Under the pieces are notes generated by a model. The model was not told the origin of the DNA. It saw only the letters and a list, made by a program, of their open reading frames with translations, and searched no databases. A DNA stretch of 64,000 bases. It comes from an uncultured Prevotellaceae bacterium. GTDB lineage: Bacteria; Bacteroidota; Bacteroidia; Bacteroidales; Muribaculaceae. Below, piece after piece: positions 1-64,000 of this stretch. The stretch covers positions 1 through 64,000 of the forward strand of contig CAMVAP010000004.1 of NCBI GenBank assembly GCA_947165485.1, read 5' to 3'. Within the stretch, counting starts at the first letter, position 1. Each line of letters opens with the position of its first letter. The position numbers and the translations under genes were made by a program.

Positions 1-2110
1 GTGAATGTGTAAAATCGGCCAAATTTGCCGTTGTAACCGCTTGATTTTCAGTACCCATTTTTGGCAATGTGTATTTTGACGTTTTGTTGTAGTATTTTGC
101 CCCATTTACAGGTGCCAAAAAATTACCGCACATCGTGCCCGTCACGGACGGATGCACGGCTTCATTAACTCCATGTGTCTTCATGGCCAGAACCCATTTG
201 GGGATCTGTAAATCATTCAAAATAATCTTGGATAGAAATGCTAACTCAAATTGGAAATAAATAACCATGACAAACCCCGCTATATAAATATAGCCGGCTT
301 ATTGTATGGTGTTGAGTTAAAACCTTTGAGTTAGCAGGGCGGTGTGTGTTATGATGAAGCCGCCCAAAAGACAGTGCAAAATTACTTTTTTTTTGAAACA
401 TGCAAGTTTGAACCGACAAGGAGTTATCAACATTTTTCCCAAGCGTCATGCGCCACTGCGTTCGGCCTCCCTCCGCGCGGATGAATGGGCAGCACAAGCC
501 GCAACGTCAGCCTGCGGCTGCCGGTTGCGCCTTGTCAAGTTCCCTCCCCATGACCTCAAACACCAGGGATGTCATTCGCTTCGCTCATCGATGGCGCTGC
601 CGCCGTGCCGCCATGCCCGGATCATTCCGTTACCGAGAGTGCCTCCGTCGGCTGTCTATCCGCATCGACACCCCGCACGCACGGCTCGTTTCGTCGCTCA
701 CGCATCAGGTCTCGCTGCGCTCGATTTGATGCACGCTCCTCAATCAAGCCCAGCGTTCTCGCTGCGCTCGGGGGTATCGATGCTGACAGCCCCCAGGCAC
801 ACTCGTCCACTGCGTCCATCCTGCAACGGCGTCACAGGCTTCACGGGGACGAGCCCGTGCCCTGGGCAAACCTCACTGCGCTCGGTCGCCCAGGGCGAAG
901 CCTGCGGCAGGGCCATCGATCCCGTGGTAAGGCCTTCGGCCATCGGTCATCAGGTCGGTCACCGCCCATTCCCCGCCACTCTGGTCGGCACGCCTCCGGC
1001 TCTCACTGCGTGGTGCAATTGCACCAATGGTGAAGTTCACCTTCGGATTGCACCATTGGTGATAGCATGAAAAAAGCACTCCGTTTCGCAACGAAGTGCC
1101 TTCATGTAAAAAATATAGTATGAATAAAGTAATTTTGACAAAGTTGTTTTGATGCCACAAAATTAGCCAAAATCCATGATATACAAAACATTTCCTTCGG
1201 AAAAAATGCCCACCCCAGCCCCCGATGGCGATGGGCACTTCCGCTACGGCTGCGCCAGCTTGAATGACTGACCGGTCGGCTGGATAGTGCCTGGCCAGGC
1301 TCACTATCCGCGCCAAAACCCCACGCAGCCGGCTGCTTCGGTCATTTCCATTACGCCCTGTGCTTCGCTCCGTCATCGACAGTGCTTCAGGCGGTCTGCT
1401 GACGGCGTATGCGGTGGCGCATCCAGCTCGCTACACTGGTATCGGGTTCGTCCTTCGTCCTCAACCCGATCCTGACGTTCCGCAAGCACGATGCTCAATC
1501 AGAGATTGCACCGCAACGCCTGCATCCCGCCTGGCACTCACGCTGACTCCGCTCATCTGGTGCTGCATTCCATTCCCTGCGCACCCCGCTGCTCTCGCCT
1601 GCGGCTCGGAGGTTCGTCGCTGTGAGCCTTGGGCACACTCCAGCCTCTGTCGCCATTCTGCGCTCCCTTGACTTCGCTTCACCGCCCATCGCCATCGCCT
1701 AAACACAAAATTCCCGCAAAATCGAGATTTTGCCGCAATTTTGTTGAATAATCTTCTACACGAGTGTAGAACATAAAAGCAGTAGGCCAAAGTGTGCCGA
1801 CGAAACCGAAAGTGCCTTTCGGTTCATCGGTCACACATTGGCGATTTTACCGCCCATCGGCGGGCATCGCCCTGCATATTCCGCAAAATCAAAAAGCGGT
1901 TTTCGTTTTGCGCTCTGTAGGGCGGTCGGGGGGTCCTCTCGGACAGGGGCGGGGCTCTGCCCCGTAACCCCGCAAATGGCTGATTTTCAGCCATTATTCA
2001 GTTTCAAAATAGGAATTTTTCAACAATTTTACAAAACCCATCCGAAATCTTTTCTGATAACCTGCTGATATAGGTATTTTTACGGCCTCCAATTTTTTGC
2101 ACTTTTCTGC
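1..2110. other. ORF-poor, palindrome-rich region upstream of tape-measure gene
   Basis: Only overlapping ORFs of low-complexity composition; many short inverted repeats (1011-1026, 1022-1061, 1282-1309, 1754-1771, 1805-1823) and recurrent CGCTGCGCTCG-like words. Confidence 0.5.
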
Positions 2111-2266
2111 TGCATAATGCACCACGAGACAGTATGTCTAATTTTATTGACACATGGCCGAAAATCGCCGTGCAAATCCGCCGCCGACAGCCGACCGATT
2201 TGCACCGTGAAATGTCTTTTACTATCCCAGGCGACAGAGGTAATTTTGAACCAAAAATACGATACT

Positions 2267-5200
2267 ATGAGCGACATCAACACCACAGCAACGGTCAACC
2301 TATCAGTCAACGGCGTGCAGGCCCAGCAGGTCCTGCAACAGCTCAAGCAGCGGGCGATGGAACTGGAGAACGCCATCGCCAAGGCCGCCGCCAGCGGCAA
2401 CAAGATCGAACTCCGCAAGCTGAGAAGGGAACTGGCCGACACCAAGCGGCAGATCCGTGAAATCGAGTCCTCGACCCAGCAGGTCGAGGCCGTGATGCGC
2501 CGCCTGGACAAGGCGACACCCAAGGAACTGAACAAGACCCTGCAGACCCTCAACCGACAGCTGGACTACATGGAGCGCGGCAGCGCGGCCTGGAACTCGC
2601 ACGTGGCCAAGATCCAGGCCGTGAAGGCCGAACTCTCCAAGGTCAACGCCGAGCTCAGGACCCAGGAGAGTTTCTGGCAGCGCTTCAACCGCACCGTCAA
2701 CGACTGGCAGACGACCCTGATGGGCGCGGCAGCAGCCATGACGGGACTGGTGATGGCGGGCAAGGCCGCCGTGCAGGTCTATGCCGAGATAGACGCCGAG
2801 ATGGCCAGTGTCCGCAAGTTCACGGGAATGACCGCCGAGGAGGTGGAACACCTCAACGAGCAGTTCAAGAAGATCGACACCAGGACAAGCCGTGAGGATC
2901 TCAACAAGCTCGCCCAAGAGGCGGGCCGACTGGGCCTCTCGTCCGAGAAGGACGTGCTGGGCTTCGTCAAGGCCGCCAACCAGATCAACGTCGCCCTCGA
3001 TGACCTGGGCGAGGGCGCAACGCTGACCCTCTCCAAGCTCACGGACATCTTCGGCGACAAGCAGCGCCTGGGCGTGGAGCAGTCGCTGCTCGCCGTGGGC
3101 TCCGTCATCAACGAGCTGTCGCAGAACTGCACCGCCGCCGCGCCCTACCTGGCCAACTTCGCCAAGCGCATGGCCGGTGTGGGCGCACAGGCCCGCATGA
3201 CCATCCCCGAGATCATGGGCTTCGCCGCCGTGCTCGACAGCCAGGGCCAGGCCGCTGAGATGTCGGCAACGGCAGTCTCGAAGCTGATCATGGACATGTT
3301 CAAGCAGCAGGACAAGGTGATCAAGGCCACGGGCATCAACGCCAAGAAGTTCAAGGAGGCCCTGACACGCTCCACCAACGAGGGCCTGCTCATGCTGCTC
3401 GAACGACTGAAGGAACTGGGCAACATCGACGTGCTGGCACCCGTGTTCAAGGACATGGGCGAGAACGGTGCCCGTGCCGCGCAGGTGATTTCTGCCCTGG
3501 CGGGCAACCTGGACACGCTGAAGTGGCAGCAGAAGGAGGCCGCCAAGGCCTTCGAGGAGGCCACCTCGGTCACCAAGGAGTACGAGGTGCAGAACACCAC
3601 CGTACAGGCCCAGCTGGACAAGGCCCGCAAGGGCTTCACCGAGATGGCGGCGACGCTCGGCCAGAAGCTCATGCCCGTGATGCGCTACTTCATCAGCAGC
3701 ACATCGGCCATGATGCGGGGCATGTCCATCGCCGTGGATTTCGTCATCAAGTACAAGGGGGCCCTGATCACGCTCGCCGCCACATGGGCTGCCTACACGG
3801 TGGCCGCCAACGCCAGCAACATCGCCCTGAAGATACACTACGGATGGCTCGTGCTGGTGGAGAAGGCCCAGGCCATCGGCAAGGTCGCCACGCTGGCCTG
3901 CTCAGCGGCCTATAACCGTCTGACGGGCAACATCACACGTGCCGACGCCGCCCAGAAGATGCTCAACACGACGATGAAGATGAACCCCTGGGGCCTGGCG
4001 GCAGCGGCCATCGCCGCCGTCATCGTCGGCCTGGTGGCCTTCGCCAAGCGGACGAAGGAAGCCACGAAGGCCGAGAAGGAGATGGCCGACATGGACCGCG
4101 AACTGGCCAAGGCCCGGGAAGACCACATGCAGAAGCTCGATGCCGAGAAAGGCAAAATCGAGCGCCTGGTGGCCATCGCCAAGGACGAGACCGTCTCCAA
4201 GCAGAAGCGCAAGGAGGCCATCGATGCCCTCAACGCGCAGATCCCGAACTACTGCGCCAGCCTGGACGCTGAGACGGGCAAGTACCGGGAGAACAAGCAG
4301 GCACTCGACGACTACCTGCTCTCCCTGGAGAAGAAGATACGCCTTGAGGCCAACCGTGAGGAATACGAGCGCCTGATCCGTGAGGACGAGAAACTCAAGC
4401 GTGAGATCCACGACCAGGAGCAGGCCGAGAAGGAGTCCTTCGACCGCAAGACCAAGGGCTCCCGCCAGCAGCGCGAGGCCCTGGCCCACGCCTACGGCTA
4501 CTCGACGAACCCGCAGGGCGAGCTGACCCAGCTGCCCGGCATCGCCTACGACAAGAAGGCCAAGCGCAAACTGATCAAGCAGCGCATCGACAAACTCATG
4601 GAATACTCCAAGGAAGAGGATCTCGTCATCATCGACGAAGCCGAGACCGAAGGCCCCGGCTCTGGAGTACCGACACCCACCACGACCACCGATAAAAAGA
4701 CCGGCACGGGCAAGACCAAGACCGAGGACAAGTTCAAGGCCGAAAAGGAGTGGAAGGAACAACAGGAAGCCATCAACCGCATCGCCTACGCCACAGGCGA
4801 GAAGAACTACGAGGCCTACACCACACGGATGCTGGAGATCGCCACCGAATACGAGGCCAAGAGATTAAAGCACACCGACCTCACGACAACGGAGCGCCTG
4901 ACCATCGAGGCACAGCATCTGGAGGCGCAGCGCAAGCAGACCGAGCAGGCCAACAAGTTCACCATCGAGGAAGAGCAGGAGTCCTACCGGGACATCAAGG
5001 CCCTGATGCAGCAACGCTACATCGACGGAAAGATCACCATGGAGCAGTACAACGCCAACATGGAACTCATCGACATGCAGCATCTGCAGACGATAGAGAA
5101 GATCTACGAGAAGCAGGCGCAGGCCCCGATCAAGGCATGGGAGGAGGCGAAACGCCAGGCCGAAGAAAAGGGTGAAACCTTCGATATGCCCAAGCCCGCA

Positions 5201-6415
5201 GTCGACGAAAAGGCATGGCAGGACTACCTCAAGGCCCACGACACCTACCTGACCGCCCTGGTCAAGGACCAGCAGAAGCGGCAGAAGGAGTACGAGGCAC
5301 AGCAGAAGAAGCACCAGGCCGAGTTGCAGAAACTCAAGGACGAGTACTTCGGCAACAATGCAGCCGAAAACCTCGCCTTGTACAACGAGGCGTCGGCCAA
5401 CCTCGATGCCGTCTATCAGGCGGAACTGAAAGCCGTAGGCGACAACGCCAAGGAGAAACTCCGCATCGAGGAGGCCTACGAGAAGGCGAAACTCGCCCTG
5501 AAGAGGAAGTACAACCAGCTCGGGGCGGACGATGACCGCAACGCCCTGCAGAAGATGAACGACGACCTGGCCGACTGGCTCAACGGCGACGGCGGCCAGG
5601 CCCTGACCAAGAGCGTCGATGCGCTCACGCAGGGCATGGCCTCCATCTTCTCGCAGATCTCAAGCCTCGTACAATCCGAGATGGAACTGGAGACAGCCGC
5701 CATCGAGAAACGCTACGAGCGCGAGATCTCGATGGCCGAGGGCAACAAGTTCAAGACGAAACGCCTTGAACAGCAGAAGCAGAAGGAGGTGGCCCAGGTC
5801 AAGAACGAGGCGAATAGGAAACTGTTCGCCATGCAGGTCATCCAGGCCGTGGCCCAGACGGCGACCGCCGCCCTGAACGCCTACTCCAGTGCTGCCGCCA
5901 TCCCTGTCGTGGGCTACATCATCGCCCCTATAGCCGCTGCCATGGCAGTGGCCGCAGGTGCCATGCAGGTGGCCGCGATAAAAAAGCAGCAGCAGGCGAG
6001 CCAGGCCCAGGGCTACGGCGAGGGCGGCTTCACCCGCAAGGGCCGTGCCGACGAGGTGGCTGGCGTGGTCCATGCCGGGGAATGGGTGGCGAGTCAGAAA
6101 CTGGTCGCTTCACCCGTTGCCCGTCCTCTGATCGAGGCCCTGGACTACGCGCAGCGCACCAACACGATCGGCTCTCTGAAGGGAGCCGACGTGTCCAGGT
6201 CAATCACCGCGCCGATGGCTTTGGCACAGAGCCAGCCGCAGGTGATAGTCCAGGAGAGCAAAGACTTGAGAGAGACTATCGCCCGTCTCAACGAGCGATT
6301 GGACGAGCCCTTCGTCACCGTCAACACCGTGACCGGCGACAAGGGCATAAAGCAGGCGCAGGACGAGTACCAGCGCCTCATGAATAATAAATCACCGAAA
6401 AATAAAAGAAAATAG
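2267..6415 (+). CDS. Phage tail tape measure protein (TP901 family)
   Basis: ~1380 aa from internal ATG (MSDINTTATVNLSVNG...); coiled-coil N-terminus, TP901-like core (EMASVRKFTGMTAEEVEHLNEQFKKID...LSKLTDIFG), hydrophobic segments; the ORF-track start at 2117 looks over-extended. Confidence 0.9.
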   Translation: MSDINTTATVNLSVNGVQAQQVLQQLKQRAMELENAIAKAAASGNKIELRKLRRELADTKRQIREIESSTQQVEAVMRRLDKATPKELNKTLQTLNRQLDYMERGSAAWNSHVAKIQAVKAELSKVNAELRTQESFWQRFNRTVNDWQTTLMGAAAAMTGLVMAGKAAVQVYAEIDAEMASVRKFTGMTAEEVEHLNEQFKKIDTRTSREDLNKLAQEAGRLGLSSEKDVLGFVKAANQINVALDDLGEGATLTLSKLTDIFGDKQRLGVEQSLLAVGSVINELSQNCTAAAPYLANFAKRMAGVGAQARMTIPEIMGFAAVLDSQGQAAEMSATAVSKLIMDMFKQQDKVIKATGINAKKFKEALTRSTNEGLLMLLERLKELGNIDVLAPVFKDMGENGARAAQVISALAGNLDTLKWQQKEAAKAFEEATSVTKEYEVQNTTVQAQLDKARKGFTEMAATLGQKLMPVMRYFISSTSAMMRGMSIAVDFVIKYKGALITLAATWAAYTVAANASNIALKIHYGWLVLVEKAQAIGKVATLACSAAYNRLTGNITRADAAQKMLNTTMKMNPWGLAAAAIAAVIVGLVAFAKRTKEATKAEKEMADMDRELAKAREDHMQKLDAEKGKIERLVAIAKDETVSKQKRKEAIDALNAQIPNYCASLDAETGKYRENKQALDDYLLSLEKKIRLEANREEYERLIREDEKLKREIHDQEQAEKESFDRKTKGSRQQREALAHAYGYSTNPQGELTQLPGIAYDKKAKRKLIKQRIDKLMEYSKEEDLVIIDEAETEGPGSGVPTPTTTTDKKTGTGKTKTEDKFKAEKEWKEQQEAINRIAYATGEKNYEAYTTRMLEIATEYEAKRLKHTDLTTTERLTIEAQHLEAQRKQTEQANKFTIEEEQESYRDIKALMQQRYIDGKITMEQYNANMELIDMQHLQTIEKIYEKQAQAPIKAWEEAKRQAEEKGETFDMPKPAVDEKAWQDYLKAHDTYLTALVKDQQKRQKEYEAQQKKHQAELQKLKDEYFGNNAAENLALYNEASANLDAVYQAELKAVGDNAKEKLRIEEAYEKAKLALKRKYNQLGADDDRNALQKMNDDLADWLNGDGGQALTKSVDALTQGMASIFSQISSLVQSEMELETAAIEKRYEREISMAEGNKFKTKRLEQQKQKEVAQVKNEANRKLFAMQVIQAVAQTATAALNAYSSAAAIPVVGYIIAPIAAAMAVAAGAMQVAAIKKQQQASQAQGYGEGGFTRKGRADEVAGVVHAGEWVASQKLVASPVARPLIEALDYAQRTNTIGSLKGADVSRSITAPMALAQSQPQVIVQESKDLRETIARLNERLDEPFVTVNTVTGDKGIKQAQDEYQRLMNNKSPKNKRK

Positions 6416-6426
6416 AAAAAAATAAC

Positions 6427-6434
6427 TATCTTTG
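6427..6434 (+). promoter_or_regulatory. Bacteroidetes-type -7 element TATCTTTG upstream of cargo gene
   Basis: TAnnTTTG match 46 bp before the ATG at 6480; -33 element not clear. Confidence 0.45.
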
Positions 6435-6479
6435 CTGCAATTAATCTAATAGTTAGTTTTGTTCAATTGAATCAAGACA

Positions 6480-7961
6480 ATGAAGAAAATTACAATTTGT
6501 TTATGTATAGTATTCTGTTTCATATTGCTGTTTTCCTTTAAGGCTAACGCTCAACATGTGAGAGGTGATGTCAACCTAGACGGTCAGGTGAATATTTCTG
6601 ACGTAACAACTCTGATTGATTATCTATTGAGAGGAAAATGGGGAGATGAACCAGTGACTCCTGGAGGAACAGAATATGTTAATCTTGGTTTGCCAAGTGG
6701 CACGCTATGGGCGACAGTGAATATTGGAGCAAGCAGTCCCGAAGAGTATGGCTCTTACTTCGCCTGGGGTGAAACCTCTGCCAAAGATACCTATGATTTG
6801 AACAACTATAAATGGAGCAATAGCAGGAACAAGATGACAAAATACTGTACGTCCAGCAGCTACGGCACGGTTGATGACTTGACGGAACTTGATCCAGAAG
6901 ACGATGCCGCTTATGTGAACTGGGGGGGAGAGTGGCACATGCCAACCTTGGAACAGATGGAAGAACTAGTTGAAGAGTGCTATTGGGAAAGAACTACTTT
7001 AAATGGTGTTGAAGGCACTTTGGTGATTGGTTCGAAGGGGGCATCATTATTCTTGCCTGCTGCGGGCTATCAATTTGGCGGCTCCCTTGCTGAAGTGGGT
7101 ACGGGTGGCACCTATTGGTCACGTTCGCTATATACTAGTCGATCTGATTGTGCCCACTATATGTATTTCAATTCAAGTGGTGAGTACTGGGATTACAATG
7201 TTTTCCGCTATATAGGGCTTCCCGTCCGAGCTGTTCATGACTCTTATGAGGAACCGGATGGAGATACCGACAAAGATGGTCACGTAAACATCTCTGATGT
7301 AACGATGTTAATTGATTACTTGTTGAGTGGCAGATGGAGCGATGAGCCAGTAGAGGTAGAATTAGAACCAGAGTATGTTGACTTGGGTCTCCCAAGCGGC
7401 ACATTATGGGCAAAATGGAATATCGGTGCAACGAACTTAAATAGACACGGCTCATTCTTTGCTTGGGGCGAGACCTCTCCATCCGAACGCTATGACTGGT
7501 ACTACTATAAATGGTGCAAAGGTAGCAATAACACACTGACTAAGTACTGTACCAATAGTGAATACGGCTACAATGGCTTTATCGATGGCAAAACAGAATT
7601 GGATCCCGAGGATGATGCAGCTTATGTGAACTGGGGACCATCTTGGCGCATTCCATCATTATCTCAATGGCAAGAGTTGTATGATAGATGTACTTGGGAA
7701 TGGACGGGTAGCAGTCAGAAGGTCACAGGGCCCAACGGTAATACTATATATTTGCCTGCGTCTGGATACTTTCAAGACTTCTGTTTAGGTAATGGAGAAA
7801 TAGGCTGTTATTGGACGAGTTCGCTCTACTACGCATATAACGACGCTTGCTATTTTGCTTATTACTGGAGCTTTGTAAAGGGAGACATTAACCCGAACGG
7901 AAACAGATTTCCCCGCTGTGCTGGGCTAAAAATCCGTGCTGTTCGTGCCTCTCAGAATTAG
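6480..7961 (+). CDS. Secreted protein with two dockerin-like + FISUMP-type (Fibrobacter succinogenes paralogous domain) repeats
   Basis: Signal peptide MKKITICLCIVFCFILLFSFKANAQ; GDVNLDGQVNISDVTTLIDYLL and DKDGHVNISDVTMLIDYLL; two copies of YV(N/D)LGLPSGTLWA...FAWGET...AYVNWG... Confidence 0.8.
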   Translation: MKKITICLCIVFCFILLFSFKANAQHVRGDVNLDGQVNISDVTTLIDYLLRGKWGDEPVTPGGTEYVNLGLPSGTLWATVNIGASSPEEYGSYFAWGETSAKDTYDLNNYKWSNSRNKMTKYCTSSSYGTVDDLTELDPEDDAAYVNWGGEWHMPTLEQMEELVEECYWERTTLNGVEGTLVIGSKGASLFLPAAGYQFGGSLAEVGTGGTYWSRSLYTSRSDCAHYMYFNSSGEYWDYNVFRYIGLPVRAVHDSYEEPDGDTDKDGHVNISDVTMLIDYLLSGRWSDEPVEVELEPEYVDLGLPSGTLWAKWNIGATNLNRHGSFFAWGETSPSERYDWYYYKWCKGSNNTLTKYCTNSEYGYNGFIDGKTELDPEDDAAYVNWGPSWRIPSLSQWQELYDRCTWEWTGSSQKVTGPNGNTIYLPASGYFQDFCLGNGEIGCYWTSSLYYAYNDACYFAYYWSFVKGDINPNGNRFPRCAGLKIRAVRASQN

Positions 7962-7987
7962 AGTTTCAACGTCTTTTCACAGCATAC

Positions 7988-8024
7988 GCGGTTGATTTAC
8001 CTTTGCATTAAGTAAATCAACCGC
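7988..8024 (+). terminator. 13-bp perfect inverted repeat hairpin (terminator or operator)
   Basis: GCGGTTGATTTAC-CTTTGCATTAA-GTAAATCAACCGC followed by TATTTTA; a TACCTTTG -7-like box (7998-8005) overlaps it. Confidence 0.6.
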
Positions 8025-8030
8025 TATTTT

Positions 8031-9992
8031 ATGATACTCACGATAAACGGAAAGCAGGCAGCGCTGAAGAAGGGGTCTTCGATAGAATATGTATCGGAGA
8101 ACCGCATCTTCACCGACGCCGACGACTACTCCATGGAGATTGAACTGCCCCTGGCCGACTGTCACCAGAACCTCGACATCTTCGGCATGATCACCCGAAA
8201 AGACGTCGACACGGGCGACATCTTCTTTGATGCCGTGCTCCAGGACACCAACTTCTTCAAGCGAGGTGCCGTCGTGATCACCGGCATCACGCAGGAATCA
8301 GTCAAGGTGCAGTTCCTCGAGAAACGATCCTACCAGAACTTCTTCCCCCGCTTCGATGAGACCTACATCGACGAGCTCGACCTGGGCAAATGGCCCAACA
8401 CCTATCCCGACAACCTGCCCAATACGGGCGGAGCCCAACCACGGCCAGGTGAGGAATCGTCCTACGCCAGTCCCGCCGAACTGTGGGCACGGACGGACTA
8501 CACCGCCTTGCCCTGGGTGAACAACACCAGCGGCAACCTCCAGAACGCCGCCAGGTGGAACGCCAGTGCCAACAAGTACGAGTGGAAGGTCAACCCCGAC
8601 AACGATGAGGACACGGACTATTGCCGCGGGCTCTCGTTCCAGCCCAATCTTCTTTGGATAACCAGGAAGATCTGCGAGGCCCTGGGCTATGCCCACGACT
8701 TCTCGCTCTGGGAGAGCAGCGACTACCGCCACCTGTGGCTGATGAACACCACGCCATACGCCAACAGCAACCGCACATGGGCGAGTGCTTTGCCGCATTG
8801 GACGGTGAACGAGTTCTTCCAGGAACTGGAGAAACTCCTGCTCTGTGAGTTCGACATTGACCACGCCCGCAGCACGATAGCCTGCACTGCGACCGCGGAC
8901 AACATCGAGGCGGCGGGTGCCATCCACATCTCAAAGGTCGTGGACGCTTTCACCGTGGAGGTCACCACCGACGAGGAGAAGAGCGGCTACAAGGCGATGC
9001 TCAACCAGGGCTACGCCGCCGGCGGCCACCGCCTTGACAACATCTACAGCTGCCCGTGGTACCTTGAGCAGATGACACAGGCCGACGGCACGGTAAGGTG
9101 CCGCAGCTATGCCACCCTCAACGAGCTGCTCAACAGCAACGTCCGCCAGGAGGCCCTGCCCGACAGCGGAGGCTGCTGGGGCCTGCACTACGCCCAAGAC
9201 GTGGACACCTACTTCGTGCTGGAGGTGATGCAAAGGGTAAAATACCGCACGGGCGGGCGCGAGGAGTGGGACAACTGGGGCAACGTGACCCGGCTTGTCC
9301 CCATCAACCGCTTCGGCCCGCTGATCATCGACAAAGACCACCCCGACGACATCGACGAGATGAAGATAGTCCCTGCCTGGATCGATGAGACGGACGGCAC
9401 CATCGGCAACCTGGTGTTCCTCGAGTGCGGCGAGACGGGAGAGGGCGACAGCGCCTATTCCGACCAGACCCACACGGGCCGCCCCCGCTGGTCCGAGAAG
9501 GTGGACCAGGACGTGCCCATCCAGTGGGGAGCCCTGCCCACGGTCAGCGCAGGCAAGCGCGAGAAGAGCGGCGCCGTGTTCGACAAACTGTTTGTCGCCT
9601 ACTGGTGGGGCGACTACAGCCGCTTCGCCCCGAGGCTCCCGCATCCCTGGACCGACACCTTCGACGTGGACTACAGCTATTCGGCCCCCAATCCCAACAG
9701 CAACGCCGGGACGCTGCTGGTGACCTGGAAGCGCACCGACAGCGGCAAGGCCTGCTCGCTGCGCCTGAACAACGCCGCCTACGGCCAGGGCGTGGAGCGC
9801 CGCACCTACTATCCCGTCGACCAGAAGAAGAAATACACCTTCTCCTTCCTTGCCGACAAGATCCCCAACGTCCGCTCCCTGTTCCACATCGACGGCAAAC
9901 AGTACCTATGTGAAAAGATAACCGCGACATTCACCGAGGATGGAATGTCGCAGTTACTTCGCGGTACCTTCTTCAAGGTCGAGAAAGGGTAG
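8031..9992 (+). CDS. Phage tail-associated (distal tail/baseplate-like) protein
   Basis: 653 aa, same GC-rich codon style as the tape-measure gene, directly downstream in the tail module; family assigned by position, not by a known motif. Confidence 0.5.
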   Translation: MILTINGKQAALKKGSSIEYVSENRIFTDADDYSMEIELPLADCHQNLDIFGMITRKDVDTGDIFFDAVLQDTNFFKRGAVVITGITQESVKVQFLEKRSYQNFFPRFDETYIDELDLGKWPNTYPDNLPNTGGAQPRPGEESSYASPAELWARTDYTALPWVNNTSGNLQNAARWNASANKYEWKVNPDNDEDTDYCRGLSFQPNLLWITRKICEALGYAHDFSLWESSDYRHLWLMNTTPYANSNRTWASALPHWTVNEFFQELEKLLLCEFDIDHARSTIACTATADNIEAAGAIHISKVVDAFTVEVTTDEEKSGYKAMLNQGYAAGGHRLDNIYSCPWYLEQMTQADGTVRCRSYATLNELLNSNVRQEALPDSGGCWGLHYAQDVDTYFVLEVMQRVKYRTGGREEWDNWGNVTRLVPINRFGPLIIDKDHPDDIDEMKIVPAWIDETDGTIGNLVFLECGETGEGDSAYSDQTHTGRPRWSEKVDQDVPIQWGALPTVSAGKREKSGAVFDKLFVAYWWGDYSRFAPRLPHPWTDTFDVDYSYSAPNPNSNAGTLLVTWKRTDSGKACSLRLNNAAYGQGVERRTYYPVDQKKKYTFSFLADKIPNVRSLFHIDGKQYLCEKITATFTEDGMSQLLRGTFFKVEKG

Positions 9993-10000
9993 AGGAAAAA

Positions 10001-11212
10001 CTATGCATCTTCCTCAACGAGGGCACCCTTGAACTGCTTGGCCTCATCATGCACCTGCATGTTGTGCTCCTGGATGTAGCGGTTCGTCGTGCTCACGTCG
10101 CTGTGGCGAGCCTGGTCTCTGGCGACCACCACGCCCTCCTCGTTGGCCAGGTCACGAATTCCACTATCCTTCAAGGAATAGAACTGGTATTCGTCTCCCC
10201 AGCCCAGAGCTTCTCGCATCTTCTTCCATCTGCGGTTGTACTGGTCAGCGTTGCTGCGTTCAGCCGCAGGTCTGAAGTTCTTGCCGAACAAGAAGAAGGT
10301 TGCAGGCTTGGATAGCACACCAAGTTCGATCATCAGCTTGATGATGGTGTCGTTCAGTGCGACTTTGGCACTCTTCTTGTTCTTGCTGAAGTCCTCGCTC
10401 ACAAACACCGTCTTATCCTTTAGGCTGATGTCGCCCACTTTAAGGTAGGAGAGTTCCGTGGGACGTATAAATGTGAAGTACTCCATATAGCAGGCCAACA
10501 AGAAGAACTTGTCCTCTTTCTGAAGATGTCGTCGCATCTGCTGAAGCTTCGTGGGTGACAAATCCTTGCGGTGCTTCTTTTTCTCGTCCAGCGCCGGGAT
10601 GTGGTCAACGGGATTGGTTTCGATGTACTTGCGAGAAACGAGGAACTCTGCAAAGCTGTAGCACCAACCGCGATAGTTGTTCCTTGTGCGCTCGCTCACA
10701 CCTCGATCGAGGTAGAGCCAATCCAGATAGTCGTTGACAAACGCCCCGTCAAACTGATAGGCATACTTGATGGGAAGTACACATGAGGATAGATATTGGT
10801 TGAGGATGTTCACACGAGACTGGTAGGAATGCTTCGTTTTTGTCCTCGATTTCCGTTCGATATATTCCATGTACCGAGTAAGACAATCTGATAAAAATGT
10901 AAACCCACGGCTTTCTTGGGTATTTACCCATGGATTCCAACCGCTGCGTAATTTTTTCAATGTTATAGCGATTAGTTCAGCTGCATACTTGCGCCGTTCA
11001 CCAATTTTTTCGATGTTATCAATGTGATATTTCTTGCGCCTCATAGTCCCTGTCAAGGGATCGAGTGCAAAGAAATCTATAAACCATTTCTTTCCAGTAT
11101 GCAGCTTTGGATAGGTGAATCCAAGAAGTTCGGCTGCGCGATTTCTTTCTCTAAAAGACGACATTTTTTTAACATTTTTTGTCGGCTTTCTACCACTTCC
11201 AAAAAATGCCAA
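10001..11212 (-). CDS. Tyrosine recombinase/phage integrase
   Basis: 403 aa; SAM-like N-terminal core, catalytic-type motifs FIRPTELSYLKVGDI ... YSLKDSGIRDL ... ARHSDVSTTNRYI. Confidence 0.9.
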   Translation of the reverse strand: MAFFGSGRKPTKNVKKMSSFRERNRAAELLGFTYPKLHTGKKWFIDFFALDPLTGTMRRKKYHIDNIEKIGERRKYAAELIAITLKKLRSGWNPWVNTQESRGFTFLSDCLTRYMEYIERKSRTKTKHSYQSRVNILNQYLSSCVLPIKYAYQFDGAFVNDYLDWLYLDRGVSERTRNNYRGWCYSFAEFLVSRKYIETNPVDHIPALDEKKKHRKDLSPTKLQQMRRHLQKEDKFFLLACYMEYFTFIRPTELSYLKVGDISLKDKTVFVSEDFSKNKKSAKVALNDTIIKLMIELGVLSKPATFFLFGKNFRPAAERSNADQYNRRWKKMREALGWGDEYQFYSLKDSGIRDLANEEGVVVARDQARHSDVSTTNRYIQEHNMQVHDEAKQFKGALVEEDA

Positions 11213-11260
11213 AGTTATTAGTCCGTTTTTTACTGTCTATTCCGTGTCTATGGAATTTCA

Positions 11261-11303
11261 AAAAAATAGGGCTAACAATCTGATTTCAAGATTGTTAACC
11301 CTA
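11261..11303 (-). terminator. Rho-independent terminator downstream of tRNA-Ser
   Basis: Minus strand AGGGTTAACAATC..GATTGTTAGCCCT stem followed by ATTTTTTTG. Confidence 0.7.
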
Positions 11304-11309
11304 ATTATG

Positions 11310-11396
11310 CGGAGAGGACAAGATTCGAACTTGCGGTAGAGTTACCCCTACGGCAGTTTAGCAAACTGCTGGTTTCAGCCACTCACCCACCTCTCC
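11310..11396 (-). tRNA. tRNA-Ser(GCU)
   Basis: Acceptor stem GGAGAGG/CCTCTCC, anticodon loop TTGCTAA (GCT), long variable arm, T-loop GTTCGAATC. Confidence 0.93.
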
Positions 11397-11554
11397 GGTA
11401 GCTAGCTGAAAGTATTTTTTCATTAGCGAGTGCAAAGGTAGTGCTTTTTTTGATACCTGCAAGCGTTTTGGCCGAAAATTTTTCAAAAAAATATCTCCTT
11501 TGTTGGCGCACACCTTTTTTCTGGGTTTTTAAGTGCCACTATTACAATTTTTTG

Positions 11555-11562
11555 TATCTTTG
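11555..11562 (+). promoter_or_regulatory. Bacteroidetes -7 element TATCTTTG
   Basis: TAnnTTTG match 61 bp upstream of ATG 11623. Confidence 0.45.
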
Positions 11563-11622
11563 TGCCCCGTTAAGGCTGGGTAATCATTCCCGTAACTATT
11601 TTTTTATAAAAGTCAAATTATA

Positions 11623-12492
11623 ATGGCAGACATCACAATTGCGGGCATCATGCGCGCAGGGGCATATTCGCCCAATCACATTGGCAATGACACGGCCATC
11701 TTCAATCTGGTGGCAGAGCAGCTGCGCAAACGCGGTTGCCAGGTCAATGTTTACAGTGAGGAACAATTCAACAAGCAAGAGATAGAGGAACCTGTTGTGC
11801 TGGCCATGTGCCGTGAGCGCGAGAGCATTGCCAAGCTGCAACGTCTTGAGGACGAGGGCAAGCTGGTGATCAACTCGGGTTACGGCATTGAGAATTGCAC
11901 GCGTGAGCGCATGACGCGCATCTTGCTGGGTAATGGCATACCTTATCCCGAGAGCCTCATTGTGAATACCAACGAGAACATCAAGAGTCAGTTGAAGAAG
12001 GCTGGCTTCAAGTCCTGCTGGATCAAGCGTGGCGATTTCCATGCGATGCACAAGGAGGATGTGAGCTATGTGCGTCATCCCGAGGAGGCCCAGGAAGTGC
12101 TTCAGGAGTATTTCTACCGTGGCATCACCCGTGCTGTGATCAATGTGCATCTGGTGGGTGATCTTGTGAAGTTCTATGGAGTGAAAGGCTCGCAGTTCTT
12201 CTACTGGTTCTACCCCTTTGACGAGGGACACAGCAAGTATGGCTGGGAGGAAGTAAATGGCCACAGCCAGGGAATCGACATTGACCTCAAGGAGTTGAAG
12301 GACATCTGTTCGCGTGCAGCCGAGGAGTTGAACGTCGTCATCTATGGCGGTGACTGCATTGTGGATCCCGACGGCACCATTCGTATTATTGACTTTAACG
12401 ACTGGCCCAGCTTTGCTCCCTGTCGCAACGAGTCGGCGCCCCACATTGCCAAGGCTGTGCTCGCGCAGGCCAAGGCGCATCTGGGACTTTAA
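11623..12492 (+). CDS. ATP-grasp-like enzyme (inositol-lipid locus associated)
   Basis: 289 aa; C-terminal ATP-grasp-like GGDCIVDPDGTIRIIDFNDWPSF; operonic with a CDP-alcohol phosphatidyltransferase. Confidence 0.7.
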   Translation: MADITIAGIMRAGAYSPNHIGNDTAIFNLVAEQLRKRGCQVNVYSEEQFNKQEIEEPVVLAMCRERESIAKLQRLEDEGKLVINSGYGIENCTRERMTRILLGNGIPYPESLIVNTNENIKSQLKKAGFKSCWIKRGDFHAMHKEDVSYVRHPEEAQEVLQEYFYRGITRAVINVHLVGDLVKFYGVKGSQFFYWFYPFDEGHSKYGWEEVNGHSQGIDIDLKELKDICSRAAEELNVVIYGGDCIVDPDGTIRIIDFNDWPSFAPCRNESAPHIAKAVLAQAKAHLGL

Positions 12493-12521
12493 TCATCAAC
12501 CGAAGCAAAACCACACAATAC

Positions 12522-13475
12522 ATGACATTAAAAGAAGAATATCAGGCATCGCTCAAGTCGTCGGACACCGAGGAGTGGTTTGACCTGCATTTTCACCGCC
12601 CCCTGGGTTTCTTGTGGGCGAAGTTTTTCGCCAAGTTAGGGGTAAGCCCCAATGCTATCACTATCGCGAGCATCTTTATGGGTGTTGCTGGTGGCATCAT
12701 GCTCTATTTCCATCAGCCGCATTTGGCCTGGCTCAATTGGGTGGGTATGTTACTCATCACGTGGGCCGACACGTTTGACAGCGCCGATGGTCAGCTAGCA
12801 CGTCTCACCCAGCAGTATTCACGCATGGGCCGTATCCTGGATGGTGTGAGTGGCGATTTCTGGTTTGCTGCGATCAGTTTTGCACTGGTGTTTAGGGAAC
12901 TGGATTTCGGTGACAGCTTGTTGGGCAACTATTTCTATAATCATCAATGGCAGATTTGGGCACTGGCTATCGCTTCGGGGGTGAGCCACGCCTTGCAGGC
13001 TGCCATGGCCGACTATTACCGTCAGTTCCACCTGTTCTTCCTCAAGGGTCAGCAGGGCAGTGAGCTTGATAACTCCAAGAAGCTGAACGAGCAGTATCGC
13101 CAGCTGGAGTGGGGTGCCAATTTCTGGAGCAAAATGCCCTTGTTCTTCTATCGCTTGTACACGAGAAATCAGGAGAACTGGACGCCTCAGATGCAGCGCT
13201 TGCGTGCAGCGCTCGATGAGCGCTATGGCGAGGACGGGGTGCCCTCACAGGACTTCCGTGACTACTTCCGCCAGCTCAGCCTGCCCTTGATGAAGTACAC
13301 CAATATCCTCACCTTCAACACCCGCATCATTGCTTGCTTTATTGCGGTGATCATCGACATGCCGTGGCTCTACTTCGCCTTTGAGGTCGTGGTGTTGAAC
13401 TTGCTGTTGATATACATGGTGATGCGACACGAGGGTATCTGCAAGAAGGCTCTGGATTACCTCAAGCGGCAATAA
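12522..13475 (+). CDS. CDP-alcohol phosphatidyltransferase family protein (candidate phosphatidylinositol-phosphate synthase)
   Basis: DSADGQLARLTQQYSRMGRILDGVSGD motif (variant of DxxDGxxAR x8 GxxxDxxxD), membrane segments. Confidence 0.8.
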   Translation: MTLKEEYQASLKSSDTEEWFDLHFHRPLGFLWAKFFAKLGVSPNAITIASIFMGVAGGIMLYFHQPHLAWLNWVGMLLITWADTFDSADGQLARLTQQYSRMGRILDGVSGDFWFAAISFALVFRELDFGDSLLGNYFYNHQWQIWALAIASGVSHALQAAMADYYRQFHLFFLKGQQGSELDNSKKLNEQYRQLEWGANFWSKMPLFFYRLYTRNQENWTPQMQRLRAALDERYGEDGVPSQDFRDYFRQLSLPLMKYTNILTFNTRIIACFIAVIIDMPWLYFAFEVVVLNLLLIYMVMRHEGICKKALDYLKRQ

Positions 13476-13499
13476 GATTCACTAAATACCTTTAATTTC

Positions 13500-15821
13500 A
13501 TGAGCAAGAAACTTAATCTTTTCGGCTTGATGCTAGCAGCTCTGGTAAGCATTCAAGCCTCTTCTGCTATACCCAGTGGCTACTACACGGGCGCACAGGG
13601 TAAGGGTAACCAGGCGTTGAAAACGGCTCTGCACAAGATCATCAAGGGGCACACCAAGCGTTCCTACCAGAACCTGTGGACCGATTTCAAGACGACCGAC
13701 TGTAATGGTAACATCATTATCGACCGTTACTCCACAACACAGTTCACTTATGACACTAACCAGTGTGGAACTTATAGTGGAGTAGGGGATTGCTACAACC
13801 GTGAGCACTCGATTCCCAACAGCTGGTGGGGCGGTTCGTCTTCGGATACTGCCTACACCGACCTGCATCACATGTTCCCTGTGGACGGATGGGTGAATTC
13901 TGAGCGCGGTAACCACCCCTTCGGTGACTGTGCCAATGGATCGGCCAGGGGAACGGGTAAGCTGGGCTCCTGCACCTTCAGCGGCTACAGTGGAACCGTG
14001 TTTGAAGTCGCTGATGAGTATAAGGGCGACTTTGCTCGCGTATATTTCTATTTTGCAACCCGCTACATGATGCGCATGAGCGACTATACTAGCGGAACGG
14101 GTAGTGTGGTGTTCACATCTTCTTCCTATCTGGGCTTGACAACATGGGCCATTAACCAGCTGCTGGAATGGCATCGCAATGACCCCGTGAGCACATTGGA
14201 AACCAGGCGCAATGATGCCGTGTATGGCATTCAGCACAACCGCAACCCCTTTGTTGACTATCCCGAACTGGTCGAGTACATCTGGGGCAACAAGAAGGGT
14301 AGCACGTGGACACCTGGCGGCGTTACTCCCACGCCAACTCCTGTCTTGACCTCTCCCGCCAGCGGCTCGACGGTAGATGTGGGCACCAATACGGGCAGTG
14401 GCGTGACCAAGACTATTACAGTCAAGGGCAGCGACTTGACCAAGGCACTGACCGTGAGTGTTAGCGGCAATGGCTTTACGGTTAGCCCGACAAGCATTAC
14501 CGCGACCAATGCCAATAATGGAACAACAGTAACCGTGACCTATAACGGCACATCGGCCAATGCAACGGGAACGTTGACAATCACCAGCACCGAGCTGACA
14601 ACTACCACAGTCAACCTGACGGCCAGCTACAACGCTGGCGGTAGTGTGGAACCTGGTGATGAAATTGTCGAGACCTGGGAAGGTATTTCGACCTATCAAT
14701 CCTATGCGACGTCTTTTATCCAGGGTCATGCTTTCAAGTGGAACACGTCCGACGTGGGAATCTGGAATACTGATACTCACAAGAATGACACGCAAAGTGT
14801 GCGATTTGGCAAGACGTCATCTTCCTATATAGCTATGGCCGAGGATGTCGCCGACGGCGCTTGCAAAATTTCTTTCTATGCAGCCAACTGGAGCTCCAGT
14901 GAGGCCGCTCCCACGCTGCTTGTACAGTATAGTACCAACGGTGGTAGCACGTGGACCAATGTGGGCACATGTTCACCTAACGCAACCTGGCAGCAGTACA
15001 GCTTTGACTTGAATGTGACGGGCAATGTGCGTTTCAAGATTGCTCAGACCGCTGGTGCCCGCCTCAACATTGATGACATTGCCATTACGGCCAATAATAG
15101 CGCACCCGCACCCAACCCCACCATCACTATCAATGCTCTCGATATGATTGAGGCCGAGCAGGGTGGCGAATCCACAATTGTCAGTGGCGCAGTGACTGCC
15201 GACAATAATGATGAGAATATTACCCTCACAGTGACCGGTAACTTCCAGATCAGTTTGAACAGGATGTCCTGGTCCACAACGTTGACGCTTGACCCCATGG
15301 GCGAGGTGTTCTATGTGCGCATGGCCAATACAGCCGTGAGTGGTGAGTTTGAAGGGACTATTCAAGCCAAGACCAGCATGGTTACTGCCTATGCCGACGT
15401 TGAAGGCATCGTGAACGAGAAAGCCGTCCTCATGGGCGACGTGAATTGCGACGGATCTGTGACTATCGCCGATGTTACGGTATTGATTGATTATTTGTTG
15501 AGTGGTAGTGTCGTTGGCGCATTTGATGAAGTAGCAGCCGATCTGAATCAAGATGGAAGCATTACCATCAGCGATGTTACCCAAATGATCGATGTGCTGC
15601 TAAGTGGTGGTCAGGCATCCATGGCCGCACGTGCATGGAATGCGGTGCCTGCAACTGGCGGAATCCAAGTTGAGAATCCCACTGGCGAGGCTCTCGAAGT
15701 CTATAACCTCAATGGCGAGTGTATGGTGATCATCACCACTGGCGACGTTAAGGTGTATCTTCCCGCTGGCACCTATATCGTTTCGGGTGACTATACTTCC
15801 CGCAAGGTGGTTGTTAAGTAA
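13500..15821 (+). CDS. Secreted endonuclease I family nuclease with Ig-like/jelly-roll, dockerin-like and T9SS-like C-terminal domains
   Basis: Signal peptide; endonuclease I motif YNREHSIPNSWWGG...DLHHMFPVDGWVNSERGNHPFG; GDVNCDGSVTIADVTVLIDYLL ... DLNQDGSITISDVTQMIDVLL; C-terminal EVYNLNGE...GTYIVSG..SRKVVVK. Confidence 0.85.
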   Translation: MSKKLNLFGLMLAALVSIQASSAIPSGYYTGAQGKGNQALKTALHKIIKGHTKRSYQNLWTDFKTTDCNGNIIIDRYSTTQFTYDTNQCGTYSGVGDCYNREHSIPNSWWGGSSSDTAYTDLHHMFPVDGWVNSERGNHPFGDCANGSARGTGKLGSCTFSGYSGTVFEVADEYKGDFARVYFYFATRYMMRMSDYTSGTGSVVFTSSSYLGLTTWAINQLLEWHRNDPVSTLETRRNDAVYGIQHNRNPFVDYPELVEYIWGNKKGSTWTPGGVTPTPTPVLTSPASGSTVDVGTNTGSGVTKTITVKGSDLTKALTVSVSGNGFTVSPTSITATNANNGTTVTVTYNGTSANATGTLTITSTELTTTTVNLTASYNAGGSVEPGDEIVETWEGISTYQSYATSFIQGHAFKWNTSDVGIWNTDTHKNDTQSVRFGKTSSSYIAMAEDVADGACKISFYAANWSSSEAAPTLLVQYSTNGGSTWTNVGTCSPNATWQQYSFDLNVTGNVRFKIAQTAGARLNIDDIAITANNSAPAPNPTITINALDMIEAEQGGESTIVSGAVTADNNDENITLTVTGNFQISLNRMSWSTTLTLDPMGEVFYVRMANTAVSGEFEGTIQAKTSMVTAYADVEGIVNEKAVLMGDVNCDGSVTIADVTVLIDYLLSGSVVGAFDEVAADLNQDGSITISDVTQMIDVLLSGGQASMAARAWNAVPATGGIQVENPTGEALEVYNLNGECMVIITTGDVKVYLPAGTYIVSGDYTSRKVVVK

Positions 15822-15886
15822 CTTATCACTTGACTATTCAATCTTATCAGACAAGAACGCAAGGGCGTAACCCTACACAAAACATT

Positions 15887-15922
15887 GACCGCATGGCTTT
15901 CGGGCCATGCGGTCACTGTTTT
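15887..15922 (+). terminator. Rho-independent terminator
   Basis: GACCGCATGGC-TTTCGG-GCCATGCGGTC hairpin followed by ACTGTTTT. Confidence 0.75.
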
Positions 15923-15955
15923 AAATGATTGTGTTGTGGAAAAATTTCCTGATTG

Positions 15956-18403
15956 TTAGCTGTTGATGGGCTTCTCGCGGTCCTTGGGCGTGTCATCAAT
16001 GTAATAACCACCACTGTCACCACCGTAGCCGTAACCATAGCCGTAACCGTAGCCATAACCATAGCCCTTACCATAGCCGTAAGCGTAGGAGTAGTTATAG
16101 CGGGTCTTGCTCACCTTGATGTCGTTGATGAGAATGGTCAGGTTCTTAATCTTCTTCTCATCGGACAGGCGCTCAAGCTCATACATGAACTGCTGCTCAA
16201 CCCTACCGTCGCGAACGACATAGATCGTGAGGTCGGCAAACCGGTTAACCACAGCCGCATCGGCGATTAGGTTATAGGGAACGGTATCGAGGATCACATA
16301 GTCATATTCCTTCTTGAGCTGTTCAATCATCTTGTTCATGTTTTCACTCAACAGCAATGAGGTGGGGTTGGGAGGAATGGCACCAACACTGATGATGTCA
16401 AAGCCGTCATGAAGTGCGCCACGGTGAATTACCTTGTTCAAGTCGGTCTCTTTGCCCGACAAGTAGGCCGATGCGCCACGACCGTCTTGAACGCCCACAT
16501 ATTCCGAGAACTTACCTTTGCGCAAGTCAAGATCGACAACAATCACCTTCTTGTTGACAAAGGTGTAGGCAAGTGCCAAGTTAACCGCAACAAAGCTCTT
16601 TCCTTCACCAGACATCGTCGAGGTGAACTGGATCACCGTTCCCTCGCCATCGGGTTGATTCTTATTGGTGACAAAGTCAAGGTTGCTGCGCACAATGCGG
16701 AATGCCTCGTTCATGCGGTCATTGGATGTCTCGTTGACAACGATCTCGCCTGTGACATTGTTCTTCTTGGCCGGCAACTCGCCCAGGATGGGAATGTCAC
16801 ACACCTCTTCTACCTCGCGGCGGGTGTGGATGGTCTTGTCGAGCGAGAAGTACCAGAATACTGCATAGAGGATAAAGGCAGGAATCAACAAGCCGATCAC
16901 CAGTCCGGTCAGCACGATACGTGACAACGGAGCGGTGATGGGACCGTAGTTGGGGATGGCAGGCTCCATGACTTTGGCGTTGGGCTCGGTGATAGCCATC
17001 TGCAAGGCGTTCTCCTCACGCTTGTTGAGCAGGTAGAGGTAGAGCTGTTCCTTGATCTTCTGCTGACGGGTCACCTCGGTGATGGCTTTCTCGTGAGCGG
17101 GATTGGCTGCCATGCTGCTCTGGGCCTGGCTCTGGCGGCGCTGTGCCTGACCTTGTCGAGTGCGCAGTGTGCCCAGGTAATTGTCAAGACTCGCAAGGAT
17201 GGTCTTCTTCTGCTGGGCCAGTGATGTGCTCAACTCTTTCATGACAGGGTTCTCGGCACTGGATGTGGCCGAAATCTTCTGGTAATCCTGCATGGCCGTG
17301 TTGTACTGGGAAATCTGAGATGATATGCCCACATTACTCATGCCGTTATTGACGGGGATGAGGTCGCCAGGACCCATGCCTGCAATATAATTTCGTAACT
17401 GGTTGGACAAGTTGATCTCCAGACTTAAATCCTGGTTGTTGTCAATCTGTCGCATGTTATAAGATTCGCTACCCAGCATCAACGAGTTGGCCGAGTTGGC
17501 AGTCAGGATGGCCACTTCATTGTCCACGCCGCTAAGGTCCTTGGACAAGTCAGCCACACGTTCAGCGATAAAGGCTTCGGTGCTGCGTGCCACCTGGTTC
17601 ATGTCGTTGATACCTTCCTGGTTATAGGCGACAACCAGTGTATTCAGGACATCGGCAATCATCTCGGGATTTTCACCTCTGATGGCCAGGTTATACACGT
17701 CACTGTGTTGGCTGGCAGGCTCAACAACCATCTGTGAGCTCAATGACCTTGCCACCGACGACGGGTTGAGCACACGCACGATGATGTTGTAATCGATGTG
17801 AGAATCGTTAAATTCCTTGGTCTTGGTGATAGCAACAGGACCATAATCGGTATTCACCTTGTTGCCAAAGTGAGCCTTCTTCCACTGTCCTTCGTTGACC
17901 TTGAATTCAAAGCTGTCGGCACTCTTGGGAACAATAGTCAGGTTGAAGCCGCTAGTCACCTCCTTGAGGGGAGTCACTTGAACCGGGGTCTTCTTGTAAA
18001 TGTTCACATCGCGCAGGAACATGTGTCCATAGTACTGAACATTGAGGCCCAGCGAGTTCACAACAACCTCCATTACCCTTGACGATTTGAGCTTGAACTG
18101 CTCGTTAGGGATATAGGTTGCAGTGTTGAGTCCAAGGTCACTGAAGGTCATCGACGGTGTGCCTTGAGAACTGTCCTTGGACCTGATAAGGATTGACGAT
18201 TTGGCAATATAATACTGAGGTCGGGATTTACCGAAGAGGTATGACAAACTGGCGCAGACGATCATCGACAGGACAAACCAGTACCAGTTATAAGCACAAG
18301 CCATGAAAAGCCTATCCCACTTGATACCATTGCGCACGCGTTTCTTCTTCTTCTCCTGGGCCATCGCTTTTGCGACCAGGTCTTCTTGAATTATTTGTTG
18401 CAT
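15956..18403 (-). CDS. wzc-like: Wzc/GumC-CpsD-type polysaccharide co-polymerase with tyrosine kinase domain
   Basis: 815 aa; Walker A-like TSTMSGEGKSFVAVNLA, Walker A' VVDLDLRKGK, YDYVILDTVP; tyrosine-rich C-terminal tail (YGYGYGYGYG). Confidence 0.9.
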   Translation of the reverse strand: MQQIIQEDLVAKAMAQEKKKKRVRNGIKWDRLFMACAYNWYWFVLSMIVCASLSYLFGKSRPQYYIAKSSILIRSKDSSQGTPSMTFSDLGLNTATYIPNEQFKLKSSRVMEVVVNSLGLNVQYYGHMFLRDVNIYKKTPVQVTPLKEVTSGFNLTIVPKSADSFEFKVNEGQWKKAHFGNKVNTDYGPVAITKTKEFNDSHIDYNIIVRVLNPSSVARSLSSQMVVEPASQHSDVYNLAIRGENPEMIADVLNTLVVAYNQEGINDMNQVARSTEAFIAERVADLSKDLSGVDNEVAILTANSANSLMLGSESYNMRQIDNNQDLSLEINLSNQLRNYIAGMGPGDLIPVNNGMSNVGISSQISQYNTAMQDYQKISATSSAENPVMKELSTSLAQQKKTILASLDNYLGTLRTRQGQAQRRQSQAQSSMAANPAHEKAITEVTRQQKIKEQLYLYLLNKREENALQMAITEPNAKVMEPAIPNYGPITAPLSRIVLTGLVIGLLIPAFILYAVFWYFSLDKTIHTRREVEEVCDIPILGELPAKKNNVTGEIVVNETSNDRMNEAFRIVRSNLDFVTNKNQPDGEGTVIQFTSTMSGEGKSFVAVNLALAYTFVNKKVIVVDLDLRKGKFSEYVGVQDGRGASAYLSGKETDLNKVIHRGALHDGFDIISVGAIPPNPTSLLLSENMNKMIEQLKKEYDYVILDTVPYNLIADAAVVNRFADLTIYVVRDGRVEQQFMYELERLSDEKKIKNLTILINDIKVSKTRYNYSYAYGYGKGYGYGYGYGYGYGYGGDSGGYYIDDTPKDREKPINS

Positions 18404-18484
18404 GATAAACTAATTTTGTTCACATTTCATCTCTTGAATGGCAATAATCAACCAGTATAATTGTCGATACTGCATAATTCGCTG

Positions 18485-18492
18485 CAAAATTA
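18485..18492 (-). promoter_or_regulatory. Bacteroidetes -7 element (TAATTTTG on minus)
   Basis: CAAAATTA on + strand, 81 bp upstream of wzc-like start, CAA near -33 distance. Confidence 0.4.
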
Positions 18493-18583
18493 GTGTAATT
18501 AGATGGAATCAACAAGCGAAATTTTGATAAAAATATATTGTGGATAAATAAATGCCAGTTAAAAACTGTTGTGCACCGTGAAA

Positions 18584-18624
18584 CTAAAAAAGGGGTGAAT
18601 ACGTTTTACCGTATTCACCCCTTT
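18584..18624 (-). terminator. Rho-independent terminator after myo-inositol-phosphate synthase
   Basis: 15-bp perfect stem AAAGGGGTGAATACG/CGTATTCACCCCTTT, T-run on minus strand. Confidence 0.8.
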
Positions 18625-18644
18625 AATCGGTTGCTGGCGGGTGA

Positions 18645-19952
18645 TTAATCAATCTCCTCGTCGGCCTCATAACCGCCCATCTCGCGGATGGCGTTCTTCA
18701 GCATCACATACTGCTGGAACAGGTGGTTAACGGGAATCTCATCCTTGGTGTAGTCGTGCATCGGGCTCTTGAGGAAGAAGCTCAAGAAGCGCTGGGTGCC
18801 ATAGCGGCCGGCACGGTGAGCAAGATCCATGAGCAGACACAGGTCAAGGCACAACGGAGCTGCGAGGATAGAGTCGCGGCACAGGAAGTTGATCTTGATC
18901 TGCATGGGATAGCCCATCCAGCCAAAGATGTCGATGTTGTCCCAACCCTCCTTATTATCGTTGCGGGGAGGATAGTAGTTGATGCGCACCTTGTGGTAGT
19001 AGTTGCTGTACAGGTCGGGCTGATTGTCGGCAACGAGAATTGACTCAAGGGTCGAGAGCTTGCTCACCTCCTTGGTGCGGAAGTTGGCGGGTTCGTCGAG
19101 CACGAGGCCGTCACGGTTGCCCAGGATGTTGGTCGAGAACCAGCCATTCAGACCGAGCATACGGGTGCCGATGATGGGAGCAAAACCGCTCTTAACCAGC
19201 GTCTGGCCAGTCTTGAAGTCCTTACCGGCGATGGGCAATTGGGTCTTCTCAGAGAGTTCCCACATGGCGGGGATGTCAACAGTGGTATTGGGAGCACCCA
19301 TGATGAAGGGGCAGCCCTCCATGAGAGCTGCATAGGCGTAGCACATCGAGGGAGCAACCTTGTCAACAACGTTGTCCTTCATGGCCTGCTCAAGGGCGGC
19401 AATGGTGCCATGGTATTTCATGTCGGGCTCAACATAGATCTCGGTCGAAGCTGCCCACAGAACTACAACGCGGTCAACACCGGTCTCCTTCTTGAAGTTG
19501 CGGATATCCTCACGCACTTGCTCGGTCATGTCCCAGCGGTCCTTGCACTGCTTCACGTTGTCACCATCGAGGCGCTTTGCATAGTTCTTGTCAAAGGCGG
19601 CCTTCAGCGGCTTGATCTTCAACAGCTCGTCCTTAACGGGCTCAATGTCCTTCTCCTTGAGTACCTCGGCATTGATGGCACTCTCATAAGCATTGACGGG
19701 ATATACGTCCCATGCTGCAAACACGAGGTCGTCGAGGCTGGGCATCGACACGATCTCATTATAGTGCAAATACTTCTTGTTCTCGCCTTTTCCTACGCGA
19801 ATCTTGTCATACTGTGTCATGCTGCCGACGGGCTTTGCAAGACCCTTGCGAGCCATCATCACACCAGTCATGAACGTGGTGCTCACGGCACCCAATCCTA
19901 CTACCATAATACCTAACTTGCCGGTAGCGGGCTTAACGATTTCTTTTGCCAT
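18645..19952 (-). CDS. ino1: Inositol-3-phosphate synthase (MIPS)
   Basis: 435 aa; GLGAVSTTFMTGV N-terminal NAD-binding, NTTVDIPAMWELSEKTQLPIAGKDFKTGQTLVKS, LNGWFSTNILGNRDG, NIDIFGWMGYPMQIKINFLCRDSILAAPL. Confidence 0.92.
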   Translation of the reverse strand: MAKEIVKPATGKLGIMVVGLGAVSTTFMTGVMMARKGLAKPVGSMTQYDKIRVGKGENKKYLHYNEIVSMPSLDDLVFAAWDVYPVNAYESAINAEVLKEKDIEPVKDELLKIKPLKAAFDKNYAKRLDGDNVKQCKDRWDMTEQVREDIRNFKKETGVDRVVVLWAASTEIYVEPDMKYHGTIAALEQAMKDNVVDKVAPSMCYAYAALMEGCPFIMGAPNTTVDIPAMWELSEKTQLPIAGKDFKTGQTLVKSGFAPIIGTRMLGLNGWFSTNILGNRDGLVLDEPANFRTKEVSKLSTLESILVADNQPDLYSNYYHKVRINYYPPRNDNKEGWDNIDIFGWMGYPMQIKINFLCRDSILAAPLCLDLCLLMDLAHRAGRYGTQRFLSFFLKSPMHDYTKDEIPVNHLFQQYVMLKNAIREMGGYEADEEID

Positions 19953-20308
19953 AATTGTTTATTACAGTTAATGTTTATGTTGATTTCAACTTTTGTTGTT
20001 TTGTCGCCTTTTGGCGGCTCGTGTTTTGCGCATGAGACCATACTCGTGCGAAAAACGGCGCTAAATTACAGCCTTTTTTTGAATTGAAAAACCAAATGTA
20101 TTGTAAAAATAGTTCAAAAAAGTTAAAACTTAGCCGAAAAATATAATAAATGTAAATTTCTGCCTTTATGGGCTGCGAATGCTTAAAAAACCTTAATGCT
20201 ACCTCGCTGCTTTTTGACGTTTTTAACACCTTTTTCTTCCTCAATTGGTGTGGGGAATAGCTCTGCTAACATTTTTTTGATTTTCTACAAGTAGAATTGG
20301 ATTTGTTG

Positions 20309-21013
20309 TCAGCTTTTTGATTGCAGGAACGTCTCGGCGGTAATGATGTCCTCGGCATGATCCACATCAACGATCTTGTCAATGCTGTAGGCATACAGCC
20401 GCTGGTGCGCCTCGACCAGTGCGCGCTGGAAATTCCTCATGCGGCTGTTGCCGGCTTGGATGCACTGTTCCAGGATGGGAAATGCTTTCTCGGTCATGGC
20501 ATACACACCGCCCGACACATATTGGGCTCCTTCCCATGACTTGTCACGGAAGGCTGTGATGTTCATGTCCTGGTCCACATCGACCCACAACGGCTTCTCG
20601 TCGTCAACAAATGGGGTGACGGCCCACATTCCATCGTGGTCATCGTCGTTTTCAAACGCTTCGATATACCCCTTGAAGTCCACCTCGTGAAAGATGGTGT
20701 CAACGGTCGTGAGGCAGAACTTGCCCTTGGGAATCACCTCGCTCAAGTGCCACAGGCTGTGCATCGAGCTGGGTGTGGTCTTTACCACAAGGTTTAAGGG
20801 AACGGGCAACTTCAAGTTCTCAAGGTATTCTCTCACCTCGCTCATGTGCTCGTTGACGATGATGCTGATGCTCTCGGCATTGCACCTGAGCATGATGTTG
20901 ATCAGTCTCCCGATCATGGGCTCCCCTTGCAGTTCTACCAGGGGCTTGGGCTTGGCGACACCTTCTTGGGCCAGGCGTGCGCCATTGCCAGCTGCTATAA
21001 TTGCATAATTCAT
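20309..21013 (-). CDS. NTP transferase family protein (sugar/polyol-phosphate nucleotidyltransferase)
   Basis: AIIAAGNGARLAQEGVAKPKPLVELQGEPMI signature. Confidence 0.85.
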   Translation of the reverse strand: MNYAIIAAGNGARLAQEGVAKPKPLVELQGEPMIGRLINIMLRCNAESISIIVNEHMSEVREYLENLKLPVPLNLVVKTTPSSMHSLWHLSEVIPKGKFCLTTVDTIFHEVDFKGYIEAFENDDDHDGMWAVTPFVDDEKPLWVDVDQDMNITAFRDKSWEGAQYVSGGVYAMTEKAFPILEQCIQAGNSRMRNFQRALVEAHQRLYAYSIDKIVDVDHAEDIITAETFLQSKS

Positions 21014-21038
21014 TATTATATATAATGTGTTAAAGTGG

Positions 21039-21740
21039 CTATAACTGATGGATCCAATCCAGCACCTCGGCGATGGTTTTGATGGTGTGGGGGTGCGTTT
21101 GCTGATCCTCTTCTTGAGTCCAGCCTTTGCCCTTGAGCCATAACGCTTGGCAACCCAGCTGCTCGGCGGGGGCGATATCCTTGCGCAGGCTGTCGCCTAT
21201 CACGAGCACCTGTTCAGCCGGCAGCTCCAGAGCATCAACACCCAGCTTGAACAGGGTGGGGTTGGGCTTTCTGATACCAACGACCGCACTCTCGATGATG
21301 CCTTTGAACATATCTCTGATGCCATAGCCGCGCAGCACCTCATCGATGTTGCCATAGAAGTTGCTCACCAGCATCATGGGGTATTGCTCTTTCAATGCTT
21401 CAAGCGTGGGGCGCGCTTCCTCGATGCACTGGCGGGCGGCTTGATCGCAATATCCCGCGATAGTCTCCACCCATTGCTGGCGGGTGTCGGCGTTGTAGCT
21501 CTCGGGGAGGTATTCTAGCTCAAGTGCGACCTTCTTGCGCAGCAGGGTGTGGAAGTCATCCTGGGGCAGGATAATGCGCTCGCGCGCCAGGGCGCGTTCT
21601 CCTTCCACATAGGCTGTCCGGAAGGTCTCCTTGTCGATGGGTACCAGAGCCTGCTGATAGCCTTGCCACAGCACCTCGCTCCAGTGTACGCCGCGGCTGT
21701 CTAGTGTGCCGCCGTAATCAAAAATGATTCCTTTAATCAT
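21039..21740 (-). CDS. HAD family hydrolase
   Basis: IIFDYGGTLDSRG, LVSNFYGN, RKPNPTLFKLG..VLVIGDSLRKDIAPA. Confidence 0.88.
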   Translation of the reverse strand: MIKGIIFDYGGTLDSRGVHWSEVLWQGYQQALVPIDKETFRTAYVEGERALARERIILPQDDFHTLLRKKVALELEYLPESYNADTRQQWVETIAGYCDQAARQCIEEARPTLEALKEQYPMMLVSNFYGNIDEVLRGYGIRDMFKGIIESAVVGIRKPNPTLFKLGVDALELPAEQVLVIGDSLRKDIAPAEQLGCQALWLKGKGWTQEEDQQTHPHTIKTIAEVLDWIHQL

Positions 21741-21780
21741 GCCGTAAAGTTACTGATTGGATGTCTCCTCTGTGATGAGG

Positions 21781-22884
21781 TCAATCCTCCTTGGTGAGAT
21801 CCAGTTTCACGTTGTCGCGGCCTCGGTCCTGGAACAACTTGGGCAGTGGGTTCTCCCTCGATTGGTCATATCGGATGCGGTTGCGGTAGATGTCAATAGC
21901 TGTGTAGATGGCATGGCGCATCGAGGCCTCGTTGGCGCATCCCTGCCCAGCAATGTCATATCCCGTGCCGTGGTCAGGACTGGTGCGCACGATGGGTAAG
22001 CCGGCTGTGAAGTTCACGCCCTCGTCCATCGCAATGGTCTTGAACGGAGCCAGACCTTGGTCGTGATACATGGCCAATACACCGTCAAAGCGGCGGTAAT
22101 GGCGGGCTCCAAAGAAACCGTCTGCCGCATAGGGGCCAAAGCACTGGATGCCCTCTTGGTCAAGCGCTTGCAACATGGCTGGCTTGATAATCTCGTGTTC
22201 CTCGCTGCCCAGAATGCCGTTCTCACCGGCGTGAGGGTTGAGCGACAGGACAGCAATGCGGGGACCGTCAATGTTGAAGTCTCGTTTCAGGGAATTATTG
22301 AGAAGGCGCAATTTCTCTCTGATGCCGTCGATAGTGAGGGCGCTGGGCACTTGTGATAACGGCAGGTGGGCTGTGACGAGGGCAATGCGCAAGTTTTCGG
22401 TACACATGAGCATGAGCGCCTTGTTGCCATCTCCTGCCGCACTCTCCAGATACTCGGTGTGACCAGGAAACTGGAATTGTTCACTCTGGATGTTGTCTTT
22501 GTTGATGGGGGCGGTGACAAGTACATCGATCAGACCGGTTTTCAAGTCCCTGACGGCTGCCTCGATGGCGGTAAATGCGGCAAGGCCTGCCTGCTTGCTG
22601 GCTTGACCCAACTCGATCTTGATGTCCTGGTCGATGCATTCCACCAGATTGGGCATATTCTCCTTCAAGTGCTCGGCACTCTTGGTGTAGTTCATCTGAA
22701 CACCAGGCAGGTTGCAGGCGTTCTTGTGATAGTTCATGATCTTGCTGGAGCCGTAGATGACTGGGATGATCATTTCCAGCATCTCGGGAACGCCTATGGC
22801 TTTCAATATTACCTCAGGGCCTATGCCATTGGTGTCGCCAATGGTGATACCCACCTTCAATCGTTTCTTATTGTCTTCACTCAT
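21781..22884 (-). CDS. pdxA: 4-hydroxythreonine-4-phosphate dehydrogenase
   Basis: VGITIGDTNGIGPEVILK; FPGHTEYLE; LNPHAGENG.LGSEE; YHDQGLAPFK; VRTSPDHGTGYDIAG. Confidence 0.95.
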   Translation of the reverse strand: MSEDNKKRLKVGITIGDTNGIGPEVILKAIGVPEMLEMIIPVIYGSSKIMNYHKNACNLPGVQMNYTKSAEHLKENMPNLVECIDQDIKIELGQASKQAGLAAFTAIEAAVRDLKTGLIDVLVTAPINKDNIQSEQFQFPGHTEYLESAAGDGNKALMLMCTENLRIALVTAHLPLSQVPSALTIDGIREKLRLLNNSLKRDFNIDGPRIAVLSLNPHAGENGILGSEEHEIIKPAMLQALDQEGIQCFGPYAADGFFGARHYRRFDGVLAMYHDQGLAPFKTIAMDEGVNFTAGLPIVRTSPDHGTGYDIAGQGCANEASMRHAIYTAIDIYRNRIRYDQSRENPLPKLFQDRGRDNVKLDLTKED

Positions 22885-23054
22885 TGTGATAATGGATGTC
22901 AGTTAACTGGTTGATTTTTTAATTCAAACGGCAAAGGTATAAAAAATATGCAACACCCGCAATTCTTTTTTCATAACTTGCCGCTAGTAAATGCATTTAT
23001 TGGAGTCCGGTAATTACAAAATGAAGAGAAAAACACTCCAGCAGGCACCGATGA

Positions 23055-23090
23055 AAAAACAAGGGATGCAATTCGCTTGAATCGCATCCC
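23055..23090 (-). terminator. Rho-independent terminator after LRR gene
   Basis: GGGATGCAATTC-GCTT-GAATCGCATCCC with T-run on minus strand. Confidence 0.7.
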
Positions 23091-23119
23091 TGAGCTGTGG
23101 CTTGTTGTCATGGTGGGTC

Positions 23120-26100
23120 TTATGGCCTCATGACTTTCTCGGTTTGGGTTGTGCCGTCGCTCATCTGGCGCACAATGATGTTCATTCCGCTGATGGGCTC
23201 GCTGTGCTCCATGCCGCTGGCATCGTAGTACCGCTCGCTCACGACTGTGACATCTCCCAGCCCGTCGATGGTTGTCTCTTCAACATCGGTGGGCGTGCCA
23301 GGGGGATACCAGGCAAGGCCAAAGCTAGACCCTCCTTCATCGTCCCTTGACACGCTGGGGCGACCATCGTTGTACAGATATTCCACATAGTTGCGATCGT
23401 CATTCATATACTTGATCACGGCTACAGTTCCATAGATCGTACTCAAGTCCAGTTGCAGATTTTCGCTCGGATTCACGTTTACCCTGCTGGGCGCACCGCT
23501 GGGTGTGCTGCCGGGTTTAACGCGAGTGCCGTGGTAAGGTCCTGACGCGTTGACGGTGAATTTCAGAACCTTGTCAGGGTTAAAGCCGTCGGCTTCAAGC
23601 TCCCTTTGATAGGGTGGCGTGCTGGAAGCGGTCTCGATGGAGTCTTGGCCGCTCTTGCTGCCCAAGAATGTGTTGTAGTTGGCAGGTTGAGAGGGTAAAG
23701 CGTCGCCAGCATTCTTCTTGAGCTGGAAGTAGTACATGTTGTGTTGGGTGGTTACACCGTTCTCGGTTGTATTCCATGAGGCTAGCTCTCCTGGAATCAA
23801 CCCCCTCACGTTGTGGGTGCAATTGTAATGAACGAGATCCTCGTTGCTACCGCGAGGCGGGAGGCTCGTGCAACCGCTCAAGTCGATACCGTTGATGTGG
23901 TTGTAACTGTAGGTGAGCGTGTGCAGGCCTGCATTGTTGTTCAAGCCCTTCAGGCTATACAGGTCATTATTGTCGGCACGAACCACCTTCAGCGATTTGC
24001 TGCCAAAGTTTAAGTCGGCAATGCTGTTCTTACCAGGCTGGCTCATGCTGGTGGGCACTTGCCTGGGCATGGTAAATCCATAGTTGTCAAAGGCGGTCCA
24101 TTCTGCTTGGATGCTGTCCATGTTACTGCAATCAAAATAGACAAGCTGCGTGTTCTGGCTCACGTCCAGATTGCGGATCATGCAATTGCGCAGGTCAAAG
24201 TACCTCAACCCCGTGTTTGAAGTGACATTAAGCTCTTGTAAAACAGGATTTTGCCAGATCTTAAGCGTGTCAAGGTGCTCGGCAGCCTGATTGGTGAACT
24301 TCTGCAAGTTGGAGTTAGATACCCACGCAGTCACCAGATTCACGTTCTCTTTCAAGTCCATACCATTGCTGCCAAGGGCATCACCCAGCGCCTTGTCATT
24401 GTAAGCATGAAGGTACTTGAGATTGTCATTCATGTGCAAATCCAACTCGTTAAAGATGAGATTGTCGTTGACCCAAACAAGATTCAGCGAGTCGGCATCC
24501 ACTGTTGGGTATCCAAATTGGCTATCTAGCGCCAAATTGTAGGCAAGGTTGTCAAGCCCACTGATTTTTGGTAGTTTCGGGTCGTGATGGCAATAGACAT
24601 CCCTCAAACCGTTGCAGTTGTCCAGCAGAACGGTAGCCAGTTTCTCGCGATTGTAAGCTCGTACTCCCCGCAGTCCACTCCATGGCGTTGTCAAGTTGCC
24701 TGTATAAACTCCTCCTTCACGGGCGCCGTTCATAGTGATTGTTTTTTCCCTTGTCTCTGTTACGCCCGTGTCATAATTCGTATATTGATATCTCTGTCGT
24801 ACAGAGGCTGGGATGGCAACAGTGTTGCCTGTTTCAGGGTCATAGCCGCGCTGTTTGAAAGCGCAGGCCCTTGCATCAATATATTTGATGCTGTCAACTG
24901 TCTGGACATTGATATAGTGAAGAGGGTTGCCAGTAATGATGATAGTGTCAATCTTAGAGGCATAGAAACCAATGGAGTCGAAGTCGGAATAGGACAGGTT
25001 GATGTAATGCAGTTTTTTACACCTTGTATCGATTGCAAAGTTAATGGAACCTTGCATGGTGGTCACATCGGCACCTCGCATGCCAATTGCGGACAATCGT
25101 TCCAGGGATCGGAGTCCAGGAGTCAAGATCTGCCCATCGGTTTTCTTCTTACCGTTTTGTGAACCAATTCCCATTGAGCGCATACCGTTATAGTCGGCGT
25201 AGAAGTATTTGAGTTCAGGCAAATCCTGAATCCAGATAAACCTGGCATTAGAAACATGGCAATGGGTGAGCGCCGTTTGCTCGATACCTGTATAGCTGAT
25301 GTCTAGATATTCTAACTTGTTGTTATCCAAGAGGTCGAGGATGTAGAGACCGGTGGTGTCGTTGTAGTCCATCGTGTAGTATTCCTGATCGTAGCTCTCC
25401 TGCCTGCCGGGATATTTGGGAGTCGTGTCGATGAGCCAGAGGTATTTCTTGTAGTCGGGATAAGAAGTGGAGGTGTGGCCACTATTAATGTGGGCCCTCA
25501 AACCTGCTCCTTTGTCTTGTGAAGAGGTGTAACGTGTTATAGTGCGGTTGTGGCTCACGTCCAGATAGCGCAATTCTGTGTTCTTGTGAAGATAAACAGA
25601 GTCCTTGAGGTTGCAGTGGCTCAAATCAAGGTATTTAAGTCCAGTCAAGTGCTCAAGTGACGCGCTGTCAGGCTGTGCTGGTGATGTTGGCCAATAGGCG
25701 TAGTAATAATATTGCAGACTTGGTACAGTGCTGGAGAAGTCATAAACACCAGAGTTCTTGTTCCATCTCTCGTATTTGCCACCTGCGACTGTCGTCTGGT
25801 TCCTGAAGGTATAGAACTTGTTGTAGCTGGCCTTGATGGTGTCGATGGGCACACCGTTGAGCGACCCGTTGTTGCCGATGCGCTGGAAATAGTTAGGCTG
25901 GTCGGCTGTGCCGCTAATGTCCATATAGTGCAAAGCTGTATTGCCCAACAGATACAAGCCGCTGCCTTCACTCATCACAGTGTCGGCAGCCATAGTAGTG
26001 ATGCCTGGGTTATTGTGCATCTCAAGTCGCTCTAGGCTCGGAGTCTTTCCTATCATGAGCGCCGTCAGACTGCCGGGGAGGGTAGGAGCATTGAAAGTGG

Positions 26101-27610
26101 TAAATCCATTTTTACTCAGGTCCAATCCCGTCAGGCCTTCACAATCATTGCTGCTAAGGGTGAATTCGCCTCCACCAAAGTTGTTGTTCTCCAAATAGAG
26201 GAACTTGACGTTTTCAAGCCCCCATGTGGTGGCGTTAGCCTTGGCCTGACTCACCGATGTGTAACCGTTGTTATTGAGCTTAAGGCCAGTTAAAGCAGGA
26301 CAGTTGGTGCCATCGATGCTTAGGTTGGTGCGTGGCAATCCACAGTTGTCGAGGGCAAGCATCGTCATGCTCGTATTGCTATGCAGGTCAAGGGTCTTCA
26401 AGTTACTGTTACCACTGATTCTCAAATAACCTACATTGGGGTTCTCGCCATAAAGCAATGTCTCCAAATCCTTTAAGTTATCAAAATTTGGGATGTAACT
26501 GCCCGTTGTTTTAATGCCGCAATTGGTCACATCAAGATAGGACATGTGCGTTTGTGCCTCAAAGCCGACATTGGACCATCCTAAATTCGTGTCATTGGTC
26601 AAAATCAGCGTGTCAATGCAAGTGATGTTATAGGTCTCTTTAATGGCACGGAATGAATTTAGGGATGAACAATTTGCAAGGTTGAGGTATTCGAGCGTAG
26701 TCAGTCCGGTCGGTAGCTGGATATACCCGTCGGTGGGCTCACCATCAGACAAAGTCGCTGAGGACGAGAAACCAGTAAGGTTGGTGCCTGATGCGTTCAA
26801 GTGCTGCATATTGGTACAGTAACGCAAATAGACGTTTTTCAGTTGGGAACATTCACTCACATCCAGCCATTTTAATGTAGCTAATTGGTGCTTTAAAACG
26901 ATATAGTATTGCTGTGATGACGTTAAAGAGCTTTTAGACTTGAAACCTTTGAGATTTGTCAATCCTACAGCTTTGAGTACTTCAAGGTTTGAAGCTGCGG
27001 GCAAGAAAATACGATCCATATTGGTACAATAGCTCACATCAACATACTTGAGGCTAGACATGTAGTTGCCAGGCGTGCCCCAAAAGTCAAAGTAGGTGCA
27101 GTGATGCATTACTAATGTCTCAAGCTTTGTGAGATGCTGAAGGTTACCACTGGAGTAGAAATTAGGGTTGTGGGAAATGTCTAAATAGATAAGATTAACG
27201 TTGTTGGCGCTGATAGTAAGACCAGATCCAGTGACATGAGTTATACTGCTTGTTCCTGTAGTACCAGCTAAAGAGACAAGATTACAGTTACTAGCCTTGA
27301 GGGTTGTGAGTGCTGTTAATCCCGTGATGTTGGCGCCGGTAGTCAGGTTGTTGTTACTGATGTCAAGATAGGTTAAGCCTGTCAGTAATCCTAGTCCTGT
27401 GAGGTCGGTGATGCCTTGGTTGGAGACATCGAGCTCGGTGAGTTGGGTCTCATCGATCACTCCATTGGTGGCGTAGGCCGACAACGCTTTCCTGAAGTTG
27501 TAGTCAGGGAAGTTGGTCGCGCTGAGCGATACGCTGGCTTGTGCCGTAAAACTGGATAAATATACCAGTAATACGGCACAACATAATCTGAATAGTAATC
27601 TGTTCATCAT
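23120..27610 (-). CDS. Giant secreted leucine-rich-repeat protein
   Basis: 1496 aa; signal peptide MMNRLLFRLCCAVLLVYLSSFTAQA; dozens of LTxLxxLDxSxN-type units; C-terminal YYDASG...GMNIIVRQMSDGTTQTEKVM T9SS/sorting-like end. Confidence 0.85.
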   Translation of the reverse strand: MMNRLLFRLCCAVLLVYLSSFTAQASVSLSATNFPDYNFRKALSAYATNGVIDETQLTELDVSNQGITDLTGLGLLTGLTYLDISNNNLTTGANITGLTALTTLKASNCNLVSLAGTTGTSSITHVTGSGLTISANNVNLIYLDISHNPNFYSSGNLQHLTKLETLVMHHCTYFDFWGTPGNYMSSLKYVDVSYCTNMDRIFLPAASNLEVLKAVGLTNLKGFKSKSSLTSSQQYYIVLKHQLATLKWLDVSECSQLKNVYLRYCTNMQHLNASGTNLTGFSSSATLSDGEPTDGYIQLPTGLTTLEYLNLANCSSLNSFRAIKETYNITCIDTLILTNDTNLGWSNVGFEAQTHMSYLDVTNCGIKTTGSYIPNFDNLKDLETLLYGENPNVGYLRISGNSNLKTLDLHSNTSMTMLALDNCGLPRTNLSIDGTNCPALTGLKLNNNGYTSVSQAKANATTWGLENVKFLYLENNNFGGGEFTLSSNDCEGLTGLDLSKNGFTTFNAPTLPGSLTALMIGKTPSLERLEMHNNPGITTMAADTVMSEGSGLYLLGNTALHYMDISGTADQPNYFQRIGNNGSLNGVPIDTIKASYNKFYTFRNQTTVAGGKYERWNKNSGVYDFSSTVPSLQYYYYAYWPTSPAQPDSASLEHLTGLKYLDLSHCNLKDSVYLHKNTELRYLDVSHNRTITRYTSSQDKGAGLRAHINSGHTSTSYPDYKKYLWLIDTTPKYPGRQESYDQEYYTMDYNDTTGLYILDLLDNNKLEYLDISYTGIEQTALTHCHVSNARFIWIQDLPELKYFYADYNGMRSMGIGSQNGKKKTDGQILTPGLRSLERLSAIGMRGADVTTMQGSINFAIDTRCKKLHYINLSYSDFDSIGFYASKIDTIIITGNPLHYINVQTVDSIKYIDARACAFKQRGYDPETGNTVAIPASVRQRYQYTNYDTGVTETREKTITMNGAREGGVYTGNLTTPWSGLRGVRAYNREKLATVLLDNCNGLRDVYCHHDPKLPKISGLDNLAYNLALDSQFGYPTVDADSLNLVWVNDNLIFNELDLHMNDNLKYLHAYNDKALGDALGSNGMDLKENVNLVTAWVSNSNLQKFTNQAAEHLDTLKIWQNPVLQELNVTSNTGLRYFDLRNCMIRNLDVSQNTQLVYFDCSNMDSIQAEWTAFDNYGFTMPRQVPTSMSQPGKNSIADLNFGSKSLKVVRADNNDLYSLKGLNNNAGLHTLTYSYNHINGIDLSGCTSLPPRGSNEDLVHYNCTHNVRGLIPGELASWNTTENGVTTQHNMYYFQLKKNAGDALPSQPANYNTFLGSKSGQDSIETASSTPPYQRELEADGFNPDKVLKFTVNASGPYHGTRVKPGSTPSGAPSRVNVNPSENLQLDLSTIYGTVAVIKYMNDDRNYVEYLYNDGRPSVSRDDEGGSSFGLAWYPPGTPTDVEETTIDGLGDVTVVSERYYDASGMEHSEPISGMNIIVRQMSDGTTQTEKVMRP

Positions 27611-27732
27611 AATAACTGAATTAGGTAATATTATTATTATATCTGATAGTTATTTTTTTTCAAAAGGGATATGGCATGACGATAGAACTCCAGTTTTGCT
27701 CTATCATCAGCCTGAATGCTCAGTTCAATGTG

Positions 27733-27740
27733 CAAAGATA
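27733..27740 (-). promoter_or_regulatory. Bacteroidetes -7 element (TATCTTTG on minus) for LRR gene
   Basis: CAAAGATA on +; CAA near 27761 at -33 distance. Confidence 0.5.
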
Positions 27741-27929
27741 TTTTTGTTTTTGATAAATTGCAATATTTTTCTATTAAAATCTTTGTTTTTTAAGTCAATA
27801 GGCCATCGAAATGGTGATAATGTCAGTCTTGCATCTAGTTCAATTGCTGCCCCCAACGATACTCTGAATTGGTGTAAGCTGCGTTGTTGAATGGCATTCC
27901 CTGGGCGTTTCTTTTATTTGGCCTGCAAA

Positions 27930-27961
27930 TTTGTGTATTTGAAAGAAAAATCATACTTTTG
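27930..27961 (+). promoter_or_regulatory. Bacteroidetes promoter of polysaccharide operon
   Basis: TTTG (27930-27933) - 20 nt - TACTTTTG (27954-27961). Confidence 0.6.
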
Positions 27962-28048
27962 CGAGTTGAATCCCCAGTGGTTTGGGCACTCCATCGGTGC
28001 CTGATCATTTGAAGATTCTTGACATATAACAGGTAACTTGCTGATAAT

Positions 28049-28147
28049 GACTACTGCGATAGTGTCCCAGCTTTACCCGCTCTCCATCGATTCGCTGGCC
28101 TGTCATGGGCTGGTGACCCTTGTTGTTTTATTTTGTGAGCAGTAGTC
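28049..28147 (+). promoter_or_regulatory. Candidate structured leader closed by 9-bp inverted repeat
   Basis: GACTACTGC (28049-28057) / GCAGTAGTC (28139-28147) in the ~230-nt leader before the first GT. Confidence 0.3.
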
Positions 28148-28191
28148 TTACGCTTCCCTAAAGGCCTCAAAGGATAGTCGCCCCCGTCACA

Positions 28192-29181
28192 ATGAAGATA
28201 TCGGTCATAGTTCCTGTTTATAATGTCGAGAACTATCTGCAAACATGTGTTGACAGTATTATCTCATCGACCTATACCGATCTTGAGGTCATTCTGGTTG
28301 ATGATGGATCCACCGACACGTCGGGCCATATCTGTGACGAGGCGGCTGCTCATGACCAGCGTGTCAAGGTGTTACACATCGACAATGGCGGTGTTGCCAA
28401 TGCACGCAATCTAGGTGTGAAACAAGCCTCGGGGGAGTTCATCACCTTTGTTGACGCCGACGATGTCATTTCACCAGCCATGTTGCGGTTGCTGCTCGAA
28501 GCAATCGAGTTGGGAGATCATTGTGATTTCTCAATGGCGAGAGCAGCCTCGTTCCAGGATGGTTCGGGGCCTCAGCTGGATATGGTGATGGATGCTCCAC
28601 TGGTAACAACAGTGTGCAGCCAGGAGCAGTACATGGGTCACTTGTTCAGGGATAATCGATTTGGTTATCCGGTGGTGTGGGCTAAACTTTTCAGGAGAGA
28701 CTTCATTGACAAGGTGACCTTCAAGGATATTGCCGCCGAGGACATTGAATGGATGACGCGGTTGTGTGTCAAGATGAACCAAGCCGTTATTGTGGAGCGC
28801 CGGTTGTATGACTACCGCGTCAGGCCAGAATCAATCACTCATGATAATGATAGCGTCAACGCTACTATCGTCAGTCGGCTGAACACCTACATGACTTGCC
28901 TGAATGATATACCTCAAGAATTGTCTATGTACAGGTCGTGGTGCCTATTGTACACCTACAAGATGATGCTTAACACCCGGCACAATGCCCGCGACACGCG
29001 ATTCCAGCAGGAAGTGATGTCGATCAGCAGTTCAATCTATGACCAGACAACAGATGAATTAAAGCATTCCCAACTCAACTGGCTGGTGAAGGCAAGCCTC
29101 CAGTGTTTCTATCATCAGCCCTGGTTGTATGCCATCATTTATTCGGTTTACGCTAAGTTATATAGCTTGACACATCGTTGA
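28192..29181 (+). CDS. Glycosyltransferase family 2
   Basis: ISVIVPVYNVENYLQTCVDSI...ILVDDGSTDTSG...FVDADD. Confidence 0.92.
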   Translation: MKISVIVPVYNVENYLQTCVDSIISSTYTDLEVILVDDGSTDTSGHICDEAAAHDQRVKVLHIDNGGVANARNLGVKQASGEFITFVDADDVISPAMLRLLLEAIELGDHCDFSMARAASFQDGSGPQLDMVMDAPLVTTVCSQEQYMGHLFRDNRFGYPVVWAKLFRRDFIDKVTFKDIAAEDIEWMTRLCVKMNQAVIVERRLYDYRVRPESITHDNDSVNATIVSRLNTYMTCLNDIPQELSMYRSWCLLYTYKMMLNTRHNARDTRFQQEVMSISSSIYDQTTDELKHSQLNWLVKASLQCFYHQPWLYAIIYSVYAKLYSLTHR

Positions 29182-29187
29182 AGTAAT

Positions 29188-30261
29188 ATGCGCATCGGCA
29201 TTGTGACACAGCCGCTTGAGATGAACTATGGCGGCATCTTGCAGAACTGGGCATTGCAGCAGGTTCTCAAGAGCATGGGCCATGAGCCCATCACGATTGA
29301 CGCTTACCAGCGTTTTAACGATGTGCACTATGTTGTGAATTACCTGCGTGCACTTTTCAAGCGTGCATGTGGTCGCCGAGTCGCTTTGCCCCAACGATAC
29401 AAAGGGGCGTTGCGTGGCCAGCTCTTGGGCCAATTTATAGAGCACCACATCGACAAGACCCGAGTGATGTGGCACTATCGCCCTAGCGTTATCCATCGAT
29501 ATCAACTTGATGCCATTGTGGTGGGGAGTGATCAGGTGTGGCGTGCCGACTATAATGGAAATCATCTGGAGGACATGTACCTGCGATTTGCATCCTCATC
29601 GGCAGTGAAAAAGGTGGCCTATGCCGCATCGTTTGGTGTGGACCAGTGGAATTACAGCGATGAGCACACTGCCCGTTGTCGTGATCTGGCTTTAAAGATG
29701 GATGCTGTCTCGGTGCGGGAACAGAGTGGGGTAGTCCTGTGCCGTGAACATCTGGGCGTTGATGCTCGGTGTGTCCTTGACCCCACGTTGCTGCTGGATG
29801 CAGGCCAGTATGATTCCATTATCGACAAGGGCTGGAAAGCTGATCAACCTTATCTGGCTGTGTATTGCCTGGATATCACACCCCAGAAAAAAGCGTTCTT
29901 TAACCATTTGGCAATCGAGCGCGGGCTGGAAGTGCGTTATTTCTCATCGGGCTGGAATGCAAGATTGACGGTTGAGCAGTGGCTGGCGATGCTCCAGAAG
30001 GCCGCTCTGGTCGTGACCGATTCTTTTCATGGAACGGTTTTCAGCATCCTGTTTGGCCGCGAGTTTTTCACCCTTGCCAATCCCGACCGTGGCACCACAC
30101 GCATGATGGGGCTGCTTGAACAGTTTGGTCTGGAACACCGCTTGCTGTCCGAGACCGAGCCCGATGTGGCTGGAGCCCACAAGATAGACTGGACTGTAGC
30201 CCGTACACGGCTTGCCGAGCTGCGTGAACACAGCATGTCTTTCCTGCGAGAGAATCTATAG
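29188..30261 (+). CDS. Polysaccharide pyruvyl transferase family protein
   Basis: MRIGIVTQPLEMNYGGILQNWALQQVL; VVGSDQVWR; VTDSFHGTVFSILFGREFFTL. Confidence 0.9.
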   Translation: MRIGIVTQPLEMNYGGILQNWALQQVLKSMGHEPITIDAYQRFNDVHYVVNYLRALFKRACGRRVALPQRYKGALRGQLLGQFIEHHIDKTRVMWHYRPSVIHRYQLDAIVVGSDQVWRADYNGNHLEDMYLRFASSSAVKKVAYAASFGVDQWNYSDEHTARCRDLALKMDAVSVREQSGVVLCREHLGVDARCVLDPTLLLDAGQYDSIIDKGWKADQPYLAVYCLDITPQKKAFFNHLAIERGLEVRYFSSGWNARLTVEQWLAMLQKAALVVTDSFHGTVFSILFGREFFTLANPDRGTTRMMGLLEQFGLEHRLLSETEPDVAGAHKIDWTVARTRLAELREHSMSFLRENL

Positions 30262-30318
30262 CGCTGACTGGCAGGAAGATAAAAAAGTGATAATCAATAA
30301 AAAGAATAATACAATAAT

Positions 30319-30726
30319 ATGGATTTAAACAAGGTAAAGAAACTCATTGTGGATCTAGACGACACCATCTCGGTCACCGAGAATGGTGACTATGTGCACA
30401 GCAAACCGATTCAACCTACGATTGATTTGCTCAAGAAATATCAGGAAGAGGGCTTCCAGATTATCATCCATTCCAGTCGTCAGATGCGCACCTATGAGGC
30501 CAACGTGGGAAAGATTAATATCTACACGCTCCCCAATATCATCAACTGGTTGCAGACCCATGGGGTCCCCTTTGACGAGGTGATTGTAGGTAAGCCCTGG
30601 TGTGGCTTTGAGGGTTTCTATATTGATGACAAAAGCATCCGTCCCTCTGAATTCCATAGCATGAGTTATGATGAAATCAAGGAGATGTTGAAAAAGGAAA
30701 AAGAATATACCCACTCCCTGGTATGA
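30319..30726 (+). CDS. HAD-like phosphatase, capsule biosynthesis type
   Basis: KLIVDLDDTIS; IIIHSSRQMRTYEANVGKIN; GFYIDDKSIRP. Confidence 0.8.
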   Translation: MDLNKVKKLIVDLDDTISVTENGDYVHSKPIQPTIDLLKKYQEEGFQIIIHSSRQMRTYEANVGKINIYTLPNIINWLQTHGVPFDEVIVGKPWCGFEGFYIDDKSIRPSEFHSMSYDEIKEMLKKEKEYTHSLV

Positions 30727-32282
30727 TACTGATCACATCTGCTGCTTATACCAACCCGAGCCTGACTTCTGAACTGGGAATGCTGCCGCCGTGCATGCTG
30801 CCAGTTCAGAATCGCCGTTTGTATATGCACCAGTTGGCACTGTTCGAGAATAGTGGTGAGAAGATTTACATGTCGTTGCCTGCATCTTATCAGGTGACAC
30901 CGCATGACAGGGAACAACTGGCTTTGCGTCATGTGGAGCTGATACCGGTACCCGACCACTTGTCGCTGGGGCAGTCGGTCATTTATTGCCTCAATACGAT
31001 TGGCTGCTTTGGTGAGCCGTTATACTTGTTGCATGGCGACACGTTGTTTGGCACGTTGCCGCTCAAGCTCGACAGTTATGTGGTTGCAAGAGCCGAGGAT
31101 AATTACACATGGGCATCGGTAGATGCTGTGGATCAGACGGTGTATGCGGGTTTCTTTGCCTTCTCGTCACAGTCGATGCTTATCAAGTGTATCACCGTGC
31201 AGCACAATGATTTCATTGCCGGTGTCGAGCTTTATGGGACCTATCATCCCATGCAGAGCATTGTGAGCGATAGTTGGATGGACTTTGGGCTGGTGAATAC
31301 CTATTACCGCTCTATTTCTAATCTGACGACCCAGCGGGTGTTCAACTCGATGACGATAGATCGCTTCTCTATCAAGAAATCCAGTCGTGACATAAACAAG
31401 ATGATGGCCGAGGCCAATTGGATCCAGTCCTTGCCTAAAGGCTTGCGGCATTATGCACCAGCCATTTGGGACTGCGGCATCAAGGATGGTGAGGGCTTTT
31501 ATGAGATGGAATATTTCTATTTGAGTTCTTTGGCCAACCTCTTTGTCTTTTGTCGGCATCCACAATTTGTGTGGCATGATATCTTGAAAGCGTGCCAGAC
31601 ATTTATTGCCGACGCTGCCCAATATAGACCCGAAACCGAGGATGGTGTCCTTGAGACGGCTGCACACAACGATCTGTTGTATCTGCCCAAAACGCTCAAG
31701 CGACTGAATCAATATGCCCAGCAGAATGGTGTATCTCTCGATACCCCGTGGATGGTGAATGGTGTCAAAACCCCGTCCCTGCGTGACATTGTCATCGAGA
31801 CGGGAGCTATGATTGATTCCAATCGGCCAGAGTTTGTGTCATTGATGCATGGGGATTTCTGTTTCAGTAACATCCTGTACGACTTCAAGTCAAGAAGTAT
31901 CAAGGTGATAGACCCCCGTGGCGTGGACAACGAGGGGGCTCAATCCCTGTATGGCGATTTGCGCTATGATGTGGCAAAACTGGCACATTCGGTCTTGGGA
32001 CTCTATGATTTCATCATCGGCGGCATGTATCATTATCATGATAATTCGGTCAATGATGTGTCACTGGAGTTTGATATCACCGATGCCATCAAGTCAACTC
32101 AAGAATACTTCAAGACACTACAGTTTGCCGACTATAGTATTGACCAACTGAGTGTTTATCCAATCATGATTCACCTGTTCCTGTCGATGCTCCCATTACA
32201 TTGTGACCACGAGGAAAGGCAAAAGGCCATGCTGGCCAATGCGTTGAGATTATATGTTGAGTTAAAGTCTAAAGAGAAATGA
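30723..32282 (+). CDS. Fused nucleotidyltransferase-like + aminoglycoside/choline-kinase-like phosphotransferase
   Basis: N-terminal half resembles a degenerate NTP-transferase; C-terminal MHGDFCFSNILYD...KVIDPRG (APH/ChoK Brenner and DxD-like motifs); overlaps upstream gene by 4 nt. Confidence 0.7.
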   Translation: MILITSAAYTNPSLTSELGMLPPCMLPVQNRRLYMHQLALFENSGEKIYMSLPASYQVTPHDREQLALRHVELIPVPDHLSLGQSVIYCLNTIGCFGEPLYLLHGDTLFGTLPLKLDSYVVARAEDNYTWASVDAVDQTVYAGFFAFSSQSMLIKCITVQHNDFIAGVELYGTYHPMQSIVSDSWMDFGLVNTYYRSISNLTTQRVFNSMTIDRFSIKKSSRDINKMMAEANWIQSLPKGLRHYAPAIWDCGIKDGEGFYEMEYFYLSSLANLFVFCRHPQFVWHDILKACQTFIADAAQYRPETEDGVLETAAHNDLLYLPKTLKRLNQYAQQNGVSLDTPWMVNGVKTPSLRDIVIETGAMIDSNRPEFVSLMHGDFCFSNILYDFKSRSIKVIDPRGVDNEGAQSLYGDLRYDVAKLAHSVLGLYDFIIGGMYHYHDNSVNDVSLEFDITDAIKSTQEYFKTLQFADYSIDQLSVYPIMIHLFLSMLPLHCDHEERQKAMLANALRLYVELKSKEK

Positions 32283-33016
32283 CGATAATCATACCAATGG
32301 CAGGCCTCAGTTCTCGCTTCACAAGAGCGGGTTATGTGCTGCCCAAGTATATGTTGTATGTCAAGAACAAGAGTTTGTTCAATCTGGCAGTATCCAGTTT
32401 TGACAAGTATTTTGATTCTTGCAGGTTTGTGTTTGTGGCTAGAGATGTGTTTGACACCAGGACATTCATCGAGAAAGAGTGTGAATTGATGGGTGTCAAG
32501 AACTTTGAGGTGGTGATATTGCCGGCGCCCACCAGTGGACAAGCCGAGACGGTGATGGAGGGAGTGCGACGTGCCGCAGTCCCTGGCGATGAGCCCATCT
32601 TGATCTTTAATATTGACACCTTCAGGCCCGGATTCACGTTCCCTGATGATATCAAGCAGTGGGATGGCTATTTGGAGGTTTTTGTTGGCAGTGGCAAGAA
32701 TTGGTCCTATGCCAGAACCGAGGGCGAGGACTCGACTCTTGTTGTTGAGACTGCCGAGAAACAAGAGATTTCCAAGTATTGCTCAACGGGACTGTACTAT
32801 TTTGGCTCTGCTGGATTGTTTGAAAAGGCATATTCGCTCAATATAGAGCATCCATTAAACGGGAAAATGGAATTGTATGTGGCTCCATTGTATAACCACT
32901 TGATTGCCTTGTCCCACAAGATCCACATCCATGTCATCGGGCGTGACGAGGTCATCTTCTCGGGCGTTCCTGAAGAATATGAGCAAATATTGACCGAGAC
33001 TATCAATCAAGGGTAA
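32279..33016 (+). CDS. NTP transferase family protein
   Basis: MTIIIPMAGLSSRFTRAGYVLPKYMLYVKNKSLF; overlaps upstream gene by 4 nt. Confidence 0.85.
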   Translation: MTIIIPMAGLSSRFTRAGYVLPKYMLYVKNKSLFNLAVSSFDKYFDSCRFVFVARDVFDTRTFIEKECELMGVKNFEVVILPAPTSGQAETVMEGVRRAAVPGDEPILIFNIDTFRPGFTFPDDIKQWDGYLEVFVGSGKNWSYARTEGEDSTLVVETAEKQEISKYCSTGLYYFGSAGLFEKAYSLNIEHPLNGKMELYVAPLYNHLIALSHKIHIHVIGRDEVIFSGVPEEYEQILTETINQG

Positions 33017-33051
33017 TCAATTGTCATTCATTTTCTTATCACTAAGCCAAA

Positions 33052-34257
33052 ATGAGAATCGTTTTTGTAAACCTGCACGGTAACGAGTTTCTGGTAAAGA
33101 CACTTAATAAGATCATTTTTAAGCAGTCGGTAGCCATTAAACATAAATATATATTGGAATATCTCCTCTCGCGTGACGATGTGGAGGTGTGTTCCTATAT
33201 CAACAAGCGGGGATTATCTCTGTCTTATAGCACTCAAAACCGTTTTCTCCAGTCGTTCCGTTTCCTGGAACACAGGATCACTATGTGGAAAAACGGCATT
33301 CCACAAAGGAAAATAAAGGTCCTCAAAAGTGAGAAAGACATCCGGCATGACGATATCGTCATTGTTTACCAGTTGTTTGGATCTCAGTTTGAGTTCACAC
33401 ATCGTCCTGATGCTTTTATAGCCTTGAGCCAACTGCATTTTTCGGTAGATCATGCCTCAAGAGCCAAGGCATTAGATCCTGACTTGATGTACAATGAAAG
33501 CAATATGCAGAAGCGTTTTATCGCCTTTGATGAGCATTTTGGCTGGTTCAACAAGCCCTATCTGGTGATTCCGTTTGTGTTTGCCGACAGGTTTAAATCC
33601 ATTAAACCATTTGCTCAACGTCTCAATAAGGCTGTTTCGGTTGGAACAATCACCTATCCCCTTTACCTGCTCAAGTATTACGGTACACAGTGCTTGCAAC
33701 CTGCGCGCAAGCAAATCTATGATAATGCCGAGGAGTTAAAGCCTTGGATCGACTGCAACAACAGTGATTACCTTGCTGAGGATAAGCCATACAATACCAA
33801 TGCATCGGCCAATCCTGTGCGCAAACTTTTCAACAGGCTCCATGACAAATTCTTCCTTGGCCATCAAAAGAAGTACTATTCTTTTGATATGGTTCAGAAG
33901 TTTAACGATTACAAGATGTGTGTGGTCGGTGAAGATATTATTGGCCTTCCTGGCATCGGATTTGTCGAGGGCATGGCCTCTGGCTGTGCCTATGTGGGGC
34001 AAACCGTTGGTTACTATGAGGATTATGGTATGAAGGAAGGTGTGCATTATATCGGATATGACGGCTCGCTTGATGATTTGAAGGCAAAAATCGGTTATTA
34101 TCAGCAACCTGAACATCAAGCCGAACTTGAAGCGATAGCGACGGCGGGCTGCCAATTTGTTCGCTCTCATTTTAATGGCCCTGCCGCTGCCGAGTCTTTG
34201 CTCAATCATCTGCTTGATGCACAACGTCGCTGGCTTGCAGAACATCCACAATCCTAG
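33052..34257 (+). CDS. Glycosyltransferase (GT-B-like)
   Basis: C-terminal GLPGIGFVEGMASGCAYVGQ...GVHYIGYDGSLDDL typical of GT-B donor site. Confidence 0.7.
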   Translation: MRIVFVNLHGNEFLVKTLNKIIFKQSVAIKHKYILEYLLSRDDVEVCSYINKRGLSLSYSTQNRFLQSFRFLEHRITMWKNGIPQRKIKVLKSEKDIRHDDIVIVYQLFGSQFEFTHRPDAFIALSQLHFSVDHASRAKALDPDLMYNESNMQKRFIAFDEHFGWFNKPYLVIPFVFADRFKSIKPFAQRLNKAVSVGTITYPLYLLKYYGTQCLQPARKQIYDNAEELKPWIDCNNSDYLAEDKPYNTNASANPVRKLFNRLHDKFFLGHQKKYYSFDMVQKFNDYKMCVVGEDIIGLPGIGFVEGMASGCAYVGQTVGYYEDYGMKEGVHYIGYDGSLDDLKAKIGYYQQPEHQAELEAIATAGCQFVRSHFNGPAAAESLLNHLLDAQRRWLAEHPQS

Positions 34258-34264
34258 AATTGAT

Positions 34265-35185
34265 ATGGTAACGATACTGGTACCTGTATATAATGCTGCA
34301 CCCTATCTGCATGATTGTGTGAATTCTCTCACCAATCAGACCTACTCTGATCTGCAGATTGTGATGATCGATGATGGATCAACCGACGACTCGTTGGCTG
34401 TCATGCAGGAATTGGCCAATGCTGACTCCCGCATTGAAATTTACAATCAACCTAACTGTGGCGTGGCAACAACCCGTAATCGCCTGCTGGACAAGGCACG
34501 GGGCGAGTTTGTGCTCTTTGTGGATAGTGATGATTGGATAGAACTCAATACGGTTGAGTTGCTACTCAATGAACAGCGCAAGGCCGATTACGATATTGTG
34601 TCGTATCAGATATCGGTTCCGTTGAGCTCTGATCGTGATTATGACCAGGAAGAAGCCGTGAAATTGTTCCTGGAACACAAGTCGTTCAGGGGTTCCCTCT
34701 GTGATAAACTGATTAAAAGAGAATTGTTTGAAGGACTTCAGATTGATCCCTCGGTTGGCTATGGCGAGGATGCACTCATGGTGTGGCAAGTCCTGCAACG
34801 GGTGAAAAAGATCAGGGTGCTTGGAACGGTGCTGTATCATTACCGTATGAATCAGGCCAGTATCTCTAGGCAACGGTTCAACGGCAGGAAGTTTACGGCC
34901 TATACCACTTGGGGCACTATATCTCAAGATGCTGATGTGGACTGGCCCCAGTATTCTGATATTGCCCATGCGAGGTTTGCCTGTGAAATGACCCAGATAT
35001 TGCGTTTTGCTGCTGCTAGCGGGTATAAGCGTAATATGAGCGTGAAGGTGCTTCAAGAGGAGGTGCGTAGGGACGGACACCTGATCAAGAAGACGGGAAT
35101 TTCGTCCTTGAAGATGAGCTTGTATGCCTGGTTGGTCTCCCGCCACTATTGGTTGGCTACAGTCTTGACCAAGTATTTGAAGTGA
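34265..35185 (+). CDS. Glycosyltransferase family 2
   Basis: MVTILVPVYNAAPYLHDCVNSL...MIDDGSTDDSL...FVDSDDW; ORF-track start 34157 overlaps previous gene. Confidence 0.92.
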   Translation: MVTILVPVYNAAPYLHDCVNSLTNQTYSDLQIVMIDDGSTDDSLAVMQELANADSRIEIYNQPNCGVATTRNRLLDKARGEFVLFVDSDDWIELNTVELLLNEQRKADYDIVSYQISVPLSSDRDYDQEEAVKLFLEHKSFRGSLCDKLIKRELFEGLQIDPSVGYGEDALMVWQVLQRVKKIRVLGTVLYHYRMNQASISRQRFNGRKFTAYTTWGTISQDADVDWPQYSDIAHARFACEMTQILRFAAASGYKRNMSVKVLQEEVRRDGHLIKKTGISSLKMSLYAWLVSRHYWLATVLTKYLK

Positions 35186-35193
35186 GATTGAAT

Positions 35194-36201
35194 ATGAGCC
35201 CTGCTACCAAGCAACGCATCTTGGGCTATGATGCGCTCAAGGCTATAGCTGCATTTCTTGTAGTCCTATACCATGTAGGTATGGTGGACTTTGGCTATCA
35301 AGAGGGTGTTTACTATTATCCGACGCTGGTGCAAGAACTTTGGTTGTTTTGCGCATGTGGAGTGCCCCTGTTTTTCATGGTAAATGGAGCACTTACGGTA
35401 CGTCGCAATTATGACCTCAAGAAAACGTTGAACAAATCCGCCCGATTAGTGCTTATTGGTGCGTTTTGGGGACTAGTTGTGATGTGTTTATATGCCTTGA
35501 GAGATCACAATTTATCTTCTTTTGCTCCCCAGCGGATAGGATTTTACTGGTTCCTGTTCTCTTTAGCATTAATCTATGTGGTCAACTATGTGATGGGCCG
35601 ATTGCCACATTGGTGCCGATGGGCAGCGGTGCTGGGTTTACTGATATTCCCATTTGCCAGCAATCTTGCATGGGATATTGTGATTTTGTTAGAACCAAGC
35701 ACAACGCTCCCTTGCTGGCGGCATGGGGCGTTCACGCTCTATGGGTTGGTTTACTTATATTTAGGAGATTATTTAGGGCGGAATGCTGTGTATAGCAAAT
35801 GGCTGCCAGTGGTTTGTGCCATAGCAGGTCTATTGCTGTTGTCGATGGAAGCCATAGCGGTTGTTAATCACACCCATGTTCAATTTGAGGGCGGAAATTA
35901 TTGTTTCCCCACCTATGGTGCTTTGCTGCTATCCATGGCTATCTTTATGATAGTAAAAGGATGGAAAACCAAGAACCGTCTAATGACTACATTAATAACC
36001 TTCCTGGGCAATAATGCGCTGGGAATCTATATATTTCACTTAATTTTGATGATTGTCGCTGGAGCTTGCTTCCCTTGTCTATATGATATGGAAGCCCATC
36101 CTGTAGTAGCTATCTTGATGGCGATCGTTTACACCTTGGCATCTGCCGCTTTGTCAGAATTGATACGTCGATCACGCGTGAACTTCCTGCTGAAGTTATA
36201 A
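35194..36201 (+). CDS. Acyltransferase 3 family membrane protein
   Basis: RILGYDALKAIAAFLVVLYHVG; ~10 TM segments; start chosen at internal ATG. Confidence 0.85.
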   Translation: MSPATKQRILGYDALKAIAAFLVVLYHVGMVDFGYQEGVYYYPTLVQELWLFCACGVPLFFMVNGALTVRRNYDLKKTLNKSARLVLIGAFWGLVVMCLYALRDHNLSSFAPQRIGFYWFLFSLALIYVVNYVMGRLPHWCRWAAVLGLLIFPFASNLAWDIVILLEPSTTLPCWRHGAFTLYGLVYLYLGDYLGRNAVYSKWLPVVCAIAGLLLLSMEAIAVVNHTHVQFEGGNYCFPTYGALLLSMAIFMIVKGWKTKNRLMTTLITFLGNNALGIYIFHLILMIVAGACFPCLYDMEAHPVVAILMAIVYTLASAALSELIRRSRVNFLLKL

Positions 36202-36265
36202 GCAATTGGAGACTAGCTGCGAACAGGACAATCATTGATTATCAGACATTTATTTTAGATAGGAT

Positions 36266-37438
36266 ATGGAACCAATTGAAGCCGTCGCCTCTTATTACTA
36301 TTCTACAGTTTATTATATTGTATTCATTTTCATTTCCTGGGGAACCTGTTTGTATTATATCGGTTCAGCCCAGCAAAAGATTCTTCATGCCGAGAGTTCC
36401 CCAATTCAGGGAGCCGCAGTATTAATGACCATCATTATCACCTATTACCTGGGCTTGCGACCGGTAGCCACCGACTTTGGCGACATGTACACTTATTTTA
36501 ACGCATATCGATTGCATAGTGATGAGTACATGCCTATTAATTATAAGACAGAATGGCTATGGGAGAATTTTTCTGTTTTTTGTCAAAGAATGCGGATGAA
36601 TCCATTCGAGTATTTTCTGGCAGTCGAGATAGTATATATCGGGGGAATGTTCTGGTGTGCATGGCTGTTGATGAAAAAGAATCTTTGGATATGTATGATT
36701 TTTGTATTCTTGGCTCTACAATTCTTTTCATTTGGCACCAATGGCATCCGCAATGGTATGGCTTGTAGTGTGGAGATTGTTGCTCTGTGCTTAGTTCTAG
36801 AGCCGGGAGCCAAAAGGATTATGGGTTTTATTCTGATGTTTCTGGCTATGGGTATTCATCGATCAACGATGTTGCCGTCTGCATCTGCAATAGCTACATT
36901 ATACGTAATTAAAGATACAAAAAACGCTCTTCGTTTCTGGCTGGCTTCAATTGCTATTTCTCTTGTTGCCGGGTCTGCTGTAACCAGTTTCTTTGCTTCA
37001 ATGGGTTTTGATGATCGTATGTCAAGTTATTCTGTTGATGCATCTGAGTCAGGAGGATTCAACCGTACTGGTTTTAGGTGGGACTTCTTGCTATACAGCG
37101 CTTTCCCTGTGGCAATGATTTGGTATGTAACCCGTTTTAGGCGATTTACCGATATGGCATATACGCTTTTTGCCAATGTTTATCTCTTGTGCAATGCTTT
37201 CTGGATTATGGTAATCCGCTCTTCATTCTCCAACCGTTTTGCCTATCTGTCATGGTTTATCTATCCGATTGTCATGGCTATGCCATTGTTACGCATGAAT
37301 CTATGGAAAGATCAAGACCGTAGGACTGCGATTATCTTGTTCTTCTATTGTGGCTTTACTTTCTTCATGTTCTTCATCTACTATTTTGGATCAACAGGCT
37401 TCAAGGGCTTTGACCAGTACTGGTGGAGGAGAGGTTAA
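36266..37438 (+). CDS. EpsG/Wzy-like polysaccharide polymerase
   Basis: Polytopic membrane protein; LGLRPVATDFGDMYTYF; FSFGTNGIRNGMACSV typical of EpsG family. Confidence 0.8.
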   Translation: MEPIEAVASYYYSTVYYIVFIFISWGTCLYYIGSAQQKILHAESSPIQGAAVLMTIIITYYLGLRPVATDFGDMYTYFNAYRLHSDEYMPINYKTEWLWENFSVFCQRMRMNPFEYFLAVEIVYIGGMFWCAWLLMKKNLWICMIFVFLALQFFSFGTNGIRNGMACSVEIVALCLVLEPGAKRIMGFILMFLAMGIHRSTMLPSASAIATLYVIKDTKNALRFWLASIAISLVAGSAVTSFFASMGFDDRMSSYSVDASESGGFNRTGFRWDFLLYSAFPVAMIWYVTRFRRFTDMAYTLFANVYLLCNAFWIMVIRSSFSNRFAYLSWFIYPIVMAMPLLRMNLWKDQDRRTAIILFFYCGFTFFMFFIYYFGSTGFKGFDQYWWRRG

Positions 37439-37464
37439 ACACAGTTATAAAATAAGATTTAACA

Positions 37465-38541
37465 TTGGTCGAAGTCTCACGTAAATATGTTGTTTTTGAT
37501 AAAAGTATGACTAGCATCGTCAAGGGCGTTGCTATTATATTCATGCTGATTCTACACTGTTATGAGACTGCTGACTATGATATCGCTTTGAATCTTGAAA
37601 ATTCTCTCTTTTCAGGCTGTTATTCAGTTTTCAAGATCTGTATAGGAATATTTGCCTTTATGGTTGGATATGGCTATGCTTTCTCTCGTGACAAAGATTG
37701 GAAATACAGTGTAAGGCATATCAAGAAATTACTCATTCCTTTTTGGACTATTTTGTTTGTATTTACATGGCCCATCTGCTTTGACGAGGTAGCACATGAT
37801 GAGATAAAGACTCTGATATATAACCTGTTTGGCATTAGTTCTTACTATAATTATTTCAGCTGGTTCGTCTATTTCTATATATTCGCAATGATAGTGATGC
37901 CCTTTGTGAGTCGATTCATAGCCCGCTGCCCAGTTAGAAATGCTTTGCTGACGATTTCATTAGCTTATATCTTGTCGGTTGGTGTGCATGAGTGTCCTGC
38001 AATGTTGAATCATATGGGTGTTCATGTGTCAAATATTATTGAGAATCAGCCACTTTTAGCATTGTTTAATAGCTTGATGATGACCCCTGTCATGGTGTTG
38101 GGCTATCTGTTTGCCAGTCAGCATTACTTCGAGAAAATCGACACGCAACGTCTTTCTGCCTTCTGGACAATAGTCCTTTGTTCCTTAGCGATAGTCGTTG
38201 CTCTCTCTCTGCGATATTATAGGAGTGCTGTAATGGCATTTCAGCTGGATTTCTTCTATGCCCCTATCGTAATAGGGTCAATAGCCGTTTTTTTCAATAA
38301 GTTTCAATGTCAGCCGCTCAGAAGGGTTTTGAAGAAAATGGGTGAAGTGAGCGTGTACATGTGGTTCTTTCATGCCCTGTTTTTTACCCAAGTTGTGAGA
38401 TGGTTCTATCAGCCAGCAATCACGATTTTCAGTGACATCAATCTGGTCGCTTTATGGACGATCATACTAACGTTCACTGCCTCCTGGATCATTAAGACCG
38501 TTGTCGATCATTTGTCGATGAAGTTGAAAGTGACGAAATAA
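37465..38541 (+). CDS. Acyltransferase 3 family membrane protein
   Basis: SIVKGVAIIFMLILHCYE; polytopic; possible TTG start (ATG at 37507). Confidence 0.8.
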   Translation: MVEVSRKYVVFDKSMTSIVKGVAIIFMLILHCYETADYDIALNLENSLFSGCYSVFKICIGIFAFMVGYGYAFSRDKDWKYSVRHIKKLLIPFWTILFVFTWPICFDEVAHDEIKTLIYNLFGISSYYNYFSWFVYFYIFAMIVMPFVSRFIARCPVRNALLTISLAYILSVGVHECPAMLNHMGVHVSNIIENQPLLALFNSLMMTPVMVLGYLFASQHYFEKIDTQRLSAFWTIVLCSLAIVVALSLRYYRSAVMAFQLDFFYAPIVIGSIAVFFNKFQCQPLRRVLKKMGEVSVYMWFFHALFFTQVVRWFYQPAITIFSDINLVALWTIILTFTASWIIKTVVDHLSMKLKVTK

Positions 38542-38555
38542 CTGCTCACACTTCT

Positions 38556-39554
38556 ATGAACAAGAGTTCAAACAAAGGTAGAATAGGGTGGATTGACCTG
38601 GCCAAGGGTATCTGCATTTTCCTTGTGGTTTTTCATCATACAACGGTCGCATTGGATCTGGATTATCCATTCAGCACCCAATTGACTTCCTTCAGAATGC
38701 CTTTGTATTTTATCCTTTCCGGGCTTTTTTTCAAGCAGTATGAGGGATTCATTGGCTTCTTGAAGAGAAAGACCAATAAATTGTTGATACCGTTCTTGTT
38801 TTTCTTGTTGATGACATCGGTGATTCCATGCGGGTTCATTCAGCATGACCTCTCATTGAAGTATTTCTTTACCGACATGAATGGGCCACTTTACAATTAC
38901 ACGATATGGTTTCTTCTCTGCCTGTTTGAGATCAACCTTCTATTTTACTTTATCCAGTGGTTGGCAGGGCTAGTTGGATCAAAATATACGCTTCTATTAC
39001 TGGCGTTGGCATGTGTATCCCTTGGCGTTTGTGGGCTCTTTTTAGGCTTAACTGGGCATACTATTCCGTTGTATGTGGGTACCACATTAACCGCACTGCC
39101 GTTTTTTGCTTTTGGCTGGTGGTTGCGGCGTCACACTCGTTTCTTGTCATCTCCAGTTAACTTGCGGCATGATGTCCCATTAATGCTGATTTGCGGAATT
39201 ATAGTTTTTTTCTGTGCGACACCAGTAATCTTCAGCTTCAATTTTATTCCTCGTGAGGGCGTGGCATTTGTCCACCTGTGTGGCATTGCGGGGACAATGA
39301 TGGTGCTGATTCTTGCTAAAATCTTGAAACGGATTCCCCTGGTTACATTTTGGGGCCGTTATTCAATCATGATATTGTGTACCCATGAAGTGGTGATACT
39401 TGTCTTATCTAAAATCATGAGTAGGTTCCTGCATGGGGTTCCGTTGTTGATAGCGGTTTTGACGGTGACGTTGTTGATTTGCCACTTGTTGATATTGTTC
39501 ATGAGAAAATATATGCCTCATGTAACAGCCCAAAAGGATTTGATCCCCGTCTGA
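38556..39554 (+). CDS. Acyltransferase 3 family membrane protein
   Basis: RIGWIDLAKGICIFLVVFHHTT...FRMPLYFILSGLFFKQY. Confidence 0.88.
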   Translation: MNKSSNKGRIGWIDLAKGICIFLVVFHHTTVALDLDYPFSTQLTSFRMPLYFILSGLFFKQYEGFIGFLKRKTNKLLIPFLFFLLMTSVIPCGFIQHDLSLKYFFTDMNGPLYNYTIWFLLCLFEINLLFYFIQWLAGLVGSKYTLLLLALACVSLGVCGLFLGLTGHTIPLYVGTTLTALPFFAFGWWLRRHTRFLSSPVNLRHDVPLMLICGIIVFFCATPVIFSFNFIPREGVAFVHLCGIAGTMMVLILAKILKRIPLVTFWGRYSIMILCTHEVVILVLSKIMSRFLHGVPLLIAVLTVTLLICHLLILFMRKYMPHVTAQKDLIPV

Positions 39555-39567
39555 TTATTAAATCATC

Positions 39568-40656
39568 ATGAAGATACTTCATGTGATAACATCGTTATAT
39601 ACCGGTGGTGCCGAGCGCCTGATGGTTGATCTCTTGCCGCTGTTGAAGGACAAGGGTCGCAATCAGGTTGACCTCTTGCTTTTCAATGGGGTTGAGACTC
39701 AGTTCAAGAAAAAGATAGAGCAGAACGGAATCACTGTATTCTCGTTATCGTCCACCAATGATGTTTATCATCCGAGGAACATCATCAAGATGAGACCTTT
39801 CTTGGGACAATATGATATCATCCACACCCACAACACAGCTTGCCAGTTGTTTGTGCCTATCGCATTGAGATTTGTCAACGCCAATCCATTGCTGGTTACA
39901 ACCGAACACAATGCAAACAACAGGAGGCGTTCGAGCATGTGGATGAAACCTGTTGACCGTTGGATGTACAATCAATATGACGCTATTGTTTGCATCGCCG
40001 ATCAGACTCGTTCCAATCTTGAAGATTATATCGGCAAGTGGGATAAGATCCGCACGATCTACAATGGCGTTGACATTAGCCGTTTTATCCGACCGGTCAA
40101 GGATATTACGAGAACCAGCCAATTTGTGATCACGATGGTCTCGGCTTACCGCGTCCAGAAGGATCACGAGACACTGATGCGTGCCTTGAAGCGCTTGCCC
40201 GCTAACTACAGGTTACAACTAGTGGGCGGCGGAGAAAAGGTGGATAAGGAACGACTTGTTTCTTGTTGTCGTGACTTGGGCATCGAGGAGCGGGTGGCTT
40301 TCCTTGGAGTCAGGCCCGATGTTCCGGATATTCTGGAACAGAGTGACTTTGTTGTTCTATCATCTCATTGGGAGGGACTCTCGCTGTCCAGTATCGAAGG
40401 CATGGCTTCGGGACGACCGTTCATCGCGAGTGATGTGGACGGTTTGCGTGAGATCGTGGATAACGCAGGTGTCCTTTTTAAACATGGCGACGATCAAGAA
40501 CTCGCTGAGGTCATCCTCAGATTGAGTAATCATCCAGAGGAATACAAATCGGTCGCAATGCGTTGTCAAGAGAAAGCGCGACAATATGACATCACATTCA
40601 TGGCTCAGAGCTATCTGGATTTATATAAGCAATTGACTTCATCAAATCAATCATAA
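39568..40656 (+). CDS. Glycosyltransferase family 4 (copy 1)
   Basis: MKILHVITSLYTGGAERLMVDLLP; HWEGLSLSSIEGMASGRPFIASDVDGLREIV. Confidence 0.93.
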   Translation: MKILHVITSLYTGGAERLMVDLLPLLKDKGRNQVDLLLFNGVETQFKKKIEQNGITVFSLSSTNDVYHPRNIIKMRPFLGQYDIIHTHNTACQLFVPIALRFVNANPLLVTTEHNANNRRRSSMWMKPVDRWMYNQYDAIVCIADQTRSNLEDYIGKWDKIRTIYNGVDISRFIRPVKDITRTSQFVITMVSAYRVQKDHETLMRALKRLPANYRLQLVGGGEKVDKERLVSCCRDLGIEERVAFLGVRPDVPDILEQSDFVVLSSHWEGLSLSSIEGMASGRPFIASDVDGLREIVDNAGVLFKHGDDQELAEVILRLSNHPEEYKSVAMRCQEKARQYDITFMAQSYLDLYKQLTSSNQS

Positions 40657-40663
40657 TAGATAA

Positions 40664-41608
40664 ATGTTACCGTTAACTGTGTTTACTCCAGCCTATAATC
40701 GGGCTCATACCATCTGGCGCACTTATGAGAGCCTGTGCCGCCAGACGAGCAAGGAGTTTGAGTGGCTGGTTGTTGATGACGGGAGTACCGATGACACAAG
40801 GTCCCTGGTCGCCTCATGGCTGTCTCAACCGCAAGATGTGGTAGTGCCGGGAAGCGAGACTGGCATGACTTTTGAAGGACAGTGCGATGCCGGTTTCAAG
40901 ATAAAGTATATCTGGAAAGAGAATGGTGGCCTTCACACGGGCTACAATACCGCCTATGCTAATATTGAGACAGAACTATGCGTATGCATCGATAGCGACG
41001 ATTGGATGCCCGACGATGCGGTTGAGAAAATTCTGACTTGTTGGCGCCTGCGGGGAGGTAATCGGTTTGCAGGCATCATGGGACTGGACTTTGATACCCA
41101 AGGCCAGCCATTGGGCGGTTTTTTCCCTGACGACTTAAGTGAAGCCTTTTTTCTGGATATGTATATCAAGAATATACACCGAGCTGATTCCAAGGAGGTG
41201 ATGCGCACCGACCTCATGAAGAAGGTGGCACCCCAAGTGGGATTTGAGGGCGAGAAAAACTTCAACCCCGTCTATATGCTGTTACAAGTCTGTGATGACT
41301 ATCCGTTGCTTGTGTTAAACGAGAACCTGTGCATAGTAGAGTACCAGCAGGATGATAGCATGTCACGAGGCATCTATAGGCAGTATGTGAACAGTCCGCG
41401 CAGTTTTGCTAAGTTGCGTCTGTTGGAAATGCAACTCAAGCGCAATACGTTTAAGAATCGTTTCCGTTCTGCCGTTCATTATGTTTCGAGCTGCCTGTTG
41501 GCAAGAGAACACCGTTGGTTGAGCCAAACGTCTAACAAAGGATTAGTCCTTGCCGCTTCCCCTCTTGGCTTGCTACTGTACTTGTTTATTAAGTATAAAA
41601 CCAGATGA
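40664..41608 (+). CDS. Glycosyltransferase family 2 (copy 1)
   Basis: LPLTVFTPAYNRAHTIWRTYESLCRQTSKEFEWLVVDDGSTDDT; CIDSDDWMPDDA. Confidence 0.92.
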   Translation: MLPLTVFTPAYNRAHTIWRTYESLCRQTSKEFEWLVVDDGSTDDTRSLVASWLSQPQDVVVPGSETGMTFEGQCDAGFKIKYIWKENGGLHTGYNTAYANIETELCVCIDSDDWMPDDAVEKILTCWRLRGGNRFAGIMGLDFDTQGQPLGGFFPDDLSEAFFLDMYIKNIHRADSKEVMRTDLMKKVAPQVGFEGEKNFNPVYMLLQVCDDYPLLVLNENLCIVEYQQDDSMSRGIYRQYVNSPRSFAKLRLLEMQLKRNTFKNRFRSAVHYVSSCLLAREHRWLSQTSNKGLVLAASPLGLLLYLFIKYKTR

Positions 41609-42582
41609 TGAATTATTCGATAGCCATCCGCACTCTGGGCACTTCGGGTGAAAAGTTTGTCCGTGAACTGGAATCGATCAAGAGGCAAACCATCCAGCCT
41701 GACAAGGTGGTCATCTATATTGCTGAGGGTTACAAGCGCCCGGAATACACGATCGGCAAGGAAGAATATGTCTGGGTCAAGAAGGGGATGATGAATCAGC
41801 GTGTGCTACGCTATGATGAAATCGACTCGCCATTGATCATGCTCCTTGACGACGATGTGGAACTTGCCGACGATAGTGCCCAAAAGTTGATACAAGCTCT
41901 CGAAGAAAACCAGTTAGATTGTATTGCTCCGGTAACATTCAGGAATTATAAAATTTCTATTGCTAAGAAGGTATATATCGCTGTAACTAATTTAGTCTTT
42001 CCGCATTGGAGTGAAAAATGGGCGGTAAAGATTCATAGCAATGGCAGCTTTAGTTACAATAATCGTGTGAAAAGAGACGTTTATCTTTCCCAAAGCGCAT
42101 CTGGTCCTGCGTCATTGTGGAGAAAAAGCGTTTTTCATGATCTGCGCTTGGATGATGAGTTGTGGCTTGAACGATTTGGCTTCCCTTTCGGGGAAGATGT
42201 GGTGATGTTCAACAAACTATACAAGAATGGATTCAAGTTGGGAATGCACTATCATTGTGGTGTAAGGCATTTGGATGGGAAATCATCAAGCCGTGCTTTT
42301 CAGCAAAATCCCAAGAAATTCTATACTCGCTCCATGGCCTCATTGATGATCTGGCACAGGACTTGTTATAACCTGACCGGTCTGCCATTTTATAAAAAAA
42401 TGTGGGCCGCTGTGAACTTTACATTCAAGGTGATATGGCTCTTCCTAGTTCATATTGGAGCTGCTGTTTATCTTCGCACCCCCAAGGTGCTTTGGTATTA
42501 TTCCAAGGGTATCTATGATGGCCTAAAGGTGATTTGTTCCAGTGAGTACCGACAAATATCTAATTATATTCTTGAAAAATGA
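41605..42582 (+). CDS. Glycosyltransferase family 2
   Basis: IAIRTLGTSGEKFVRELESIKRQTIQPDKVVIYIAEG; LLDDDVELADD. Confidence 0.88.
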   Translation: MMNYSIAIRTLGTSGEKFVRELESIKRQTIQPDKVVIYIAEGYKRPEYTIGKEEYVWVKKGMMNQRVLRYDEIDSPLIMLLDDDVELADDSAQKLIQALEENQLDCIAPVTFRNYKISIAKKVYIAVTNLVFPHWSEKWAVKIHSNGSFSYNNRVKRDVYLSQSASGPASLWRKSVFHDLRLDDELWLERFGFPFGEDVVMFNKLYKNGFKLGMHYHCGVRHLDGKSSSRAFQQNPKKFYTRSMASLMIWHRTCYNLTGLPFYKKMWAAVNFTFKVIWLFLVHIGAAVYLRTPKVLWYYSKGIYDGLKVICSSEYRQISNYILEK

Positions 42583-43667
42583 GAATATTACATGTGATAA
42601 CAATGCTTGATGTGGGAGGGGCAGAAAGGCTTATAGCTGATTTGCTCCCAATCTTGCGTGAAAAGGGTCATCAAGTGGATTTGTTATTGTTTAATGGTGT
42701 AGAGACACCACTTAAAGAAGCTGTATCTCAAAAGGATATACCACTTTTTGAGTTGACACGTGGTAAAGATGTCTATCATTATTTCTGGGATGTTTATAAC
42801 CCTTCGCACATCATTAAACTCAGGCGCTATCTTAAAAAATACGATATCATTCACACCCACAATACCGCATGTCAGCTCTATGTCCCATTGGCAAGAATGA
42901 TATTTGGCATGTCCGTTCCCCTTGTGACGACAGAGCATAGTCCTTCTAACCGCAGACGCACAAAATGGTGGTTTAAACCCATTGACAAGTGGATGTATAA
43001 CCAGTATAATTCGGTCATCTGTATAGCTGACAAGACACGTAAGAATTTAGAGGATTACATTGGCCCCCATGAGAATATCGTCACAATCAGTAATGGGGTC
43101 GATGTCAAAAAATTTCTCAAGCCTATTAAGGATATTTCTTCTCAAAACAGTTTTGTCATCACCATGGTTGCTGGCTTGAGGGCTGAGAAGGATCATGAAA
43201 CGTTATTCAATGCTATGACTTACCTTCCGGATAACTATAGCCTGAGAATAGTGGGAGGAGGTGTGAGAGAACAAGCACTCAAAGAAACATGTGAAAGATT
43301 GTGCCTGAATGACCGCATTACATTTATGGGTGTGCAGTCTGATATACCTGGCATTCTGGATCAAAGCGATATTCTTGTCCTTTCATCCCATTGGGAGGGA
43401 CTTTCCCTGTCAAGTATCGAAGGCATGGCCTCTGGGCGCCCATTCATTGCTAGTGATGTGGATGGATTGAGGGAAATGGTTGGTGGTGCCGGCGTGCTCT
43501 TCCCTCATGGTGACAGCAAGGCTTTGGCTGAGAAGATCCAGTACCTCTGTGAGCACCCCGATGAGTATCGCCAGGTGGCTCGGCGTTGCCAAGAAAAGGC
43601 TCGGCAATATGATATCTCAATAATGGCAGAGAAGTATGACAAACTCTATCAATCAATAAGAGAATAA
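42579..43667 (+). CDS. Glycosyltransferase family 4 (copy 2)
   Basis: MRILHVITMLDVGGAERLIADLLP; HWEGLSLSSIEGMASGRPFIASDVDGLREMV. Confidence 0.93.
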   Translation: MRILHVITMLDVGGAERLIADLLPILREKGHQVDLLLFNGVETPLKEAVSQKDIPLFELTRGKDVYHYFWDVYNPSHIIKLRRYLKKYDIIHTHNTACQLYVPLARMIFGMSVPLVTTEHSPSNRRRTKWWFKPIDKWMYNQYNSVICIADKTRKNLEDYIGPHENIVTISNGVDVKKFLKPIKDISSQNSFVITMVAGLRAEKDHETLFNAMTYLPDNYSLRIVGGGVREQALKETCERLCLNDRITFMGVQSDIPGILDQSDILVLSSHWEGLSLSSIEGMASGRPFIASDVDGLREMVGGAGVLFPHGDSKALAEKIQYLCEHPDEYRQVARRCQEKARQYDISIMAEKYDKLYQSIRE

Positions 43668-43706
43668 ATAGCTATATCTTTTTCATGTTAATTGATTAGT
43701 ACTATT

Positions 43707-44606
43707 ATGCCAACGTTGACTGTCTTTACACCAGCATATAATCGTGCACATACTCTACAAAGAACTTATGATAGTTTGTGCCGCCAGACCAGCAAGGACT
43801 TTTGCTGGTTAATCATAGATGACGGCTCAACCGATAATACTCGTCAAGTTGTTGACGGTTGGATTAAAGAAGGTTTGATACCAATCCGTTATATCTATCA
43901 GCAGAATCAAGGAATGCATGGTGCGCACAACACGGCCTACCAAAATATTGATACGTTGCTCAATGTGTGCATCGATAGTGATGATTATATGCCAGACGAT
44001 GCTGTAGAAAGTATCCTTAACTGTTGGCAAGGTCAGCATGATGATCATATTGCTGGTATTATCGGACTAGATATTACTATTGAAGGAAACCTAATTGGTA
44101 CGCCATTTCCAAATGACATGAAAACCACAACTGTTTATGGCTTTTATGAATCAGGAGGAGAGGGTGACAAAAAAATGGTTTATCGGACTGACGTGATTAC
44201 TCGATACCCTGAATATCCTATATTTAAAGGCGAGAAATATGTGGGTCTAGCATACAAAACTATGCTTATAGATCAGGATTACAAAATGCTGACGCTTAAT
44301 CACCCATTAGTTATTGTGGACTATCAACCCGAAGGTTCAAGCTACAATATGTATAAGCAATATTGGAATAATCCTCGGGGCTTTGCCTTTTTCAGGAAAG
44401 CAGAAATGAAAGTAGCAAATAAACTAATGCGCAAATTACAGATCTGTACACATTATGTTTCGAGTAGTATTATTAGCAAGAATTGGCATTTTATCCGAGA
44501 GAGTCCCCAAAAATGGCTCACTTTTTTCTGTATACCAAGTGGAGTGGCATTGTATTTCTTGATTTGGTATAAGGTTAAGATAAATGCTAAGATGAAAATT
44601 GACTAG
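43707..44606 (+). CDS. Glycosyltransferase family 2 (copy 2)
   Basis: MPTLTVFTPAYNRAHTLQRTYDSLCRQTSKDFCWLIIDDGSTDNT; CIDSDDYMPDDA. Confidence 0.92.
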   Translation: MPTLTVFTPAYNRAHTLQRTYDSLCRQTSKDFCWLIIDDGSTDNTRQVVDGWIKEGLIPIRYIYQQNQGMHGAHNTAYQNIDTLLNVCIDSDDYMPDDAVESILNCWQGQHDDHIAGIIGLDITIEGNLIGTPFPNDMKTTTVYGFYESGGEGDKKMVYRTDVITRYPEYPIFKGEKYVGLAYKTMLIDQDYKMLTLNHPLVIVDYQPEGSSYNMYKQYWNNPRGFAFFRKAEMKVANKLMRKLQICTHYVSSSIISKNWHFIRESPQKWLTFFCIPSGVALYFLIWYKVKINAKMKID

Positions 44607-44620
44607 CAAAGATATTCATT

Positions 44621-45190
44621 ATGGAACTTTTTTTTAATAAAGCAATACTGGAAGATTTGTACCGATACGAGGGTGATGGATGTAAAAGTTTATTTACAAA
44701 GTTGAGGTATGTATTCTGTGTGCCAGGGTTTACATATATTTTTTTCTTTCGCCATGTTTCGCAATCATCCAATAAATTGACTAGACTATTTTGGAATATA
44801 TGCCTTCAATTTACAAAAATAATCACACATATTCAAATTCCTCCGACAACTTCAATCGGTAGGGGTTTCAGAATAGTTCATTTTGGACATATTGTTGTGA
44901 ACCCAGAAGTGATCATAGGAAAGAATTTTAATATCTCACAAGGGTGTCTTATTGGAAATGCCCAAGGCAAACATGAAGGAATCCCCATAATAGGGGACAA
45001 TGTATGCATGAACGCAAATGCAATTATTGTTGGAAATGCCAAAATAGGAAATAATGTCCTTATTGCTCCTGGTGCATTTGTGAATTTCGATGTGCCCGAT
45101 AATTCAATTGTTATAGGCAACCCGGGTCGGGTGATTCCACGTGATAGTTCACCAACTTCAAAGTATATCGTCTATCCTCTCAGGGACTAG
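44621..45190 (+). CDS. Serine acetyltransferase-like hexapeptide (LbetaH) acyltransferase
   Basis: TSIGRGFRIVHFGHIVVNPEVIIGKNFNISQGCLIGN...IIGDNVCMNANAIIVGNAKIGNNVLIAPGAFV. Confidence 0.88.
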   Translation: MELFFNKAILEDLYRYEGDGCKSLFTKLRYVFCVPGFTYIFFFRHVSQSSNKLTRLFWNICLQFTKIITHIQIPPTTSIGRGFRIVHFGHIVVNPEVIIGKNFNISQGCLIGNAQGKHEGIPIIGDNVCMNANAIIVGNAKIGNNVLIAPGAFVNFDVPDNSIVIGNPGRVIPRDSSPTSKYIVYPLRD

Positions 45191-45247
45191 TAAAGAAATA
45201 ATATTTATAAGAAATCATTTGTAATTGCATTATTAGGTTTCGATTAA

Positions 45248-46366
45248 ATGAAAAAAATATTTAGGGTTTCTACGGTGCCGCAATCGTTGAGTTCGTTTTG
45301 CCGGGGCATATTGAAGGAGTTGTCACGGGAATATGAGGTCGTTGCGGTATCATCACCGGGAGCGACACTCGATGAAGTGGGCGCTCGCGAGGGCGTCAGG
45401 ACGATTGCTGTGCCAATGGAACGGCACATCTCCTTGATCAATGACTTGAAGTCCTTGTGGCGTATGTGGCGCTTGATGAGGCGGGAACGTCCCGACATGG
45501 TACACTCGATGACCCCCAAGGCGGGTCTTATCAGCATGATGGCTGGTTGGCTGACCGGCGTGCCCGTGCGTGTGCACACTTTCACTGGACTGGTGTGGCC
45601 CACGACGTCAGGCTTCAAGCGCCGTGTACTCATGGCAACCGACTGGATCACATGTGCATGTGCAACACACGTTATCCCCGAGGGCGAAGGGGTCAAGAGC
45701 GACCTGTTGAATCACCATATCACCCGCAAACCTATCAAGGTGCTCGGTTATGGCAATGTGAAAGGCATCGATCTGGAACGTTTTGATCCCCAGCAATTCC
45801 CAGCCCAACCACATGAGGGGTTCACGTTCGTCTTTGTGGGTCGCATTGTTCGCGACAAAGGCATCAACGAGTTGGTTGCTGCTTTTGACAAGTTGCATCA
45901 AGAGCGTCAAGATGTACGATTGGTCCTGATCGGCCCTCGTGAAGATGATATAGATCCTGTTTCACCCGCCACACTTGAGCGCATCAACCAGGGAATGGGC
46001 ATTGAGGCGGTGGGCCGTCAGAGTGATGTGCGCCCTTACTATGCCGAAGCCGATGCTTTGGTGTTCCCGAGTTATCGCGAGGGCTTCCCTAATGTGGTCA
46101 TCGAGGCCGGAGCCATGGGCTTGCCCAGCATCGTGACCGACATCAATGGGGCTAGAGAAATCATTGTCAATGGCCAGAACGGAGTCATCATTCCTCCTCG
46201 TGATGAGCAGGCGCTATACGAGGCAATGAAGCACTTCGTTGAGCACCCCGACCAGATTGCGACACTGGCCCGCAATGCCCGCCCACTCATCGCCTCACGC
46301 TATGAGCAAGGCTATGTGCGTCGGTGCCTCTATGATTTCTACCACGAGATTCTAAACGACAAATAA
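45248..46366 (+). CDS. Glycosyltransferase family 4
   Basis: FVFVGRIVRDKGINELVAAF; ADALVFPSYREGFPNVVIEAGAMGLPSIVTDINGAREII. Confidence 0.93.
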   Translation: MKKIFRVSTVPQSLSSFCRGILKELSREYEVVAVSSPGATLDEVGAREGVRTIAVPMERHISLINDLKSLWRMWRLMRRERPDMVHSMTPKAGLISMMAGWLTGVPVRVHTFTGLVWPTTSGFKRRVLMATDWITCACATHVIPEGEGVKSDLLNHHITRKPIKVLGYGNVKGIDLERFDPQQFPAQPHEGFTFVFVGRIVRDKGINELVAAFDKLHQERQDVRLVLIGPREDDIDPVSPATLERINQGMGIEAVGRQSDVRPYYAEADALVFPSYREGFPNVVIEAGAMGLPSIVTDINGAREIIVNGQNGVIIPPRDEQALYEAMKHFVEHPDQIATLARNARPLIASRYEQGYVRRCLYDFYHEILNDK

Positions 46367-46367
46367 T

Positions 46368-46985
46368 GTGAATAATATTTACAAGAATTATATCAAACGA
46401 GGGCTTGGCTTCTTGTTGGCCCTGCTGGCCTTGCTGTGCTTGTCACCTGTATTGCTGGTGGTAACCATCTGGCTGCATTTCGCCAACAAGGGTGCTGGAG
46501 CTTTTTTCTTTCAGGAGCGACCTGGCAAAGATGGTAGGGTTTTCAAAATCATCAAGTTCAAGACCATGACCGATGAACGTGATGCGACAGGTAAATTGTT
46601 ACCCGACGCACAGCGATTAACCCGCGTTGGCCGTTTTGTGCGCTCAACCAGCATCGACGAGCTCCCTCAACTGTTCAATGTTTTGAAGGGTGACATGGCA
46701 CTCATTGGCCCACGTCCCCTGTTGGTTCAATACCTTCCCCTGTATTCCCCACAGCAGGCCCGTCGTCACGAGGTAAGGCCAGGAATTACAGGGTGGGCCC
46801 AATGCCATGGCCGCAACACGTTGTCATGGAGCGAGAAGTTCAGTCTTGACGTGTGGTATGTTGACCATTGCAGTTTCATGACCGACCTCAAGGTGATTTT
46901 CACCACGATTAAGAAAGTGATTATCCGGGACGGTATTTCTCAGGATGGTCAAGCAACAATGGAAATGTTTAACGGAAAAAACTAA
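46368..46985 (+). CDS. pglC-like: Initiating sugar-1-phosphate transferase (PglC/WcaJ-type phosphoglycosyltransferase)
   Basis: QERPGKDGRVFKIIKFKTM; RVGRFVRSTSIDELPQLFNVLKGDMALIGPRPLL; PGITGWAQCHGRN; GTG start. Confidence 0.9.
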   Translation: MNNIYKNYIKRGLGFLLALLALLCLSPVLLVVTIWLHFANKGAGAFFFQERPGKDGRVFKIIKFKTMTDERDATGKLLPDAQRLTRVGRFVRSTSIDELPQLFNVLKGDMALIGPRPLLVQYLPLYSPQQARRHEVRPGITGWAQCHGRNTLSWSEKFSLDVWYVDHCSFMTDLKVIFTTIKKVIIRDGISQDGQATMEMFNGKN

Positions 46986-48229
46986 TGTATCTTTACGGAG
47001 CAAGCGGACATGCTAAAGTCATCATCGACATCTTGAATGCGTCAGATGTTAAGGTTGATGCATTATTCGACGATGATATGTCAATCACCGAGTTGATGAG
47101 CATCCCGGTGAAACATCAATGGAAGGGAGAGTCCCCTGTGATCATCAGCATTGGTAATAACCTCACTCGCAAGCAGATTGTCGAGAAACTGCATTGTGTG
47201 TATGGTACCGCAATTCATCCATCGGCAGTGGTTTCACCTTGTGCGACAATTGGCGAGGGAACGGTGGTGATGCAAGGGACAATCATTCAAAGTTCAGCGC
47301 ATATAGGGAAACACTGTATTGTGAACACGGGTGCATCAGTCGATCACGAGTGTGTGGTCGAAGACTATGTGCACATATCACCCAAGGCCACCCTGTGTGG
47401 CAATGTCACGGTGGGCGAGGGTGCTTGGATTGGTGCCGCGGCAGTCGTGGCACCGGGAGTGAGGATAGGCAAGTGGAGCATCGTCGGTGCTGGCAGTGTT
47501 GTTGTCAGAGATGTCCCCGATGGGGTCGTTGCCTACGGCAATCCATGCCGAGTGAAATCAGTGCATGCGTCATGTTGCACCAAGCGTATCGCCATCTATG
47601 GCGCTGGTGGATTGGGTCGTGAAGTCGCTGGCGGCATTCAGCGCATCAATCGCGCTGGTATGGGCAACTGGGAACTGGTTGGATTCTATGATGATGCTAA
47701 GCCCATAGGATTCAAGGTGTCTCATTTGGGCGAAGTGCTTGGAGGCATGGACGAGTTGAATACTATGGACGAGCCCCTGGCGCTCGCTATCGCCGTGGGT
47801 ACTCCCACTTCACGCAAGATGATTCACGACCGCATCACAAACCCCATGATCAGTTTCCCCAATCTGATTTCACCTTCATTCAAGGTGCTTGACCCATCCA
47901 CATTCAAGATAGGCGAGGGTAATATCATTCAGGACAATTGCAGTGTGACATGTGATGTCGAGATAGGTGATTACAATGTCCTCAATGGATCCAATGTGAT
48001 GGGCCATGACGTGAAAGTGGGTGACTTCAATGTGATGATGCCAGGAGTGCGTCTCTCTGGAGAAGTGGTTATTGGCAACGGCAACCTGCTGGGCGTGGAC
48101 AGTGTCGTCCTCCAGCGTGTTAAGGTGGGGGATAGCATTACGCTGGGTGCCGGCAGTGTGCTCATGACCAAACCCAAGGATGGATTTACCTACATCGGTG
48201 TGCCTGCCAAGAAATTTGATTTTGAATGA
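46985..48229 (+). CDS. pglD-like: Tandem PglD/NeuD-type LbetaH acyltransferase fusion (two complete domains)
   Basis: Domain 1 MYLYGASGHAKVIIDIL...ASVDHECVVEDYVHI; domain 2 KRIAIYGAGGLGREVAGGI...NVMGHDVKVGDFNVM. Confidence 0.9.
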   Translation: MYLYGASGHAKVIIDILNASDVKVDALFDDDMSITELMSIPVKHQWKGESPVIISIGNNLTRKQIVEKLHCVYGTAIHPSAVVSPCATIGEGTVVMQGTIIQSSAHIGKHCIVNTGASVDHECVVEDYVHISPKATLCGNVTVGEGAWIGAAAVVAPGVRIGKWSIVGAGSVVVRDVPDGVVAYGNPCRVKSVHASCCTKRIAIYGAGGLGREVAGGIQRINRAGMGNWELVGFYDDAKPIGFKVSHLGEVLGGMDELNTMDEPLALAIAVGTPTSRKMIHDRITNPMISFPNLISPSFKVLDPSTFKIGEGNIIQDNCSVTCDVEIGDYNVLNGSNVMGHDVKVGDFNVMMPGVRLSGEVVIGNGNLLGVDSVVLQRVKVGDSITLGAGSVLMTKPKDGFTYIGVPAKKFDFE

Positions 48230-48263
48230 ATCAGTGAGCAAGTTATCTGCTTGCGAAAATTAA

Positions 48264-49025
48264 ATGATTGATATGCTGATGAATAATAACCCTTTCTCGC
48301 TACAGGAAAAGACCATTCTGGTGACTGGCGCATCGTCGGGCATTGGGCAGGCGACGGCTAACGCATGTGCGGCAATGGGCGCTCGTGTCATCATCACGGG
48401 ACGTTCTCAAGAGCGTTTACTGGTTACCCGTGACTTGTTGGGCTCCCAGTGCGAAGCCATGATTCCAGCCGACTTGACACTTGAAGAGGATGTCAAGAAC
48501 CTGGTCAAGGCTTTACCAGCACTCGATGGTGCTGTGTTGTGTGCCGGCAATTCCACGACGTTGCCGTTGCAGTTTGGCACACGTGAGAAGTTTGACGAGA
48601 TGTTTGACATCAATTTCTTTGCTCCTGTCGAGTTGATGCGGCTGATGTACAAGAAGAAAGTGTTGCAGAAGGGGGCTTCGGTTGTCCTGATTGCCTCGAT
48701 CGGTGGCACGCACAGCTTCATGCCAGGCAACGGCGTGTATGGTGCGTCCAAGGCCGCTCTCAACTCAGTGATGAAGTATGCTGCACGCGAGTATGCCTCT
48801 CGCAAGGTGCGTGTCAACAGCATCTGCCCCGGTATGGTGGATACACCGCTCATTCATCGTGGCACGATCACCGAGGAGCAGCTTGCCGAGGATGCCAAAC
48901 GTTATCCGCTGGGGCGCTATGGCCGTCCCGAGGACATTGCCAACGGTGCCGTTTATCTCCTGAGCGATGCTTCCAGCTGGCTGACTGGGCATGATTTGGT
49001 CATTGATGGTGGCTTTTCGATATAG
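48264..49025 (+). CDS. SDR family oxidoreductase (FabG-like)
   Basis: KTILVTGASSGIGQATANACAAMGARVIITGRS; YGASKAALNS; ICPGMVDTP. Confidence 0.92.
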   Translation: MIDMLMNNNPFSLQEKTILVTGASSGIGQATANACAAMGARVIITGRSQERLLVTRDLLGSQCEAMIPADLTLEEDVKNLVKALPALDGAVLCAGNSTTLPLQFGTREKFDEMFDINFFAPVELMRLMYKKKVLQKGASVVLIASIGGTHSFMPGNGVYGASKAALNSVMKYAAREYASRKVRVNSICPGMVDTPLIHRGTITEEQLAEDAKRYPLGRYGRPEDIANGAVYLLSDASSWLTGHDLVIDGGFSI

Positions 49026-49040
49026 ATTTTCGGCTTTTTC

Positions 49041-49071
49041 TTTGTTATTTTAAAAAAAGTGCGTACATTTG
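49041..49071 (+). promoter_or_regulatory. Bacteroidetes promoter upstream of first ACP
   Basis: TTTG (49041-49044) - 19 nt - TACATTTG (49064-49071). Confidence 0.65.
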
Positions 49072-49141
49072 TCCGCTTTTTTCAGTAATAGAGAGCAAGG
49101 CACTATATTTTGGAATTGCAATAACACCTCAAGGACAATAT

Positions 49142-49381
49142 ATGAATATTAAGGAATTTATTGATAATTTTGCTGATCAGTTTGACGATACAGATCGAGC
49201 AGTATTTACCAGTGAAACAAAATTCAAGCAACTCGACGAGTGGTCATCGTTGACCGCTTTATCCATTATAGCCATGGTCGATGACGAGTATGATGTCATC
49301 ATCAAGGGTAACGATATCATTAATTCAGAGACCATTCAGGATTTATTTGAAGTTGTTAAGAATCTGAGCGATAACGCTTAA
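49142..49381 (+). CDS. Acyl carrier protein (ACP-A, WSSL variant)
   Basis: 79 aa; LDEWSSLTALSIIAMVDDEYDV. Confidence 0.8.
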   Translation: MNIKEFIDNFADQFDDTDRAVFTSETKFKQLDEWSSLTALSIIAMVDDEYDVIIKGNDIINSETIQDLFEVVKNLSDNA

Positions 49382-49408
49382 GGTCTCCGATATAACCAGA
49401 CATCTTTT

Positions 49409-49642
49409 ATGATAGAATCGCGGGTAAAAGAAATCATCGCCCGAGTGCTCAATGTGGATGTTGACAGGGTGACCTGCCAGCTTTCATCTGGCGATATTCC
49501 CGAGTGGGATTCTGTGGGCAATCTTGCGATTATCAGTACAATAGAACAAGAGCTGGAGGTTGAATTCCCGCTTGAAGACCTTTTTGACTTGACGTCGGTT
49601 CAATCTTTGATCGACGAGGTCACTCGACTCACCAATGTTTGA
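49409..49642 (+). CDS. Acyl carrier protein (ACP-B)
   Basis: 77 aa; IPEWDSVGNLAIISTIEQELEVEF. Confidence 0.85.
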   Translation: MIESRVKEIIARVLNVDVDRVTCQLSSGDIPEWDSVGNLAIISTIEQELEVEFPLEDLFDLTSVQSLIDEVTRLTNV

Positions 49643-51104
49643 TGCTACCCACAGCCCTGTGCTGTGCGCAATCACTAGACATGCCACCGTTACCCCCGAT
49701 AAGGTCGCACTTATCGAGGGGCAGAACCGCATCACTTACGGTCAACTCGTGACCAATATCGAGGCTGCGGCCCGTTTCCTGCACTCGATTAACGTCACCA
49801 CGGGCGATTACATCGTGCTGGCGGCACGCAAGGAGGTGGAATTTGTTTACCTCTATCTTGCCGCCCATTTATTGGGGGGTGTCAATGTGGTGATCGACCC
49901 CGCTTCACCACAGGACCGCCTGGACTATATCCTGGGCATTGTCAAGCCTGTGGCTCTGTTCGGCATTGATGATAATGTTGGCGCTACTCATTGCATTGCC
50001 TATAATGACATTGACTTGAGTGACAGGGTGGGGAAGAATATCGATTTACCCCAGATCGATGCCACCAGTGTCGCCGATGTGATGTTCACGACAGGCACAA
50101 CAGGTGTGCCCAAGGGGGTGTGCCTCTCTCATGCCAATATAGCAGGGTCGGCAATCAATATCAATGCCTTTATCGGCACCCATGACGACGATGTCGAGGC
50201 GCTGGGCTTGCCCTTGAGCCATTCATTCGGGCTGGGCCGTCTGCGTTGCATTCTCATGGCCGGGGGAACGATTGTTCTGGTGGGCAACTTTGCCAACCTC
50301 AAGACTTTTTTCACCGTGATGGAGCAGGAGCATGTGACGGGTTTTGGAATGGTGCCCGCGGTGTGGCAGTACATCAAGCGCCTGAGTGGCACGCGCATTG
50401 GCAAGTTTGCCCACCAGTTGCGTTACATCGAGGTGGGCAGTGCGGCCTTGCCCATCCAGGACAAGCGTCTGCTCATGGAATTGTTCCCCACGACACGCCT
50501 GTGTGTCCATTATGGCTTGACCGAGGCTTCTCGGGCAATATTCACCGAGTTGCACTCCGATGCAAGCCGACTGGAATCGATTGGCCGTCCAGTGTCTTCT
50601 CTGGTCGATGTCAGCATCCTGGACGAGCATGGCAATCAACTGCCTGACGGACAAGAGGGAGAACTATGCGTGAAAGGTAACATGGTAACGCGGTCTTACT
50701 ACTTACAACAAGACAATCAGGAGGCTTTCTTCGGTGAATGGTTCCGTACCGGCGATTGGGGACACCGCGATAGTGATGGCTATTTTTATCTCACGGGTCG
50801 CAAGAAGGAACTCATCAATGTGGGCGGCGAGAAGGTCAGTCCCGCAACCATCGAGGATGCGATACGTTCCCTGGGCATAGACGATTGTGCCTGTGTAGCC
50901 ATCCCCGATCCTAAAGGTGTCCTGGGCGAGGTGCCCAAGGCTTTCCTGGTCAAGAATGCTGGTGACAGGCCCGCAATCGAGGAATTGCAGCGTCAACTGG
51001 CCCAACGCTTGCCCGCTCATGAGATTCCGGTCCAGTGGGAATGGATCGACCAGATACCACGATCGGCTTCGGGCAAAATACAACGACTTAAATTGAAACA
51101 CTAG
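49635..51104 (+). CDS. Acyl-CoA synthetase/AMP-dependent acid-ACP ligase
   Basis: VMFTTGTTGVPKGVCLSH; YGLTEASR; RTGDWGHRDSDGYFYLTGRKKELINVGGEKVSP; IPRSASGKIQR. Confidence 0.92.
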   Translation: MFDATHSPVLCAITRHATVTPDKVALIEGQNRITYGQLVTNIEAAARFLHSINVTTGDYIVLAARKEVEFVYLYLAAHLLGGVNVVIDPASPQDRLDYILGIVKPVALFGIDDNVGATHCIAYNDIDLSDRVGKNIDLPQIDATSVADVMFTTGTTGVPKGVCLSHANIAGSAININAFIGTHDDDVEALGLPLSHSFGLGRLRCILMAGGTIVLVGNFANLKTFFTVMEQEHVTGFGMVPAVWQYIKRLSGTRIGKFAHQLRYIEVGSAALPIQDKRLLMELFPTTRLCVHYGLTEASRAIFTELHSDASRLESIGRPVSSLVDVSILDEHGNQLPDGQEGELCVKGNMVTRSYYLQQDNQEAFFGEWFRTGDWGHRDSDGYFYLTGRKKELINVGGEKVSPATIEDAIRSLGIDDCACVAIPDPKGVLGEVPKAFLVKNAGDRPAIEELQRQLAQRLPAHEIPVQWEWIDQIPRSASGKIQRLKLKH

Positions 51105-51108
51105 ATAT

Positions 51109-52170
51109 ATGTCACAGTTAACAATCAATAATGTGCGCATTGCGGGCATGAGTGCCTGTGTACCGGCAACCGTAGAGGATAACCTGATGCTTCCCATCTA
51201 CAAGGATCAGAACGAGGCGCTCAAGGTCATCGCCTCAACCGGAATTGAGCGTCATCACAAGGTAGAGCCTGGCACGACTGCATCCGACCTCACTGTCAAG
51301 GCGGTCGAGGGCTTGCTGGTTAAGATGAATTGGGAACCCCAAGACATTGATTGCTTTGCCTATGTCTGCACCTCCCGAGACTATATCGCACCACAAACGG
51401 CTTGCGTCCTCCAGGACCGTCTGCACTTGCGCAGCGATTGTTGCGTCTTTGATTTGCCCTTCGGTTGCTCGGGGTGGGTCTATGGCATGAGCATCGTCGG
51501 CTCGATGATGTCCCATGGCACGTTCAAGCGGGCGATACTTGTTGCCGCCGAGACCAATACCCTCAACCGCAACCAGCGTGACACGACGGTGCGCCCTCTG
51601 TTTGGTGATGCTGCTACGGCTACCGCGCTGGAGTTTGATCCCGAGCACTCGCGCCCCATGCATTTCATGTATGGTGTCGATGGCAGTGGTTTTGAGGCGG
51701 TATGGGCTCCCTATGGAGGAATGCGTAACCCCGTTACCCATGAGGCGCTTGAGGAGAAAGAAGTGTCTCCTGGCGTCTTCAGGCGTGGCATCGACATGGT
51801 TGTTAACGGCATGGATGTTTTCGGTTTTGCCATCAAGCAGCCCCCGCGTTCACTCAAGGAACTGATCGAGACGTTCAATATCGATGTCAACACGGTGGAC
51901 CTCTTGTTGCTGCATCAGGCCAACAAGTTTATTGACGAGAAGATCCGCAAGGCGATAAAGATTCCGCCCGAGAAGACCCCCTATTGCCTGGAGGAGTACG
52001 GCAATGTCACCAGCGCGTCTATTCCCTTGACCATGGTGACGCGTTGCAGCCAGCAGCTCACGGGAGAGGAACAGCACTGTGTGGCCTGTGGATTTGGTGT
52101 GGGACTGGCCTGGGCCAGCATGGAGTTTTATGCCGGCCACGTCATGATTCAAGATATCATCACCTATTAA
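51109..52170 (+). CDS. 3-oxoacyl-ACP synthase III family protein (KAS III-1)
   Basis: FDLPFGCSGWVYGMSIVG (Cys), LLLLHQANKFIDEKI (His), YGNVTSASIPLT (Asn). Confidence 0.9.
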   Translation: MSQLTINNVRIAGMSACVPATVEDNLMLPIYKDQNEALKVIASTGIERHHKVEPGTTASDLTVKAVEGLLVKMNWEPQDIDCFAYVCTSRDYIAPQTACVLQDRLHLRSDCCVFDLPFGCSGWVYGMSIVGSMMSHGTFKRAILVAAETNTLNRNQRDTTVRPLFGDAATATALEFDPEHSRPMHFMYGVDGSGFEAVWAPYGGMRNPVTHEALEEKEVSPGVFRRGIDMVVNGMDVFGFAIKQPPRSLKELIETFNIDVNTVDLLLLHQANKFIDEKIRKAIKIPPEKTPYCLEEYGNVTSASIPLTMVTRCSQQLTGEEQHCVACGFGVGLAWASMEFYAGHVMIQDIITY

Positions 52171-52188
52171 ACTCTTGCTTTCACAGCA

Positions 52189-53295
52189 ATGGCACAACTT
52201 AAGTATTTTAATTCCAACAAAGAATACTTCTGGGGCGACTGGTACTTCAAGTCCCATGTCATGCCCGAAGAATTCAACTACAAGGCTCACAAGAAAGAGC
52301 TCTCACGCTATTATGAGCAGCGTGGCTTCAAGGTGTCAATGATGTTTGATGACTACTTCTCATCGCTCAATGGCATCCACAGCGATCGTTACCTGTCGAT
52401 GGACGTGTATTACTTTTATGTGATTCCGTCACTCAACCGTCACGATTTCAAGGATGCCTATCTTGACAAGAATATCTACAGCGAGTTGTTCCCCATGGTG
52501 AAACAGCCGCTCGCCATTGTTAAGAACATTCATGGTCATTTCTACCGTGATGGTGAGGAAATCACTGCCCACCAGGCAGTGGATGCTGTTCTCCAGTATC
52601 GTGGCCACATGATAATCAAACCCACGGTCGAGACTTGTAATGGTGAAGGGGTGGAACAGCTTGTCAATCCCGATGCCGCCCGCATTCAAGCGCTGTTCCA
52701 GCGCTATGGTATCAATTTCACCATTCAGGAAAAGGTGATCCAGCATCCCGACTTGCAGCGGGTGAATCCCACCTCGCTCAACTCGATGCGTCTATATACT
52801 TATCGTCGCAACAATGGTTCTTACGAGTTTCTTTACCCCTATGCCCACCTGCGTTTCGGTGGCAAGGGGGCCATCAAGGATAATGTGTCACAGGGTGGTG
52901 GCACTTGCTTGATCGACAAGAATGGCCTGGTCGATGACCGGGTATTCCGATTCAAGAACATGAGCGTGTCCTCACTCAAGGAGGAGACGGGCGTTGAGCA
53001 TCTGGTGGTACCCAATTATGATGGGGTGATACGTACGCTGCTCAAGATGCATCGTCGCTTGCCCTATTTTGACTTTGTGGGTTGGGATGTGACTGTTTTG
53101 CCTGACGGCGAACCGTTGTTCATCGAGTTTAATCTGGTTCCCAGTGTAGAAGGGCCACAGATGATGGCAGGTCCCATGTTTGGTGACTACCTGGACGAGG
53201 TCATCGATCGGGCGCGCCAAGTGGAATCCGTTCGTGTACAGACGTCTAAGAAGACCTTTGGCAAGGGGATGCCGTTCTATCTCTATGCCCAATAA
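52189..53295 (+). CDS. ATP-grasp protein (sugar-transfer-associated type)
   Basis: MIIKPTVETCNGEGV; FGGKGAIKDNVSQGGGTCLID; FDFVGWDVTVLPDGEPLFIEFNLVPSVEGPQ. Confidence 0.82.
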   Translation: MAQLKYFNSNKEYFWGDWYFKSHVMPEEFNYKAHKKELSRYYEQRGFKVSMMFDDYFSSLNGIHSDRYLSMDVYYFYVIPSLNRHDFKDAYLDKNIYSELFPMVKQPLAIVKNIHGHFYRDGEEITAHQAVDAVLQYRGHMIIKPTVETCNGEGVEQLVNPDAARIQALFQRYGINFTIQEKVIQHPDLQRVNPTSLNSMRLYTYRRNNGSYEFLYPYAHLRFGGKGAIKDNVSQGGGTCLIDKNGLVDDRVFRFKNMSVSSLKEETGVEHLVVPNYDGVIRTLLKMHRRLPYFDFVGWDVTVLPDGEPLFIEFNLVPSVEGPQMMAGPMFGDYLDEVIDRARQVESVRVQTSKKTFGKGMPFYLYAQ

Positions 53296-53315
53296 AAAAT
53301 GATGGAGGATAAAAA

Positions 53316-53945
53316 ATGACTCAAGCTGCCATTTATCAGATTGCTGACGAGAATAAGATGCGCATCCATCAGGTAGTCAATTCCATCTTCAACTCATGCA
53401 CCTATGTCTTGACAAGGGGGCATGAAACCTGGCTGGTGGATTGTGGTGATGTGGATCGCATTCTGCCTCACATCGAGGGCACATTGCGTGGGGTCCTGCT
53501 CACACATTCCCATTTTGACCACATCTATGGCCTCAATCATCTGTTGACTTTGTTCCCGGGTATTGCTATTGTGACCAACGAGTCGGGACGTGAAGGGCTG
53601 CTCAGTGATAAGCTGAATTTCTCGAGGTATCATGAGGAGCCTTTCATCCTGGATTCTCCCCGCAATGTTATGGTTGTGGACAATGGCGCAATCATCCCGT
53701 TATTCAAGGATATAGAGGCGACTGCTGTCTACACTCCGGGACATTGCCCTTCGTGTGTGACATGGATTGTAGAGGATGCGATTTTCACGGGTGACAGCTA
53801 CATCCCCGGTGTGAAGACAGTCGCTAGCCTCCCGCATTCCGACAAGGCTCTGGCTGCCCAGAGCGAGGAACTTATTAAGCGGCTGGCAGAGCAACGGCGC
53901 ATCTTCTCAGGCCATGCACCTCAATCAAGGACTATAATACTATAA
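53316..53945 (+). CDS. Metallo-beta-lactamase-fold hydrolase
   Basis: LLTHSHFDHIYGLNHLL; YTPGHCPSCVTWIVEDAIFTGDSYI; FSGHAP. Confidence 0.88.
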   Translation: MTQAAIYQIADENKMRIHQVVNSIFNSCTYVLTRGHETWLVDCGDVDRILPHIEGTLRGVLLTHSHFDHIYGLNHLLTLFPGIAIVTNESGREGLLSDKLNFSRYHEEPFILDSPRNVMVVDNGAIIPLFKDIEATAVYTPGHCPSCVTWIVEDAIFTGDSYIPGVKTVASLPHSDKALAAQSEELIKRLAEQRRIFSGHAPQSRTIIL

Positions 53946-53955
53946 AAAAAAGAAT

Positions 53956-55095
53956 ATGGCTAATAATAAAATTTTACTCTGTCTTGCCCACATGAGCGGA
54001 CAAGAAATGAAATACATTCAAGAGGCTTTTGACACCAACTGGGTGGTACCCCTTGGGCCTAATGTGAATGCCTTTGAACAGGATCTGGAACAGTTGTGTG
54101 GACAGGACAAGCGTGTGGTTGCGCTTAGCTCAGGTACAGCTGCCATACATCTGGCGCTTGTCAATCTGGGTGTGGGGCGTGACGACGAGGTGATATGCCA
54201 GTCGATGACGTTCTCGGCCAGTGCCAATCCCATTGTTTATCAAGGGGCAACACCTGTGTTTGTCGATAGTGAGCGCGGCACGTGGAATATGGATCCGGCT
54301 CTGCTTGAGGAGGCCATCAAGGACCGCATAGCCAAGACCGGACGCAAGCCCAAAGCCATCATCCCAGTCTATCTCTACGGTATGCCCGGCATGATTGATG
54401 AGATTATGGAGATTGCCCGTCGCTATGAGATCCCCGTCATCGAGGACTCAGCCGAGGCCTTCGGCTCACGCTACCGTGGTCAGTTGTGTGGTACCTTTGG
54501 CGATTATGGCATCATGAGCTTCAATGGCAACAAGATGATAACCACCAGCGGTGGTGGTGCGCTCATCTGCCCCGATGACGCTGCCAAGAAAAAGACCATG
54601 TTCTATGCCACACAGTCAAGAGAACCGGTACCTTATTACTTGCACAAGGAGATCGGTTACAACTATCGCATGAGCAACATCTGTGCTGGCATCGGACGTG
54701 GACAGATGACCGTCCTTGATGAGCATCTGGCCCATCACAAGCACCTGTGCAATAGGTATATAGAATTGCTTAGTGACATCGATGGCATTGCAGTTCACAC
54801 CAATCTGGATGAGCGTTCTGATAGCAACTACTGGCTCAACACCATTCTGATAGATCCGGTCAAGACCGGCACCGATTATGATACCGTCCGCCTGCATCTA
54901 GAGGCTTGCAATATTGAGTCGCGTCCCTTGTGGAAACCCATGCACACCCAGCCGGTGTTCTCGGGCGCACCCGCCTATGTCAACGGCGTGAGCGAGGAAC
55001 TCTTCTCCATGGGACTGTGCCTGCCTAGCGGACCCTGGGTAAGCGATGAGGATGTGGAACTTGTAGCCCGCGAGATCAAAGCCTGCTGCAAGTGA
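53956..55095 (+). CDS. pglE-like: DegT/DnrJ/EryC1 aminotransferase (PglE-like)
   Basis: HMSGQEMKYIQEAFDTNWVVPLGPNVNAFE; EDSAEAFGSRY; FGDYGIMSFNGNKMITTSGGGAL; SRPLWKPMHTQPVF. Confidence 0.92.
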   Translation: MANNKILLCLAHMSGQEMKYIQEAFDTNWVVPLGPNVNAFEQDLEQLCGQDKRVVALSSGTAAIHLALVNLGVGRDDEVICQSMTFSASANPIVYQGATPVFVDSERGTWNMDPALLEEAIKDRIAKTGRKPKAIIPVYLYGMPGMIDEIMEIARRYEIPVIEDSAEAFGSRYRGQLCGTFGDYGIMSFNGNKMITTSGGGALICPDDAAKKKTMFYATQSREPVPYYLHKEIGYNYRMSNICAGIGRGQMTVLDEHLAHHKHLCNRYIELLSDIDGIAVHTNLDERSDSNYWLNTILIDPVKTGTDYDTVRLHLEACNIESRPLWKPMHTQPVFSGAPAYVNGVSEELFSMGLCLPSGPWVSDEDVELVAREIKACCK

Positions 55096-55133
55096 TATCT
55101 TGTGAATACCAACTTAAAAAAACGATACAGCTT

Positions 55134-55778
55134 ATGAAGAAAATAGCAATTTATGGCGCTGGTGGATTTGGCAAGGAAGTGGCCTGCCTGATTGACCGCA
55201 TCAATGCCGCTGGAGGAGACTGGCACCTGATAGGCTTCTTTGATGACAGCAAGCCCGTTGACACCGTGGTTTCACGATATGGAACGGTGCTCGGTGGCAT
55301 GGATAAGCTCTTGAGGGTCACCGAGCCGCTTGCGGTTGCCATAGCCATCAATGACAATAAGGTTGTTCGCCGCATCCGTGAGGAAATCACGGTTGACAAT
55401 ATCTATTTCCCCAATCTCATCGATCCGTCATTGTTCCTCGTGGACAAGAACACGGTCACGATGGGCGAGGGTAATATCATCCAGAACGACTGCATGATCT
55501 CTTGTGATGTCTCCATCGGCAACTTCAACTTGCTCAACGATCATGTGGTAGTGGGACACGATAACGTCATCGGTGACTTCAACGGCCTCATGCCTGCCGC
55601 ACATCTCTCAGGAGGCATTACCATAGGCGACAACAATCTGCTGGGTGTGGCCAGCGTGGTGCTTCAGGGCATGGTTATCGGCAACGGGGTGACCCTGGGG
55701 GCCAACAGTGTGCTCATGACACAGCCTCGTGACAATGCCACCTATCTGGGCGTGCCGGCCAGGAAATTTGACTATTAA
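55134..55778 (+). CDS. pglD-like: PglD/NeuD-type LbetaH acyltransferase (single domain)
   Basis: MKKIAIYGAGGFGKEVACLIDRINAAGG...HVVVGHDNVIGDFNGLM...GVPARKFDY; paralog of domain 2 of 46985-48229; ORF-track start 55092 overlaps the upstream gene. Confidence 0.88.
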   Translation: MKKIAIYGAGGFGKEVACLIDRINAAGGDWHLIGFFDDSKPVDTVVSRYGTVLGGMDKLLRVTEPLAVAIAINDNKVVRRIREEITVDNIYFPNLIDPSLFLVDKNTVTMGEGNIIQNDCMISCDVSIGNFNLLNDHVVVGHDNVIGDFNGLMPAAHLSGGITIGDNNLLGVASVVLQGMVIGNGVTLGANSVLMTQPRDNATYLGVPARKFDY

Positions 55779-55877
55779 GGGGCATTTTGTGCCCCCAAGT
55801 GGCTTTTAAGCCCACCAAAAGGCATATTTTTGCTGCAAATAATCAGTAGTAGGGGCATGGTTTTAATATTTTTTATA

Positions 55878-55885
55878 TAAATTTG
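55878..55885 (+). promoter_or_regulatory. Bacteroidetes -7 element TAAATTTG upstream of ACP-C
   Basis: TAnnTTTG match 45 bp before ATG 55931; no obvious -33; a GGGGCA/TGCCCC hairpin precedes it (55779-55795). Confidence 0.4.
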
Positions 55886-55930
55886 CACCCCGTGAAAATA
55901 TCTAAGGTATTTTTACGTTATAATAACAGC

Positions 55931-56164
55931 ATGAATTTGGAACGATTCATAGAGAACTTTGCGGATCTGTTTGAAGAAACAGATACTGACACTATACAGG
56001 CTACCACTCGATTCAAGGAATTGAAGGAATGGTCGTCACTCATTGCCTTATCGGTCATCGCTATGGTCGATGAGGAATATGATGTGGAATTCAGGGGTGA
56101 CGATATCCGTAACAGCAATACGGTTGAGGACCTCTACAAGGCTGTTAGCAACAGGGTCGGATGA
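55931..56164 (+). CDS. Acyl carrier protein (ACP-C, WSSL variant)
   Basis: MNLERFIENFADLFEETD...LKEWSSLIALSVIAMVDEEYDVEF; clear paralog of ACP-A. Confidence 0.8.
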   Translation: MNLERFIENFADLFEETDTDTIQATTRFKELKEWSSLIALSVIAMVDEEYDVEFRGDDIRNSNTVEDLYKAVSNRVG

Positions 56165-56269
56165 TAGCATAACTACCGCAACCATGATGACCTGCCACGA
56201 CAACTGATCGTGGCCCGTTTCTTGTGTTTGTTATTTAAACCCTAAACATCTCTCTGCCAGATTTTTATT

Positions 56270-57319
56270 ATGGCTAAATTGACTTTTCATGGTGTGGGAA
56301 TCACGGCAATGAGTGCCTGTGTGCCTCAAGAAGTGGTTTTCAATAAGGATTTGGGATACCTAATTCCCGAGGAGGAAATAGATAAGACTATCAACAATAT
56401 TGGCATCGTTGAGCGTCGCATCGCTGCGCCCGACGTTACAGCAAGTGACCTGTGCTTCAAGGCGGCGCAACGGTTGATGCAGGACAACAATATTGCCCCC
56501 GAGAGCATCGACGTGCTCTTGTTCATGAGCCAAACTCCCGATTACCGCATCCCCGCCACCTCCTGCCTGTTGCAGGATCGACTGGGACTTCCCAAGGAAA
56601 CGATGTGCTTTGACATCTCTTTAGGTTGCTCGGGATACCTTTTCGCATTGAGCACAGCTTTTGCCTATGCGTCGATGGAGGGCATCAATCGCGTGCTTTT
56701 GCTGGACGGTGAGACGTTCTCCAAGATTGTCAACCGCCGCGACAAGGTGGACTGGCCGCTCTATGGCGACGCGGGGACTGCAACACTCATCGAGAAGGGT
56801 GATTTCCCTGCCTCAACTTTTATGCTCTATACCGATGGCAGTGGGGCCGACACGCTCAAGATCCACGCTGGAATGCGCAACCCCATCACGCCCGACTCCT
56901 GTGTGGAGCGGGAGCAGGAGGATGGAAACATCCGCAGCGACCTGGAGGTGTTCATGGATGGGATGGATGTCTTCAACTTTGCCATCAGCAAGGTGCCCAA
57001 GAGCATCAAGCTGATTCTCAAGGAAACCGAGAACACCATCGACGATGTGGACTACCTGGTGTTCCATCAGGCCAACCGCTTCATGATGGACTTCTTTGTC
57101 AAGAAACTGAAAATCTCGCCCGACCGTGTGCCTTATTGCATCGGCAAGTATGGCAACACGAGTAGCGCTTCGGTTCCCTTGACCATCTCTAGTGAACTGA
57201 ATGGTCGTTTGATGGGTGATCACAAGGTGGTGATGAGCGCATTTGGCGCTGGACTGAGTTGGGGCGCTGCCATCATGCAGATGCACAATTGCAACGTCTC
57301 ACCAGTTATAGAGTATTAA
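56270..57319 (+). CDS. 3-oxoacyl-ACP synthase III family protein (KAS III-2)
   Basis: FDISLGCSGYLFAL (Cys), YLVFHQANRFMMDFF (His), YGNTSSASVPLT (Asn). Confidence 0.9.
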   Translation: MAKLTFHGVGITAMSACVPQEVVFNKDLGYLIPEEEIDKTINNIGIVERRIAAPDVTASDLCFKAAQRLMQDNNIAPESIDVLLFMSQTPDYRIPATSCLLQDRLGLPKETMCFDISLGCSGYLFALSTAFAYASMEGINRVLLLDGETFSKIVNRRDKVDWPLYGDAGTATLIEKGDFPASTFMLYTDGSGADTLKIHAGMRNPITPDSCVEREQEDGNIRSDLEVFMDGMDVFNFAISKVPKSIKLILKETENTIDDVDYLVFHQANRFMMDFFVKKLKISPDRVPYCIGKYGNTSSASVPLTISSELNGRLMGDHKVVMSAFGAGLSWGAAIMQMHNCNVSPVIEY

Positions 57320-57322
57320 CGC

Positions 57323-57733
57323 TTGATGGCACAGCAGCTCCTTTTTCATCACATCGGTATCGCCTGCCGCAACATCGACAAGACCAAGGGCTTCTACACG
57401 GCGATGGGCTATGATGCCTCGCCAGTGACCGATGATGGCGTGCAGCACGTGCGTGTGTGCTTCCTTGAGAAGGAAGGGGCTCCACGCCTTGAGTTACTGG
57501 AGCCGCTTGACGAGAATAACCCTGTGGCCCGCACACTGGCGACGGCAGGTGTGACTCCCTATCACATATGCTATGAGGTACAAGACCTGGAGGATGCAAT
57601 ATCGCAGTTGAGGCGTGAGCGTTTCTTGATGGTGAGTGGCCCCGTTCCGGCATGTGCTATGGGCAATCGCCGCATCGCTTTCATGTTCAAGAAGGATAAT
57701 GGATTAATCGAGTTGGTAGAGGCTCAACCGTGA
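57323..57733 (+). CDS. VOC/glyoxalase superfamily protein (methylmalonyl-CoA epimerase-like)
   Basis: FHHIGIACRNIDKTKGFYTAMGY...RLELLEPL...YHICYEVQDLEDAI...GLIELVE. Confidence 0.88.
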   Translation: MMAQQLLFHHIGIACRNIDKTKGFYTAMGYDASPVTDDGVQHVRVCFLEKEGAPRLELLEPLDENNPVARTLATAGVTPYHICYEVQDLEDAISQLRRERFLMVSGPVPACAMGNRRIAFMFKKDNGLIELVEAQP

Positions 57734-58740
57734 TGGATCAAGTGCTGCTCTCTTTCATCGTGCCCGTTTATAACACTGAGGTCTATGTGCACCAGTGCTT
57801 GCAGTCTATTGTGGAACAAGGGCTTGGTGCCGAGGAATATGAAGTGCTGGTCGTTGACGATGGCTCCACCGATTCCAGTCGACGGGTCATAGAGGCCTTT
57901 GCAAGCGGGCATCCACAGGTGCGCTTGCTCACCCAGGCTAACGCTGGCGTCAGTGCGGCACGCAATCTGGCACTGGATCATGCACGGGGCCGTTTTGTGA
58001 TGTTTGTGGACAGTGACGACCATCTCGTCTCCAATGTGATGCCTCGCCTCCTGCGTCGTGCCCTGGACGAGAACCTTGAAGTGCTCTCGTTCAACTATTG
58101 TTGCAAGGATGTCGAGGGTGGTATGTTGCCCCACACCCGTGACGACAATTATGCCACGACAGCGGTCATGACAGGATATGACTTTCTCATGACCCACAGC
58201 ATGACCCCCTATGTGTGGCGATTCCTCATCAGTCGCGATTATCTGGAGCAGGGCAACTGGCGCTTCGACACTTCACTCATCGTCTGTGAGGATGGTGCGC
58301 TCATCGCGCGTTTCCTGCTCAATGCGTCACGGGTAGTTCACGATGATCAGGAGGTGTACTGCTATGTGAAGCGTGCCGGCAGTGCCATGCACAACCCCGA
58401 TCGGGAACACTTGCGCCGCCGCATCTACAGCCAGGTCGATTCTGCTGCATTGATTGATGCCACAGCGCGCCAGTATGAGCTCTCAACGGGTCGCAAGGCG
58501 CCGGCCAGCGTGGACGGTGTGAGAAATGTGTATCTCTATTTCTCGATGACCAAGGCTCTCACTTGCGGCATGGTGGACGAGATCATTGAGAGGATTGGCA
58601 AGGCTGGCCTCTTCCCCTTCCCTTGTGTGGGGCCCGAGGCTGATTATCGCGGCATGAAATGGAAAATCATCCACCTTCCCATGATGTGCCCTCCACTGTG
58701 GCGAGCACTCAGCAAGGTGTATAGAATGATAAAGAAATAG
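57730..58740 (+). CDS. Glycosyltransferase family 2
   Basis: LSFIVPVYNTEVYVHQCLQSIVEQG...VVDDGSTDSSR...FVDSDDH. Confidence 0.92.
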   Translation: MMDQVLLSFIVPVYNTEVYVHQCLQSIVEQGLGAEEYEVLVVDDGSTDSSRRVIEAFASGHPQVRLLTQANAGVSAARNLALDHARGRFVMFVDSDDHLVSNVMPRLLRRALDENLEVLSFNYCCKDVEGGMLPHTRDDNYATTAVMTGYDFLMTHSMTPYVWRFLISRDYLEQGNWRFDTSLIVCEDGALIARFLLNASRVVHDDQEVYCYVKRAGSAMHNPDREHLRRRIYSQVDSAALIDATARQYELSTGRKAPASVDGVRNVYLYFSMTKALTCGMVDEIIERIGKAGLFPFPCVGPEADYRGMKWKIIHLPMMCPPLWRALSKVYRMIKK

Positions 58741-58743
58741 GAA

Positions 58744-60336
58744 ATGAAGACCTTTGTCTTTCGTAATCAGACGATAGAGGCTTTTCTGGGCGACGATGAA
58801 ACGACCTATTCGGGCTATGACGACATCAGTATGGTGCCCGATGACGTCGATCGTTACATTTGGTTCTATCAAGTGCCTGTTAACCCCGACTCGCAACAGT
58901 TGGCTCAAGAAATCACCTCCTACCGTGACAAGTTGGGTTTGGTGCTCGATGGCGTAGCCGCTTCCAAACCGTTCATCATCTTTTCTCTGGTTAACCTGTT
59001 CCCCTTGAGGCTCACAGGAGATGAGGCCGCTGTGGAGGAAGCGGTTGCCGACTTCAACCGCTATGTGGTTGAGCTTTCTGGAACTCACGCCCAAGTCAAG
59101 TGGGTGGACTTCTCTGAGTTCACGTCCCGTTATGATGCCGACACACTGGTCAACTGGAAGTATTTCATGATGTCACAATCGTTGCTCAACCCCAAACTCA
59201 GACATGACTTCCAGGCATGGTGGCAACGACAGGAGAGTGAGATGGCCCTGCAACGCAAGAAGTGTCTGGTGCTTGACCTTGATAACACCCTGTGGGGTGG
59301 GGTCCTGGGTGAGGATGGTATTGATGGCATTCAGCTGGGGGGTGAGTATCCTGGCAAGGCTTATTCCTATTGGCAACACGCCTTGTTGCAGTTGTCACGC
59401 TCGGGTGTGATACTGGCGGTGTGCAGCAAGAACAATGAGGCCGACGTGCTGGAGGCCTGGGAGAAAAATCCCCACATGGTTCTCAGGCGGGAACACTTCA
59501 GCGCAATGCGCATCAACTGGCAAGACAAGGCCAGCAACATCAGTGACATGGCAACCGAGCTCAACATCGGTCTGGACAGCATGGTCTTTCTCGACGATAA
59601 TCCTGCCGAGAGGGAACTGGTCAAGCAGTTGCTACCGCAGGTCGAGGTGCCTGATTTCCCTGACAAGCCATATCAGCTCATGCCTTTTTTCAAGCAGTTG
59701 GTAGAGAGGTACTTCCGCATCTACAAGGTTACACAAGAGGATCTGGATAAAACCCAGCAGTACCGGTCTAACATCTTGCGACGTGCCGAGCAGTCCCGGT
59801 TTGTCGATTTCGACCAGTTCCTCTACAGCCTGGACATGCAACTCGATGTCATTCCCGCCGATGAGCACAATCTGCCTCGCATTGCACAGATGACACAGAA
59901 GACCAACCAGTTCAATCTCACAACCCGTCGTTACAGCGAGGCCGATGTGCAACAGCGACTGGATCAGGGGTGGATCATCTATTGCATCAGGGTGAGTGAC
60001 CGATTTGGCGACAGTGGCATTACGGGCACGGTGTTCTTGCGGCCTGTAAGCGACGAGGCGGTGCACATCGACACATTGCTGCTCAGTTGCCGCATCTTGG
60101 GCAAGGGCATCGAGGATGCCTTTGTCAAGACGGTGCTCAACCTGTTGCGCCTTGACGGTTATCGCAGATTAACTGCCGAGTATATCCCCACAGCCAAGAA
60201 TGGCCAGACGGCTGAGTTCTACGATCGCCTGGGCATGGAGTGTGTTCAACAGGACGAGCAGGGAATCAAGAACTACGCGATGCCCATCAGCACTGTATTT
60301 GAAATCAAGAATTGCTATAACATACGAGTATTATGA
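58744..60336 (+). CDS. fkbH-like: FkbH-like HAD-IIIC protein (glyceryl-ACP-forming type)
   Basis: KCLVLDLDNTLWGGVLGEDGIDGIQLG; VCSKNNEADVLEAWE; MVFLDDNPAERELVKQ; FNLTTRRYSEADV; C-terminal GNAT-like. Confidence 0.9.
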   Translation: MKTFVFRNQTIEAFLGDDETTYSGYDDISMVPDDVDRYIWFYQVPVNPDSQQLAQEITSYRDKLGLVLDGVAASKPFIIFSLVNLFPLRLTGDEAAVEEAVADFNRYVVELSGTHAQVKWVDFSEFTSRYDADTLVNWKYFMMSQSLLNPKLRHDFQAWWQRQESEMALQRKKCLVLDLDNTLWGGVLGEDGIDGIQLGGEYPGKAYSYWQHALLQLSRSGVILAVCSKNNEADVLEAWEKNPHMVLRREHFSAMRINWQDKASNISDMATELNIGLDSMVFLDDNPAERELVKQLLPQVEVPDFPDKPYQLMPFFKQLVERYFRIYKVTQEDLDKTQQYRSNILRRAEQSRFVDFDQFLYSLDMQLDVIPADEHNLPRIAQMTQKTNQFNLTTRRYSEADVQQRLDQGWIIYCIRVSDRFGDSGITGTVFLRPVSDEAVHIDTLLLSCRILGKGIEDAFVKTVLNLLRLDGYRRLTAEYIPTAKNGQTAEFYDRLGMECVQQDEQGIKNYAMPISTVFEIKNCYNIRVL

Positions 60337-60557
60337 CCATACAAGAGAATGTCTTGAATATCATGCGCGAAACCTTTGAGTTGAATGAGGTTTCGACCGA
60401 TCTCTCGCAGAAGAATTGTGAGGCTTGGGACTCGTTGCATCACCTCATGCTGGCTTCTGAGCTGGAGGATGCCTTTGACATCGAGTTGGAGCCCGAGGAG
60501 ATTGCCGAGATGACCGATTTCTCACGCGTCATCGCCATGCTGGAGTCCAAGATGTGA
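60333..60557 (+). CDS. Acyl carrier protein (ACP-D)
   Basis: 74 aa; CEAWDSLHHLMLASELEDAFDIEL; 4-nt overlap with fkbH-like gene. Confidence 0.88.
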   Translation: MTIQENVLNIMRETFELNEVSTDLSQKNCEAWDSLHHLMLASELEDAFDIELEPEEIAEMTDFSRVIAMLESKM

Positions 60558-61579
60558 TGATGCGGCAGCCACGCATAGCCTACATCGACTTCATGAAGTG
60601 TTTGTGCATCATGCTCATCGTGATGTACCACATCGACCATGAATTCTTCAACTATCTGGCTCCCAATCTCAACAATGCATTGCAGGCCTTTCGCCTGCCC
60701 ATGTATTATTTCATATCAGGCATTTTCTTCAAGCGATACGACGGTTTTGCCGACTTCACGCGGCGCAAGGTCAACAACATCCTTGTGCCGTTCGTTTTTT
60801 TCGTGGCACTGGCCTATGTGTTCAGGTGCCTTGAGGCTGGAATGAGATGGGCCATCGGTGCCGATCCCGTAGATGCGTCGCCGATGCGCCTCCTGGAACC
60901 GTTTTATCTGCGGTACTGGGAAGGCTCAACCCCCTTGTGGTTCTTGCTGAGCCTCTTCTGGGTGAATGTCATCTTTTATGCGTTGCGACGTTGGGTCAAG
61001 CCGTTGTGGGCTCTGTTGGCCATTGTTGTCGGTTGCTCAGCGCTGGGCTATTGGCTGTGTGTGCACAAACTGGTGTTGCCGCTCATGTTGGACACCTCTC
61101 TGGTGGCACTGCCTTATTTTGTGCTGGGGTGGGGCCTCAAGTCATGGGGGGCCTTGGAGCCTTCTCGATATGACAGATGGGGCATTCTGGCCCTTGTGGC
61201 GGTGGCGTTTCCTGTGTACTGGCTCAGTGAATTCATGAATTTGCACTTTCAGGTCATGCAGCCCTATTGGAAACTGTATCTCTTGCCGTTGCTGGCCATT
61301 GTAGCGCTTTTCTGGGCCTGCAAGCCTTTGCCCCGCCTACCGGTATTGTGCCATTACGGACGTTATTCCTTGATCATCCTGGGTACTCACCCCTTGTTTT
61401 TCCTGCCCATCCGCTCCTTGTGCATGCTGCGCCTGGGTATGGAACCCGGCATAACGCTCACGCTGGTGGTATTCATCGCCACGATCATCCTTGAGTGGCC
61501 CACGATATGGCTGCTCAAGACCTATGCACCGCGATTCACTGCCCAGCAGCCGTTCTTCAAGCCTGGGTGGAAACTCTAG
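60554..61579 (+). CDS. Acyltransferase 3 family membrane protein
   Basis: RIAYIDFMKCLCIMLIVMYHIDH...FRLPMYYFISGIFFKRYDGF; 4-nt overlap with ACP-D. Confidence 0.88.
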   Translation: MMMRQPRIAYIDFMKCLCIMLIVMYHIDHEFFNYLAPNLNNALQAFRLPMYYFISGIFFKRYDGFADFTRRKVNNILVPFVFFVALAYVFRCLEAGMRWAIGADPVDASPMRLLEPFYLRYWEGSTPLWFLLSLFWVNVIFYALRRWVKPLWALLAIVVGCSALGYWLCVHKLVLPLMLDTSLVALPYFVLGWGLKSWGALEPSRYDRWGILALVAVAFPVYWLSEFMNLHFQVMQPYWKLYLLPLLAIVALFWACKPLPRLPVLCHYGRYSLIILGTHPLFFLPIRSLCMLRLGMEPGITLTLVVFIATIILEWPTIWLLKTYAPRFTAQQPFFKPGWKL

Positions 61580-61594
61580 TAATTAAAACACAGT

Positions 61595-62650
61595 ATGAAA
61601 TATATCCTTCATCTGATTGCCATCATTGCGGCTTTTGCGCTGTTGTTTTCGGCCTATGGTGGCCGTGTTGATCCCATGGTGTGGGGCCTGCCTTCACTGG
61701 TGACGCTGGCCTTGCCCGCAGTGGCTGTCGTCGTACTGGCCATCATGGTGCTGTTGCTGCTATTCAAGCAATGGCAATCGGCTACTATCCTGGTAGGGGC
61801 ATTGCTGCTCGCATGGCCCACATTGCGGCAGATCTCACCGGTTCATGTATTCAATCCCAAGGCCGACCCCGACAAGACCCAGCTCAAAGTCCTGACCATG
61901 AATGTCACCGAGTTTAATTGGTACAGTGATACGACGCTCCCCAGCAAGAACATGCGCTATATCCTGGACGAGGATGCCGATATCGTGGCCATCCAGGAGG
62001 GATTGGTCTATTTCTCCTATGAGCAGCAGCCGCGCTTGAAAACCATGCTCGACGAACTATACAAGAAGTACCCCTATCGCAAGAAACACTTCTTTGATGT
62101 GGGCATCTTGTCCAAATATCCATTTACCGAGGTCCAGTCTCCCGCCCTCGACCGTGATACAATGAACTATTTCATCAAGGCTTGGGATGTCGAGGCACCG
62201 GGTGGGAATGTCCGTGTGATCAGTATGCACCTGAGTTCCTTGAGGCTGAATGCCAACGAGAGCAACGTCATCGAGTCGATGAACGTCCCCTCGGGACGCA
62301 AGAAGCGCATCCAGTCGGTGACTAGCAAGCTGGAATCGGGCTTCCAGATTCACGCCCGTCAGGCGAAGGCTTTGCGTGAACTGCTCAACGAGACGGTGGG
62401 CGATGTGCTGGTCATGGGCGACATGAACGACACACCAGGTTCGTTTGCCTATCGCACCATCTGTGGCGATGACTTGAGCGACGCATGGGCCGACACTGGT
62501 TTTGGACCCACTTTCACCTTCCATGAGCATCTCTTGTATGTCAAGATTGACCACATCCTTTACCGTGGAGACATGCAGGCACTATGGTGCAAGACGGTCA
62601 AGGCGGGCGAGAGCGACCACTATCCGGTAGTGGCCCTTTTTGAACGGTGA
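61595..62650 (+). CDS. Endonuclease/exonuclease/phosphatase family protein, membrane-anchored
   Basis: N-terminal TM segments; VLTMNVTEFNW...DIVAIQEG...ISMHLSS...MGDMNDTPGS...KIDHILY..SDHYPVVA. Confidence 0.88.
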   Translation: MKYILHLIAIIAAFALLFSAYGGRVDPMVWGLPSLVTLALPAVAVVVLAIMVLLLLFKQWQSATILVGALLLAWPTLRQISPVHVFNPKADPDKTQLKVLTMNVTEFNWYSDTTLPSKNMRYILDEDADIVAIQEGLVYFSYEQQPRLKTMLDELYKKYPYRKKHFFDVGILSKYPFTEVQSPALDRDTMNYFIKAWDVEAPGGNVRVISMHLSSLRLNANESNVIESMNVPSGRKKRIQSVTSKLESGFQIHARQAKALRELLNETVGDVLVMGDMNDTPGSFAYRTICGDDLSDAWADTGFGPTFTFHEHLLYVKIDHILYRGDMQALWCKTVKAGESDHYPVVALFER

Positions 62651-62716
62651 CACCTTGCTGGATATACTAAAGACCCCGCTTTCCCGTTCATTATAATATA
62701 ATATTCAGTAACGATA

Positions 62717-64000
62717 ATGACTCACACTCAACAACCATTGTGGATACTTGCTGCCATGATGATGCTCATGGTGGCTCTCTCGTCGTGCATCGAGGATGGC
62801 TTCACTACCTCGTCGAGCGATGTGCTCGCCTTTAACAAGGACACGGTAGCCTTTGACACGGTGATCACGCTGCAAGGCACGGCCACCAAGCAGATGGTGG
62901 TCTATAACCGCAGCAAGAAGCAAATCAATATCTCGTCGATCAAAGTGGCGGGACTGGCATCCAAGGGGCATTTCCACCTCAATGTGGATGGGGTGCGTGG
63001 CGATGAATTTCAGAATGTGGAAATTAGAGGCAACGACTCTATTTACATCTTTATCGAGGCCAAACTTGATGAGATGGAACAGAATGAACCCACCTTGCTG
63101 GAGGACCGCTTGGAGTTTGTGACCAACGGCGTGACCCAGAGTGTGCTGCTCAGTGCATGGGGGCAGGACGTGGTGCGTGTCAATGGCGACACCATCTCGA
63201 CCAATACCCGCTTCACGGCAACCAAGCCTTATCTCATCTACGACACGATGTTTGTCGCTCCTGGAGCAACCTTGACCATCGATCCTGGCGCAACGCTGCT
63301 TTTCCATGACAAGGCGGCCATTCGCTGCAAGGGGCGTATGCTAGCCAATGGTACGGTCCAAGAGCCGATCACCTTGCGTGGCGATCGATTGGATCGTGTG
63401 GTGGGAGAGACTAGCTTTGATGTGATGTCAGGACAGTGGGGTGGTGTCATCTTCTCGCCTTCCTACAAGGTGACTAATGTGTTGAAGCATGTCATCATGC
63501 GAGGCAGCAGCATCGGTATGCACTGCCTTCCCGACTATGTCGATACGCTCAACTGTTCTCTCAAACTCGTCAATTGCGTCCTCACCAATTCGGCCTCGAC
63601 ATGTTTGGCGACGGCTGCTTGCTACGTACAGCTCATCGGCACCGAGGTCAGTGATGCCGCCGAGGAAGTCGCCTATTTCGCCGGTGGCAAGGTGATGGCG
63701 ACGCAGTGCACGTTTGCCAACTATTATTTGTTCAAGGTGCCCTCGTTCCCGGTTGTCAACGTCTATGATGTGGAGTTTGACAATGGTACGACAGGCAAGA
63801 TCAGGGCCTACTTTGATAACTGCATCATCCACGCTCTTACCAAGGATACCAAAGCCATCAACGAGGGTAACCTCGGTGAGTTTGACGTCTATCTGCGCTA
63901 TTGCCTGTTGCACAGCTCGGGCAACGATGATGGGCACTTCATCAACTGCGTTTGGAATGCTGATCCCAAGTTCCTGACGGTGCGTGACGACCACTACTTT
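62717..64000 (+). CDS. Lipoprotein with beta-helix-like repeats, incomplete at window end
   Basis: Open frame from ATG 62717 to window end (428 codons, no stop): MTHTQQPLWILAAMMMLMVALSSCIEDG lipobox; absent from ORF track because it lacks a stop. Confidence 0.75.
   Translation, partial: MTHTQQPLWILAAMMMLMVALSSCIEDGFTTSSSDVLAFNKDTVAFDTVITLQGTATKQMVVYNRSKKQINISSIKVAGLASKGHFHLNVDGVRGDEFQNVEIRGNDSIYIFIEAKLDEMEQNEPTLLEDRLEFVTNGVTQSVLLSAWGQDVVRVNGDTISTNTRFTATKPYLIYDTMFVAPGATLTIDPGATLLFHDKAAIRCKGRMLANGTVQEPITLRGDRLDRVVGETSFDVMSGQWGGVIFSPSYKVTNVLKHVIMRGSSIGMHCLPDYVDTLNCSLKLVNCVLTNSASTCLATAACYVQLIGTEVSDAAEEVAYFAGGKVMATQCTFANYYLFKVPSFPVVNVYDVEFDNGTTGKIRAYFDNCIIHALTKDTKAINEGNLGEFDVYLRYCLLHSSGNDDGHFINCVWNADPKFLTVRDDHYF

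Follow-up and report, generated by a model that had tools for sequence, protein, structure and literature searches.

The analyzed window is the complete stretch of 64,000 nucleotides of contig CAMVAP010000004.1. It contains two groups of putative inositol-lipid genes, between which the genes of a nuclease and a Wzc-like protein are located. The features are as follows:

11309-11396, minus strand: tRNA-Ser(GCT), found with ARAGORN
11623-12492, plus strand: ATP-grasp enzyme without a Pfam family, regularly encoded in the company of MIPS and other inositol-lipid genes
12522-13475, plus strand: CDP-alcohol phosphotransferase (CDPAP) of the alternative cluster, 317 aa, PF01066
13500-15821, plus strand: secreted Endonuclease I-type nuclease with a dockerin-like stretch (Pfam)
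15956-18403, minus strand: Wzc-like co-polymerase/tyrosine autokinase, TIGR01007
18645-19952, minus strand: myo-inositol-phosphate synthase (MIPS), PF07994
20309-21013, minus strand: nucleotidyltransferase (NTP), a putative inositol-phosphate cytidylyltransferase (Pfam/NCBIfam)
21039-21740, minus strand: HAD-family enzyme of the alternative cluster with motif I DYGGT (Pfam/NCBIfam)
21781-22884, minus strand: PdxA, whose gene normally lies directly upstream of the intact operon

The seven genes from ATP-grasp to HAD are all intact ORFs with the expected domains, located at the positions and on the strands given in a preliminary description of this DNA. Pfam analysis detected the CDP-alcohol phosphotransferase domain (PF01066, 3.7e-10) and the Endonuclease I domain of the nuclease (1.8e-65); MIPS matched PF07994 (7e-100), and the Wzc-type tyrosine autokinase matched TIGR01007 (135 bits, cut-off 108). 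In the whole genome, which is 92% complete, only one MIPS and one CDP-alcohol phosphotransferase were found. A second PF01066 enzyme is present in nearly all relatives, and its lack here may be an assembly gap. The nuclease probably stands outside the inositol-lipid pathway; it adjoins the ATPgrasp-CDPAP pair only in part of the clade with the split arrangement described below. In addition, the interval between the nuclease and Wzc (15822-15955) does not contain Ugd (UDP-glucose 6-dehydrogenase), which is found there in most split relatives. Positions 1-11212 hold part of a prophage, with a tape measure protein and an integrase, next to tRNA-Ser(GCT); in four relatives, G007, G017, G020, and G040, integrases adjoin this tRNA as well. 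On the other side, PdxA is adjoined by a 1496-aa secreted-looking leucine-rich-repeat protein (23120-27610), homologues of which also occur near PdxA in the loci L003, L005, and L007.

Two gene clusters for inositol lipids are described by Heaver et al. 2022 (PMC9246714), namely, BT_1522/23/25 with MIPS, and an alternative cluster with an NTP transferase, a CDP-alcohol phosphotransferase, and a HAD enzyme near MIPS. The alternative cluster, represented in B. vulgatus by BVU_RS13095 (NTP), 13105 (Ptrans), and 13115 (HAD), is presented there as a putative, unconfirmed pathway. Its MIPS, NTP transferase, CDP-alcohol phosphotransferase, and HAD are shared by the window. The preliminary assignment of the genes to an inositol-lipid gene set is borne out, but their likening to the BT_1522-BT_1526 locus is not. 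At 1e-20, no match to the BT_1523-type PIP synthase was found in the window's genome, and the BT_1522-type AUR1-like PI-dihydroceramide synthase (NF052609) gave no match in this 92% complete assembly; the BT-type PI-dihydroceramide synthase was likewise not found in 59 of the 61 genomes of the genus. The window shares MIPS and the predicted class of the end product with the BT_1522-BT_1526 locus, whereas its MIPS has no adjoining PIP synthase, PgpA-type phosphatase, or AUR1-like synthase. The preliminary description asked for the PIP phosphatase to be identified, naming HAD as a candidate and noting that no PgpA-like gene is seen; the alternative pathway as proposed has no PIP intermediate, which makes the search for a PgpA-like enzyme unnecessary.

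In the window, apparent orthologues of the genes of the Phocaeicola sartorii cluster (L032), with 45-84% identity to it, lie within a span of about 11 kb, though split. In L032, the order is pdxA-NTP-ATPgrasp-CDPAP-LPGsynthase-HAD-...-MIPS. This order agrees with the locus-tag spacing in B. vulgatus, which supports the assignment of the window set to the alternative cluster. From the same comparison, we infer that the ATP-grasp gene corresponds to BVU_RS13100; the text of PMC9246714 makes no mention of an ATP-grasp gene in this place between NTP and CDPAP. The order pdxA-NTP-ATPgrasp-CDPAP-HAD-MIPS is found again throughout Muribaculaceae and in other families, in most cases lacking the LPG synthase. 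The window differs from the B. vulgatus cluster in that its set forms two groups and HAD precedes NTP. We regard it as probable that the inositol-lipid genes of the window are the alternative set (of the Bacteroides vulgatus/Prevotella type), which a single event in the ancestor of one sub-clade of a Muribaculaceae genus split into two transcription groups and which has been working since. The separation seen here shows that clustering of CDPAP with NTP and MIPS is not required, and this counts against such a reading.

The bifunctional IPCT/DIPPS of archaea (model NF041135) is matched by NTP in one half (1.5e-10) and by CDPAP in the other (3e-4); NTP resembles the N-terminal half. The archaeal IPCT/DIPPS (4mnd, NF041135) and AF2299 (4o6m) likewise combine a cytidylyltransferase with a CDP-alcohol phosphotransferase and use inositol. 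In contrast to them, the window encodes two separate proteins with low similarity and without the fourth Asp of the CDP-alcohol phosphotransferase signature.

CDPAP belongs to this superfamily according to Pfam and fold, and it contains seven of the eight residues of the signature DxxDGxxAR...GxxxDxxxD. The part D86xxD89GxxAR..G103xxxD107 is invariant in 35 sequences. The site of the fourth Asp is occupied by Gly111, also invariant in the 35 sequences, and Asp112 follows in most of them. The shifted GD form was found in 106 of 113 CDPAP matches across loci (some genomes counted twice); the exceptions are sequences with Glu or Asn instead of Asp after Gly, found in some MIPS-linked relatives, one shifted sequence without GD, one truncated sequence, and one distant paralogue with the canonical form. 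CDPAP also retains the nucleotide motif P(D/N)xx(T/S), as P43-N44..T47. In the predicted model (pLDDT 91), the closest fold is AF2299, with PIP synthases among the next neighbours. The Gly111 pattern and the AF2299-like model fit an acceptor other than inositol phosphate. Judging by conservation, the invariant His156 is a candidate replacement base. In a PIP synthase, the change of the fourth Asp to Asn nearly abolished activity (PMC4634129), and the residue after this Asp in PIP synthases is reported to be always positively charged, Lys or Arg (PMC6506517). The lack of the fourth Asp in CDPAP counts against the alternative-set reading, as do the relatives with Glu or Asn after the Gly.

These data bear on a different reading, in which CDPAP would be a PIP synthase acting on CDP-DAG and inositol phosphate, HAD would be the PIP phosphatase, and NTP would serve something else. 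The PIP synthases that follow AF2299 among the structural neighbours are consistent with it, as is the frequent position of HAD directly downstream of CDPAP, with an overlap of 14-17 bp in L068, L053, and L082. We nevertheless consider it improbable, given the low scores of CDPAP with PIP synthase models (34.8 bits against a cut-off of 170, and 30.6 bits against a cut-off of 350 for the BT_1523 model). In addition, both the fourth Asp and the subsequent Lys/Arg are missing, whereas the Asp is canonical in all 13 of the BT-type PIP synthases seen, and NTP belongs to nearly every alternative cluster.

Motif I of the HAD enzyme is an invariant DYGGT, in which Gly10 replaces the second Asp, and the phosphatase motif DxDx[TV] is therefore absent, although Pfam places the protein in the HAD superfamily. 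The second Asp of motif I is usual in this family, and its lack also counts against the alternative-set reading. In intact operons, the HAD gene accompanies CDPAP; in the split clade, it stays with NTP. The data speak neither for nor against a role of HAD as a PIP phosphatase or a PI-dihydroceramide synthase.

The identity, linkage, orthology, order history, and selection of these genes are shown here, and a route for the alternative set can be proposed. MIPS would convert glucose 6-phosphate to inositol 3-phosphate, from which the nucleotidyltransferase would form CDP-inositol. The membrane enzyme CDPAP would transfer phosphoinositol to diacylglycerol or dihydroceramide, and the HAD enzyme may work next to this transfer step. 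The ATP-grasp enzyme would modify or supply an inositol compound, intermediate or product, that the two known pathways share. As for the lipid backbone, a different contig of the genome carries the gene for a serine palmitoyltransferase of the Bacteroidota type (NF047600, 649.9 bits, cut-off 640; PDB matches 3a2b/8guh, about 1e-146), which makes a sphingolipid acceptor plausible.

The ATP-grasp gene (11623-12492) had no Pfam family match and only remote RimK/MptN matches in NCBIfam; these matches and the fold of the predicted model identify its product as an ATP-grasp protein. Its profile matched 17 of 149 Bacteroidales genomes, across 13 families. All 17 carriers possess MIPS, which is found in 23 of the 149 genomes overall (Fisher 1e-17, ignoring relatedness). 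The alternative CDPAP adjoins the ATP-grasp gene in 16 of the 17 carriers. In the remaining one (G199, locus L175), the gene adjoins those for a BT-type PIP synthase and an AUR1-like protein, and the alternative CDPAP gave no match at 1e-20; L055 and L080 have this arrangement within the locus. These data show that the ATP-grasp gene is a regular partner of inositol-lipid genes in the relatives, and its presence with both pathway types argues that the enzyme acts on an intermediate or a product that the two have in common. A scheme in which ATP-grasp adds a phosphate and HAD removes it was rejected, since the BT-type loci L175, L055, and L080 keep ATP-grasp without HAD or NTP.

Two readings of the enzyme itself were weighed. 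According to profile analysis, its best PDB match is the Entamoeba inositol-phosphate kinase ITPK (1z2n, 2.6e-5), further ITPK matches being weak. In addition, the invariant D257-x-N259-xx-P-S-F resembles the D-x-N-xx-P-S-[YF] of ITPK, whereas PsnB and ArgX show E-x-N at the aligned position. An ITPK-kind inositol-phosphate kinase acting on the MIPS product would agree with the use of inositol 3-phosphate by eukaryotic ITPK1 (PMC12077091). This reading appears unlikely, as the Foldseek search with the predicted model (pLDDT 90) ranked the ligases Ddl, PsnB, ArgX, and RimK at the top and no ITPK in the top 50, the Pfam ITPK model PF05770 matched one of 37 ATP-grasp members (E 0.18), and the inositol lipids of B. 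thetaiotaomicron come from a cluster without a described ATP-grasp enzyme. The sequence and fold evidence disagree, and ITPK membership was not accepted. Classical ITPK (PF05770) gave no match in 297 Bacteroidota genomes, in a search where the controls were silent too.

The same fold neighbours point to a ligase of the carboxylate-amine/hydroxyl type that would decorate the inositol head group or the lipid. The retention of ATP-grasp where BT-type enzymes replace the CDP-inositol-type ones (L175, L055, and L080) is what would be expected for a shared substrate or product. However, the motif is D-x-N rather than E-x-N, no aminoacyl donor was identified, and we know of no lipid of this kind in these bacteria; a ligase is therefore a possibility that we hold with considerable reserve.

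We tentatively propose, at slightly less than even chances, that a new ATP-grasp family takes part in Bacteroidales inositol-lipid synthesis of both pathway types and makes a modified inositol lipid or an inositol phosphate so far unseen in these bacteria, and that CDPAP is active without its supposedly essential Asp. Fitness in the host is influenced by the inositol lipids of gut bacteria. The alternative pathway has so far been predicted only; the ATP-grasp gene offers a concrete new enzyme candidate in this synthesis, and the Gly-for-Asp change in CDPAP poses a sharp mechanistic question.

Some loci, Muribaculaceae operons among them, hold genes of both pathways. In L068, L053, and L082, a BT-type cassette (PgpA-GtrA-PIPS-AUR1-acyltransferase) is located between ATP-grasp and CDPAP within one operon; L068 (1793-11293) also carries NTP and pdxA, and its PgpA was called as a tblastn match. 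In two genomes of the window's genus, G003 and G014, an AUR1-type gene lies beside the alternative cluster. All five loci are possible intermediates of pathway exchange. Operons of this mixed kind point to a way in which the pathways could be swapped for each other, and an exchange of this kind may explain the mismatch between pathway type and species tree.

The history of the split was analyzed with tblastn maps of loci. Among named genomes, relatives of MIPS were found mostly in MAGs of the Muribaculaceae type from rumen and gut. The window comes from a rumen bacterium related to Muribaculaceae, and its genus is probably Sodaliphilus, one neighbour being named Candidatus Sodaliphilus. Within the genus, 61 genomes were mapped, which are draft MAGs of varying completeness in which absences can be gaps. 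The intact state is pdxA-NTP-ATPgrasp-CDPAP-HAD-MIPS; the split state is pdxA-HAD-NTP, with MIPS-Wzc-Ugd, and a separate ATPgrasp-CDPAP pair. In a tree of six concatenated proteins (pathway genes and PdxA), all 24 labelled split genomes grouped together (support 1.0), as a clade surrounded by intact members of the genus. Four further genomes with partial loci contained the split-type pair. The rearrangement suggested in the preliminary description is therefore confirmed as a derived split of single origin, and the synteny comparison called for there places the interrupted order in one sub-clade instead of the whole family. The nuclease and Wzc do lie between the two gene groups, as described, but their simple insertion into the operon is ruled out by the gene order of relatives, which indicates relocation of the ATPgrasp-CDPAP pair and a change in the order of HAD and NTP.

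The pair adjoins the nuclease and the MIPS group in eight split genomes, including that of the window, and is located elsewhere in the others. Since the same adjacency recurs in these eight sampled genomes, the separation of the genes is not an assembly accident. Of the 28 split ATP-grasp loci, 15 have tRNA-Ser(GCT) next to the pair. In close pairs, dN/dS was about 0.01-0.1 for every pathway gene, the moved ones included, with ATP-grasp constrained as much as MIPS; such low values mean strong purifying selection on all parts and indicate that no decay of the pathway followed the split. TAnnTTTG -7-like motifs, identified by consensus match only, are located 5' of ATP-grasp, MIPS, Wzc, and PdxA.

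Wzc is located 3' of MIPS on the same strand, at 140-379 bp, in 24 of 24 split genomes of the genus and in 6 of 22 intact ones. Its occurrence in intact relatives too makes this adjacency older than the split, and the link with polysaccharide export that the preliminary description read from the split was not created by it. Loss of MIPS changes capsule gene expression in B. thetaiotaomicron (PMC9246714), and a functional tie between MIPS or inositol lipids and Wzc or the capsule is possible. A stronger version, in which the split would be an active co-option of the inositol genes for capsule synthesis through a functional Wzc link, could draw on this expression change, on the same-strand neighbourhood in every split genome, and on the large capsule-type locus at 28-64 kb. 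It seems very improbable to us, as the adjacency predates the split and is missing from most intact relatives, separate promoter-like -7 motifs precede Wzc and MIPS, and the argument is one from proximity alone. The capsule-type polysaccharide locus itself (28192-64000) is a large same-strand array that contains genes for glycosyltransferases, a pyruvyl transferase, an EpsG-type polymerase, acyltransferases, an AMP-binding enzyme, KAS III, and DegT.
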